A stretch of 64,000 nucleotides of DNA from Branchiostoma floridae. Lineage: Eukaryota > Chordata > Leptocardii > Amphioxiformes > Branchiostomatidae. Both the position numbers and the translations under genes were made by a program. The stretch covers positions 12,010,886 through 12,074,885 of the forward strand of contig NC_049996.1 in assembly GCF_000003815.2 (NCBI RefSeq), given 5' to 3'. Positions within the stretch are counted from its first letter, which is position 1; each line of letters begins with the position of its first letter. Below, in pieces: positions 1-64,000 of this stretch. The notes below the pieces were generated by a model. The model saw only the letters and a program-made list of their open reading frames with translations, was not told the DNA's origin and ran no database searches.

Positions 1-771
1 TGTGAAGCACAGACAGGACCCCCAAAATCCCCAAACCTCTGCTTTGGAAATTCTAGTTTTAGGAACAGGTCTGAGACTCTAATATAGAAATTTTGAGGTT
101 AATTGATTATGAATCACACACCAAACACGCTATCACTTCTCCCTTCACTTTCGTAAATAGCTATTGCCAAAATAACCGACGTTGCTTCCATGACAAAATA
201 CCACAATAAACTCTATGTAATTTTCCACAGCGTATGATTTTCAAGGATAAATTCAGCCTTCTATTAAAAAGAACGTACGCCCTTAAGTTGGCCTCTCCGA
301 CTTCTTAATTTGTGGTCTAAGACTGTACACTGTTTAGAGGGCTAAAGAGCTGTAGTTTGAAGAAATCCAGACCGCGTAGCTTGTCCTAAAATATATATAC
401 AAGCGTGAACTAAAATCTTGCTCAACGGCTAGCTATAGTCCCACACAATGGATCCAGACATGTGTGTTTGTAGAAACAATAGTCCGACTGTGTAACGCTA
501 ACGTACCTGTTGTTTGCGTGTGAACTTGAACCGCACACCACAATGTCAGCAAAGCTGTCCACGTTCTCGCCATGGTTCTAAAACCGACCGTTCGGTGCTG
601 AGCCTGGTTTGAAAATGTCGGTATGTCTGTGTGAGCAGTGCTCGCGTGGTGAGACGGGAAGTGCCGTACGAGTGAATGGACTGGTCCGTGGGCAGGTCTG
701 ACTCAGCGTGTTCAAGGTAAACAATGACGTCACGAGCGCTACAAGCCACACCCCCGCTTGCTGCCTTTAGC

Positions 772-906
772 TAATCTCCAAGCAGATCCTACGGTGCCAT
801 AAGATAGTATCTAAGCTAGCCAAGAAGAAGAGCTGGGCAAAGGGAGTCAAACGGGCACGGTGGGTTTGATACTATATTAAGCCACTGTGGATCTGCTTGG
901 AGATTA
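772..906. mobile_element. 135-bp MITE with 9-bp target duplication
   Basis: The termini are inverted repeats, TAATCTCCAAGCAGATCC on the left and its complement on the right. The flanks carry an exact 9-bp direct repeat, GCCTTTAGC, at 763-771 and 907-915. A 9-bp duplication is typical of Mutator-like elements. The termini resemble those of the element at 33583-33804 (TACTCTCCAAGCAGA), so both look like one non-autonomous family. Confidence 0.75.
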
Positions 907-915
907 GCCTTTAGC

Positions 916-1230
916 TAGCCTGGTATCCAGCGGTATGATAGCTCTTGAGACTCATCTGTCCTCTCCGTATTTGCGGAGAGGACAGAAGAGACTCGGAAGC
1001 TATAATACGGCAGGGGACCAGGCTTGCCTTTAGCCTGAAATCCAGACTTACTTGATAGCTTTAATTCTATTTGACCCTCTCCCAACAGTGGTCAACAGTC
1101 GCTAGCGACCAAAGCTTTAATACAAGGCTGGACTCTAGGCTACTCCCAACGGTCGCTACGCGGGTAACGATAGCCTAGAAACCAGTCTTGTTAGAAAGTT
1201 TTTGTCCGCTTCCAACGGTCACTGTAAAGC
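916..1230. repeat. Cluster of foldback elements
   Basis: At least two imperfect palindromes lie end to end. The first (916-1024) starts TAGCCTGGTATCCAG and contains a perfect 12-bp hairpin, CTGTCCTCTCCG at 956-967 with its complement at 974-985. The second (1031-1142) starts TAGCCTGAAATCCAG and ends CTGGACTCTAGGCTA. A degenerate third arm follows near 1170-1230. They appear to be copies of one amphioxus foldback family. Confidence 0.6.
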
Positions 1231-1769
1231 GGCTACAAATGTATGTAGCTAAAAAGACTGAATTCGAGGCTGAATTGCCCAAATACCTGAGCCAGTCTGT
1301 AGAGACATTGAGCAGTGCCAGGATTAGTCTAAAAACGTAGCCTGTTGTGTGGGCGTTGGTATGAGTAAACCCGCTGCTATATATGGAAGTTTTGTGAGAG
1401 TATTGATAAAAGAATCCTTTTCACACGGTTAGAGCTTTAGACGCATAAATCAAAAGTTTAAACAAATCTTCATCCCCAAGCATATGTAAGAAACATTTCA
1501 CCAAAAACCGGACTCACTATGGTGTTTTTTCCGTATATGGTCGAACTTGAGAAAAGCGCCACCTTGCGAGATGATATAAACTTCAATGTTGTTTTTCTGG
1601 TCGGAATGCACGTTGAACACATAATACTTTTCCTTTTTACAGGAGAAGGTATCTATTTCAACAGAATTTAGTCATTCCTCTGGAGAGTATACAAGAGGAA
1701 CTTTGCTACTTTCATATGTAACTTAACATGTTTTTAGGAACTTGACAGCAGTCGCAAAGGCTTATGGGA

Positions 1770-1782
1770 ACCCGGAAGTTCA
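1770..1782 (+). promoter_or_regulatory. ETS-like motif shared by the three TRIM genes
   Basis: ACCCGGAAGTTCA matches an ETS/GABPA-type site (CCGGAAGT). The identical 13-mer lies upstream of TRIM-C (18392-18404) and, on the minus strand, upstream of TRIM-B (17497-17509). Here it is followed by an AGTTTCGG half-site resembling an IRF element. Function is inferred only from its recurrence upstream of paralogous genes. Confidence 0.45.
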
Positions 1783-2332
1783 TGCGTAGTTTCGGTGGTC
1801 AGTGCTTTCGTACCTGTCCGCGCTCTACTGTAACAGTTACATGTAACCAAGGAAAACATCATTTCATCAAAGTACGAGCCACTAAATATAAAGGAAACCA
1901 GCTACCGACTAGGTGAGGAATTTATGTACTGAAACGTTCGACGTATGAATGGAGTACTGTAAGTTCTGTGACTCTTCTTCTTGCACGTTTTGACTACTGT
2001 AAGACTTTTTGCAGAAGTTGCCAGAACTGTTCGATCGCGCCTTTTCTTGGCGTTGTAGAGCGCAATTCTCTTCGGTACACATCATAACTACTGTTCTATG
2101 GTACATGCATCTGTTGTCATGACAATAACGAACGTTAAAGTCAACTTGTTACACACCAACAAGTCTACTGCGAGTACGAAGTACGAAACTGTAGTTATGG
2201 TGAAACTATTTTCATGTTCTGATAATGCTTTTGTGTAAAACTATACTAGAGCAACACGGTCTGAACAATTACATTGGTATCGAAATTCTACTAGCGAATG
2301 TGTTTGTGTTGACTTTGTAAACAGTACACACA

Positions 2333-5300
2333 ATGGAAGGAAATGGTGATACAGACGGAGAAAAGTGCTCGGCAACAAGTGAGCCTGTCCCCGAAGACCT
2401 GACGACCAGCTCCCCGTGTCCCTCGTACGAGGAATTTGTCCCCTCGGATGGACAGGACTCAGCAGATGAGCCGCGGATTAATTCTCAGCCCCAGTCACCC
2501 GTCATGGAGAACAGGTAAGGATGTGAATGGGAAAGACTGTTATGAGAAAGTAATGTACATGTACCATAATCTATTCACATCTTATCATAAACGTTTTACT
2601 GTATATGGCTTCTTGATAGCAGGCTGTTAATAATGTTCATAATTTAATATGCAAGTTTCTTTATTGGATTTTTTTTTCAAATTGAAGACCCGTTTGCATT
2701 AAAAAGAAAGATACTTTCGTGTTTATTTTCGCTCTCTCCAAGCCTGCAACCTTATTTCCCTTTGTTGTAGCTGCAAAGAGTTCACAAGCAATGGCGAGGA
2801 ACAGTCACAGCTTCCCTGTCAGCTGTGTGAGGAAGACCCTCCCAGAATAGCCGTTAAGACCTGTACGGTGTGTACGGTGCGGTACTGTGAACTGTGCCTG
2901 GCTCTAACCCACCCGCCCCGCCCGCCGTTTTCGGAACACACGTTGATCAACCCACGGACTTCGTTTAAAAAGGTACGAACAAAAATCACAACGACTGAAC
3001 GCAAAAAAAGTCCTAAGAACCTACATACGATACTTGGTCCTCTTGATTTGTGTGATCATCATCATGATAGCCTAGTATGTTCACGGCGGGACGGGGGCTG
3101 ATACAGGCTTTCCAAGCATCACTGACCCAATAAACTGATCATGATTTTATTTTACGAAAATTCATTTGTCGAGAGTGGCAGGCAACTACAACTTGACGAA
3201 GACCAGGGCTCAAAAATAAATTTTAGACATCGTTTTTGTTGCTTTTATTAATCAAAACTTTAAACTGTTTTTATTACCACCCACAGACGGTGCTGTGCCC
3301 CGACCACCCCACCAGACCAGTGGAGATGTACTGTGTGCAGGACCAGACTCCCGTGTGTCTGCTGTGTGAGAAGGTGGGCAGACACAAGCAGCACAACATG
3401 GCGGCCCTGGAGGAGGTGTTCTCCCAGAGACGGGCCGAGCTGCAGGTCAGGGTGGACCGCCTGGGGGCGTGGTTGTCAGAGGGGGAGGAGATGGTCCAGA
3501 GGCTCCAGGAGAAACAAGAGAATGTGAAGAACAGGTACGTTGAGAAATCACCGGCTTTCCGATCATCACAGGTCTGCGATAGCAAAACATGTTCTGTCTT
3601 CGTCGGCGTCTTTGGGCGCCGCCATCTTGGATTTTGAAGTCGAGTGGGCGCAAACTTATCATCATTTTAGTATTTTTACCAGACGTGCAGTGTCATGCAT
3701 GCAGGTTTTGTAACCCTACGGAAGTTTAAATCGATACATAGGGAATTCATGTCTAATTTTGTTCACTAACATGTTTTTATTTGTTCTAAAGGGTATTGTT
3801 TGCATTTTATAGGGCAGCGGATCTGAAGTCCAGGATCGAGGAGGAATGTGATGACTTGGTCGACCGCATCAGCAGACGTAATACCGAGATGGACCGTCAG
3901 GTGGCGGTAGTCAGCAGCGGCGACACCGCAAATCTCGCGAGACTAATACGTGATGTCCAGGACAACATTCCCAAGGCGCATGCGTCACTGAGCAAGGCAG
4001 AAGACTTGCTCCACGAGACAGACCATGCTAATTTTCTGCAGTCATCGGCGCCTGTAATGGCAGAAATCCGCAGAATGGGCCACATTTTCGGCACGAATGC
4101 AGAAAACGTCGCCTGTTCCATCGACAAGCTCACCGTTGACTTCAGTCAGCAAAAACAAGTGATAGAAACCATGAACATACATAAAAGGTCCGCCCCTGCA
4201 GTTTTCACTCCGCCGCATGGCTTCCCCACGCCTATGAGTCCGTATGTGCAGCAGCATGCGCCTTTAGCTACACCAGGCTATCCTGTTGTCCATGGGCCTC
4301 CTTTTCACACATTTCCAGCTTCAACACCAGCGTTTACTGCGGTACCTACAGCAGTGCACTGCACATGTCCGCCGCAAGGACAACAAGGAATGATGAAGAT
4401 CCGTCAGCCCGCAAGTCAAGGTCAACCCGTATCAACGTTTGCTGCTGGAGGCTATTTACCCCCTGCACAGGTCGCGACGACATACCCCACATGTCCTCCT
4501 CACGTAGGAGCGCCTCCTGGCGTCCGACATCCACCAGCGCAGCCAACAATCTTGGATGACCTTTGCAGTTCTTCTATGCAAGAAATTTACATCTCATGGC
4601 AACCTGTTCACAACGCGGATGAATATGAAGTTCGGTATACAGTTGGAGGCCGCCAAGTGGTCGCGGTTGTGCGTACTTGCTCATTCACGGCGGGCTATCT
4701 GAAGCCAACAACGGAGTATGGGTTCGAAATTCGGGCCAGAAATGTGGCTGGATCGTCTCTACCGAGCATTATCCACCTGGTGACGGAAGGGTATGGTTTC
4801 AAGTTCAGGTTTGATCCCAAAACGGCCGGGCGATTCCTCACGTTTTCCGGCCAGAACACACGCGTAGCAGTGACCGACCGCGAGGACAACCGGGGCGATT
4901 TCTCCGCACGGTTCACCGATGGGAACACAGTTTTGGGGGACCAACAAGTCACCAGCGGAGTTCACTACTGGGAGGTAAGCGGGGCTGGAGCACACTTCGC
5001 CGTTGGTGTCGCCTACGCAAGCATGCCCAGGGACAGGGACATTCGGGACACCAACAAATCATGGGCATTTGTTCAACACGAGAAAACGCAGACGTTCCAT
5101 CACAACGAGAGAACCGTCTCCCGTCACGAGGTCGACATTGTACCGTCCAAGATCGGCGTGCTCTTGGACTACGATGCCGGGCAAATCTGCGTGTACAATG
5201 CGGACAGAGGAACAGTCATCTGCACACACAAGACCACGTTCACAGATCCGGTCTATCCGGCATTCTCTCTGTGGCAGGGCTCCTTAAAGCTCTTTACTGG

Positions 5301-5354
5301 ACTGGTAAGTTGTATTGTTGCCTTCTTGGGTTCGGCCTGTGTTCTTGTGTGTTC

Positions 5355-5408
<54 letters not shown>

Positions 5409-7172
5409 GTGTATATAGCTATTTGAATACACGGTCAGTAGAGGGACATGAAGTTAGTGGGAAGATGGTGTCATCGCAAAGGTAAAAGTTGCGAGAGGGA
5501 GTGACAGGAAGTACAGTTCATAGTTATTTTAGCATGAAGGTCTATTATGAAAGGGCTTTAAACTACTGTTCGGTTGGCCTAACCTTTATTACACTTTTCT
5601 GACAATAGGAAAAACAGCGGACCATGGCCCAGCATCCATTGCGAGAAGAGCCTCTCACGGCCGCCATCTTGGACGCGTTCCCGCCTCAGGAGCAAAAGCA
5701 AATGTTGGGAGAGCGGATCTTTCCAATCGTCCAGGTAAAATCAAAACTAATGACCCGATTCAACACGTTACATTTCAAAGTGTAACGTGCGTAGTAGGTC
5801 AAAGCAAGGAGGTTGGTCAAATGTCTGTATCGCCCCCGTCTCGGTTCTGCTCTGCAGTGGGTCAAAGATGATTTGAAGTCGGTATCGCCCACCTTCCCAG
5901 TTTACTTTTGCAATGGGTTAAAGTGGTTGGAAGTATGTATCGCCCCCCGTCCCAGTTGTACTCTGCAGTGGGTCAAATGTGGTTGGAAGTCGGTATCGCA
6001 CAGAGCAGTGAACACTAATGGAAATCTGTATTGGCGATAAGGTAAAAATTAGCAAGTTCAGGGTGTCATAATCTCATACGTGAACATTCCAGGTCATAAG
6101 AACTCACCCCACACAGCAGCCCGCTATCTCAAGTGTCCAAAAGTCTCATCTTTAAACTTTCTGACCAGCGCAAGATATTTCAGCGGTCAAAACTACAAGT
6201 ACCACCATCTTGCCTTTTCATGACTTCCTTTTAGGGACTGACCACTTCAAAATAGGGGTCAGCACAGGCCGAAAAATTAACCAAAACCTTGTTTTTTTTG
6301 CTGAATCTGAAAATTTTCAACCTACACTGTCTCACCAATATGAAATGATACTTACATTTTCCTGCTAAAAGTCGAAAATAGGCTAAAATACTGTATGGAC
6401 TCATTTTGGGCCTTCTGCGCCTGCGTCAATTAGGGTCATTGCCCCACACCGTCCCGGATCAGTTCTGTGCTTAGTATTATGATTATCACAAATGCAAGAA
6501 CAAAAACTGTTTAATAGGTTACATCGACGTTATAAGATACGCCAAAAAACAGTTACTCAAGCAACTGGATCTAATACTGACGAAAGCTAGTGGATGCTGT
6601 CTGAAACATCTGACTGCTTCCAAAATCATATCCAGCTGCTTGAGCAGCTAACTGCTTTTGGGAGTATAATCTGTTATCAATTATACCGATGTATAAATGC
6701 CCTTACGTATGTATCTGCGGATTATGAAATCTGTTGTAAGCTAGTTCTAATTTTTTTTTTCCTTCACGTTCACAGGAGTCTCATCCCTACCTTGCCGGTA
6801 AGATCACGGGCATGCTCCTGGAAATCGACAACGCCGAGTTGTTACACATGTTGGACAGCCGCGCGTCTTTCAACGCTAAGGTGTGTGCCGAGACTTTCCT
6901 CTGTCTATGCGATTAAGCAGTGATTTAACTTTAGAAAAGAAAGTCCAAAGTAAACCCTGTGACAGTTAACTTGCACATTCGGATCACAAGTGATGAAGCT
7001 ATGATTGGTTTCAGGTTACGATAACGAATTTACGACGATGGCTTCTTGTCTAGATACTGACACCAAATACATTTTCAATTCCGTTTTTCAGGTCGAGGAG
7101 GCGGTAGCCGTGCTGGATGCACACAAAGAGAAGGAAAAGCGTTCCCGAAAACAGTCTGAAAATGGAGAATAA
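2333..7172 (+). CDS. TRIM-A: MID-like TRIM protein fused to a PABP MLLE domain
   Basis: The spliced CDS is 2333-2514, 2771-2972, 3287-3534, 3813-5304, 5609-5734, 6776-6880, 7092-7172, giving 811 residues. All junctions have GT..AG and consistent phase. Order of domains: acidic N-terminus with no intact RING; B-box 1 (about 77-120); B-box 2 (CPDHP, about 132-168); coiled coil; COS box ([10 protein letters not shown]); Pro/Gln-rich linker (337-455); FN3 (456-536); SPRY (538-708); MLLE (723-800) with the diagnostic KITGMLLE. The B-boxes, COS, FN3 and SPRY resemble MID1/MID2, microtubule-bound ubiquitin-ligase TRIMs. MLLE domains bind PAM2 peptides of translation and deadenylation factors. The two paralogues here stop directly after SPRY; in this gene a GTAAGT donor ends that exon in phase 0 and the MLLE exon begins in phase 0. 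The start at 2333 is the first ATG of the exon; further 5' exons are possible. Transcript proof of the fusion is lacking. Confidence 0.8.
5356..5406. repeat. (AT)n microsatellite in TRIM-A intron
   Basis: A run of about 25 TA units sits in the 304-bp intron between the SPRY and MLLE exons. Reading through it gives an artificial Tyr-Ile repeat, which confirms that the SPRY exon ends at the 5305 donor. Confidence 0.9.
5609..7172 (+). CDS. MLLE (PABC) exons of TRIM-A
   Basis: Three exons (5609-5734, 6776-6880, 7092-7172; 42, 35 and 26 codons plus stop) encode a complete MLLE fold. Visible landmarks are [58 protein letters not shown] and [11 protein letters not shown], in the same order as the C-terminus of cytoplasmic PABP. 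Both internal junctions are phase 0. No RRM or other PABP exon lies nearby, so this is not simply the end of a neighbouring PABP gene. It ends in a short basic tail. Confidence 0.82.
5810..6003. repeat. 57-bp minisatellite in TRIM-A intron
   Basis: About 3.5 degenerate units of roughly 57 bp, each with a core like GTCGGTATCGCCC and CTGCAGTGGGTCAAA, lie in the intron between the first and second MLLE exons (5735-6775). Confidence 0.7.
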
Positions 7173-8620
7173 AACGTTGTCTGGTAATAAGATGTTTCAC
7201 GGTTCTAACTGCGCATGTGAGTGGGAATAATATATCAAAGTTGACGACAACAGAGACATGTCTGGACATGGTATACAGCATATAGTGCGGATAGGAATTG
7301 TTTACAAGTTATCCAAATATATAGAGAGCTTCTTCTTTGACACATAACCCATAAAACATTATCCCGCGCATACGCAGTTGGAACCATGTAAAGGCTTATG
7401 GATCGGATCTGTCGCGTCCGCCTTTTTGTCGATGAAATATTGCGCTTCTATACTTTTTTAAGAAGCTGCTCAGCATGGGATCTTCCTATGAAAATACGTG
7501 TGCGCTATCTTAATGCCTTAAATGCTTCATACAGCAGAAAACCGGGAAATGGACATCATCAATCAATCAATGTTTGCGTTCTTTGTCGACCGCCCTTCAT
7601 AATCTAGCTTGAGAGTAAATAAGTAGTGATACAGTTGGGTACAAGATGAAGACATTTGGACAATTTGCGGTAAGTCTCTTTTTTGTGTGCTTTATTTTGA
7701 GCTAAGTCTGCCACTAACTTCCCTCACACATGCATCGGCATGTTTTGGAGGAAAGAAAAGTCGACAAAGTATTCTTCTACATTTTGCAAGTGGTATAACT
7801 ACTAGCTTGAGATATGATACCAAACTTATCACAATTCCTCGTCAGGAAAAGGTTGAATTTGACGTCATATGTTTCAAGGTTACAAATAAGTCACTCTCCT
7901 ACTTAAGACCTCGCCCGCGGCCTGTGATACACTTTGGAAAGGCACTGGGCTGAGGTTTCCACTTTGTTGGCGTGGCCTCTAACCAGCGGCCAGCCAATCA
8001 GGGAATCGGCTTTATGCTTAGCAAACATTTACTGGTTATTCACAAACAAATACAGCATGCGTGTGTGAGATACACAAGTATGGTGTTATCTACATGATTA
8101 TATGTAAACGCAATATACCTGTTTAAGGGAAAATAACACAATATTTGCGTCTACTACAGTACAGATTCACAACATTTCATCGCTGTTAAAACCAAATTAG
8201 TTTTCAAACTATAAAGCAATAATGTCTTTTAAACAGTTACCTCTATTGTCTTTTACACACCCACTAGAACATTTCTACACATGTACGACTTACACACATC
8301 CTTTGCTAATTACTATTGTCTGGCAGACCTTAACAGTGCAGCTAATACTTAAGTGTATTATCAAGTTACACACAGGATTGACAATGAATGGAACATTTCA
8401 TACCTCCATGAAATATTTTCAAAGAAACAAACAAACACACAGATCGAAGACAATACATAGCATCCTAGTACATTCATATACATGATTAATCTGTAAAGAT
8501 CTTAGATCAAAAGCATCTTTGTGTACCTTGGCTTTATCTTGTACATTGGCTATATCTTGATGATTTCAAGCTTATATAGAAATGACATGTGGCCCTGGCC
8601 ATGAACAAGAGTAAAAGATA
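7173..8620. other. Intergenic region between TRIM-A and the transposon
   Basis: No gene is supported. The region holds the TRIM-A 3' flank, a fragment (about 7193-7245) of the dispersed TTCACGGTTTGAACTGCGC repeat, and half of another MITE (about 7950-8010; GAGGTTTCCACTTTGTTGGC) whose full-length relative is at 57568-57840. Short open frames at 7398, 7687 and 8222 show no recognisable domain. Confidence 0.5.
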
Positions 8621-8723
8621 CTTCATGGTTTGAAGTATACAAGCGTAGTGTGATGCATCGTGGGTTATATGAGAATTTGAAGGCCCCACTAATCAAACAT
8701 ACACCATTGTCATTCTTTATGTT

Positions 8724-11190
8724 TTAAGGTCTCGGGCCGGAGTTTCTTTTACGATTTCGGAGGTTGGCAGGCAGCCTCAGGCCGAAGGGCTACAGTTCCG
8801 CTAGTAAACGTAGGACGCGAAACTTAATCAATATGGCGGAAAGCCGTTTACTGTCTCTTTCCGACAAACCTATTGGTACCGTCTGTTGCCTCTTTATTTT
8901 GGTTAGAATATGTAGCAAAATTTTAATTTTGGACCCGAAAACTATCATTTTTTAACCCTTTTTTGATCGAAGCTGCTTGGAAAAAACGAATTTTCCCAGG
9001 ATAACGGCCTACGTGGTAGAGAAGCTAAATTCTTCATGTTTGTGCAAAATGAAAATAAAAAAATTCCATGTGATAACTTTTTTGCAATCTCCGATGACGT
9101 CATTTCTTCGAAATCGCATGAAAAACGCCGCTATTTGGGTCATCAGGCGAAAAAACCGCATCACCGTTGCAGCGGACTAATACAAAAATGGTTTCGCTGG
9201 CCGACCAACTACTCCTCGCACAAAAACAATACAACCCACGGGCTTTTCAGAAAATACGACAAATCTATGCTCAGCTATAACGATCACCAAGCCATAGGGA
9301 GCAAAAGTTAGGGAGACAACAGCGCACTTCCGGCCTATTACACCACCCTTCCGCCAACTCCGGTCAGATTTGAACTCCGACCCGGAACCTTAAGAGGGAC
9401 ATTTTTTCTCAATATGTACTTTTATTACTTAAAAAGTTCATATCTACCATATGTCCAAATTTGGTTTGTCTCCGATGGTTACTTTTCCCACAGGAGCGGT
9501 TTAAAGTCAGGTCAAAAACACTGTATTTTGAGGCTATCAAGCCTAGATGCATATTGAACCTACGTTATAATACAGAAACATTAAAAAACATGCTTTTTTC
9601 TGACATCGCTTTTCTGTAAACGGATAAAATGGGGTGCAAAGTTTGCCCATAATCTTGTCCGGGAAAGTATGTGCACTCTCCGTCGTTTCGGTGCTACACA
9701 TCGGTAGAAAACCGTCTTTAAAAGTTGGCATCGCTGACGTCACGGAGTGACGTCAGAGGTTGCTCAAGGAAAACAGCAGGGGGTCGCGTTTTAAGTTCGT
9801 CGCTTGTAAGTAAAATGAAGAATGTGCCAGATTTTGACATGGAGCAGTAGACCAGATCTCACACTTTCAGAATCAAACGCGTCCGACACCAAACTCTTAA
9901 CTACTTCGCCGTGAACGGCCCCTTAAGAAGCACAATGCGCCCCAAATGTGTGCAAGAATGCATTCTTACACAGTGAAAAGCACAAACTGGATCTTATTGT
10001 CGGCGCTAGAAGCGGGCAGTTGGAATAAGCGCGGCAAAGATGTGTAGTGCTTTTAATAGGCTATTACTACATACCACCGAAAGAAAAAAAGATCGCCGCG
10101 TTAAGGAGCTATGAACCGAAAGTCAGTAAACCCAGTTTCTCCTTAAGTTAGGGCTTAAAGCACCAAGATTTCAGCTTTAATGCCCATTTAAGTCATACTA
10201 ATGCACGGCATCGCGAACATATGCGATAGGTGAACGACAGAGGTCGGCTCCAATCAAATGACATAGAGAAAGATATGATTTTGGAAAATTCTGCCCGCCA
10301 GAATCGATTAAAGTTGCCCGTAATGGTAGTTCTAAGGGGGGGGGGGTGAAAAAGGGGGAGGGGGGCGCCTAGGGCCTGTACATGAATATGCTGACTTTTT
10401 AACTAGAAAAATGAAAAACGGTGTTTGTTTTTACACAATATAACGACATCTGATGGAAACTTTAAAATGCGTCGAAATTACGTCATCTATGACGTCATAT
10501 AAGGTACAAGCGCCGCCCTATTAAGGTCTCGGACCGGAGTTTCTTTTACGATTTCGGAGGTTGGCAGGCAGCCTCAGGCCGAAGGGCTACAGTTCCGCTA
10601 GTAAACGTAGGACGCGAAACTTAATCAATATGGCGGAAAGCCGTTTACTGTCTCTTTCCGACAAACCTATTGGTACCGTCTGTTGCCTCTTTATTTTGGT
10701 TAGAATATGTAGCAAAATTTTAATTTTGGACCCGAAAACTATCATTTTTTAACCCTTTTTTGATCGAAGCTGCTTGGAAAAAACGAATTTTCCCAGGATA
10801 ACGGCCTACGTGGTAGAGAAGCTAAATTCTTCATGTTTGTGCAAAATGAAAATAAAAAAATTCCATGTGATAACTTTTTTGCAATCTCCGATGACGTCAT
10901 TTCTTCGAAATCGCATGAAAAACGCCGCTATTTGGGTCATCAGGCGAAAAAACCGCATCACCGTTGCAGCGGACTAATACAAAAATGGTTTCGCTGGCCG
11001 ACCAACTACTCCTCGCACAAAAACAATACAACCCACGGGCTTTTCAGAAAATACGACAAATCTATGCTCAGCTATAACGATCACCAAGCCATAGGGAGCA
11101 AAAGTTAGGGAGACAACAGCGCACTTCCGGCCTATTACACCACCCTTCCGCCAACTCCGGTCAGATTTGAACTCCGACCCGGAACCTTAA
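8724..11190. mobile_element. Composite TTAA-flanked transposon with 670-bp direct repeats
   Basis: Two 670-bp segments, 8724-9393 and 10521-11190, are near identical over their whole length (a G/A difference in the ninth base after TTAAGG was noticed) and are separated by 1127 bp. Each begins TTAAGGTCTCGG and ends CCGGAACCTTAA, so each is itself bounded by inverted repeats and TTAA. The whole block sits inside an older MITE, consistent with one insertion at a TTAA target, the preference of piggyBac-type transposases. The repeats carry identical short open frames (63, 67, 91 codons) that resemble no transposase I know. No autonomous transposase is visible. Confidence 0.7.
9394..10520. other. 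Central segment of the composite transposon
   Basis: This single-copy segment contains no convincing coding region. It carries two TGACGTCA palindromes 13 bp apart (9735-9742 and 9748-9755), a G-rich run near 10337-10368 and more TGACGTCA-like sites near 10490. Confidence 0.4.
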
Positions 11191-11268
11191 CAGGGGTCTT
11201 TCACTTTGACATTTTACCCACAATGCATCACACTGCGCATTCGCACTTCAAACCGTGAACAAGCTTAT

Positions 11269-14200
11269 TCAATATGGACAGATGATGCCAGTGTGCACGC
11301 TGATAGAGCCGTGCCACAGGGAGAATGCCGGGTACAGGGGCTGTTTGAAGCCGTTGGTCTTGTGGTGGAAGATCAGACTCCGTTTGTCCGCATCGTAGAA
11401 GGACAGCTCGCCCAAGCCGTGGTCCACCAGCACCCCGATCTTGGTCGGATGCTTCACGTACTTCTCGTAGTAGTCCACTACTTTACAGTCGTGCTGGATG
11501 TAGTAGGATGTCCCGTGCCGATCGAACGCCCATGACCTTGACGTCAGTCGTATGTCCTTGTCTCGTGGCATGTCTCCGTAGGCCACGCCCACGCTGTAAG
11601 ATATGCTGTCTACACTGACTTCCCAGTATTGCCTGCCATTGGTCACTGGGGTGTCCCCGAGAAATGCATTAACCAAATGTCCGGTTTTGTACACTTTAAC
11701 GCAATCATTCCCGGTTGACACCTGGAGATAACACATGTCGACTGTGTTTGGGTCAAGGCGGAACTTGATCGGGCCTTTTGTGATCAGTTGTATGGTGCTC
11801 GGAGTAGAGGTTGCAATGTCACTGATGGATTTGACATTGAAGCTGTACATTGTTTCTGGAGTGAGTTTCTTCGCTGTAAACGTGTTTGACTTGACCTTGG
11901 TGGACATCAGAATATCGTCGACTTTGTACAAAACCTCGTAGGCGATGGCGTCGGCAACCGGAGCCCACTCGACACAAGCTTCCTCTGTGGTTGTGCTGCA
12001 GTTCATGCCGAGGATCATTGGGGCCGCAGGGGGCGCTGCTGTGACAAGCTCAATGATGCTGACTGCAGATGTCACGTTGTATTTCATTGACCTGACCTCG
12101 AATGTGTACTTGGTTCCTGGAGTCAGCTGCTTAGCTGTGAATGTGTTGGAATCGACCTTGGCGGACATCAGAGCATCTCCGACTGTGTACAACACCTCGT
12201 ATGCAGAAGCGTCGGCGACCGGAGCCCACACGATACAAGCTGTGGTTGTGCTGCAGTTCGCGTGGAGAATCATTGGAGCTGCAGGGGGCGCTGTTGTGAC
12301 AAGGTCGATGCCAGCTTCAGCAGAAGCTCCGTTGTCGTTCATTGACCTAATGCCGAATGTGTACTTGGTTCCAGGAGTCAGTTGTTTGGCTGTAAATGTG
12401 TTGGAGTTGACTGTGGTGGAGATCAAAACATCATCGACCTTGTACAGAACCTCGTAAGCAATGGCATCCTCGACAGACGCCCACTCAAGGCAAGCCTCGT
12501 CTGTGGTTGTGCTGCAGTTCATGCCAAGAATCATTGGAGCAGCAGGAGGAGCTGTTGTGACAAGCTGTATGCTTGCTGCCTCAGCAGAAGTGCCGTTGTC
12601 GTTCATTGACCTGATCCTGAATGTGTACTTGGTTCCAGGAGCTAGCTGCTTAGCTGTAAATGTGTTGGACTTGACCTTGGTGGACATCAAAATGTCTCCA
12701 ACTTTGTATTGAACTTCGTAAGCCCAGGCGTCGTCAACCGGCTCCCACACGACACAGGCTTCCTCTGTGGTTGTGCTGCAGTTCATGCCGAGGATCGTTG
12801 GAGCCATAGGGGGCGCTGCTGTGACAAGCCGGATGCTTGTCTCTGCAGAAGTGCCTTTGTCGTTCCTTGACCTGACCCTGAATGTGTACTTGGTTCCAGG
12901 ATTCAGTTGCTTAGCTGTAAATGAACGCCCCCTAACGGTTGCAGTCAGGTTTACACCATCTACTTTGTAACGGATCTCGTATTCATCAGCCTCATCCACG
13001 GGCTGCCATATGATGTAAGCTTCTTCCAAACTGGAGCTGCACTCTTGACTGTGAATGGTCGGGGCTTCTGGGGGCTCTCCGATGTCGAGAGACTCTAACA
13101 TTTCTTCAATTCCGGTTTTACTGAAGTCGATCGTTATATCATCGACCTCATATGTGTGCTCGACTGCCATGGCAGTGCCTAGCATGCCTCTCGAGCTGCC
13201 AAGTTTTGCCGCCACTGCCGCTTCTGTTAGCAGGAAGCTAGCGGGGTCTGTTTCCTCCAGGGCCTCCCGCGCGTAGGCCAGCGACGAACGTACCTTGTGC
13301 ACAGCGCCCTCTGCATTGCCCTTCGCTTCCTCTAGCTTTGCTGCGTCCCCCTGCCTTGCAAGCTCCACCTGGCGGTTCATTTCCGTACTGCGCCCGAAAA
13401 TGATTCGGTGAAGTCCGTCACATTCTTCATTGATTTTCGGCTTAAGTTGTGCAGCCCTGTGAAAAAAATGCACACATAAAACAAACATCACTTTTTCCAC
13501 ATAAAACTACCTGTTAAATGTATTTTCTAGATAGATACCTGAACTTAAGAAGAAATATAAAGTATGACAATCAACAGCATCTCACCTAGTCTCAACATTT
13601 TCTCGTTTCTCCTCCAGCTCCCCAACCGTCTCCTCTCCCTGTCTCAGCCACGCCTCCTGGTGGTCCACTAGGGACTGCAGCTCCGCCTGTTTCTGAGAGA
13701 ACACCACCTCCAGGGCCGCCATGCCATGCTCTTTGTGCCGACCCAAAATGCTACAGACCGTACACACAGGAGTCTGGTCCTGTACACAATACAGCTCCAC
13801 TGGTTTGGTGGGGTGGTCCAGACACATAACATGCTGGTCCTGGAAAAACAATTCAAAAATATGTAGGACTGGCTATTTTGGCGCGGCATTACGAAAAATT
13901 AACAAATCAGCTCAGGGATGTCTTAGAAAAAGGTTGCCAATTGGCCATTAGTGTCATTACATCCCAGCTTCAAGTTCTGCATTCTAACAGATCATGTACA
14001 TACAAGAATGCCTCACAGGCTCCGCTCCTGAGGCGTCGCCAAAAATGATGCGATACTGACCTCGTCAAAAGTTGTCCTTGGATCGACGAGTTCGTGTTCC
14101 GTAAACGGCGCGTGGTTAGGGTGCGTGACTGCCAGGCACTGTTCACAGTAAGACACCTTACACTCCAGGCAGCTTTTGGCCGCCATCTTGGCAGGCCTTT

Positions 14201-15868
14201 TGCAGAGCTGGCATGGAATCTTCTCATCTTTCTTCTTCTGTGCCACATACCTGAGATAAATTATATTCGACATTATTGACTCATGACAGAGTCTTGTCTT
14301 CAGCGTGTGTATTTGATGGAGTGGCATTTGATTAAGTGAAGTGGCAGAGAGTGAGTGGGAAGATGGTGTCAACTCAAAGGTCAGGCTTGCGGGAGTGGCA
14401 GAAAGTTCTGAGTTGATAGAACTAGTCGTTAATCTGATATAACAGAGAGTGCAAGTCAGTCAAGTTGGGAATAATTAAGAATCATCATTGATAAAAACGA
14501 CTAAAACTTTCACGCACCTGTCCACTATGTGCTGAAGAAGCAAATCCTTCTTCAGTCCGTCCAACCCGCGTCCGTCTAAGCTGACTTCATCGTGGCATAT
14601 CGGGCAGGGGAAGGTGTCCGGGGTGTCCTCGGGGCTGGGTGCACCTGCTGCCGAGAGGGCCGCTACTTCTCCATCGTCCCGACTAGAATCCGTCTCAGGA
14701 TGAAGTACATCTTCTGCACACCTGTAGTCACAGACCCATGCGTTGTGTCTACATCATTAAAAGTTAAGCAGTAGTTACAAGAAAACTCTTGTTCTTGTGT
14801 ACTATTGCAGCGAAACATTCCAATACAAGAAAGGCTCTGCGTAGGCTGCAGAGGGACACCACCGTAGTCTGCGGAAAGGCTCTGCGTAGGCTACAAAGAG
14901 TGTACTTGTGGGTCTCCGTAGCCTCGACGTCCCACCAATGGCGTTCTTTTTAAAACAAACCGGTTGAGACTTTAGACTTTGAGACTTTATTTGAAAATCC
15001 ATTAGTAACGTGGCCTAGGCCTAGGGCACGCCACTGATCTTCAAGGACTTAATGACAATGACGTACATACAAAACATCAAATATTCACATACATGTCAAT
15101 TAAAAATGGTCATGCCATTAATGAGATATACACAATGTACAAAATTCAATGGAACAGCCAAGATCGTTTTTCTAGTTTTACATTAAACTGGAGATCAGAT
15201 CACAGAGGCCATTTTTGAAAGACCATAAAGATTGGGCAGCCTGCAGCGCCACGGGCAGTCGGTTCCACATTAATGTTGCTCCATACCTAAAAGTTTTGTT
15301 TTCAAGGAGTTCGTCTTGGGTTTGTCTAACTTGAAATCTATTCCTAAAGCAAAGCGAATACTGATACTGCGCTGTTCACGGTTTGAACTGCGCATGCGTG
15401 AGGTCAAAGTCGAAAGCCCCAAACCTATTCACACAACTGCAGACACACACCAAGACAAACAAACATACACATTGCAGCTGACCACAATACCTCCGGTTAA
15501 ACGGAGGTAATAACAGTACCCACATGCATTGAATGTGAAAGTAGATAGGTACTAAGGTGTACGTGAATACGCCCCGGGACACATTGTCATTGGGCGTCAC
15601 TATTGGCACAACAAGAGGTGAGACCATGGCGCACCTGTGTTTCACGGTTATCCGCCCCTTCTTTTTGATTCATAACAATTCAATGTCACAAACATGCATT
15701 TGTTCGACAGATATGAATCATGATGTAAAATTCTGTTTGTCAGAGAAGGGGGTGGTGGCATTGTCGGTCTTACCTGCGACACAGGTTGTGATGACATGGC
15801 AGTTGTATCGGACAGGTGAACAGCTCCAAACACACCGGACACGTCAGTTCCTCCTTTAGGTCTCCCAT
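11269..15868 (-). CDS. TRIM-B: MID-like TRIM with five FN3 domains
   Basis: Minus-strand CDS: 15868-15774, 14721-14518, 14250-14061, 13839-13586, 13456-11269, giving 976 residues with matching splice phases (2,2,0,2). Domains: RING split over two exons (CPVC at 10-13, CPIC at 71-74, then [18 protein letters not shown] as in MID1); B-box 1 ([16 protein letters not shown]); B-box 2 (CLDHP to HKEH); coiled coil; COS box (EETDPASFL); five FN3 repeats (about 376-808); SPRY (809-976). MID-type TRIMs are microtubule-associated E3 ubiquitin ligases. All five FN3 domains lie in one exon, an arrangement produced by tandem duplication. The start is the ATG just before the RING; an acceptor 16 bp upstream implies a non-coding 5' exon. 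The protein ends at TGA (11271-11269) right after SPRY. Confidence 0.88.
11779..13075 (-). repeat. Intra-exon tandem repeat encoding FN3 1-5 of TRIM-B
   Basis: Equivalent positions of successive units lie near 12014, 12269, 12530, 12794 and 13054, giving spacings of 255, 261, 264 and 261 bp, all multiples of three. The inner copies share [13 protein letters not shown] and PGTKYTF. One copy (the fourth) lacks two residues of the EEAC segment. Confidence 0.85.
14955..15360 (-). mobile_element. 5'-truncated LINE fragment (reverse transcriptase C-terminus)
   Basis: On the minus strand an open frame (15360-15178) reads [20 protein letters not shown], then SLWSFKNGL and a stop. This is the common C-terminal signature of LINE reverse transcriptases (conserved WNxLP followed by SFK). 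It is followed by an untranslated tail with AATAAAGTCTC and short TCTAAAG repeats ending near 14955. It lies in the first coding intron of TRIM-B. It is a dead fragment. Confidence 0.7.
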
Positions 15869-16189
15869 GATGAACAGTTGACCTGATGTAGATAAAAGCC
15901 TTTAGTTTCAGATCCTGTCGAGGCTTACATCACATTTCAAGAGAACTATCCAGAATTATCAATTTATGATTGAGTTATCTTAGAGTGTCCTTATGAGAAA
16001 GCTTCTGCCTTCTCCCTGCTGTCACGCAGTGTGCACTTGAAACTAGTCAGGGTGCCAGATCGAAGTACAGACTTGTTTACGTGATCTGCACAAACGTATG
16101 TTATTTCACAGCGGTACAACTGAAAAGGCATTAATTCGATTGCTATCGTCAGTGGGATGACGTTTGAGATAATGGTCAACATTAGAACT

Positions 16190-17420
16190 TTCACAGTGTT
16201 GACATACTAGTAGTTTCTATGCTACTGCACATGCTATTGTCTATGTAAATACTAAAAATATTCTACTTTGTTTTCATCGCTATATTATTGCATAGAAAGT
16301 TCAGTAGCTTACCAGGTATTCAAGAGTGGTCTCAAACTACGGGTCAGGTTAAGCCACACTAGTATCGGTCATACGGTTACTAAGACGTTTAGACATAACA
16401 AAGGTTTCCTTATAATTAGTTTAAGCATAACACAGTATTCATCCACGAGTATCCTTCCGCCACCCACAGATGTAGTCCGCTCGTAGGGTCTAAGATTTCA
16501 ACTTTCACTTTTGACATAGTTCCTATGCTACTATTGTCTATGTAACGTTTTGCTCATAGATAAATTATTGAGATCATTAGCTTACCAGGTACTCTGAAGA
16601 GTGCTCTCAAACTGTTTTGACTAGGTTTTAGCGCCGAGAGTATCAGCCGTACAGTTACCCAGACTAAGTGGTTCAGAGTCCGTCTGAGCTTAACAAAGAC
16701 TCCCTTGTTATAAGTTTCGGTCGCAGAACACAATATTCATCCGTAAATATTCATCCGCAGCCCGCAAATAGTCCGCTCATAGAACTTTCACGTTTCAGTA
16801 TCTACGCTACTGCTATTGTCTATGTAAAGTAAACACAAGCATATATCTACTTTGCTCATTGATACACTATTGTGTAGAGAATCAGTAACTTAATTCAAGA
16901 GTGCTGTGGTCAGCTTTTAGAACTGTTTGTATCTATGTTGTTACTATGACTCAGTGGAATGCACCCTTAGTTTCGGTCGCAAAAGGAGTGTCGAAGTTTA
17001 AATATGATGCTGGGGCGTGGTAAGTGCGTAGTTGCCCTTGCTAAAACAATAGACAATGTATCCAGAGTGTCACACAATGATCATCCTTGCCACATATACA
17101 ATGCATATTAGGCCCGGTTGTTGTGTTTAAAAAAAATACCCTTCCCTTCTCAACTTTAAAAGGTCGCAGAGCGCAGTACTTTACAATACCCGCGGCGAGT
17201 ACACATCCGCCACCCACAGATAGTCCGGTCAAAGATCTTGCACTTTTGACATAGACTATAGCAGTAGCGTACAAACTATGTAAACGCAAGAAAATGTTTA
17301 CTTTCATCATCGAAACATTGCTGCATAGAAAGTTCAGTAGCTTATCATGTATTCAAGAGTACTCTCTCTTATGAGCAGATTTTGGCCACACTAGAATCAG
17401 CATATATATAACCTCCTTGG
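16190..17420. repeat. Four degenerate copies of a ~300-bp repeat
   Basis: Copies begin near 16190, 16500, 16790 and 17230. Each contains a block like CTTTTGACATAG, GCTACT, ATTGTCTATGTAAA, then AAAGTTCAGTAGCTTA and ATTCAAGAGTGCTCTC. The last interval is longer because of an insertion. Confidence 0.6.
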
Positions 17421-17496
17421 TTATGTGAGACACCGTCATAAAGACTAGTACACAGGTGACGTAACGACCGAAACCAAATTTCCTGTCATTTTCGGC

Positions 17497-17509
17497 TGAA
17501 CTTCCGGGT
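17497..17509 (-). promoter_or_regulatory. ETS-like motif upstream of TRIM-B
   Basis: The minus strand reads ACCCGGAAGTTCA, followed by GCCGAAAATG. It is the TRIM-B counterpart of the motifs at 1770 and 18392, about 1.6 kb upstream of the TRIM-B start codon. Confidence 0.4.
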
Positions 17510-18391
17510 CTCCATGATCTGAGTCACCGAAAAAAATTGACACCCCAGATGAAAACGTGACATGATTTTCAAGTGTTTCAATGACAAATACTGTATTACA
17601 TGTACATACTTACTTGATACTTGATAAGGTCTCCTCAGCTTGTTGAGTGACTTGCACCAAGGCGTTGACGTCTCCTCTGGACCACTTGTATTACATAGAC
17701 GAATGAAAAAGGTGTGGTTTGAGAGAACATAACAGGAAACAATATGTGTAATACCCGCATGCAATACCTACAAGAAGATATAGCAAAACCATTACCTGGT
17801 ATTTTGTTGAGTTGAATTGTGTCTTGTATAAGCCAGCCGTGATCTCTAAACAGTGACTGGATTTGGAAGTTGTAAAAACCAATTCAGAAACACTTTGTCA
17901 TTGACCGACTCAAAGATGTCGTGTACGTTGTTGTTCCCAAGACCTTTTGTAAATATGATGACGAGGTTTCGGTGTTCGCTAGGACCATTCCATTCCAATG
18001 CTTTGAAGGGGCCAGTCAAGAAAAGTCCTCATTTTGACATTTCAATTCGTATCGACATCTATTGAACTACATTTGGTTAAATGGCCGCTTCATTCTTCCT
18101 AACAATACTACTAGTATGTGGGACGTGCAATAAGCAAGGAGTCCATATTAGTCACTCCATATGACAGTATATATAGTGTTGTCCATGGTTAAATACATGA
18201 TATTTTGACACTTCTGTACCTTATGCCAGCTACTATATACATTATTCAAGCTAACTGCTAACATCTTAATTATTAGGCGTCGTCGTTGGAAATCACCCTA
18301 AGCATACTTCAAAATCAGTGACAGGCCAAAGGCACTTAAACAATTATATTTATTTGGGGGGCCAAAGTTGACTTCGCAATGATTCACGGGA

Positions 18392-18404
18392 ACCCGGAAG
18401 TTCA
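18392..18404 (+). promoter_or_regulatory. ETS-like motif upstream of TRIM-C
   Basis: ACCCGGAAGTTCA is followed by GTCGAAACTGAGAAGG, in which CGAAACTGA resembles an IRF half-site. A further ACCGAAACTACG lies about 200 bp downstream. The motif is 420 bp upstream of the TRIM-C start codon. Confidence 0.4.
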
Positions 18405-18826
18405 GTCGAAACTGAGAAGGACGTTTGTTTCAGACGCAATATTCGGTAGCCAAGGTCTCTGAACGGGTGAATCTCTGTAGCTGTACACTGGAGAGTCTGG
18501 AAGTGTGGACAAGTCCTGACCGAAGACATTAGCAACGGCGTGAATATCTGGTAGGGCAGGGCACCGATTATCTAACACAGGTTTTCGTGTAATAGACCAT
18601 AATACTAGCACCGAAACTACGTTGAAAATGGAAAATACAGAAAATTAGATCTTACTCTGACCATTACATTCAAGACATTAAAAGCATTTGCTTAAAGATG
18701 TACTTAGTGACCTAAATGTACTTAATGTTAACATTGTCTTTTCATTGTAGTTGGGATGGGTTATATGAAATTAGGTTTGAACTGGAATCATGATCTAATG
18801 TGTAGGTTTGATGAACTTACAGGAAT

Positions 18827-21800
18827 ATGGAAGGCCTAGGGGAGGAACTGACGTGTCCGGTATGTTTGGAACTGTTCACGTGTCCGCTACAACTGCCTTG
18901 TCATCACAATCTGTGTCGCAGGTAAGACCTTTGATGCGAAAATTTGATGGTTATAAAAACATCTCGAGATGAAACATTTTGAGATGCTTTGAAAGCAGTT
19001 GGAAAAATCTTGAGATTATTGTAAAGAATCTTGAGATTTCATGAAAGATCTTGAAATTGTTATGAAAAATCTTGAGATTTCTAAAAAGATCTCAAGATCT
19101 AGCAAAAAATCTTGAGATTTTTCAACTAAATCTTGAGATTTGTTCAACGAGGTGTAAAATCTGCTCACTGTTTTAAATGTATAATGTATTTTAATGGATT
19201 AATGCAGACATAGGGCAGAGGGTGAAGGATTCTCTAGCTCAAATCAAACACAAGGACATATAATCATGGTCCTTGATCGCTCTTTGCAACGGACGAGTTT
19301 CTTACCTTTCACCGACATTGTATCATGCAGTGTCAGAAAATTTTGTCTCTTTGCACAGATGTGCAGAAGTTCTGCTTCAGTCTGAGGCGGATTCTAGCCA
19401 GGACGATGAAGAGGCAGCGGCCTGCTCGGGAGCGCATGCAGCTCCCGAGGCTACACCGGATAGCTTCCCCTGCCCTACGTGCCGAAAGGACGTCACCTTG
19501 GACACACGTGGTCTAGATGGACTGATGAAGAATTTTCTCCTTCAAAATATAGTAGAGAGGTGTGTCTGAATATTTATTATTGATCAACAAATTTTAGCTG
19601 CAGAATACCAATTTTGATGATGACATGTGCCTGATGAAGTTAAACTACCACTTTTGTCATATTCCTAATCCCATGGTCGGGTTCTGCCTTTCAGACCGCA
19701 GATAATTGTTATTTCAAACTTGTATACAATCAGATTGTCTTTTGTGCGTTTATGAAATCTAGTTATTATATATAAAAAGGAGGTCATGGGTGTACTAATG
19801 CTTAATGCCGGTAGGTCGCCGAGTATTTAATTTTTTCGTGTAATAGACCACAACACTTGTATGCAATCGGATTACCTTTTGTGCGTTTATGAAATCCAAT
19901 TAAAGGAGGTCATGGGTGTACTAAATGCTTTATGCAGGTAGGTCACCGAATATCCAGTTTTTCGTGTAATAAACCACAGCACTTGTAGGCAATCAGATTG
20001 TCTTTTGTGCGTTTAAGAATCTATTTAAAGGAAGTACTCATGCATATTTGAAAATCATCCATCCCAAGGTACATGAAGCTGAAGGGCAACACTGGATCGC
20101 AGCCAATCTCTTGTCAGCTCTGTAAGAGCGCCCCTCCCAAGATGGCCGCCCAAAGCTGTCTGACGTGCAAAGCGTCGTACTGTGAACAGTGCCTGACTCT
20201 TACACACCCCGCCTTCCCGCCATTCACTGAACACAAACTGGTCAGTCCAACAACGTCTTTTGACGAGGTGAGTGTAACAATGTCAAGGGCAAGACTACGA
20301 AAAACATGTGTTAACAGAGAAGAATATGATATGTCATTTGCAAGATTTTATATAGGGTCTGATTACCAGATAATTACACCTACTATACATGATTGTTTGG
20401 TACTCATTGAGGTTTGCATCAATTTTCATGTTTATGTTTATCAGGAAACCTCATTAGTGAAACATCGTGTAAATAGTAATCTTCATAGGGTCATTTACAG
20501 CATACGCAAAAATACAATACAATTACATATTTACTAAATGCACATTTTTGTGTACTGATACATACCCTAAAACTAAAATTACAATTACTTAATAATAACT
20601 AAAATCTATTATTACTTACTTATATATAGAGAGAGTTTTAGAAGCTAAAAAACTTTATAGTATAAGCACGTGCGTCTGGACACGTAGATTGATACATGTA
20701 TTTTTATTAGATTTCCAGATGTCATGTGATAGGGTATAAGGCTTATGTGTGTTGATAGGGTATAAGGCTTATGTGTGTTATAAATATAAAAATATCATAC
20801 TGTACACTTGCTTAATGGTGTTACATTCTNNNNNNNNNNNNNNNNNNNNNNNNNNNNNNNNNNNNNNNNNNNNNNNNNNNNNNNNNNNNNNNNNNNNNNN
20901 NNNNNNNNNNNNNNNNNNNNNNNNNNNNNAATTGTTGGTACATGTTAAGGTGTCGCCGCGCATGCGTATTCGGAAGTGTGAGCCTATCTTTTCAACAAGC
21001 AACAACTAACAACACGAGAACTTAGCCTTCTTGGCGAAGGTATTAAGGGCCTCGTCAGAAGTCGTCTGATAGAGTCTTGATATTGATACCAGTGGTGACA
21101 TCATTACCTTCGCTACCCTTCCTTACCCAGACGTTTATGTTTTGGGTGCTGTCCTTCGGTGGTTTATTGGTTGGGTGTACTTATTTTATGGACAGCATGC
21201 CTCGAGAAGTTAGTGCTGTGTGTGTGTCCGTCTGATATTTGTTAGGTACCTGATATTCATTTTGGTCTGCAAAACAAAGTTCGATACTGGGTCTCCTAAA
21301 AGAGTCTTTGGTAATTCAACGGAACTTCTGGTTTGATATCTCGTGTTTTTTTTAATAATCTGTTGATGTTTACCAATTTAACTCTTCTCTTTTACTAGTA
21401 CAAAGGAGTTGAAGACTCAAATTGATGAGCAGTGTAACAGTCTTATGGAAGTGATCCGACAACGCAGTGAAGAAATTCACCAAAAGCTGCAGCGTACAAC
21501 AGATCAGGATGATGCCAATCTACATGAAGTCATCAAACGGGCAACTGACGGCATGCAGAAGGCGCGCACAGCCCTGTCTTACGCACAGGAGGCCATGGAG
21601 GAGACTGACCACGCCAGCTTACTGCTGACTGACCAGACGGTGAAGGCTAAAATAGAGGCTACCATCAAGACTTTGAACACCAATGTCAAGGAGGTCAAAT
21701 GTGAGATTGACAAGATGAACATTGACTTGAAACATTGGAAAGAAGACTTAGAGAATATCGACATTGCTTCACCCCCTGCCGCCCCTATTATCAAAGCCGA

Positions 21801-22593
21801 CGAATGCGGTAGCACGATGGAGGAAGCTCGTGTTGTGTGGAATCCAGTGGAAGAGGCTGATGTCTATGACATTCGTTATGCAGTCGGCAACATTGACACT
21901 GTTTCCACTGTTAGAGGTTTGTCATATACAGCCAGAGGCTTGGCGCCTGCGACAAAGAACAAGTTTGAAGTCAGTTCTAAAAGCAAAGCTGGCAGGTCTT
22001 GTCCAAGCACCATCGAACTGGTCACAATGCCGTTCAAATTCCAACTGGATCCCAACACGGCTTCAGAGCACCTCTTACTTTCACGGGATAACACTCGCGT
22101 AAAATGCATAGAGTCCCCGTTGTCTCTTCCTGACGTATCAGTGCGTTTTGGCACAGTAGCAGAAGGCACTGGGCACTCGGTTCTAGGCGACAAGTCTATC
22201 AAAAAAGGTCGGCACTACTGGGAAGTGAGTGTCGAGGGGGGTATGTATAGCCTAGGTGTAGCCTATGGAGACATCCCTCGAAACAAGGATATTATCTTCA
22301 CCACACAGTCGTGGGCGTTTGACCTCAATTCCTTGACACACTCCAAATATATTTTCTATTCTAATGGAGAGAAATTGTTTACAGTGAACATCAGTCCACT
22401 GCTATCCAGGATCGGCATTCTCGTCGACTACGATAATGGTCAACTTTCCTTCTTCAACGCATCTACCGGAGCCCTCATTTACACACACACCGAAGAAAAC
22501 GGATTTGATAAGCCACTCTACCCGGCGTTCACTGCAGATTCACAGTGGCCTCGTGTGTCCGTAATTTATACTCCCCATGCAAAGGGTTCATAA
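18827..22593 (+). CDS. TRIM-C: MID-like TRIM (RING, B-box, FN3, SPRY), one exon in gap
   Basis: Visible CDS exons: 18827-18921, 19359-19559, 20069-20267 and 21399-22593. The first two encode a RING (CPVC, CHHNLC, then CPTC and [18 protein letters not shown] as in MID1), the third B-box 1 ([16 protein letters not shown]), and the last coiled coil, COS box ([10 protein letters not shown]), one FN3 and SPRY ending at a TAA. The B-box 2/coiled-coil exon, about 250 bp in both paralogues, is missing from the visible sequence, and a 100-N gap lies exactly in the intron where it belongs. Splice phases before and after (0 and 2) fit an exon of the paralogues' length class. Expected role: microtubule-associated E3 ubiquitin ligase. 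The gene is probably intact, with the exon lost to assembly. Confidence 0.85.
18960..19150. repeat. Tandem AATCTTGAGATTT repeat in TRIM-C intron 1
   Basis: About nine variants of the partly palindromic unit AATCTTGAGATTT, including TCTCAAGATC in the opposite sense, form a short satellite in intron 1. Confidence 0.75.
19710..20035. repeat. Three ~120-bp tandem repeats in TRIM-C intron 2
   Basis: Three units share TCTTTTGTGCGTTTATGAAATC, here quoted as TTTTGTGCGTTTATGAA, GGAGGTCATGGGTGTACTAA and TTTTTCGTGTAATAGACCAC. A diverged fourth fragment (CGTGTAATAGACCATAATAC) lies upstream of the gene near 18585. Confidence 0.75.
20728..20778. repeat. Direct repeat beside the assembly gap
   Basis: The unit ATAGGGTATAAGGCTTATGT occurs twice in a row just before the gap, a common reason for an assembly break. 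Confidence 0.7.
20830..20929. other. Assembly gap (100 N)
   Basis: Exactly 100 N, so the true size is probably unknown. It interrupts TRIM-C between the B-box 1 exon and the coiled-coil/FN3/SPRY exon. Confidence 0.99.
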
Positions 22594-23224
22594 CGTCAGT
22601 AGCTAGTCTTTTGGTACCTTAAGTACATTTCTTTCAAGCGACAAAGAAAACTTTGCAAGTCTGTCAACATAGAAAACATAACTGACTGCGTATTGCCTTA
22701 TAATTTTGACGTGAAGTAATTTTAGTTTGGAATGTGAATTTGGAAGGAGTGGTCGCACTCTTGAGACTTATCTTAACCCGCACCCTCTCTCTGCGTAGAT
22801 GCAGTGCCTCGGGTGTCAATTACATGGCAAAGCAATTAAATAGCTAGTTGCAAAAAAGCTGACTACGGCTAGAAATAGTAGATAGCTCAGGCTATTCTTT
22901 CTTATGGGACACCAACTACCCCACATTAGACAAGAATATCACGCATTATTGAAGAGAAGACTGGCTAAAATGATTTATCAAATGCTCTTTCATCAATTGG
23001 CTGTAGATACATGTAATGGTAAGCTACAGATTTTTTGTTGTTAAATCCGAATACTCGATATCTATTTGCGTCATAATGAGTTTATGTACACTGCTGCATA
23101 GTAGTACAACATAGGCAGAAATAGGTTCTTGTATCAAGGGCCAAGAGTACATTGTAGAAAAATTGTGGACTCATAAAGAGTAAGCCAGTAATCCACACCG
23201 ATCTAGACAAACGACTTGATATTC
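22594..23224. other. 3' flank between TRIM-C and the kelch-like gene
   Basis: The two genes converge here. An ATTAAA near 22834 could serve TRIM-C polyadenylation. I see nothing else. Confidence 0.4.
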
Positions 23225-23230
23225 TTTATT
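23225..23230 (-). terminator. Polyadenylation signal of the kelch-like gene
   Basis: AATAAA on the minus strand, about 275 bp past the stop codon. A second AATAAA lies at 23487-23492, only about 11 bp past the stop; the distal one gives a more usual 3' UTR. Confidence 0.45.
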
Positions 23231-23502
23231 ATACATCTGAACACAAAATATTTAGCATTAAAGTCACTCTTCTCATGTGTATTGTACAATCAGAGTTATT
23301 AATGCTGATGATATGATGAAGATTTACTAAATACAATGTCATTAAAAATCCTTTGCTTACATGTTTCAGAACTACTCTCAAAGCTGCCAAGTGTAATGTA
23401 TTATCGACACATACTTGCAAGTATCAGAACGTTTTTTTTTTTGCAATTTCTTCAAACAAAATAATATTTCACCAACGCTATAAATCTTTATTGCAATGTA
23501 TA

Positions 23503-25842
23503 TCAAGTAGTGAAGTGGTCTCCCTTCAGTATTCTGTGTGGCAGGACTAACGTACAGCATGACATTCCCGTCCACGCCTCGGGTAAATCCCAGGCAGCCT
23601 TCCACACGTCCCTGTCGGGGTCGTAGCTCTGCACGTCCGAGAGGGTCTCGACCCCGGCTCGGGAAGTCGTGTTACGGGTGAGCCCTCCAAGGAGATAGAT
23701 TCGACCTTCCAGGATCGTACATCCGGGTTCTGACATTGGTACTAACATGTCTTCCACCATTGTCCACTGGTCCACTTTCGGGTTGTACCTTTCCACAGTT
23801 GCGGATGTCTTTAAGACTTTTGTCGTAGATAAGAAAGTCCCTCCCAGTACGAAGAGTTTCCCGCCCATAGCCACCATGCGATGGAAGGTGCGAGCAATTT
23901 GCATAGGTGCCATGTTGATCCATTTACGGTCTTTAGGACAGAAGCTTCGCAATGCATCCTGGTGCTCCCATCCTACATTTCCGCCGGAAACGTAAACCGT
24001 CCTGTCGAGTGTTGCGCCTGCGTGACCGTAGAGTGATTTAACGTTCAAAGGCGTTGTGAACTGCCATGCGTTCGAGGATGGACAGTAAACCTCGACTGAA
24101 GACAGCTCACCCTTGGCGTTTCGTCCTCCGATGGCGTAAATTTTCTCGTCGAGGACGCATGCGCAGAAGTCAGCACGTGGCTGTTGAAGGGACGCCACCT
24201 GCAGCCAGCTGTTGAACCTGGGATCGTACCTCCAGCAGGTGCTCGACGCCGATCGGGAACTTTTGTTGGCTTCACCTCCAAGCAGATACACGAAATTATT
24301 CAACACCGCTACGGCACGATGGGTCAGACAGTCTTTCGCCGTTGTCAGCGTTGTCCATTGGGAGGTTAGGGGGTTGAGATATTGCACTTTATTGGTCCTC
24401 CCTCGCCCATCACGTGACTTGATTCCTCCAATGGCAAGAAGGCATTCATGGAGTGCCCTAGGTTTGGTGCAAGCGTTCTGCTGTAACGGCTGGGAGTATT
24501 GGTCCTTGTGGTAACGGAGAGCCTCCTCCAGCTTTCGTTGGCAGCTGCTGTTCCCGTATACTACGCTAGAGGTCGCCACGTTATTTTCTAGGTACGCGAT
24601 TTGCATGAGAGGAAACCGAATGTGTTTCATGATGGAGTTTGTGAATTCCAGACGATCTTTTTTGTGACAAAGCCACTTCAGTGCGGCTTCAAATGCGTCT
24701 TCTTCACTAACGTTCAAGGAGTTGCTCATGAGTAGACAGGCGACCTTGAACATGGGAAGGTCAAGAAAAGCATCTGTTTGAACGAACGTTGCGAAATTCT
24801 CGGCGAGAAATTTGTCCAACCGTCCCTGCACCATCAACATGTGATAATCACTTGCAACTTTAGATATCTTTGCGCAGGTCGAGATATTAATGTTGGACAG
24901 CAAGAAGTCACCGCAAAGGTTAGTGAGTATTGCACATTGCAGGTAAAAACTCAGGTCCACCACATTTTCTACTTTTTCCATTGATAGCGTAATCTTTGAA
25001 GTGTACGCAAAAGTCACAACTGACTGTAGACTAGAAAAGTTCACGCCTACTAGTTGTACTTTCCCACTTTTCGCCTCCATCATACCAGCCGTAAACATGG
25101 CGCGAAAGTAGTCGCTAAATATCGCGAGAACTACTTTGTGCGCCGCGAGAGTTTGACCACCTGCTTCTAGGATGACGTCACAAAGCTTCCCGTCATGCCT
25201 CATGGCACACAACTTCTCTAATACGAAATTTCCGTGACTTGTCGTAAAGGTCGTGCTCCGAGACTTGTGGCAACCGAAGTTTTGACACACTTCCAGCAGA
25301 GGTTCAATCTGCAGACGAGATGCCAAGATTCTAATATCTTGGTAACTGTCAGAATCTAGGACTATTCTTGAAGTGTATATAAATTCAAGTAGGCTCTCTA
25401 CTGCATGACAGCTAACGTCCTTCCATAGTGCAGAAGTCCATTCTACTTGTGTAGTAGATGGCGGGATCTTTCCCAGTTCGAAGGCAAGCTTGTCAGACGC
25501 CACGGCTAGTAGTACTCTGTGCGCGAGAAAGACTTTCCTTCCCGAGCGAAGTTTCACGTCGCAAAGCACACCGGCTTTCCTCATGTCGTTACAACGACGG
25601 AGAAAATCGGTTGTGTACACTGCTGAAGTGTAGGTCCTCTGATAGGTTTGTGATCGCTGAGGTAGAAGTTGTTTTGGAGGAATATTACGACTTGACCGCT
25701 TCTTGGACGACCAGTCTCTGGGTGCAATGCTGCTAGCTTCCGCCGGAGGCCGCTCTTCCCTGCTACTGCTCGGTAAAGCACTGGGTACGTAGGAGGGGAA
25801 CCCGACGACTTGGGGTATGTGACGTGTTGTTGTTCGCTCCAT
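23503..25842 (-). CDS. Kelch-like protein with two BTB domains
   Basis: One long minus-strand exon encodes 779 residues from the ATG at 25842. An acceptor (TTTTGTCAG) lies just upstream, so the longer open frame reading into intron sequence is not used, and a 5' non-coding exon is likely. Domains: Ser/Arg-rich N-terminus (1-75); a divergent BTB (about 77-189, VLCDVKLRSGRKVFLAHR); a canonical BTB (about 205-315, LCDVILEAGGQTLAAHK, then YFRAMFTAGMMEAKSGKVQL); BACK (about 320-430); six kelch repeats (about 468-770; LLAIGG, VYLLGG, IYAIGG, VYVSGG, LFVLGG, IYLLGG). KLHL proteins usually dimerise by one BTB, recruit Cullin-3 and bind substrate by the kelch propeller. Two BTBs in tandem is unusual for this class. 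I cannot assign an orthologue. Confidence 0.87.
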   Translation of the reverse strand: MERTTTRHIPQVVGFPSYVPSALPSSSREERPPAEASSIAPRDWSSKKRSSRNIPPKQLLPQRSQTYQRTYTSAVYTTDFLRRCNDMRKAGVLCDVKLRSGRKVFLAHRVLLAVASDKLAFELGKIPPSTTQVEWTSALWKDVSCHAVESLLEFIYTSRIVLDSDSYQDIRILASRLQIEPLLEVCQNFGCHKSRSTTFTTSHGNFVLEKLCAMRHDGKLCDVILEAGGQTLAAHKVVLAIFSDYFRAMFTAGMMEAKSGKVQLVGVNFSSLQSVVTFAYTSKITLSMEKVENVVDLSFYLQCAILTNLCGDFLLSNINISTCAKISKVASDYHMLMVQGRLDKFLAENFATFVQTDAFLDLPMFKVACLLMSNSLNVSEEDAFEAALKWLCHKKDRLEFTNSIMKHIRFPLMQIAYLENNVATSSVVYGNSSCQRKLEEALRYHKDQYSQPLQQNACTKPRALHECLLAIGGIKSRDGRGRTNKVQYLNPLTSQWTTLTTAKDCLTHRAVAVLNNFVYLLGGEANKSSRSASSTCWRYDPRFNSWLQVASLQQPRADFCACVLDEKIYAIGGRNAKGELSSVEVYCPSSNAWQFTTPLNVKSLYGHAGATLDRTVYVSGGNVGWEHQDALRSFCPKDRKWINMAPMQIARTFHRMVAMGGKLFVLGGTFLSTTKVLKTSATVERYNPKVDQWTMVEDMLVPMSEPGCTILEGRIYLLGGLTRNTTSRAGVETLSDVQSYDPDRDVWKAAWDLPEAWTGMSCCTLVLPHRILKGDHFTT

Positions 25843-25859
25843 CCTCCCTGTACGGCCTG

Positions 25860-27530
25860 ACAAAAACAAACAAAGTAAAATTAGTGATACTGACAAGTTC
25901 TATATGCACTGGCACTGATAGTACATTGTTGATATTGGTGATTTGTTTATTTTCCAGACAAGAACCTAATCTTAACAACCTATTTATAGCACATTCTCGT
26001 CTTTTCTTATGGTCACACCATATGCCTTTGTACTATATGTGGCGTCTCATGTTAGTTGTTTGTCTTGGTGATTTGGTTTCGACAGGAACTTTTTGTGTCC
26101 CATTATTCTCCGTCTGACACGTGACACGTGTTATACAAGGTTACTGAGCCCACCTAAGTATAAAACAAACACCCTTCGTAGGTAAATACTTCAAACTGCC
26201 AGTGGTAAGACCAAAATCCGGGTTTAAATCAAATCACGGAGCTATTCTGGCTTTAACAAAGCCTACGTGACCGCGCATGTAGAACCAGAGTAAAGTTAGG
26301 GTAGGTAAACTGTGGGTGAATAAAGTCTGTCAGTAAGCGGTGTGTACTAAACGTTTGATCAACAAGAGGACAGAAGATTACACATTAGCGAAAAGATTCC
26401 CGGGGGGTCGAAACAAAAATAACACTGGAAAACGCTGAACGAATGATATTTGCCAAAATGTTTAGCAATCCCTTTCCTATTTTTTGTAGAAGACCGGTCA
26501 GTTATGCTATATGCAACACATTTCTGACGTCATGTGTTCAATTCCCCAATCGGCCGTTGTCGTTCACATTCGTCGTGGGTCCTTCTATGATTTTCATGTC
26601 GTAGCATTTTAAAGCAGGCTTAGACAGAAGCAACCGCCAAGGATTTAGACATCCTTTTCGGTAACAAGACAGTTGTATTTTGTACGACAGGTGCACAACT
26701 TTCCCAAGAAAGTTTGAAATTAATCGTTCAATCAACGTACGACGTATGTCACCGGTCCCTGACCCAGAATACCTTACAATAAAGATGTTGTTTTGTCCTC
26801 GTATACAAATTGCTTTTCAGTCACACCACACTAGAGGTTAAAAAACTCACGATCATTTTGGACACCGCCATTTCCAGATCTTTGAAGTTTTTTCAGATGG
26901 GATCTCAGTCGGTCAGCTGTGGCCATAGTTTATTTGGCCGGTCTACAATGATAAATGCCGCTAGAGGGGTTAAATATCACGCTTCCATAGGGGGCAAAGT
27001 CACGGGCACTGAGCGTCAATAGGCCCGAACAGATTCATGTCAGCCGGTCGCATGGCAATACATGGCTGGTCAGTAATTCGAGTCAGTGATGTGTGTGGTG
27101 ATATAGAGTGACTGGGCCAAATTTCAAAATAAATTTTTCAAAAAAGAAGATAACCATCCAATTTGGTAGCTAAGTAGCTGACACATCATTTTCCCGCAAT
27201 AGTTGGAGTTTCCAATGCTGTAATCGGGTGCCGACACCTTCTGGAACAGCCTGGCATAACATGGGTCTACGTCGGAGGGGAGGGGGGGGGGGGGTAACAA
27301 ATTGATGTGACACCGGTAAAAATGTGGTCAAAACATGAAAATCATACTACAGTAAATTTACTTCGCGCATTATTATTCTCACATTTCTCATAAATATGGT
27401 TATTTTAATTTCTTGGTGTTAGATATTATATCATTGTAGTATTGTACGCACCATTCTATGAAACGTCAAAGTTTTCTACTGGTAATTACACACCACGTTT
27501 TCTTCAAAAAGAGCAACAAAAAGAACTCCT
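25860..27530. other. Intergenic region between the kelch-like gene and tRNA-Glu
   Basis: No gene is supported. The 5' flank of the kelch-like gene is here. A G-rich run lies at about 27276-27294. Confidence 0.4.
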
Positions 27531-27602
27531 TTCCCATGCCGGGAATCGAACCCGGGCCTTGTGGGTGAAAGCCACAAATCCTAACCACTAGACCACATGG
27601 GA
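27531..27602 (-). tRNA. tRNA-Glu (anticodon TTC)
   Basis: The minus strand folds into a cloverleaf: 7-bp acceptor stem TCCCATG/CATGGGA, D arm with TGGTCTAGTGGTTAGGA (the A box), anticodon stem TGTGG/CCACA with loop CTTTCAC (anticodon TTC), and T arm CCGGGTTCGATTCCCGG (the B box). A TTTTT run about 10 bp downstream can end Pol III transcription. No intron; CCA is not encoded, as expected in eukaryotes. Confidence 0.95.
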
Positions 27603-30600
27603 GGTCGATGTTTTGGGCAGTGGTCCTGAAGCCATTGACCTCATTTTACGTTCGATCCAAAATAGACCTACCAACCTCTGCTTTCCACTACATTTTGTAT
27701 ACGCCTTTAGGCATGTACTGATTGATTTGTAATCTACAGGTCTCAACCGGTAATACCTCACCATGGGAACCCCGTAAAACAGTAACTCGAACCTTGTACA
27801 TCTCATGTAAAATTATGGATAGAACAAACACGCTTGTATGGTTGATATCATCTTTGGATATCCTCATACTTTCGATGATATGAAAATATACATCGATGAT
27901 ATGAAAATATGGTCATAGCAAAATAGTAAATAAACATACATCGATGATATGAAAATATGGTCATAGTTTCGGTTGAATAAGTTTTGGACTATACACCTTG
28001 TTCAATCACAAAGGAAAGATAGATGGTGCTACCTAAAACATCTGACCGTTTCGCTATCTAATCCTGTTGCTTACGTTATCTTGCGTTTAATCATATATGT
28101 TCATGAATAAAATATTTCTGTTTCTTTTGACAATGCCTTTTACTGAGTTGTGGCTATGTTATTTTGAAGACATGGACAGACAGGATACTAGCTAATTATA
28201 TTCCTGATATTTAGTAAAATTGCTAAATGCGTCAGCTTTGTGGAAACATTTCAGGACAGCTGTTTCTTGTGTAATCAGCTGCGATATTACATTATGTGGA
28301 ATAACAACCCCAGTGTCGTTTCTCAACTTGGCAACAAGAAATCCTGGGGCGCTCTATAACAACAGTCGTTCGCCGTATGATTCTTTTATGTTCAATGTAG
28401 CATAGCGTTACACCCAAGCTATAGCTACTAATTGATCTTAAACAAGCAAAGGCCAAAGATTGTATCTGATGAACTGTATAAAGGTGAAGTTTTCACCTCA
28501 AAGATACTAAAACAAAATGGCGAATATTACACAACTGAAAAACAACAGCATTTTGAAAGAAAGGGGTCATTTAGACACATTCTAGAGTTATGTCATTCAG
28601 TAATGTTGCTTTCTGTCACATTATAAGCAACAAAAATGGAAATTTGACAGAATCGTGAGAAAGCAAAGCATACCTTTTTCATGCGGAATGCAGACTTTGG
28701 CCTTTCAGATTAGGTCTACATCGACTGGGAACAAACACGTCGTTCAAACCGTTCTTTCGCCACAATTTGTTTTCATTGCCATACCCGGGTCGTGGCTGAG
28801 ATAGCAACGGCCGCTATGCCAACATGCCAGTGCAAATAACTCTCTGTGTAGTGGGAGGGTGTGAAAGGGGTACATGGCACAGGTGTATGATTAGAAAATG
28901 TCTATGGTAGCAAATCACACATTGTAGGAGCAAATTTTTAACCAATTTTAACGGTTTGGCAGAAAGCATATATCACACACTTCTATATGAGGTATTCGTT
29001 TATTGAAAAAGATAATTCTGTGTAGTGAGAGGGTGTGAAAGGGGGGACCTGGCACAGTATGAGATTAGAAAGTGTGGGTGCAAATTCAAGAAGCGTATTT
29101 GAAAGATTTAATAGAAAACATATCTCAGGAACTTCTAATTGGTATATAATTTGATACAATGCAACCTTATCAATACAACCTTAGATATTTTTAAAGACAT
29201 AGATCTACTTCTATTTAGTAAAAATTGGTGATCTAGGAAAATTTAAAACTTGTTTAAGTTCTATCCTTACACACGAAATAAACGTTTTCTTTGCTCAAAG
29301 GGAATCTTAGGAGTTGTCTAAGACCCCATGTAGGCCCTTTGCCGTTCATGCCGTTTGTGATGGTCTGACTCTCTAAGAGCCGGTTGTTGACACGCGTACG
29401 GAACAGAGCCGAGCAACGGGACTTAGTGATCATTCAACCGTACAGGGAACGTGTAGCTCGCGCTAGGGTAACTCAAGCAGGAACGGGGCTTGTGTGATGC
29501 TGTCAAAACTGCCCAAGAAGGCCACTTTAGAAAGCCGCGATAAAATGTGTGGACAGGTGGTCTTAATGCATGTGCAATTGGATAAATTATCTAAGGGACC
29601 ACCTAAATAGTGGTCACATTAGCCAGGTGGTCCTAGGGCTTATGTAGAGGTGGCCACCTGTACAGGTTTGACTGTATTTAGTTTGAAAACTTTATAGTTT
29701 CATATCGCTTTCTGTAAGTATGGAATAGCTAATTTTGCGGTACAATCCAGACGGATTTGTTAGCCAACAACTCGGCACAAACGTGTGATCACCTAGATTT
29801 TAGATAATTTAGATTTTAGATAATGTTAAGGAACCCCCGATGAATAAATAGCTGGTTTACAAATTACGCTTGGAATTGTCTTGTCTCGTCTTATGTTGTA
29901 TTGTCTTAATGGGTCTTCACGTACACATGACATGTACAAGTGACCACCGCTTGTTGGTGGTCTCTTAGATAATTTTCCCTTTGACAAAGGTATTAAGAAT
30001 CATGTCTATAGTGACCACCTGTCCATATAGACCAGATTTTACCTGTCCCCTGAGTGGTCTTCTTCGGCAGGTTTGACTGTACACCGTCTTTAAATAACCC
30101 TAACTCCAACGTTGATTAAAGCTTAACAAATATGACATTTATATTAACAATGTTTTGGACTCGTAAAAAAAGCAACTTACCTTTTTGCTGTTCCCGTCTT
30201 TTCATCCTAAGGTCTTTAAGTTCTCACTTTTTCTAGAAGGCATCGTCCTGTCCTGGCGTCTCTTAGAGAAATCTTAAGTAATTTGAGAGTGCTGCGCGGC
30301 CTATCTTTAACAACTTGCTCTTGCCGACGAAACGCGTACTTTGGAATTAAACACCGAAGTGACTTTGGCCCTGTACTGGTTAATGCTATGCTACCTCATA
30401 CATTCCATACTGTCAAAGTTCTACCAATCTACAACCCAATACCGGTCCCTAAAAGGCAAAACAACCCTTGCTGTGATTGGTCCAAACAATCCGCCTATGC
30501 TAACACGATGTCAAGCAAGATTGAACATATTGACAGTGGTTGTCTTTTGTGTTGACAGTCAAGACATCTGGTCTTTTGTTTCGCGCGCTTTTTTGTTGCA

Positions 30601-33155
30601 CGACAGTCTGTTAATGTGTGGATGGTGTTTGATGTTGCGTTTTACGGTACAAAGGGCTTTAATGGCCCTATTTTGTCGGAGATGTCGTGATATTACTTGT
30701 TTCGAGAGCATTTGAATCAAACCTTTAGAAGGAAAGTACGTCTATTTGGTTTGGAAATTTTACTAACAGTAACACTAACAGATCTCGCAGAGGGAACATA
30801 TTTTTGGTTGCCTTGGTAACCACAAAACTCGTTCCCATGGCTTCATGAAAGTAAGTCTTGGAGAACAATTTCTGGTAAGATAGTAGCAACACCAGATTGG
30901 TGTGCCGGAAAGTTTCGGGAACAGGTTTTCCCTCTTTACACCTGACAGCAAGCTAGGTGTTACTAAGTTTATTGTAGCAAAGAGCTCTTTGCGACCGCTG
31001 AAAATTGCCCTCTTGCGGAGAAACTCGATATGGCATTTCTTTCATTATAATAGACCATTGGAATTCGAACGAAAACACTGCTTGAATTTTTCCTGCTTTG
31101 ATCGCCAAGGCATAACATAAACTTGCCATTCAGGGAGATTTTATACCAGGTTTTACATTACGTAAACATGGTATACAGGCTACGGATTTGTTTACATACA
31201 CAATTTCTTGTTGTGTGTGGAAACAGAACAAACCGTTGGATATTCTCTAATTTCTTGTGCGTGTTTGCTATAATGAAATGACGAAGTAAAGGTACGTGTA
31301 AGAATCTCAACAAGTACATTACGCATTGGTTTGCCAACTTCAGCTACATGTACAACAATGTGCAGTGCTCATAGGTTCCGCTAGGCTTGCTGCTGACAGT
31401 TGAAATGCGCTGTTACAAGGTGTGAAACTGCAGAAAAATCACGTCAGAAAAATATACCGCTCTTTCCCACTTCCATCACAACTACTAAACATTTTATCGT
31501 AATTAGCAATATGCAATTCAATTTCGTTTTTTCTCACAGTTTATAAAAGTTCAAAACTATCTATCCTATTTCCGAAGCTTGGTAAACCATACCATCGAGT
31601 GCTCTCTGGTACGTCTTCAGGCAAGTAGCGCTACCCGCCTGCACAGTTCAGTAGCCCACGCCGGGAAATATTCACTGGAAATTTGGTTTCAATTACTGTC
31701 CGTCTGGTGAGGTAGACTGACAGAAAACGAGGGGACGGTAAAACGCACCTAACCGGCCCGTTAGAATGGTTACCAGGCTAATTTCCTGTTGTTAAGGTAT
31801 AGTGATGTAATACATAGTATTGTGTTACTTTTGCTTGTACGGAACCGCGTGACCTTAACCTTGAAACCACCATTAGATTGGACTTGATCATGACAAGCAA
31901 CCACCATTAAGGCTTAAGACACAGACGGAGACATCGCCGTAAGGTTTGACTCAACGGTGTCCTATTAAGACGTACCAATGGAGTGGGCAGGGGGGTGGGG
32001 GGTCACCCAGAAGTCTTTGAGGAGGGGCTATCCAATATCATTTCAGGGTACTTCATATTTCCGTGGTTAGCCAGCGAAAGTATTGAGCTAGATGCCACTA
32101 CGGAGAGGTACTCGGGCTAAATTCATATACTGTAGATGGCCAAAAGAGCGTACACAAAACGCTCAAACACTAAATACTCGATCGTTTTAAGGAAATAGAG
32201 TATTTTTCAATGTCTTTCAGACGTTCTGGATTTTTCCATGCGCCAGTCAATGTGAAAACCGATAAGGGAGTGTGAGTGGGCATACACTGGGTGATAGATG
32301 GTATGACGTCAACTGCACTCTCTGTTGGTACAGTTTTTGTGCACTGTATATAATGGGTGCACTTTTGCTAAAAAAATACACCATGTTAAAACGTTGTTGG
32401 GCTGTCAAGTCGCCATGCTAGTCTTGTCAAGTGACTGACACCCACCAAACATTTATGTTGTCATCTACCGGCGCTATTTTAGGATCTTCGTAAACGTTAT
32501 TTTTACAAGTGGGGTTAAGTGGCAGGTTTTGAATCTTTCAAACATTCACAAATTTATACTTTACAGACGTCTTGACATTATGCCTATCATACTGCAAACA
32601 CTACGATATCTTAATTTTGTAGTATCATGTGTAACATGCGTAACGAATAAGCTGAAACAACAACATGTTAGTTTAATGACCCGCCCTGAGTTGTACGGTG
32701 TCATAAGACATGATTTGTTCCTATGACTACAGACTAAACCGAGTGAGCGAAGTCAAGCAATAGCAAAACGTAGAGGTAATAAAATAATCCTTTCATGATA
32801 CTGTCATGCCATGTAATGGTAACCTTATTGTAATAATTACAAAACGTTATCCAATGGAATCGTTGCGAAGGTATTAGATATGGAGTAATGATAGCTAGTT
32901 ATGGCAAAATGGAGCCTTCTGATTTGTCAATCTCAATTGGCGATATGATATAATACAACTTTTATCAAGATTTCTCGTAAGTTTTAAACTGCAAAGGATG
33001 GGAAGGAGATATCTAGAAGAAAAGATTGAAAGGAAAAAAAATCGGACTTGTTTTAGCATTGTAGAAGAAAGAGAGTGCTTTAAGTTCTGGAATAAAAAGA
33101 AAATGCATCAAAATCTTCACCACGTCCCTTCCGATTCTCCTTGGTCCGTCCACGT
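27603..33155. other. Gene-poor region
   Basis: I find no convincing exons in 5.5 kb. Small repeats are present: GATGATATGAAAATAT units at about 27870-27965; two copies of a segment with GAGGGTGTGAAAGGGG at about 28839-28880 and 29019-29060; and GGTGGTC/ACCTGTC..GTTTGACTGTA segments at about 29560-29675 and 29930-30080, which look like a dispersed repeat. Open frames at 30283, 30341 and 30902 lack domain or codon support. Confidence 0.4.
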
Positions 33156-33582
33156 TGTCTAACTTACGTTGAAACAAGAATGCAGAACAGAAGGAAGGAG
33201 AGTCCTCAGACTTTTAAGGTAGGAAGAAAATGCACCCAAATCTTCACCCCCCCCCCCCCTCCTCTTCCATCCATCTTGGTACGTCCCGTGGCCTGAAACA
33301 TGTCTAACTCTGAACCGAGGTGAAGTAGAAGGAAACGTCGTGTTAGCCGCCAGGAAGGGAACATCCACCGCGCCTCGCCTGGTCTAAATATTTGTCTTGG
33401 GCTGACACTGAACTTCGCCGGGTCACTGTCAGTTTGGATAACTGGTGCTGGGACCAACGTTTTCGCTTTTCTTGCTTGAGGGCCCTTAAGTCGTCTCAAA
33501 GCTAATTTTTGAGACAGACGACTATGCGTAGGAGAATGCTTGAAGGCTTGAGCGGGGAATAAGAAGAATTCGACAATTTTGG

Positions 33583-33804
33583 TACTCTCCAAGCAGAAGT
33601 CAGGCTCCGGCTGTTTTTTTGTAACGTTTTTAGGCGGTTTTATCGGGCTTTCATTTAGTATACAGCTTCCTTGATGTCTCGCGCCCCAGGGTCAGCGCCT
33701 GTACAAGTTAGGGCGCGAGACATAAAGAAAAAACATTGAAAGCCCGATAAAAAAGCATAGAAAACGTGAAAAACAGCCGGTGCCTAAACTCTGCTTGGAG
33801 AGTA
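33583..33804. mobile_element. 222-bp MITE with perfect 9-bp target duplication
   Basis: Long terminal inverted repeats of about 70 bp start TACTCTCCAAGCAGA and include CCGGCTGTTTTT and TTTTATCGGGCTTTCA. An exact 9-bp duplication, CAATTTTGG, flanks it (33574-33582 and 33805-33813). The centre holds a GTCTCGCGCCC hairpin. The 9-bp duplication points to a Mutator-like transposase supplied in trans. Confidence 0.85.
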
Positions 33805-33813
33805 CAATTTTGG

Positions 33814-35145
33814 TACAAATGAAGAGAGAGGGTGTGAAAGAGGGAAAGGGTAGACACAGCGTTGACTGTACGACTACTATCTTATCAGCTGAAGATTTTT
33901 CGTATTTTTAGAAATTACAGGGGAAATTCAGGGCATTTTTGTGCCCACGCCCTCTTTAAAGTGAACCTAGGACTGTTGTTTAATTCAGACCGTAAAGGTA
34001 TACGCGAGATTCCGGACTGACTGGTGAATTGTTTGCATTTATGAATAATCAACAGCAACTGTTATCAACAATAACTAAATACCATTTAACCCTTGATCAG
34101 TTGCAATGTGTAATCAAGCGTGTGCAAGAGTTGTTGTTATGTATCCAACGTTACAATAGAATTCATCACGGTTTCTGTTGGATACTAGTTCTTTGAATAT
34201 TGCATAGCCTTAAATCTACATCTATTGTTACGTTATTAGTTGAATTCTACTATATAGCTAGTTGTCTTCTACAATATACTTAAGTTTGCCTTACCTTGTA
34301 CCCGTTTCACAAATGTTGTGCAATAAACTTTGACTGTCGTTCCCGACACAGTTAGGAAACTATAGACGGGATAGCATCCGTATATACATGATGCTATCTC
34401 GTCGATAATACGATACGTTCTGTCGAAGTCTCTGGTGAATCTAGACCGCGCAGTCCCCCATTTTGTAGTACAGTACCTCTTGTCTTTACGTCAGTAAAGT
34501 TCAAATGTCTACGTCATCTGACGAGAAACAGCCAAGAGCATACGAAGTGCCTTATGTTTTGGGGTTCAAACCCCCTCCAGGCCAACTTCTGACAAATAGT
34601 TTCCGACTTTGTACGATTCCCAGATACACCAACCGCTGTAGTGGTTTTCTGGTTCCCACTCTCTGATGCCAAAAACCGTCCGAGTCGTTTGATTATGACG
34701 TCATTCTGACCACCGAACGTCTGACACATTCACGCCCGCCTGGCGCTCGTCTTTGTCAACGTAAACATGGTTAAGAAAACCAGGCAAAACATTTCAGCTC
34801 GATGACAACAAGAAAGTGTTAAGTTCCGTCTTTCTTCTCGAAGACAAGATTCACCCATCTCCTGTCTGCTTGTGAATCTTCTCCGTCCGAAACAAATGTC
34901 AATCAAGCGAAACGTGAGACAAGTTGTTTTCTGAAACCGACCAATCCCCGGGCGACTTTAAGATCCTGTTGGTATACAAGCACACGACAAGACATTTCCT
35001 TATTTAGGACAGAAACACGCAAAAAGCAAATTACGCTGTCTTATCGGATAGCTGAAGTAGCCCGTCCTCAGTACAGGGCAGGCCGCGGTACAAGGAGCAC
35101 ATAGGGTCTTAGGAGGGCTTTTCGTAAGAAGGATTACTTGAAGAT
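33814..35145. other. 5' flank of the CaVP gene
   Basis: No gene is supported apart from the presumed CaVP promoter. A 14-bp hairpin (13 of 14 paired) lies at 34365-34403. A CArG/MEF2-like sequence, TCCTTATTTAGGA, lies at about 34998-35010, roughly 140 bp before the start codon, which would fit a muscle gene. No confident TATA box was identified. Confidence 0.4.
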
Positions 35146-38100
35146 ATGGCGACTAAGAAACCGGCAGCGAAAACGGCAGCTAAGACGACGTCCTCTCCAG
35201 CAGTGGTAAGTATAGTATAACTATAAGTGCTGAATCGGCGATTCCAACTTTTCTGCCTGCTGGCGCGAACTCTCAGTGTTAGAAGGTCACGGAATGAATG
35301 TACCGTATTATGTCGTAAGTCAACTCCGTGCGTCCCTGACCGCATTGCGTTTCACTCTATCTAGACACTGCATCAAACTTAACAGTCATGGCGGTCGACT
35401 TGGCATTTAATGTATGCCACTGACGGGCCTTATGTTTCCTAGCGAGATAGAGTGATGATACTGGCTAGCGTGTATGTGATATAACATTGGCTTGAATCCA
35501 GCTAGACAGGGCATATACGAGGACATTTGCACGTACCCAAAGGAATAGTGCTAATTGTGACCTATAAATACATTGATTATTTTTCGACCCTAGGTGATGT
35601 TTATTGTAAACTATTAGATAGCGCTCTATGAAAGACAGAAAACGGAGGAAAATGGAAGGAAGGCTGTGGATCTTGAATGTTCTACCGTGAAGAAAGAATG
35701 TTTCTCCGCACTAGGGACCCTGACCAGGCGCTCCAAAAATATCAGGCGGCTCTGGTACGACAGACCCGTGCGCACACTTCCTTATTCGTCCACTACGGCA
35801 AGAGACATGCATCCATTATGCAAATCAGCCTCCTTTTTAAAAGGGCTTCACGGCGGTCTACATATTTACCCAATAGTTGCGATAGCTCCCTACCGTGGAT
35901 AGTTTTGCACAGGGTCTCTACAAGCCTTCCAATCCAGCAACAAAATGGTAGGTATCGTCTGCAATTTCCGTCAGACACCCTTTCCCCTTGGACGTTACAA
36001 GGCATGTGCTGATGTGTTTGCCCGAGTGAAATGGCCAACTTTTGGCGATGTGAACCTCGCTGTTTGACTGCCAGCTGCTTGCGTTGTAGTGGGAAGTTCG
36101 CCATAGCGACATGTGTAATATGTCAGTGATAAGGACCTACTGTCGGGGGTGTTAGGAACGTGTACAGTTTCCACTCAAACAGTGTATAAGACCTCCTGGG
36201 AAGAAAACACGGAGCTTTAGAACTGAGAATGATCCTGCTTGCTGTAACAGAACAGAAAGCAAATCTCACCATGCTTGTACTAAATCCCGCACGCATTTAT
36301 TTTTGGATTTTCGGAATGCAGAGTTCATGTTTAGATTTGATATGGCGGCCACGAGGCCTTCAGAACCTTTAGAATAACCTTCGTGTATTACTGCGTGCTT
36401 TGATGCATTTTTACAACACATCATCTACTATGATCCTGCATCTAACTTGTATACTGTTCCTCTTTATTGCTTATCAATTTTTCTCTCTTGTAATATTTCT
36501 GTAGCCAGTTTTTCAATTCTGTTGTATCTAGTACCCCTCCCCCTTTTTACTTCTCTGTCTCTAGAGGCTTCTATCGTTAGCAATGCAGATGCAGTATAAC
36601 AGTAAAACATCTTCGAGGAACGCTTCTCACTAACGCTTCTTTTTCATTCACTCTGCCCCTGAAAATGTCAGAGTGATGCAGTGGTAAGTACGATTTGAGT
36701 CGTGTGCCCCCCCCCCCCCTCCAGTCCTCTCGTTCTAAATATATCCTTCCACCATCAGCGTTGTTACCTTCCCCCTAAAATATCACATTACATTATCCCG
36801 AAATTCCTGCTTAAAATGATACGGCCAGCTTTAATTACGCGACCCTAACCATATTCTATATTTGTAAAAAAAATACTTCATTATCAATTTTTCTCCATCT
36901 TGATTCTAGAAAGCTATATTTTCGTGAATTCATTAAAACACTACATGAAAACACAAAACAGTGTTATGAATTGTGCATATTCTAAAAACTTCCGTTTAAA
37001 ATCTATAACCTTGTAATAAGAGCTGAAAGAAATTTAATAACAATTAAAGAAATGCGAATGAATGATTTCCTTTCTCTCATCATATGCATTTTGGCTTCGC
37101 GTAAAAAAATTCCCCAGTACATTTTTGAGTAGCTGTCAAGCTCGTGATATTTGATCTTTAACAAGTCGCGCCAACTGGGTCTACAGAATTGGCTTACATC
37201 TAGGCACAGGCGTTCCTCCCATAGTCATGCATACAAAAATAGCAACACAATATACCAGGACAGACGCATTGCAGTTAATTCTACCCTGCCGATGCAAAAT
37301 GTCATTTTCAGTTCAATTTTTTTTGTGTGGGCACTTTTGGGTAGTTGCCAAATGGGTGTTGTTTAGCAACAGTATTGACCCTTTATAATACTTGTGGGGG
37401 TAGAAAAAATCGGTCAATGTCTGTGAGGTTATCTTAGGTCACGTGATCACACGTTTGCTCTTCCAACCGCCCTCCCCGTATCAATTTCTCTGACGCTATA
37501 TATGGCGGGAAAAAACAAGCATGGTAAGCAGTCGCATGGCAATGTCGCCGTGTCCTGGCTGCATGTCCCACTGCCCAGCAAGTTTGCCATTCCTCGCATG
37601 CTTCTGTATGTGCGACGGGAAGTTTTGTGACAGGGTGGGGAGGGGGGCAGGGAGAAGGCATTAGTACACCCAAACAGCAACTCTTTGATGTATATTACAT
37701 TCTGACTGACTATATCGTGTTATGTGATAGAATTCGTTTGTTTGCGAGTATTTACTGCTTGTATTTTCTTGCAATATTGTTGACAATGTATAGAATGGTT
37801 TGAAACACTCCATATTCTCCCACCCACTTAACTACCAAAGCTGTAACATATCAAAGCTGATAAGCGGTCTGCAAAACCGTGATAAACCATCTAGCCAACA
37901 TGGATTGGTCTACATTTCCCTCTAGATCTCTTCTGCCTTCAATTATGGCTTTTTTGTTTGGTTTTATTTCGTTTTTATTTCAGCAATATTTGCGTTAAAG
38001 TCTTGTTCAGTGTATGGGGCGCATTATTATATTTCAGTTTATTATAGAGCCTTTCCGGACCAATTTTCATTGTTTTGTTCTAAGTTATCATCTTACGTGT

Positions 38101-41100
38101 CAGAATAATTTCGCACACTCCTGTGTGGTACTATTTTTAGCTCATATGCATATCTCCTATCGTATCATTTTCTTCTCACTCTCTAAATCTGCAAGCACAA
38201 TGTCTATAATTTTTGTGTGAAACTTTCAACTGGCAAATTACAAGTCAAAGTATCTCTCTTCTCAATCGGTGTAGCTAACATTACATGCTGGCCGTGCTCT
38301 CATCTTCGTGACCAATCCTCGTGTTTCTCCATTTTTTCTCTTCACCCACGTGACCAACTATCCCATCATGCAACTTGCCTCCTTTGCGGCCGCCATGACA
38401 CTTTACGCATCACCCACCTTGCCCTCTCCTTTTGAGATGAATTATCATAATTTTACCGGTCTTTCCTCCATAACGACTTCATATATGACTCTAAACACAA
38501 TTAAACAACTTCGTCAAATTACCCTCCCTTTCTTTGAAATCATAATGAAACTATGACCATCATTAAAACTACCACAACACCACCATTCTTTAGAGACATA
38601 ATTCATTGTCCATTCCACAGTAGATAGATGCCGTAGATGTGTCTATGTCTGGACAAGATTTTCCGACAGTCCTGTGAAAATGTCACTAATGGTGTTGTGT
38701 GTTGTGATGTATTTTCTTATCGTCACAGGCGGAAGATAAAGCGGTATGTATATCACGTGTTAATCACGTGTGTGTCACGTGACTTAGTACCACGTACTGT
38801 TGTCAGACCCACTTCCGCTACTTCTGCCTAACAAAATTTATTGCACAACTTGGTTTTTATGTAGTTTTTTTTCTTTTACTTTAAATGTCATAAAGAAATA
38901 TGAGTTTTTATACCTATATTCTGCCACTTCCTTTCATATCACATCTTGATGTTACTTGTATATATTAGTATATATGCATATTAGTATGTATTTGGTGTTA
39001 CGACGTGTTTGGAGTGTAAATGTCGCAACCCATTCTAACGTACCATTTTGCAAACTTCTGTAGAACTTATCCGTGGTTATTAACTTAATCGCTCAGTACA
39101 CGATCGAGGGTTCGGTGTGTTAAATGACTTTCGCAATCACCTTCGGATCAGGCGTTCCTGCCGTTACATGTACTCTGTTCGCTATTCGATTGGAAGTATT
39201 GTCAAAGTTTTGGCTCACTTTTGGTTCTACAGATAACACGTCGACAAAGTCGATCAGAACACTTTTATTTGGTCCAATGTACAGATCAAAGATTCGTTCA
39301 GCCATTCATACTAGGGGTCCTAGCGGACCTGGTCGAATAAATATAGGGTGGTTATTATTTTGACGATAATGAACATCGTACACAAATTCTGACGTTATTT
39401 TACTGTCCATTTCAGGCCGCACCAAAGGCAAGGGCGTTGGGTCCAGAGGAGAAGGATGGTAAGTGGTGCTTCCCCCTACGTAAACATGCAAACACATAAC
39501 ACATCAGTTTGGTTCACCTATAACGCAAGTTCACCTTTACCCATGGGGTAACCTTTATCCGTTGTTTTCAAAACCAGGGTATTTAGTTATATCAAGTCGA
39601 TGACACACAATTTTAGACCAGCGTCTGTCGATTTGATATCCCTAATTTTTTTTTCCAAAATAACGGATATATGTTACCCCACGGATAAGGTGAACGAGCG
39701 TGACGCGTTAGAGGTTATATGTAGGACAAATTTGCATCTGCCGATGTGGACGCAAATGCTTCTACTATGTCAAGTGTCACAATCAAAAAAACACCTTACC
39801 AGAGCGGAGTGCTCTAAAAGGACTGCTTTATTAGGGCAATTCGGAGGTGTGTACATGTATGACCTTCACTGATTGGTTGTTGGCTGACAAGAGGAACGTT
39901 TCAACACGCTGTATCTCCAATAAGACAGTCCGTCTTGTCGCGCTATGACAACGACAGAAGAAAACCACGCAACCTGGAATTCCGATTCTACACTTCTTGC
40001 TGAGCTACTCTTTTTGCGGGACGCTAGTGGTTTGCGGGATGGCTGCACGTTTCTGGAAACTGGAATGGAATTATTTGAAGGCTTCCCTTTCGGCTATCAC
40101 GGGACTCTGCATACCGAACATACCGACCATCGTTTAAGGACGTACCCGAGGCTAAACTACATGCAGGACGAGCACGAGTCATGAAACGGGCAAACTGTGC
40201 ACTCGTACCGATCAAGAATGTCATTGTGAAAACTATTGTCTCATTATGTGTGGTGCTTTGCTACAGTTATTTTTAACATCGTGGAATGTCGTAGCTAACA
40301 GACATGACGTTCGAGCTCCTAGAAACACCGCAACTCCGTTTGGATATTCAGTCTTGGTCATTCGTGCTACTAGATACACGTGGTCATCAAAAAGTGTTTT
40401 TAAGACAGATGTAATTGTATCAACTGCATGAGGACAATTGAAATTATAGCTGTTTTTAAAATGCCGTTGCACACCCCTTCTTTAGAACATCAGATGGACC
40501 AGTCCACGACAGCTGATATAATTCCAGCTCTGACCTCGCTCGCGCCCATCAGCAAATTCCTGTAGGTCCCAATATGGGAACACGTCTGAACCGGTTTATC
40601 TCGCTTGTCCTTGTCACAAACACACACAAGGCACGCTGACGCGCGCAATGACGTGTTAGCCGCCGTCGTCCAATCAGGAATGTCGTTGCTTCAACCGTGT
40701 AAGCGACACAGCACGTTTTCTGACGAAATCAACGAAGCACATTATTGGGCATTAAACTCAAATGTCTTGACAAAACCCAAATGGATATAAGGCAACGTTT
40801 GAATAAATATCTTCATCTCTCCTAAGGCCGTATAAAGTTAAGGAAACAGAGCACTACTACTAGGACAAAAGGCTGCTAGAGCCATATATCTAATGATAGT
40901 TCTGCAATGTCCTGAAATGTCTTAAAAATAACAAGCCTATCAAAACATCAGTCTAATTTGTGCCCGCGAGCGTCGGTCTTGAACTCCACATGTGAACCAG
41001 ATCAAAGTGAAACGAACTTGACCCAGACCATGATGCATCTGGCTGTACCATAATACTTTCTCATGATGGTAGTTAAAGGCATTTCCGAAACCTGTCAATC

Positions 41101-44100
41101 AAATAAAGGTAAAGCACTCGACTTATTAGATATACTTATCCGGTTTAGCCCTACGTCCAAACCGGGGCCCGGCCGGGCAGCTTTCGGGGATCGACAAAAA
41201 AGTATCTTGCAAATATGAAATAGAACGGACACCAAACTACGTAAAAGAGAATAGTCGTGGGTATTATTTGTGTGTATTTACGTATATATGTCTATTTGTC
41301 GTTGCCACAACAGCCCAGCCGGGCCCCGGTTTGGAAATAAGTGATGCCAGCTTTACAAGGATAGAATATAGTAGTTCAGCATTAAGTAGATAAAGATACG
41401 TTTTAACTCATGTACTGTCGTCCCTCTCCGTTTCAGAGTGCATGAAGATCTTCGACATCTTCGACAGGAACGCAGAGAACATCGCGCCGGTTTCAGACAC
41501 CATGGACATGCTGACCAAGCTGGGCCAGACATACACCAAGAGGGAGACGGAAGCCATCATGAAGGAGGCCCGGGGACCCAAGGGTGAGCACTTCATTTCT
41601 CAGTCTAGTTTAGACTGCTGTCGTGGATTCGTGCGACAGGTTTACGACACCAAAATGTATTAAGGACATGGATGTGTAGTACAAAATCCACCTGTCTTGT
41701 GATGGGAAATGTTGTCAAAAGTCTTGTCAATGGTCCGTTCTGACGGAGCCTCGCTGAAAATCTAAAGTAGGAGAGGTTTGTGACAGCAAATTGATTGGGA
41801 ACATTTTTGAAACAGTTCTGGGCATACTGTAAAAACTTTAACAGTCTCAAGACAGAAGAGGAATGTCGTAGACCATAAGCTTGTCGTTAAAAATCACAGC
41901 GCAGAAAAGCAAATTTCTTGTAATAATTCAGTTCGGGACACGAAAAAAGTCGAAACTTTCCAATTGTTCAGCCAAAGTTTAAGAGTTTAAGAAGAACATT
42001 CATTAACACACTGTCGATCCATTTACTTCTTCCTCTCTAGGAGACAAGAAGAACCTCGGCCCTGAGGAGTGGTTGGTCCTGTGCTCCAAGTGGGTCCGTC
42101 AGGACGACGAGGAGGAGATCCTGAGGGCGTTCAAGGTGCACTTCCTCACTTTTCCGCATGAGAGCATCGCGAACCCGTTGGCCTGGGTCGATAAGTTTGG
42201 TTAAAATGTGGACTGGAGTAGAGTAGAGTACAGTCTTCGTATCAGTTACACGGTAATTTACATCATTCACCGGGACGGGAGACCTGGCGCATCTCCGTCT
42301 TGTAGTCAGCTAGTAGAAAGGGTATCGGAAGGGGCGGTATAACTCCTACGTTGCTGTAGTACACAGTATGTCTCTACTACTACCACTACAGTCTTGGACC
42401 AGGTAGGAACTGTCCAGTTGGGGTCGCTCTTCCATTTGATGGACATTTCTTGCATGTAAAACTCACCGGTCTTCATCTCACCCAGGTTTTCGACGCCAAC
42501 GGAGACGGTGTGATCGACTTCGACGAGTTCAAGTTCATCATGCAGAAGGTCGGCGAGGAGCCCCTGACAGACGCCGAGGTAGAGGAGGCGATGAAGGAAG
42601 CCGATGAGGACGGCAACGGTGTCATCGATATCCCCGGTACGGACACCCACCCACTGACACATAGAACAAACCGACCCACCCACTGACCCAGACTACAAAC
42701 ACCGACCCACCCAACGCACAACCAACCATACACCCATACAACAGACACCCACCCACCCAACGAACACCCACCCACTGACCCAGACAAAAACGCCGACCCA
42801 CCCAACCAACGAACACCCACCCGATGACCCATACAAGCCCGTTCCTACTCAGCCAACGGACACAGACTCTGTCACTCACCCAGCTACATCCACACTAAAT
42901 ACCAAACCACCCATGATCAGATTGGCTATTACACAGTACAACAAGAGTCAATCGACGCATGTGTCTTGTATGTTATAAAGTCTTGTTGGCAATGATACTA
43001 TGATACACATGTAAGATAAGCATGTATATGGTGATATATAAAGAACCTGTTGGCTTGTTTAGACGTACCTTTATCTTTTGAGGCATGCGAATATTGTGTT
43101 AATCAATGATATATACCCAAATGTTTATGTTTCGGAGTCATATAATTGTGGACTTCATCTATTCTCTAAATACCAGTTGTTGTGCGAAGTAAGGTGATTG
43201 GCGAGTCGAATGCTTGCAGATGCATCTCTCCTCAGCAGCGACCACTCACAGACGCCATCTGTCAATGTGGTGATGAAGTGCACAGAAGGATTTGCATGTT
43301 GACAGCATCCTCTTATGATCATACACTTCCACAACACTTACACGACTTTCACAACACATCGTCTATGTAGAATTATTCGCCTTTGTCACTTTTTATCACT
43401 TTCTATTCATCAACTCTCGTTTGTATTTTTCGTCGTTTCTGTTGTTTCACTTCTGTTTATGTTTCATGTACTCTTTAACAACTAACACCTCAACGCTTTG
43501 CCTCAAACTCTCTTTCACCTCATCAAAAAAGCCACTCCTCTGCCATATTTCCTGCCCTCCATTGCTATCAACTTCCCATCTCCTCCTTTATTTCTACTTT
43601 CAACTCAAGGTTTTTTTTCTTTCCCGCCTCTGCTCATCCTTCTAAAACGACACGTTTTCATCAGAATTAATCCCTGACATTTCATCATGGCTTCCCCTAC
43701 CGGATTCATCTGGAACTGCACCAAACTAACAGCTCGGAGAAGGATAGCTCCCATAACCTTATGTTCTGTCTACAGAGTTCATGGACCTGATCAAAAAGTC
43801 CAAGAATGCGCTGAAGGAGGCTTAAGTTAGTCCACAGGATTCACAGGTATTACTGACACCAAACGCATCTTCTCTTTTTTTACTCTACTTCCTCTTCTTT
43901 TTCACCACTGTGGTCAAGCAGATAAAACATCTGCAGGAGTTAGGAACGTTTTCGCGGATCTCTCCAAAGCCAACAGGTGTTGTCACGTGATGGTCACGCG
44001 AACATGATGCTGTCACGTGATGATCACGTGAACATGCCCCCCTCCCCCATGCCAGGAGGGTAGCATGAGCATGTTTATGACCTTACACACGGTGATGATG

Positions 44101-45055
44101 TCATGGCATGTTCATTTTGTCCTCTGTGAACAGAGTTTATGGATCTCATCCGGAAGTCGAAGAACGCATTGAAGGAAATTTAACGTGGTCCAACTGTCTT
44201 ACAGAAGGTGACTATCATCATGGATTGACGTGAACGAAATCTGCTGTCATCTTTCTGCTTCTTTTAACACCAATTCAAATCTTTTACTAAACTGACGACA
44301 AATCATCTTTTCGATCAATTTGAAGCAATGTGGGCTGCCCTAGGAAACGCCAGTTCTTCATCTAGCCAACTTCGTGAAAAATAACTTTACTTGCAAGGCA
44401 GTATTCTTTTTTCTTAAATCAGAAAATTTGATCAAAGTTTCTCCCTAGATTTAGAAGTTGATCATTTCTACGTGTTACAAAGAGACAGAACCTTGCCCCT
44501 AAAAGAAACGCACCATTTCCCTACAAAAACGGGTCCAACTTTTTTTTCTTTCGAGGAATTTTTCATTAATACACATCGTCTGTGAATTTTGGCGTGTTTG
44601 TCCAATGTGAAGCCCGTACAACTGTATTGTATACGACTAATCGGAAGTCAGAAATAGTCCTTGTACTTAAAAGTTGTATAGTTATTGCGTCCGTTCCAAA
44701 GTTTCGTTGAAACCAACTGTTGAAAAGTAATAGAATGGCGTATAAGTCCAACTCTACTGATGTTTTTGTTTATTGCCTCTCATATTGCTGTGTGCTTTGT
44801 ATGTCAATGATTCTGTGTGAACGAACATATCAATTCGGTTTTAATATATATTTCGATGTGTTAGTCGGCAGTATTCTGGAGTTTGTCGTTTGTCAATTTT
44901 CTTCGTAAATTTTGTTTGTAAATTGTTGTATTTGTGCTAATCTTTCCTACCACATATCTTTTAAGTGGTTTGATATTCATTTATCCTTTTCTATTTGTCC
45001 TCTAGAATTTATAAATCTTATGCGCCGTTCAAAGTCTGAACTGATGAGAGATTAA
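35146..45055 (+). CDS. CAVP: Calcium vector protein (EF-hand), with alternative ends
   Basis: Coding exons: 35146-35205, 36672-36683, 38729-38743, 39416-39458, 41437-41583, 42041-42135, 42486-42636, then one of three terminal exons (43776, 44134 or 45006). The full product would be 190 residues. From [20 protein letters not shown] at exon 4 onward, the 161-residue chain matches amphioxus CaVP as I remember it, with few substitutions. CaVP is an abundant muscle Ca-binding protein that binds the Ig/IQ protein CaVPT. EF-hands 1 and 2 are degenerate; loops 3 ([12 protein letters not shown]) and 4 ([12 protein letters not shown]) are canonical. The first three exons add an Ala/Lys/Pro-rich extension ([13 protein letters not shown]...), with two microexons of 12 and 15 nt, all phase 0. 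The gene is single copy here and sits alone between a gene-poor region and the sialyltransferases. Confidence 0.88.
36672..36683 (+). CDS. CAVP: CaVP microexon 2 (12 nt)
   Basis: The exon encodes Ser-Asp-Ala-Val in phase 0, between a pyrimidine-rich acceptor (..cccctgaaaatgtcag) and a strong GTAAGT donor. It is likely a cassette exon; usage cannot be judged from sequence. Confidence 0.55.
38347..38796. promoter_or_regulatory. E-box (CACGTG) cluster in CaVP intron 3 region
   Basis: CACGTG occurs at 38347-38352 and then three times within 28 bp at 38754-38759, 38765-38770 and 38776-38781. Another copy is at 37440-37445. The class is bound by bHLH-ZIP factors (USF, Max, MITF types). Regulatory use is inferred. 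Confidence 0.3.
38729..38743 (+). CDS. CAVP: CaVP microexon 3 (15 nt)
   Basis: The exon encodes Ala-Glu-Asp-Lys-Ala in phase 0 between a TCACAG acceptor and a GTATGT donor. Three CACGTG sites begin 10 bp downstream. Confidence 0.55.
39521..39710. mobile_element. 190-bp MITE in CaVP intron 4
   Basis: Inverted repeats of about 45 bp: the left arm has TAACGCAAGTTCACCTTTAC and GGGGTAACCTTTATCCGTT; the right arm is the imperfect complement ending GCGTTA. TA dinucleotides border it. Non-autonomous; no coding capacity. Confidence 0.65.
41131..41345. mobile_element. GC-rich inverted-repeat MITE in CaVP intron 4
   Basis: The 22-bp arms CCAAACCGGGGCCCGGCCGG.. (41157-41178) and ..CCGGGCCCCGGTTTGG (41313-41334) differ at one position. 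ACTTAT outside both arms suggests the real ends lie slightly further out. Confidence 0.65.
42640..42900. repeat. CCCACCCA-rich minisatellite in CaVP intron 7
   Basis: Degenerate units built from ACCCACCCACTGACCCAGAC and CCAACGAACACCCACCC make up about 260 bp right after the exon 7 donor. The strand is strongly C/A skewed. Confidence 0.75.
43776..43825 (+). CDS. CAVP: CaVP terminal exon a
   Basis: Coding part of 50 nt after a CTGTCTACAG acceptor. It completes the Glu at position 12 of EF-loop 4 and encodes [15 protein letters not shown], the form closest to the known CaVP C-terminus. A CAG/GTATTA donor lies 21 nt past the stop (43847), so the exon may be an internal cassette spliced to a shared 3' UTR. 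Confidence 0.85.
43984..44030. promoter_or_regulatory. CACGTG cluster between CaVP exons a and b
   Basis: CACGTG occurs at 43984-43989, 44014-44019 and 44025-44030 with a near copy (CACGCG) between, in a tandem TGTCACGTGATGGTCACG pattern. It resembles the cluster at 38754-38781. Confidence 0.3.
44134..44183 (+). CDS. CAVP: CaVP terminal exon b
   Basis: Coding part of 50 nt encoding [15 protein letters not shown] with the same phase as exon a; it restores the loop-4 Glu. A possible donor (AAG/GTGACT) lies 24 nt past the stop at 44208. Three CACGTG sites sit 105-150 bp upstream. Confidence 0.8.
45006..45055 (+). CDS. CAVP: CaVP terminal exon c
   Basis: Coding part of 50 nt after a TTTGTCCTCTAG acceptor. 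It again supplies the loop-4 Glu (codon GAA) and encodes the divergent [16 protein letters not shown] polyadenylation signal follows at 45543. Equal length, phase and position make it a third duplicate of the same exon. Confidence 0.75.
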
Positions 45056-45542
45056 CATCGAGGGTGGAAACACCACACAGCTATTGGGTAGATCATCTCT
45101 GACGTCACTTCCTGCCAGTCTTGACATCATCATGACGTCACTTCCTGCCAAGCAGTGACGTCGTTACCCGGAGCAAATCGCAACTACTCGTTCATCGTTT
45201 TACTTAAGATCCTTCAAGTAACTCAACACTACGGCAAGCCACACATACAAAAAAATTAGCTGTAATGTTCATTTTGGAATGTGTACAATTAACGTTTTTT
45301 TGCGACATTACTGTACATGTACTTTTCGGCATAGTCTTATTGGTGAGTTTTGATACCGTTAAGTTAATCATACCTTAGTGTTAGTGTGAGGGGTTTTTGG
45401 AGGGAGTGTCCGGGAATATAGGGGTTTATTAAAGCGTCTTTATTTTCCATCTGAGTATGGTAAAATTCAGAGCTTTGTTGTTATTGCCAGCGCTCGACAT
45501 GGTTTGGTGACCGGCATGTAACATCAAGCGTGTACAACATGT

Positions 45543-45548
45543 AATAAA
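45543..45548 (+). terminator. Polyadenylation signal of CaVP
   Basis: AATAAA followed by the T/G-rich GTCTGTGTTGTCTTC, about 490 bp past the stop of exon c. It could serve all isoforms if exons a and b splice onward. Confidence 0.5.
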
Positions 45549-46787
45549 GTCTGTGTTGTCTTCGAATCAAGAGTCTCTCCTTTTGTTTCTGAACGTAAGA
45601 AAATATGCCAGCGGAAGATAGATTAAAGAACAAGAACAGTTCTAGACAATAGTATCCATTGAAAAGACCAGATTCCTTGTTTTCTGAACAGGCAAAGTGT
45701 ATTTCTGCCAAGAGCTGAATCTAACCTTTCCCCGACCGAAAAGGAAAAAAACAACAACTTTTTTCTCACTTTCAGCCAATCAAAGGTCTATTTACTTTTG
45801 GTCCAAAAATGCTTCAAATGGTACACCGTACAGATCAATTCGAGCTCACTACCCTGTACAGGTGTGTGTACTTGTGTGTGAAATAGACGGAAAACCTGAT
45901 TCCCTTTTGTGCGAGCATGCGAAGAAGAGAATATTATTTACCAGCTGTCCAAAGTTTGCAAAGAATGCGGTTAAGTTAACAGCCAATCACGTTCCGTCTT
46001 ACATTTCATTGCTGTTTGGTGGGACAGTCCAAACAAAAATGGCGGCTCCGAGAATGAAGAATCTTCTAATTTCTTATTAGATCATCAAAAGAAGTTGAAA
46101 TCTGAAGCGACTGGTTGATGACAATGACGAGTAAGAGTTTATCCAGGTGAGGCCACTACATGTCATTAATATACCGAAATGTCTTGTCGTCATTTGATCT
46201 TTAAAAGTTGATTAGTTGCTATGAATATCTAGATCAATACGGGTTTTCCGTATGACGTCATCTACGTCATGTTGGATTATAGCGTGCGTCTGTACGGCAC
46301 AAGAAGATTGCTTAGTCCTATTACTCGCCAGTTCCCTTGTAATTCATTACAAGTTCCCTTGTAATTCATATTACCCACAAGGTGTCACAAATGCACATGT
46401 TTGTCACATTTTAATTGGTCCAACTGCAAATTAACCTTAAGGTAAAGACATATTAGACAGACACATTCATAACTTATACTCACAGTTAGAGTTGAGTTTT
46501 TCATATATTTCACTGAATTTTTCTCCTATACATGCATAATGATAACCAAAAGCAGAAATTTCCATGTCACTGATAAATAGAACATATAAATTGCTCGCTA
46601 AAACTCTTGATAAATAAGGATATCTGGTGAACTAATAATGGGTTTTCCCTAACATACCCCCTATCATTAACATACAACTAATTTACTGTATTAAGTTCCG
46701 AATGTCCAGCTAATGGCTCAAAAGTAGGATAGCTAACAAATAGACCATAATATCCCTGTAGGTAAGGTTGCTACCAATAGGAGGCGC
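45549..46787. other. Intergenic region between CaVP and the minus-strand sialyltransferase
   Basis: No supported gene; the 127-codon open frame at 45697-46080 has no domain I recognise. The sialyltransferase 3' UTR probably lies near 46600-46787. Confidence 0.4.
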
Positions 46788-49739
46788 TTACTGACATTTG
46801 TCAATGATATGATTCACAACTCCCAGCTTGTGCAGACGTTTGTTTACCATGTACTCCACCGGGTAGTTATCGGCTGAACCCTTACGTCCGGGTTTTACGT
46901 TGTCGTGGTAGTGATACTGGATGTCTTTACCGTGAATGTCTTTCGTGAAAGGATAGAAGCCGTAGATGTTAATCCTATGGCAGAAGGTGGAGGCCATGAA
47001 GACAGATAAGATGCCTGTTGTCTCCACTCCTCCGAGATGCTGGGCCAGGTCAGGCATTTCTTGGCTCAGGATACTGAAACACAAGGGAATGCATTTTAAG
47101 CATTGAAAGTACTCAAAGGGCATTTGTTTGTTCTCAGCAAACAATCTATAGTCAATATTAATGTTTCTGTGACCGCGCTGTCACCTTCCTCAAGGTTCTA
47201 CTGTTTGGCTCTACTTCACACTGCAGCTAGGTTGCGCCACTGCAAGGTAAAGAATGCAATCCCAAACTTAACTGAGTTTATATTCCCCTCATAAACGTTT
47301 GAGACCGCATTCTTCACGCTGCAGCAGCGACGCCTAGCTGCAATGCAAAGTAGAACAGGTCTGAAATAAATATGGAGTGGATACTCACCCTCTGATTATG
47401 ATTCCGAGATTCTTTGTATTCTTTCTAAGCGTGAAGCAGAGGTTATATCTCCTGGCTATTGTGATGAGACTTTCAATGTCTGTGTTCCATTCTTTGTTCT
47501 TGCCTTTTGCAAACATTAAGGTTGAAGAGTTCATACGCTTCAGACGTTGTGTGTAGACATTTTTGGATGCAGGCGAACGGAGAGACTTGGTTATTTTGAG
47601 AAGAATGTCCCTATTTAGAAATGTAATGTTTCTCTTCCTGCCGATGTCATGTTCGTATCCGACGGTTGGGCCGACGCCGAACCTGATGACGTAATCATGG
47701 GTGTCAATCTCACCACCGCAATGGCTGCCGGTCAGGATACCACTGTTGCCGACTACTGCGCATGTGTCTTGGTGACGTATGGCGTTTTTGTTGTCCAGCT
47801 TGCATCCTCTCGATTTCTTAACACATTTGTGGAGTCGGGTAGAGTCCGACCTTATTTCATCCTTGCCCATCCCGAACTTTGGAAGAAGAGCACGAGAAAG
47901 TGTCCTATAAACATCAACGGACAAAATATTAATTAGGTGAGAGTTATCTCTATTAAATTGAACAGACGTGAAATGAAAGTTCACAGTTTGAACTGCGTAT
48001 GCTCAGTATGATGCATTGAGGGTAATATATCAAAAGCGAAGGCTCCTGAAATACAAACAAAACGCATTTAGACATGGTATCAAGCATGGTAAAGACAAGA
48101 ACTGTTTACAAGTTAGGGGCCCTCACATTTGACCTTACGTATGGGCAGTTCATACCGCGCGAACCTGCTTATTGAACAGGTCTGATACTGCAATAGGTTA
48201 CAAAACCTAATAATATACACCAAGTAATTGATATGAATAAATATGGCGACAGCATCAGTTTTCATATCTTTGTCTGTATTGTTCAAAACTGCACGAATTT
48301 CATTTTTGTTCTACCTGATTTTTCTGAGGACTGCTTCATTTATTGGCCAGATGTTCCACGTGCTCCACTTACTAATCCTTTCCAGTCTGTAAGCAGTAGC
48401 AGAGAAGGATGATCTTGTATTATTCTTCGGTTTTACATGAACAGCACCACGATTGCCACCAGTCGGTAGAGCCGAATGTTTTGTCAAAGGTCCAGAACTT
48501 TCTTGTGTGATCTTCGCTGGTAATCTGGAATTTCAGACGTCAACAGAAATTCATATCCAATTTTGAGAAACATATTTTTCACAAATATGAATAAAATCAA
48601 AAGTCTTTCTACAAATCAAAAATACATTCATATCACACCTTTTGAAGACGATTGGAGCTTGTGGCTTTGGATTTTCCCCATCCATGCTCTCATGTTTTGC
48701 TCCCTCTATCACTCGATTCTTGCGTTTCCGTTTCTCTAACACGACACTATAAAGAAACATTAATCAAAATACATATATTCAAAAACATCTATGCACTGTG
48801 GAGCGTATTTGTGTGACGTCAACAGTGTGTCTCAAAGTGTATGAGTGTCATATGTGAAATAACCTGGTTCGCGGATTAAATTGCGCATGGGCATCGTATT
48901 GCACTGTTGATTATATGTCAAAGGTAAAGGCTTATAACTTGTAAGCATATCTTGTCTAGACGTATTTGCTACAGGGGTCTTCAATTTTGACGAATCGTCC
49001 ACAATTTATCTTGCTGGCCATGTAAAGTTTGACAATGATTAGGCTTATTGCAGTGGATTGTAGCTCAAAATTATAAATAGCCCTCGTCCCTTGATTGATA
49101 CGAAAATCACAGTGGGGCAATAACGTGAGTGGATGCTAGTACTGTACCTGACGTTGTCCCGGGTGGACATGTAGAAGCTCCTGTTGTTTTGGGCAGATGG
49201 CAAGACATCACCGACGCCGATTGGTGTCCACTCGCTGCTGTCATCCTCCATCAGGGCATGGCGCTGGGTTCTACTTCCGCCAATTGTTTTGACAGACATC
49301 AATCTAAATGCATGCGTAGAAGCAAAACTATAACTGATCTGTTAATTATGTAGGATGCTAATATTTTCGTATTTGATAACATAGATGTAAATCGAAATGT
49401 CGTGATTCAAGAGAAAACGTGCATTGACTTTGAGTGGCGAAAAGGCTGCGACTGCTCAACGAATTTTATAGATAAAGAACGATTTGTTTACGATTTGTAT
49501 AGTTTGTTGTCTTTTGAATATACCTTGCATAGGTATAGAAAGAAGGGTAACACAAATATAATTTGTTTTTCTCGTCTATGGTAGTTGAAACAAAATTACC
49601 TTGCTTTTCTTGAGCAGTTCGAATCAACGTACACGAACGCGAATGCTAGAAAGGTCAAAGTTGAGGCCAAAGCCACGGTCAGCGTAACACGACGACGTCT
49701 TGCCGTAGTGGGCATGGACCGGAATAACACTGGTGGCAT
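46788..49739 (-). CDS. ST8Sia-like sialyltransferase with altered motif VS
   Basis: Minus-strand CDS: 49739-49600, 49273-49148, 48746-48639, 48524-48315, 47904-47389, 47073-46788, giving 461 residues; every internal junction is phase 2. Type II Golgi topology: basic RRRR then a membrane segment (about 18-36) and a variable stem. Sialylmotif L starts at C243 (CAVVGNSGILTG), motif S ends INIYGFYPF (about 384-409), and motif III is YHYHDN. Family members transfer sialic acid from CMP-sialic acid to sialylated glycans. In motif VS (H-x4-E) the His is replaced by Asp435 (DNYPVE; codon 46871-46869), while Glu440 remains. The invariant His is considered catalytic, so activity is doubtful or altered. 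The exon plan matches the plus-strand paralogue. Exons 3 and 4 encode a fast-evolving stem and are the least certain. Confidence 0.85.
47972..48040. repeat. Copy of the dispersed GTTTGAACTGCG repeat
   Basis: TTCACAGTTTGAACTGCG followed by AGTATGATGCATTGAGGGTA and ATATATCAAA matches the arms at 8621 and 11192. It lies in the intron between exons 4 and 5 of the sialyltransferase. A weaker copy is at about 48862-48925. Confidence 0.55.
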
Positions 49740-50755
49740 CGTGAGGGCAGGATTCCTAGGCATTTACATGGAATATATATAGGTAAGTGATAGTTTAGGA
49801 TGGTGGATCAAACAAGAAACAGAAACACACACTCTCTTTCTTAACATGCCTCTGGCATAGTACACCAATAATCAGTTATCAGCGGCATGAATATCTTCGC
49901 ATCAATATTTTTGATATTTCTTAAACTTGGACGACATTTGGACCCGACCGGCATTTGGATAATCTCCGAAGTCTCCGTTATATTATGTCCACGCAATCGC
50001 GGTGCATTAGAGTGTTTTAACCTTTGACCTCCAAACCTGATGACCTGGATACTGACTACGACTATGGATAAATATTTTAGCGTCATTTCTACACGAATTC
50101 TACTTTTTTTCTCATGTACATTGTACAAGAGCCATTCTGGTTTTAAAAAACAACTACATAAATATATAGAATAAACAAATGAATGCGCACCCTAAGTTTG
50201 GTGCATGATGTGTACAATTTGTAACATTTGATACAGTTTGTTTAATCAATAAGTTGTGCAAACGTTAACCCAAATTTAAATCAGGACACAAACGCCATTA
50301 TATGGTTTTGCAGGCACCTGGTTAATGAACCTACCTTTTGGGCGTTTGATGGGCAATCTACAGACAATTAGGTGATAAGAATTAAGACTGATTGCAATTT
50401 CGGGTTCCCGTTTGTCCATGGTCAGTAGTGTGTGCCACAATGGGGCCGTTTCAGAGAGACTGACAGCAAAATTGTACAATTTCTCCCCGCTATTGTATTT
50501 GTTGATTGTTGTAGAAAATCAAAGTGACAGCAAAATCAGGAACTGGTACAACTTTGTGGCCCAATTCTGTCATCTGCTCTTAAATCCGTCGGTATTTTTC
50601 CCACCACTATAAGAAAAGTCACATTGATGTTTTTGTCATGTCTCAGTATCAAAGATGTAAAATATTGAGGAAAGTGTCTCTTGGCTAATAAATGGATATC
50701 AGGGTCGGAAATTTAGTGCTATACGTTTTCTAGAGCACAGAACCCCGTATGTCAC

Positions 50756-51150
50756 ACTCACCATGATAGAAAACATAATATGCACCGGCTTCCCTTAGGC
50801 GTCGACAAAAGCTTGCATGACTCAATTAAAGTTTAGCCCAAGAGACCACATGTTCCCACAAATGTTCCAACATATTTTCCCACATATAATACCATCCTAA
50901 AGCATAGATGACCATTTGTTTTACCGTCTGTCTTTGTTCCCCAGTCCACCCGTACGTCACTCTCACGTGATAGAAAACATAATATGTGCCTTCTTCCTTG
51001 AGGCGTCGCCAAAAGCTTGTATGCCTCAACTAATTATAAGTGTTGCCAAAGAGACCAACTATGTACCCACACATAACCCCGATCCCATCCTAAAGTATAG
51101 ATAACCATCCGTTTTACCTGCTGATGGGTTGTCTTTGTTCCCCAGCCCAC
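50756..51150. repeat. Two-copy ~195-bp direct repeat
   Basis: Two consecutive units share GATAGAAAACATAATATG, TGAGGCGTCG.CAAAAGCTTG, CCAAGAGACCA, CCATCCTAAAG.ATAGAT and TCTTTGTTCCCCAG. The divergence is moderate. Confidence 0.75.
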
Positions 51151-52012
51151 TGACCGGCTACATGTAGCGCAGGGTTGTGCGGCCGGGTTCGTTGACCGGG
51201 ATAATAACTGGTGTATAACTGGACCTGGGAGTGGGACGTCCAACCCACGAGTGTAGTTATACGCCTGATTAGCTCGGACATACCAACATTGATGTCTGAT
51301 GACCTGTGTCAAATATGGTATGTTTGTAGCTTTAGTACATGTATTCATACGAGGGCTACTCACCAACATCCACATGTATTGAACCTTTTCTTGTCAAGTC
51401 CAAGTATACGCAGTAGAAAACTTTTGAGTTAAGTGCTCGACGTAAGCGTGCATGTACTTTTGGCTGAGACATGGCAACCACTTCTATTACAATGCATTAC
51501 ATTACCATATCTGTATCTACAATATTGAATTGAGATCAAGTCGTTCTTACCCAATAAAAAAACGCTGATCATTGATGCGTTTCTCTTAATTGAAACCAAG
51601 TAAGTTAATGATCCAATAAAAAGTTGTAAAACAGCGTAGTAGGAATTGGATTTCTTGATCTACATGAATTGAAGTGAATAAAGACCAGAAGAGTATGCAG
51701 CATTGATATCTGAAAACCGACCCGTCCAGAAGGATGGTCTGATTTTCCCTCGCATGTAAGTGTGGACGTCACTTGGTAAAGGAGAGAGTCTTAACATTTC
51801 TTAATTTTAGTACAGAAACAAGTGAACACTATTTCTTTGGCACAATTAATGTCCCCATTGCTTCGTAGGGTAATCCCTTTAGAAAACTTAATATATACGT
51901 ACAATAGTACAAAAATACTGTTTCTATAACGAGGTCTAAATTAAGATTTACAAGAAACATGCTGCGAAAGCCTCACACTAAGGACCATTGCGACATTGAG
52001 TAAAGATAGTAC

Positions 52013-52591
52013 GAGGGGCGGTCAATAAGTAATGTCTCTGACCCACTTCCAGTCGTCTGATCTAGATGAAATTTTGTATGTGTAATGATTCATATCTTTA
52101 TAGATTATGTTGCAAAAAGCAGCTCTGAACTAATTATGGTTTCTGATTTACTGGTGTTTGAACTGAGTCAGGTGCGAAATGGACCATGTGTGAAATGGAA
52201 CCAGTTGAGTGTCGCGCAGTGATCCGGTTTTTTTTTATTTGAAAGGACGCACACCAAAGAAGACTTTTGATGAAATGAAAGAAACTTATGGTAATGATGC
52301 CCCATCATATGACCTTGCAAAACGCTGGCATCCTGAATTCAAACATGGCCGGAAGTCTGTGGAAACAGCTCCCAGACCTGGTCGTCCCTCTTCTGCCATT
52401 GATGAGGCATCTGTTGGAGGACCAACATGGGGTGTCCTACAAAAACGGTGTCCAGAGCTGCATCAAACGATGGGAGAAATGCATAACTCTGGGTGGTTCC
52501 TATGAAGAGAAAGACTAATAACTGTGCCAAGTTTCATTAATCTCCTGCTATGGAAAATGGGTCAGGAATATTACTTATTGACCGCCCCTCG
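52013..52591 (+). mobile_element. Internally deleted mariner element
   Basis: About 30-bp inverted repeats (CGAGGGGCGGTCAATAAGTA) are flanked by TA duplications (52011-52012, 52592-52593), the mariner hallmark. Inside are both ends of a mariner transposase: an N-terminal helix-turn-helix region (MEPVECRAVIRFF, then a frameshift at a T9 run, then SYDLAKRWHPEFKHGRKS and RPGRPSSA), and a C-terminal end resembling RWEKCITLGGSY. The catalytic D,D(34)D core is deleted, so it is non-autonomous. Confidence 0.88.
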
Positions 52592-54402
52592 TAAAGCATA
52601 TATGTACACAGACATACCTCTGCTCTGGTAAAGGAGCTACGGCATTCCTTATTTGTAGACTGTGACTGAAACCCAGCGAATTGGTCTATTCAATACGTTT
52701 GACCTCTTTCACAAATGAATACAAAGCTTCTGAAACAAGTGGAGAAAGGCAGGTGTATCGCCTGAGTTGCTTTCGGGTGCTCCAATTGGTCAAAGGACTT
52801 TTGTGTGCAGTGTCCCGTATGTAGTGTACTGATGACAGAGTTGTTAGACCACTTTACTTCTGTCCGTCGGCGGTAGAAACAAAGAGACTAAATTGATATC
52901 ATTATCTCTGATTTATTTCTATTGAAAAACTGTGGCACTTTTGTAGTTATTTTGGTGCTGTATATGGCTATTCTCTGGATTTTTCGAGGTTGCTATCTAG
53001 CGATGATTTTACAAACTGCAGCATTCTAACAACCAGACGTACATTCGGTTAGCAAAGGGCACGTTGGCTGTATCCGTGTTAGGAACGTTTTCCCGCGTCT
53101 CTTCGTGTCTGATTTTGTTCTTCATTTCGAAAACATGGACGATAGACTACTTGAGATTGATGTGCATACGGTTTCCCCTAGCGCCCGAGGAAGTAAAATG
53201 ACCGGGTTCTTTTGTCAACGAGACCGCCCCAGTGAATCATACTACAGTACCGTGTTCTCAGTATTCGGCCAGTAATAACAGGTTAGTTTTATGGGTGACA
53301 TCAACGCGCATTTCAATATTTTCGGCGATGGAACATTAAAAGAAAAACAGTAATGGAAAATATGTCGTGTACTCGTAGGAGGTAGCCTTGAGCGCACTAG
53401 TGCTGTAGCTCAGTATCGGTACAACTACACTAATGTCACTTTAATTTCTGCACTACTTGAATACGGTCGTGAAAAAAAAAAACTTGTTGGTTGTATGTCA
53501 TGTTTGCCACTGCTGTTCTTGCTACTACGTTTATGCTCTCATGCTATCAAAAAATAAAGGGATCTTGTAATTCAGTGGCTTATTTTGTTTTCCCCGCGCT
53601 CTAGATCTCGCATTAGATTTGGAGTCGGTAGAGGATGTCATCAGTTAGATTTACTTGTTGTGGCCTTAGGCTTAGACAACTGGTCCGACCAGATATTCAC
53701 TCAGACTGCCCGAGAACACTTACATTATACACGGTAAGAAAATCTTTTGTTTTCGTCTTACTCCAGGGAGGGGAATGAAATTTTCCTTTATATATCATTT
53801 GCTGCAACTTACAGGTGTAGATACTGCCTTCATGTGAACTAAAGGTGATTCCGTTTACACTTCCTTTATGATAGGTAGGTATGGGCATATGTAGCATAAA
53901 AGTGTTGTTGTTAACTGTCATAATTTCGTTCTGTGAACAGTTACTATGTGGACAACACAATATTGTATACATTCAGTTTATACGCCATGGCCTATCACGG
54001 TTGGCGCTGTAAGGAATCGAAGGAAATTTTTTAAACCCAAGCATTTTTTAAACTGATGACTTGGTAATGTAGCCGGAACTATTGACGGCCTACTTATGTC
54101 ACAATGTCTACTTTCATTAAAAAACGAGACTATTCATTATCCACTGTCTTCTAAGAAGTCACCCCCGTAACATGCGTAGAAACACGAGCTTTTTACGTTG
54201 TCGTATTTGTGCGTTCCTTTGTAAATAGCCTTCAAGAATGGGATTGCAATAGCAATACATATTATTTAACCTTCTTGCAATATCTTTCCTAACTGTATGA
54301 TTAGTATTCTGTCAGGAAACTCATCTGTCTTGGTTCTACTTACAGCGAAAACTGTTCACGTTTTCTTTTTCACGACATAAATTTTACAGGTAATCTGTTA
54401 CT

Positions 54403-57400
54403 ATGGCTCTCTCAAGGATTTTCCACAAATGGCGGCTTAGATGTGGTAAGAATGCGTGGAGGGTCATCATGGGGTTTGCTGTCGTCGGGATCGCATCCTT
54501 TCTAATACTACTCAGAAACTCAGGAGAACAAGATAACTCAAGGTAAACACTCTATATTGAAACTATGAATATCCAGTTGTCTTTTGGTTTCTCCCCGCTA
54601 TTATAGGCTATTATCATGCAAGGTTTAAACATCACTAGTAAAAAGTGCAATGTACTAGTAACTACATGTAACACACGTAATCGATGACGTCTGCTACCCG
54701 TAGACTCATGAAGGTTAACAAACAATCTCAATAACAGGAAATGCTACAAACAATATTGACTCGCCCTTTGCACTTTTAACTCGTTAGAAAGCGACTCACA
54801 AGCATCGAATAAACCACTGAGTGAGCGAAGCTGTAAACACCGAGGGAAAGCGGGTCATTAACGTTATTATCATATAGGTTATTCAAATCGACAATGACAT
54901 TCTTAAAAATGTGAAAATCCCAATATTCTTGTAAGTGTGTTTTCGCTAGCGAAAAGTGATTTTATGCCTACCTCAGAGGGTTCGTGCAATTAGACATCAA
55001 GACGCATCATCAACATCGACATAATCAGGATTTTGGCGGTAATACCAGAGATGATTTAATGAGGTAAACATGTCGGCACTCGCCTAACAGATAACACAAC
55101 AAGGGTAAACACGGGTTGGCACACGCCGGTCAGAACTTTAGCTGAGCGGACTGAAAATATAGACCCACATGTCTATCGAATTTTCCACAGGCCGCGTGTT
55201 CAGTCAGTCAATCATCTTTATGGAGGTTCCTCATTGGTCCGCGTCGGCAAGTAAGTCTGCATACCCGGTTTGGATTACATAGTTTCGCGGGCTTTTATAG
55301 GCCATAGTAAATCATTGCTCGAACCCCCTGCGTCCGGCCTAAAATCAGTATATTCTTGGGAGATCATTTATGCACGACTTCCTTATTTATCAACCAATGC
55401 ATATGAAATCATGCCTTGACGAACTGTTTATGTATTTCATTTTCATAAGCTCGAAAAGTGACCTAGAGCATGCGCAGTACGACATGGAGGATGAGTTAGA
55501 CCCTGAAGACGGCTGGAGTCCCATAGACAGTGTCTGGTCAGACGCAATGGCTGCCGGGAGTTTTTATCTCGGAACCCGTGATAATGTCAGGTACATGTAC
55601 CTACAGTCCTCCCCTTTCTTTGTTAAATTTTGTCAGAATAAACGTTCAATTTCCATGCAGATGTTTGGAAGGGTGAATTGTTACAATTTTCTGCCTGCCA
55701 TTTTCTATATCAAAGTGCCTCCGCTGGGAAGGGCAGCTAAGAAAGCGTGTTAGAAATCATAGATTCCTCCCAACATCTGTTTGGAGATCAGTCAGCTTAT
55801 GCATTTCTAGAAACAGTTTTAGTGTGACAGGTTGAAGATGGCTAGCATATTTGGTGTCAAATACAAAGTACAAATATCACAATTACATTAACAATTACTT
55901 TAATGATTAATGTCTTCAGATTGAAAACTGCTAGTAACGTTATCTTTTGATTTTTCTAATTATCGTCATGAATATTAATGTATTACTTGTACTTGCTATA
56001 TTCTATGCTTGAACTTTATATATATATATATAGCTTTTAGTCGATGGTTTGGCTCTTATGATATCGTCTGATACATAAAACATTTGAAACTTGTACAGGA
56101 GACATATGATGTAAAGATATTTTTTTGCTAATCCATTGTAAATTTTTCTTTTCCTTTATTTTTCACAGCATTGTGTTATGGAAACCAGGCATGAGACCAT
56201 TCGGAAGAGCAAAGAAAGGCCTTGAAAGGTTTGTCTAAAATAATTTTATTGGTAAAAATTATATAAAATTATTTTCCTACATACAATAAGGTAGAATATT
56301 ACTTTAAACTATGTAACAAAAATAGCTTTATTTTTCCGCTAAGGTTGTGACAAAACCCATTCTATGTGTTTAAATGCAGGCCAGTGTACAATATGTCACG
56401 GGAAGCTCAGGAAAAATACTTCAGTTTAAAGAACGTCAGCAAGAAGTATGCGAAGAGCTCCTCTTCGACGTGGAACAACTGGCCCATCAACACTGGAGCA
56501 TTGAAAGAACTTAGGTAAGGACACGGCTATAGCAAATAGATAATTGAATAATCTCAGTTCATGAGAGTATTTATGTCGACTATATACCGTTATACCGTTT
56601 TGACGATGAGAAAAATCAACGTTCTATCTTAGAAAGCCTGGATTTTTTTTGTAAAGTAATGTCTCCTCCTAACAGTTACAATTTTATGGAAGGCTTAATA
56701 CTGTAGTTAAGATGCTCAACAAACCTTGCCGTGCGTATCCTTGAGGGAATTTTTGACTCCTCACAAAGTTTTCTCGGATATGTCCCAGTCTAATGGAAGA
56801 CATAGAAATGTGTTCTTTTTTAGAATTGGCAAAATATTTTGATTGTTTTTCGTTGCTTCAGAGTATATTTCTATGGAAAGTTCATAATATTGGTCCCATC
56901 CCTTTAGGAAACTTGCAGATGGTCTTCATCCTTTACACGGAATGGACAACAGAGAAGTCATAGCAAGCTCCAACCTAGCCTTGCCATGTGGGAAGGGCCG
57001 CCGAACGTGCAAACTGGACGGCCATAACGACATACGTCACTACCAGACATGCGCAGTAGTCGGCAACAGCGGTATCCTGACCGGAAGCCTTTGCGGGGGT
57101 GAGATTGACGCCCATGATTACGTCATCAGGTTCGGCGTCGGTCCAATCGACGGATACGAAGATGACGTCGGCACCAAGAAAAACGTCACGATTCTAAATA
57201 GAGACATCCTTCTAAAGATAAACGAATCTTTTTACTTGGGTGGCCCTAAAGATGTCTACTCTCAAAGACTAAGACAACTGAACGCTTCGATCTTAATGTC
57301 TGCGAGGAGTGGCAGGAGAAGAGAATGGACGAATGATTTTCAATGTCTGATAAAAATAGCCAGGAAACACAAACTTGCATTTACTTTGAAGACTTATAAA

Positions 57401-58346
57401 GCTGGAAACCTTGCAGATACTATCAGAAAGTGAGTATGAAAACAAATCATTTCCTAATGTTGGTTTAGTGATTACGACAATTATGAAAAAAAGGGAATTT
57501 TCTGATTTGACGTTTTTCAGATCGAGGAATAAGTTGCCGATATTTTGTGCAATCTTTCTCCATGTTCCTACGCAGAGCGTCGCCCGCCACGGGCTATACG
57601 ATATATAATGGCGAGGCTCTACTAAACCGGACTGAGGTTTCCACTTTTGTAGCCGTGAACCAACTGTCAACGTGAGCCAATCAGAGTATTGGCTTTACTT
57701 TAAGAATATATTTAGACGATTCTCTGATTGGCTGGCAGCTGGTTAGAGGCCACGCCCACAAAAGTGGAAACCTCGAGCTCAGCCCGTAGTAGAGCCTTCC
57801 TAATGTAAAGTTTATAGGTCGGGGGCAAAGCTCTGTGTAGAAGAATGGTCTTTGAATCATTATACAGATGATATAGAGCGTCAGTATTGTAATACGTGTT
57901 CACACAAAGTGCTGCTGTTCATCATATGCTCATACGGTCTTTCTGTTGTTCTCAGCACCATCACGGAAACTATGCCGGACTTGGCTCCAGAGCTGGAAGA
58001 CGTACAAACAACTGGGATGCTGCAGGCCATGTTCACGGCTTTAACTTTCTGCAGGCGAATCAACCTCTACGGCTTCTACCCCTTTCACAAGGATAAACAT
58101 GGAAGAGACATCGGTTACCACTACTACCCGGACAAAATTATAAAACCGGATAGAGCCCACAATTTCTCCGTAGAATATGCCGTGAGCCAACGTTATGACA
58201 AGCTTGGCGTGGTCAGACATGTTATAGACAGGTGTCAGCAGGCGCCTCTAGCGGATAAACGTGGAACTGCCGGTAGTGGGAATTTGACTAGCGCAAAGAG
58301 CTCTCCGAAAAATTCCAGAGTCAAGAAAGTCAAGAGAAATAAATAA
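54403..58346 (+). CDS. ST8Sia-like sialyltransferase (intact motifs)
   Basis: CDS: 54403-54542, 55450-55590, 56169-56228, 56380-56514, 56908-57429, 57956-58346, giving 462 residues, all internal junctions phase 2. It has a cytoplasmic basic stretch, a membrane segment (about 19-37, VIMGFAVVGIASFLILL) and a stem. Sialylmotif L starts at C207 (CAVVGNSGILTGSLCGGEID), motif S ends INLYGFYPF (about 351-376), motif III is YHYYPD, and motif VS is intact (H401 NFSV E406). The enzyme class acts in the Golgi, adding sialic acid to sialylated glycolipids or glycoproteins; acceptor specificity cannot be read from sequence. The C-terminus has an extra Lys/Arg/Ser tail after the last conserved Cys. Exon 1 has the same coding length (140 nt) as in the paralogue, which lies head to head about 4.7 kb away. 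Confidence 0.88.
57568..57840. mobile_element. 273-bp long-TIR MITE in sialyltransferase intron 5
   Basis: Almost the whole element is an imperfect palindrome of about 130-bp arms, with CTACGCAGAG/CTCTGTGTAG at the ends, GAGGCTCTACTA, GAGGTTTCCACTTTTGT and GCCAATCAGAG nearer the centre. A partial relative is at about 7950-8010. Confidence 0.75.
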
Positions 58347-61292
58347 CACAGTAAGCGCGTTTCAGAGAAAATATATATATATATATATATAGAAAGATCA
58401 TGGACACCCCTACATTCTCACTCGTGGGAAATACCGTCGCGTGCCTCAATCCAAGAAAATTTGACAATAGTTAATGTGAAGAATAGTACACATCGTTAGT
58501 ACTACTGTATTTATTACTGGTGTCTGAATCTCTGGTCACTCCGGTGTCTACTTTGTGCGGAGAAGTATAATGAAGTGTCAAATACATGTATGCGTGTATC
58601 CACCCCTTGTGTTTAATTTCGACTTGTAGACTATGTATATAATCTGTACATTAGTAAAATTGGTATTTTTACCTACCATTCAAGAAATTATTTCATAGTA
58701 CGGATGCTATACGTGATCCGTTGTGTTCTTAGGGTTTTGGCTTATTCAATATGAAACGTCAAGCCAAAACCCGAAGAATACAACAGATTGGGTATTGCTC
58801 CATATCGCCCCCAATGAACTAGAGCTGATGCTGAAAGAGGTGAAAGCATCCAAATGTCAAACTTTACCTACGTCTCTCCCCGATCATGGGTAGAACGTAT
58901 CATGCCTCCTTTAATAGGGTCTAATTTGCTGACACGTGCAATGTTTTGCATAGATGTTTTGTGTTGGCCTTAAAAGGTAATCATCTATAAGAGAGGGAGA
59001 GATAATTAAAGAAAGGTAGTAAGATAAGAAAGAGAGAAAGCGAAAGAAATGCGGAGAGAAATTCAACAAAAGACAAAGAGGGAGCTAGAAAGAAAGACTG
59101 ACGGCGGCTATATCCACACCATCAGAAGAGAGCTAGCCATTGAGAGGCTGTCCATAAGTAGCGGTGACGTCATGACGAACCATATACATTTGTACAGACG
59201 AACAGGAAACACCTTTAACCTCTGACACGTACCAGCCCACCCCAAAACAAAAGCTCTGGCTCTCAGCCGACGTTTCGGGGCTGGGAAAAGCGGAAGTGGT
59301 ACAACAACTTTCGCCAACAGTCAGAGCGAGATTTATAACGTTACAGCAAAGAGCATGTTGTAGTATACACTCGGGAATAAGTTGTAAAATCTGCTTCTTA
59401 GTACCAGAACGCACTTGACAAGTTGTTGACGACAGAACGTTATCTGGCCTACAATCAAGAGCAACTCTCAAAGGTAAGATCAAGATCATGTTTCTTGACT
59501 CACTGAGCGTACATAATTGTATTACTGTATGGTTGTGGCATTACATAGGAGGACATTGTACGGCAGATATTGGCTTTGGTTGTTGGTAATTTTTGATTAC
59601 ATGATGTATCTTAACATGTTTCCTGTTATGGCGACGATAAAACCCACTTCAACTGTTAGGGACTGACCAGTAAGTGTAGGAAAGGCGGGGGGTGGGGTAA
59701 AGGAAGTCAGGAAAAGTTTTAATAAAAGATCGATATTTTCCATGGCATTCTGTGCTTACTGGCGACCCCTTACGAGCCCATCCCTTAGACATCGTAATTC
59801 TGACAACGCTTGTAGATTTAAGGGAACAGGCATTAACCATTTATTCAGGAGGTGCAGCAACGCTTAACGATAAACGATTTGTACGTTGCGAAATGTTTTT
59901 GAAACGTTCGCTAGTTCAATTATAGGATTGTTCCGTTGCACAATTGTATTTACGGAGTGTCTGGACAGGCTAGTCTGCAAACACCGACACAACCGGACGC
60001 TAAGTTATGACTTTTGGGCAATCTGGCGTTTGACTTCGCGACAGGAATATATGTTTTTGTCGACAACGCTAATGATGAATTCAATTATTCAGGATAAAAT
60101 CTAACTTGCATGCTACGTCATAAAGCGAACCCAATTGCCCTTCACCAATAGTACTATATTGCCTTTTGCAAACATTCCGCCCTCGATAATACCATACCAC
60201 TGTCCTCTTCCAAGACAAAGTTGAGATTATTTTCTAGTTAAAGAAAACATAAAGCGTAGTATGAGACACGAGACCCCTAGTACTCCAGTCTCTTGTAACA
60301 GCCTTCATTTTCCAGTTTTGCATTACGTCAGTCAGTGTGAATTCCAGACCATTGTGCTGCGCTCATCCAAGACAAAGTCAAGACTAAAGAAAGAATGCAG
60401 CGTAAGGCAAATCTACTGTCCAGACAAATACTACAGTCACAGATGTTGTACTGCTTTAAACCGAGTATGTAGCACTAGCATAGCCACGCAGTGTATGGAG
60501 TTTTCGGTGCCGGGACGGCGTTTTAAATTTCATTTTTAACAGGAGAAAGTGGTATGTTTTGTTCGTGACGCGTGTGTAAACGAATAATACTTAATACTAC
60601 TCTTACATAATTCAGCTCTGGCTGTGAAGAGAGAGAAGTAGGCTTCTCCCAATAACTTACTAAAACATTCAATGTTTGTGTCTATGTGTCACAAGATTTT
60701 CACACAGTGTAATCGATACTTTTCCGTTTCCGAAAGCGAAAGAGAACAGCCATTCCGTCCGGATGGAGAGACCTGTTGTTCTCGTCTGATAGCGGTTGGC
60801 TCCATGCCACTTTTCCGGGGGCGCATTTATATTCTCACGTGTTTAGTCACAAGACAAATATCAGATGGTCAAAGTGTTGCAGATTCATCCGCCGACGGAA
60901 TTTTAAGTCGTCGAAACTAAATTTTCAGATAGCTTTCCATCCAGGGCCTTCCAGACCTTGCAAATTTTAAGAACTCAATCAAGCGGTTCATTATTTTCTC
61001 CGAAAATGGAGGTACTGCGTTCGGTTTATCTGTATGTCTGTTTGTCTGGATTATGTATTTTTCAAATTCATGGTATCCACGTTCACCACAGAGTGGCAGG
61101 AAGTGAATGACAGAGTTGCAGACGTGACAGGAAGTGGAGTTCAGAGTTTGCAGAACTGATTTTTTTTCGAGAAAAGATATTATAATTTCTCTGAATTACA
61201 ATTTAAAACGCAAATTTTGTTATTGCTAACACATGTATCCAACAGCGATTATTTTTCATATTGTATCATATTTTCCATCCAGGAAAGACATC
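58347..61292. other. Intergenic region between sialyltransferase and lectin receptor
   Basis: No gene is supported. Contents: an (AT)n run at 58371-58390, a strong hairpin at 58720-58784, and a purine-rich GA tract at about 58990-59100. The lectin receptor promoter and any non-coding first exon lie near the end, because an acceptor (CATCCAG) ends 10 bp before its start codon. Confidence 0.45.
58720..58784. ncRNA. 65-nt perfect-size hairpin, possible small RNA or MITE
   Basis: Arms of 24 nt (GTTGTGTTCTTAGGGTTTTG.. and ..CAAAACCCGAAGAATACAAC) pair with two mismatches around a 17-nt loop. The size is that of a pre-miRNA, but such hairpins also arise from tiny foldback transposons. No expression evidence. 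Confidence 0.25.
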
Positions 61293-64000
61293 ATGGACGA
61301 ATACTACAATCTGACCACCCTATCTCCCGAAACTCCGGAAAATGGTAGGTTTCTTCTTGTTCTGCATTTCTGCAGTTTCGTTTTTCTGAGACATATTGTT
61401 AGATTTTGCATTCGTTATGATAATGCGTTTTTATACCATCCTCTCATGCCAGGCTCGCCGCTTGTAAATGTCAAATTATTTACATTAGCAATGGCCTACT
61501 GTCACCCATCCAGATACTTCCAATCCCGTTGCTAGATCTAGAGGAAAAGTTACCAGCCAATCAGATTGCCACCGTGGGCGACGACATGATTGGTTGGTGA
61601 CGACTGGCTAGCGCTTTGTGGGCAATAAGAAAAAGCCGCTAGCCTATCAAGTTCTTCCACTCCTGTTGTAAAGGAAAAGTTACCAGCCAATCAGGTTGCC
61701 TCTTTAGCGTAGGCGGCGACATGATTGGTTGGCAACGGCTGGTCAGTGCTCAGGCAGCCAGAACGACGGAAAGAGGGCCCGTACGTCAGGGTCGTTGCAT
61801 GACACGAAAATATACAAGAGGTGGGCCTTGCATGAGAGGATACAAGCATTCATAATCTTTGATGACCCTCGTTAACTTTTACAGGGGACTATACCGCTTT
61901 GAACAAGGACGAAATTCAGGACGAACTTTATGAGATCCCCGAACCGATGCCGACCGATGATCGCACGGAAGGTGCAGATCTCCTCGCGGATCCTTCTGAA
62001 GACGATCTCGAAAAGTACGAGGGAGCGAGTCAGGAAGTCATCGCCATGTACGAGTCGCCACAGCCTCCCTTCACTCTACCATGGAAAATATGCGTCATCA
62101 TCTTTATACTAATCAACGTGGGAGTGGTGGGGTTTCTTGTTTATCACGTTAGTAAGTAACATTCAGATACATCCATCAATTTGATAACTGAATGATAAAT
62201 CAGAAGGAGTTTAAAACTACAACAACACTAGCAAGTCAAAGGTGTTTTGGAGCTGCTTCGTTTTTAGGAACGTTAGCATGATTGAACACATTTGACTTTG
62301 GTTCCCTCTGACCTCGTTTGCTGATACAGCTGACTTATTTTATAGCAGCTATCAATGACGGTATTGGTAGACCTATAACACAAGCAAATAAGTCATATGT
62401 GTGCATTTTTTCAGTAACCATTGGACAGGAAGCGAATGTCCAGTCGTATAGAGTCAGCCTCTTACAACACAAGATGGAAAACTTGGTGAAAAACCTGTTG
62501 GGCGTGGAAAATGTGAAAAGGAAAGGTAAGCACTACAAAAACCTGAACTCTGTGCCACTTATTCCGGGTGATAATTAAAGACCCTTTCAATCGTGTAAAT
62601 TATAATGCAGGGTAGACGTCAGTGTAATTGCCCGTGTGATTACCGTATGTAATCAACAATAAGCGATTTACTAGTTTGAAGTACGCCTGCGCATGCGATG
62701 CTGCTAATTTGTAAACAGCTCTACTGAGCGTGTTTAATATAATGTCCAAACGTGTTTTGCTTATGATATATAACCTACAGTACGTCACACTAGTCTGTGC
62801 ATGCGCACTTCAAACCGTGACGCAGCTTACTCTTAAAAGCTGACTATATAGAGGCTTATGTAGGTTACAGTATTTTTTTTAAAGATGGAAATTGATGTAT
62901 AGTAGGGTTATATTGAGGTCCATATGCTAAATATCAGTTCCCCGTCTCCCCACAGAGAACTGGCTGGAGTCAGACCCGTCCTGGGCGGTGCTAGCATCCG
63001 GGACACCCCACGCCGTCGACGGCGTGACGTTCGACGCCGACAAAGCGCTAGACGGTGACGTCACCACCTACTGGGATCCCTCGGACGAACGGTACTCCAA
63101 CGACTGGTACATCATACTCGACTTGAAGTCCATCCACGACATTTCCAAAATCGCACTGACGAACTTCGGCGATACTGTACATGACGTCACAGATTTCACC
63201 CTACAGGCATCGTTGACGTCATCGCCGTACGAATGGAGGGATGTTGTCGCTGTCAGCGACGTCCAAGCGGGGACCAATCGTTCACAAGTGTTTGGGGAAT
63301 TTACGGTGACGTCACGATACTTCAAATTCACGGTGACGGCAACACAGCAGGGCTGGCAGCCCTGGCTTCGGGAAATTCGTTTCTTTGGGGCAAAAACGGC
63401 AGGTAAGCATAATCATTTAACCTCCGTAAATATGGAGGTATTATGTTGGTTCCTGTGTGTGCTTATTTGTTGTTTATCTTGGTGTGTGTCGAAAGCTTTT
63501 GGAAACTTGTAGAGTGACAGGATGTGAGTCGGAAGTGACCATATTATGTCAGTGGAATATATGGTTAGGGTTACCTGTCTACTTAAGGAACTTAAATGAA
63601 CCAAAGTATATTTTTTTTGCACAATTTCGCACAGGAGAGGGAAACTGTGAGGCCGGATACAAATCTTTCGGAAAGGGCTGTTTCCGTTTCTCCGTGAACC
63701 AACTGTCGTTTGAGGACGCCCGCAAGGTTTGTCGGGACGATGGCGGCCATCTTGCCATCGTCAAGGATCCGAATAATCACGCACGAATCGCGGACTACAT
63801 CAGGAGCACCACCAATGGCAGTCATTGGATTGGGCTGCAGCTGGAGTCATTCGGGGCAGGGGCAGACAGAAGAGGGGTGTTTTTCTGGGAGGACGGGACT
63901 TTGCTGACAGGGTGGAAGGGGTGGCATGAGGGAGAGCCGAGTTCTATTGCAGAGGGTGGAAGTGAAGACTGTGTAGAAATGGCAGACTTCCACGACTATG
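61293..64000 (+). CDS. Type II receptor: YxxL tail, TM, discoidin and C-type lectin domains (partial)
   Basis: CDS: 61293-61344, 61885-62151, 62415-62525, 62956-63402, 63635->64000; all junctions phase 1; it runs past the window. The cytoplasmic N-terminus (1-83) is acidic and carries Y4-Y-N-L7 and Y20-T-A-L23, plus Tyr33 (YEIP), Tyr62 and Tyr73. A membrane segment follows at 86-104 (ICVIIFILINVGVVGFLVY), then a short stalk (107-144), a coagulation factor 5/8 C-type (discoidin) domain (about 145-290, WYIILDLKS, WLREIRFFG) and a C-type lectin domain from 293 (CEAGYKSFGKGC, WIGL). The mannose-type EPN triad is EPS here, so sugar binding is uncertain. The topology resembles vertebrate lectin receptors of the Dectin type. 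I do not recognise an orthologue. Confidence 0.85.
61555..61750. repeat. Tandem repeat with paired CCAAT boxes
   Basis: Two copies, about 130 bp apart, of GAAAAGTTACCAGCCAATCA, then a GGCGACGACATGATTGGTTGG-like block. Each copy holds one CCAAT box in each orientation, four in total, within intron 1 of the lectin receptor. Confidence 0.65.

What the first reader, a model, noticed from the sequence alone, without database searches (positions are those of the whole stretch)
2333..7172. A MID-type TRIM protein fused to a PABP MLLE domain
Seen: the SPRY exon of TRIM-A ends at a GTAAGT donor in phase 0, where both paralogues have their stop codon, and the next three exons encode a full MLLE domain with KITGMLLE, each junction in phase. 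Known: MLLE domains occur mainly in cytoplasmic PABPs and in the HECT ubiquitin ligase UBR5, and bind PAM2 peptides of Paip, eRF3, ataxin-2 and TNRC6-type proteins. Inferred: an exon-shuffled TRIM that can reach PAM2 proteins or poly(A) RNPs, convergent with UBR5. I know of no described TRIM with this module.
Basis: partly seen in the sequence, partly recalled or inferred. Interest (0 to 1): 0.92.

Follow-up and report, generated by a model that had tools for sequence, protein, structure and literature searches.

The report
TRIM-like protein carrying PABP's MLLE domain
In this lancelet-like genome a TRIM-family gene appears to have captured the last three exons of the poly(A)-binding protein gene, giving an immune-type scaffold a domain that normally recruits mRNA regulators; a second TRIM gene seems to have done the same independently.

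Summary
Window 2333-7172(+) reads as a 7-exon, 811-codon gene: B-box1-like, B-box2, coiled coil, FN3, SPRY, then a complete MLLE (98.8 bits). The SPRY/MLLE junction and both MLLE-internal junctions are phase 0. The genome's PABPC gene on C17 splits its MLLE at the same two places and phases, so the module came as PABPC's last three exons, introns included. It is no neutral debris and all 18 PAM2-groove residues examined are kept. Correction: no RING was found, and exon 1 looks like a decayed copy of the exon that codes the second half of the RING in the two window paralogues (same place, same phase, CPxC lost). So "a ligase convergent with UBR5" is not supported; a RING-less adaptor is likelier. 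New: at C7:24538124 a RING-bearing TRIM exon is followed, in frame through an intron shared with paralogues, by a retroposed PABPC 3' end with intact MLLE: a second, independent, TRIMCyp-like TRIM-MLLE candidate. No transcript data were available; splicing across 5305-5608 is inferred. A separate MLLE transcript (ACCATGG at 5625) is the main rival.

The parts
2333..2514 (+). TRIM-A exon 1 (residues 1-60 plus 2 bases): probable relic of the RING second-half exon; CPSY where the two window paralogues have CPIC and CPTC
   Evidence: aligns to the TRIM-B exon with score 61 (1 of 2000 shuffles as good) and to the TRIM-C exon with 47 (7 of 2000); same phase-2 exit
2771..2972 (+). exon 2: B-box1-like zinc finger (PF22586, 24.9 bits, under its 27-bit cut-off)
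3287..3534 (+). exon 3: B-box2 (PF00643, 39.6 bits) and start of coiled coil
3813..5304 (+). exon 4: coiled coil, proline-rich linker, FN3, PRY/SPRY; ends CTG|GTAAGT in phase 0 with no stop
5305..5608 (+). intron 4 (304 bases, with an AT repeat); the junction at issue; no AATAAA or ATTAAA in it
5609..5734 (+). exon 5: MLLE part 1, counterpart of PABPC exon A on C17
6776..6880 (+). exon 6: MLLE part 2 with KITGMLLE; same length (105) as PABPC exon B
7092..7172 (+). exon 7: MLLE part 3 and stop, counterpart of PABPC exon C; AATAAA at 7168 overlaps the stop codon
11269..14721 (-). TRIM-B paralogue (RING-half exon 14721-14518, B-box exons, FN3 repeats, SPRY, no MLLE), used as comparison
19360..22593 (+). 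TRIM-C paralogue (RING-half exon 19360-19559, B-box1, weak FN3, SPRY, no MLLE; spans the N run 20830-20929), used as comparison

Best explanation
TRIM-A is a fusion gene. The last three exons of the PABPC gene, with their introns, were copied behind the SPRY exon of a B-box/coiled-coil/FN3/SPRY gene, whose stop was lost and replaced by a phase-0 donor (shown: anatomy and exon correspondence; inferred: splicing). The MLLE binds PAM2 peptides as PABPC does (inferred from 18 of 18 groove residues). Because the RING exon seems to have decayed, the protein most likely works as an oligomeric scaffold: the coiled coil makes it multivalent, the SPRY binds one ligand and the MLLE binds PAM2 proteins (eRF3, Paip, ataxin-2, TNRC6 type), competing with or bridging to PABPC (all inferred). 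Any ubiquitination would need a RING-bearing partner. A separate TRIM gene on C7 seems to have acquired the same domain by retroposition and still has its RING, so a PAM2-directed TRIM ligase is plausible there.
For: Gene model and phases. Domains. MLLE exon breaks Q|(N/E)SHP and K|VEE identical in place and phase 0 to C17 PABPC, middle exon 105 bases in both. C17 has PABPC RRMs about 10 kb upstream on the same strand. TRIM-A MLLE against C17: dN 0.284, dS 1.87 over 97 codons. Of 69 core codons, 29 differ in TRIM-A where C17 and C7 agree: 21 synonymous, 8 not. These are changes between TRIM-A and the C17/C7 pair, not rooted to TRIM-A: if all are TRIM-A's, omega is 0.12 and P 3e-8; if only 10 of the synonymous ones are, omega 0.24 and P 0.003. 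Neutral simulation: 14 or fewer amino-acid changes without a stop in 0 of 3000 runs at 0.2 or more substitutions per site, 0.44 at 0.1. Groove 18 of 18 identical to human PABPC1 against 25 of 41 other positions, Fisher P 0.0012 (residues from passages of PMC2854688). Closer to PABPC1 (119 bits) than UBR5 (51 bits). RING relic. PAM2 motifs exist in this genome: 13 matches at E up to 10, 12 marked over the cut-off.
Against: No RNA. No second lancelet genome to show that the junction is conserved. Exon 5 holds an ATG in ACCATGG context at 5625 that could start a free MLLE protein. Binding is untested. Selection on the MLLE does not prove that it is translated with SPRY. No structure was predicted. 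The first half of the RING was not located in TRIM-B or TRIM-C either, so that the paralogues carry whole RINGs is not shown.
Confidence: 0.73

Rival explanations
1. Two genes: a SPRY-ending TRIM-like gene and a short separate MLLE-only gene starting in intron 4, translated from the ATG at 5625 (about 98 residues).
For: ATG at 5625 in ACCATGG context. The SPRY frame could read 37 more codons to a stop in the intron. A free MLLE could act as a PAM2 competitor.
Against: GTAAGT donor exactly at the end of SPRY, where 12 of 15 other loci have a stop within 19 codons; no AATAAA or ATTAAA in the 304-base intron, the only one in 5301-8700 being at 7168 at the MLLE's stop; the read-through is largely an AT repeat.
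Confidence: 0.13
2. Assembly chimera or misjoin that places PABPC exons beside a TRIM.
For: The model rests on one assembly.
Against: No gap near the junction. The MLLE exons are not a copy of C17: dS 1.87.
Confidence: 0.03
3. Decaying exon-shuffling debris without function.
For: The RING-half exon of the same gene looks degenerate. The count of 21 to 8 is unrooted; at a branch of only 0.1 substitutions per site neutrality would not be rejected.
Against: dS 1.42-1.87 to C17 makes so short a branch unlikely; 0 of 3000 neutral runs fit at 0.2 or more; splice sites intact; 18 of 18 groove residues.
Confidence: 0.03
4. UBR5-like: a RING-bearing MID-type ligase that ubiquitinates PAM2 proteins.
For: TRIM parts plus MLLE. 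A RING exon more than 10 kb upstream cannot be excluded: an acceptor-like AACAG lies just before ATG 2333, and my searches did not find the first RING half of the paralogues either.
Against: No RING in 10.2 kb upstream by pattern and tblastn, the tblastn having found the second halves in TRIM-B and TRIM-C; in-frame stop 15 bases before the ATG; exon 1 lacks the CPxC cysteine.
Confidence: 0.1

Closest known systems
Cytoplasmic poly(A)-binding protein PABPC (C17 in this genome; human PABPC1)
   Same: Same MLLE, same exon breaks and phases as C17, all 18 groove residues of human PABPC1
   Different: TRIM-A has no RRM match; the MLLE sits behind a B-box/coiled-coil/FN3/SPRY scaffold
UBR5 (C328 in this genome: best PDB matches Hyd and UBR5)
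   Same: A non-PABP protein of the ubiquitin field with an MLLE
   Different: HECT ligase; TRIM-A's MLLE is nearer to PABPC1 (119 bits) than to UBR5 (51 bits), and no catalytic domain was found
Rrm4-type fungal RNA transporters
   Same: MLLE outside PABPC; PMC9249222 (passages) says that besides PABPC1 only UBR5 and Rrm4-type proteins with MLLE were described
   Different: RNA-binding protein with three MLLEs; no TRIM part
TRIM5-CypA (TRIMCyp)
   Same: A TRIM scaffold that gained a ligand-binding domain of a housekeeping gene, repeatedly and independently (abstract starts of PMC2924388 and PMC4378998 in the listing; abstract of PMC6677749). The C7 locus is like it in mechanism (retroposition)
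   Different: Captured domain is PABPC MLLE; TRIM-A itself arose with introns, not by retroposition
MID1/MID2-type (B-box, coiled coil, FN3, SPRY) TRIMs (layout recalled)
   Same: Domain order after the RING
   Different: No RING found, MLLE gained
Makorin MKRN1
   Same: E3 that binds PABPC1 directly (abstract of PMC6805484)
   Different: Works the other way round: as I recall it carries a PAM2 motif for PABPC's MLLE

Membership tests
MLLE domain (PF00658) | Full-length profile match over cut-off | tested here: met
   98.8 bits against 27, positions 2-66 of 66
MLLE domain (PF00658) | KITGMLLE signature and PAM2-groove residues | tested here: met
   18 of 18 (list from passages of PMC2854688)
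MLLE domain (PF00658) | PAM2 peptide binding | not testable with these tools
   needs protein
TRIM/RBCC family | RING finger | tested here: not met
   none in the model or in 10.2 kb upstream; exon 1 looks like a RING-exon relic. Limit: the same searches did not find the first RING half of TRIM-B or TRIM-C
TRIM/RBCC family | B-box(es) followed by coiled coil | tested here: met
   PF00643 39.6 bits, PF25600 32.6 bits, both over cut-off; B-box1-like 24.9 bits is under its cut-off of 27
MID-type (C-I) TRIM | FN3 then PRY/SPRY | tested here: met
   fn3 27.5 bits and SPRY 53.2 bits over cut-off; PRY 24.6 is under 27.5
MID-type (C-I) TRIM | COS box and microtubule binding | not tested
   -
UBR5-like ligase | Catalytic HECT domain together with MLLE | tested here: not met
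   no HECT among the Pfam matches of TRIM-A at E up to 1
TRIMCyp-like retroposition fusion (C7 locus) | Intronless cDNA-derived domain joined to a TRIM exon in frame | tested here: met
   three PABPC exons joined without introns plus PABPC 3' UTR, in frame through a shared intron; the splicing itself is inferred

The most novel reading that the evidence does not exclude
Lancelet TRIMs captured PABPC's MLLE twice, once by exon shuffling and once by retroposition, as TRIM5 captured cyclophilin. The MLLE serves as bait: an integrated decoy or a homing domain on an innate-immune scaffold, sensing foreign or host PAM2-type ligands or bringing a RING (C7 gene) to poly(A) ribonucleoproteins.
Probability: 0.15. 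Interest if true: 0.92.

Novelty: new variant of a known kind. Interest (0 to 1): 0.72.

Why it matters
MLLE has been described in very few proteins (PABPC, UBR5, fungal Rrm4; PMC9249222, passages). A TRIM scaffold with a maintained MLLE, and a second independent candidate in the same genome, would tie innate-immune or ubiquitin scaffolds directly to translation termination and mRNA decay factors. It would show that TRIMCyp-type capture is not limited to cyclophilin or to mammals. The PABPC donor, the exon borders and the retrocopy are all preserved, so the birth of both fusions can be traced.

Tried and rejected
PAM2-like motif in exon 1 ([10 protein letters not shown]): looked like a cis ligand for the protein's own MLLE, but the PAM2 profile search did not list it (13 matches, none at this place), the leucine and alanine of the consensus quoted are missing, and the stretch aligns to the RING relic. 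I treat it as chance.

RING upstream of TRIM-A: a strict pattern (both strands upstream) and a relaxed half-RING pattern (+ strand upstream) gave nothing; tblastn with the C7 family RING gave nothing convincing upstream but did find the half-RINGs of TRIM-C (E 3e-7) and TRIM-B (E 0.013). Limit: the strict pattern found no RING anywhere in the window, and the first halves of TRIM-B and TRIM-C were not located; Pfam gave no RING over cut-off for the TRIM-C piece. On rereading I raised the RING-bearing rival from 0.08 to 0.10 and lowered the best explanation from 0.75 to 0.73 for this reason.

Selection: my first count (21 synonymous to 8) is unrooted and drops codons where C17 and C7 differ; one search was added to show how far the result bends.

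C7 MLLE as part of an ordinary PABPC gene: disfavoured; none of the 9 RRM matches lies on C7 and a TRIM exon lies about 550 bases upstream. A 29-residue match on C14 (66%) was not followed up, so a further PABPC-like gene is not excluded. C7 as neutral retro-pseudogene: disfavoured, not excluded. It differs from C17 at 31 sites in 88 codons, by codon position 8/1/22, 9 amino acids; the 3' UTR differs at 43 of 211 with 25 gap columns. If the C7 branch took half of the UTR divergence (0.10 per site), 9 or fewer changes without a stop has P 0.0003; at 0.07 it is 0.056 and at 0.05 it is 0.45.

I know of no other lancelet genome in the collections offered. Metagenome scans were capped at zero.

Literature searches for the architecture: amphioxus+TRIM+MLLE (1 paper, on rotifers by title, unread); MLLE domain+UBR5+PAM2+TRIM (0); TRIM+amphioxus+B-box+SPRY (2, unread); Branchiostoma+tripartite motif+TRIM (17, 16 listed; passages of two read); PABC domain+B-box+TRIM (0); MLLE+Branchiostoma floridae (1, on bivalve miRNA by title, unread). 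In PMC3503706 and PMC11788884 the terms MLLE and PABP do not occur in the main text. No TRIM-MLLE turned up; subscription journals and protein databases were not searched.
Full report
Where it is. The window is C18:12010886-12074885 of a 513-Mb genome in 431 contigs.

Observation. The gene model has seven exons with GT-AG introns and one 811-codon frame. Pfam finds, in order, a B-box1-like finger (below cut-off), B-box2, TRIM coiled coil, FN3, PRY (below cut-off)/SPRY and a full MLLE at 98.8 bits. The SPRY exon ends CTG|GTAAGT in phase 0 and the three MLLE exons enter in phase 0. The FN3-SPRY search of the genome listed 24 matches, of which 20 became loci. One search looked at those 20: TRIM-A itself, four repeats of genes already counted, and 15 distinct others. 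Of the 15, 12 stop within 19 codons of the aligned end and 3 run 31-40 codons. Only TRIM-A has GTRAG exactly at the domain's end; L030 has one 19 bases further on.

Origin. A PF00658 search of the genome gave 9 matches at E up to 0.001 in five loci: C7 (1), C17 (2 exons), C328 (1), C18 (this gene, exon 6 only) and C8 (4). C17 is a PABPC gene: RRM matches at 96-97% lie about 10 kb upstream on the same strand (the query was typed from C17's own exons). The other RRM matches are 25-40%, apart from 29 residues on C14 at 66%, not followed up. C17's MLLE is coded by exons of 135, 105 and 75 bases, all phase 0. TRIM-A's are 126, 105 and 81 with the same two break points. The MLLE is therefore PABPC's last three exons, taken with introns and joined through an intron to SPRY. 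Over 82 aligned residues TRIM-A shares 62 with C17 and 60 with C7, and C17 shares 73 with C7. C328 matches Hyd and UBR5 best.

Selection and binding site. TRIM-A against C17 over 97 codons: dN 0.284, dS 1.87; over the 69-codon core dN 0.156, dS 1.42. In the core, where C17 and C7 agree and TRIM-A differs, 21 codon changes are synonymous and 8 are not. With no outgroup DNA these cannot all be laid on TRIM-A's branch. If they are, omega is 0.12 (P 3e-8); with 12 synonymous changes on it 0.20 (P 0.0005); with 10, 0.24 (P 0.003); with 8, 0.30 (P 0.018). In neutral simulations 14 or fewer amino-acid changes without a stop (14 of 69 observed) came in none of 3000 runs at 0.2-0.7 substitutions per site, and in 44% at 0.1. 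The residues that line the PAM2 groove in human PABPC1 are named in passages of PMC2854688. All 18 that I took from these are identical in TRIM-A and C17, and 17 of 18 in C7; elsewhere in the stretch TRIM-A matches human at 25 of 41 (Fisher P 0.0012).

In TRIM-B and TRIM-C the exon before B-box1 codes what looks like the second half of a RING (CPIC, CPTC; tblastn with the C7 RING, E 0.013 and 3e-7) and leaves in phase 2. TRIM-A's exon 1 sits at that position, leaves in phase 2 and aligns to the TRIM-B exon with score 61 (1 of 2000 shuffles as good) and to the TRIM-C exon with 47 (7 of 2000), but has CPSY in place of CPxC. No RING was found in 10.2 kb upstream. The limit is that these searches did not find the first RING half of TRIM-B or TRIM-C either. 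I favour a scaffold or adaptor over a ligase.

A second TRIM-MLLE. At C7:24538124 an intact RING/B-box/B-box/coiled-coil exon belongs to a family whose eleven nearest full-length copies are 67-86% identical. Seven paralogue loci are held (L039-L045). In two (L039, L040) the exon ends at a phase-1 GTGAGT donor and continues in frame, after 576 and 589 bases, into a further exon; the L039 one matches a DTX3L KH-like domain and a RING. A third, L043, has the same donor and acceptor motifs 519 bases apart, but my script built no in-frame model for it. The other four do not show this arrangement: L041, L042 and L045 end differently and L044 runs into Ns. In the C7 gene the matching donor (CAG|GTGATT, weaker at +5) and acceptor lie 543 bases apart; the frame reads ASLLFS, as L040's reads AASLLS, then turns into PABPC: GYRYTANMRNPPSG and on to MLLE. 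DNA similarity to L039 runs through 6090-7910 (80% over all), PABPC similarity starts at 7920, the three MLLE exons are joined without introns, and PABPC's 3' UTR follows. That is a retrocopy landed in the second exon of a TRIM gene. Its 88 codons differ from C17's at 8, 1 and 22 sites by codon position; neutrality is rejected if the branch is as long as half the UTR divergence (P 0.0003), borderline at 0.07 per site (P 0.056) and not rejected at 0.05 (P 0.45). Read as spliced, the protein has 533 residues with RING, two B-boxes and MLLE at 107 bits. The splicing is inferred, and a free MLLE protein from this copy is not excluded.

How it works. Shown: anatomy, donor, constraint, groove. Inferred: splicing, PAM2 binding, oligomerisation, competition with or bridging to PABPC. 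PAM2-like motifs are present in the genome (13 matches at E up to 10, best 7e-5, 12 marked over cut-off). The main rival is a free MLLE protein from the ATG at 5625 (ACCATGG); against it are the donor at the SPRY end and the lack of AATAAA or ATTAAA between 5301 and 7168.

Known or new. PMC9249222 (passages) states in 2022 that besides PABPC1 only UBR5 and fungal Rrm4-type proteins with MLLE were described. Six literature searches found no TRIM with it. The nearest precedent for the event is TRIMCyp, which arose independently more than once (abstract starts; abstract). A 2012 survey (PMC3503706, passages) already reported unusual lancelet TRIMs with two MATH domains, so lancelet TRIM shuffling as such is known. 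I file this as a new variant of a known kind.

Noticed in passing
L015 6125-8269 (G000:C7:24538124-24540268): RING/B-box/coiled-coil TRIM exon followed in frame, through an intron shared with two or three of its paralogues, by a retroposed PABPC 3' end with intact MLLE: second TRIM-MLLE candidate.
   Followed up: yes
L039, L040 (G000:C7:24633917 and 24622284): TRIM exons that continue in frame into a further exon, which in L039 matches a DTX3L-type KH domain and a second RING: TRIM-DTX3L-like genes.
   Followed up: partly
L011 9544-9831 and L012 298-2192 (G000:C8:7559543-7562191): Tandem MLLE modules on one strand (four matches over the PF00658 cut-off), about 6 kb downstream of Cupin_8/JmjC and EF-hand exons; a multi-MLLE gene outside PABPC and UBR5, limits unresolved.
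   Followed up: partly
window 2408-2460: PAM2-like [10 protein letters not shown] inside the RING relic of the same protein that has an MLLE; not found by the PAM2 profile.
   Followed up: yes
G000:C14:6125159-6125245: A 29-residue stretch 66% identical to the start of PABPC's second RRM: possibly part of another PABP-like gene.
   Followed up: no
window 8967-9311 and 10764-11108: Two copies of an identical 114-codon open frame, 1.8 kb apart: a direct duplication.
   Followed up: no
window 23503-25899 (-): 798-codon open frame with BTB (two stretches), BACK and Kelch matches and no intron within it.
   Followed up: no
window 46788-48002 (-) and 56888-58346 (+): Pieces of two sialyltransferase-like (GT29) genes in opposite orientation.
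   Followed up: no
window 11272-13506 (-): TRIM-B carries five FN3 stretches in one exon between coiled coil and SPRY, against one in TRIM-A and one below cut-off in TRIM-C.
   Followed up: no
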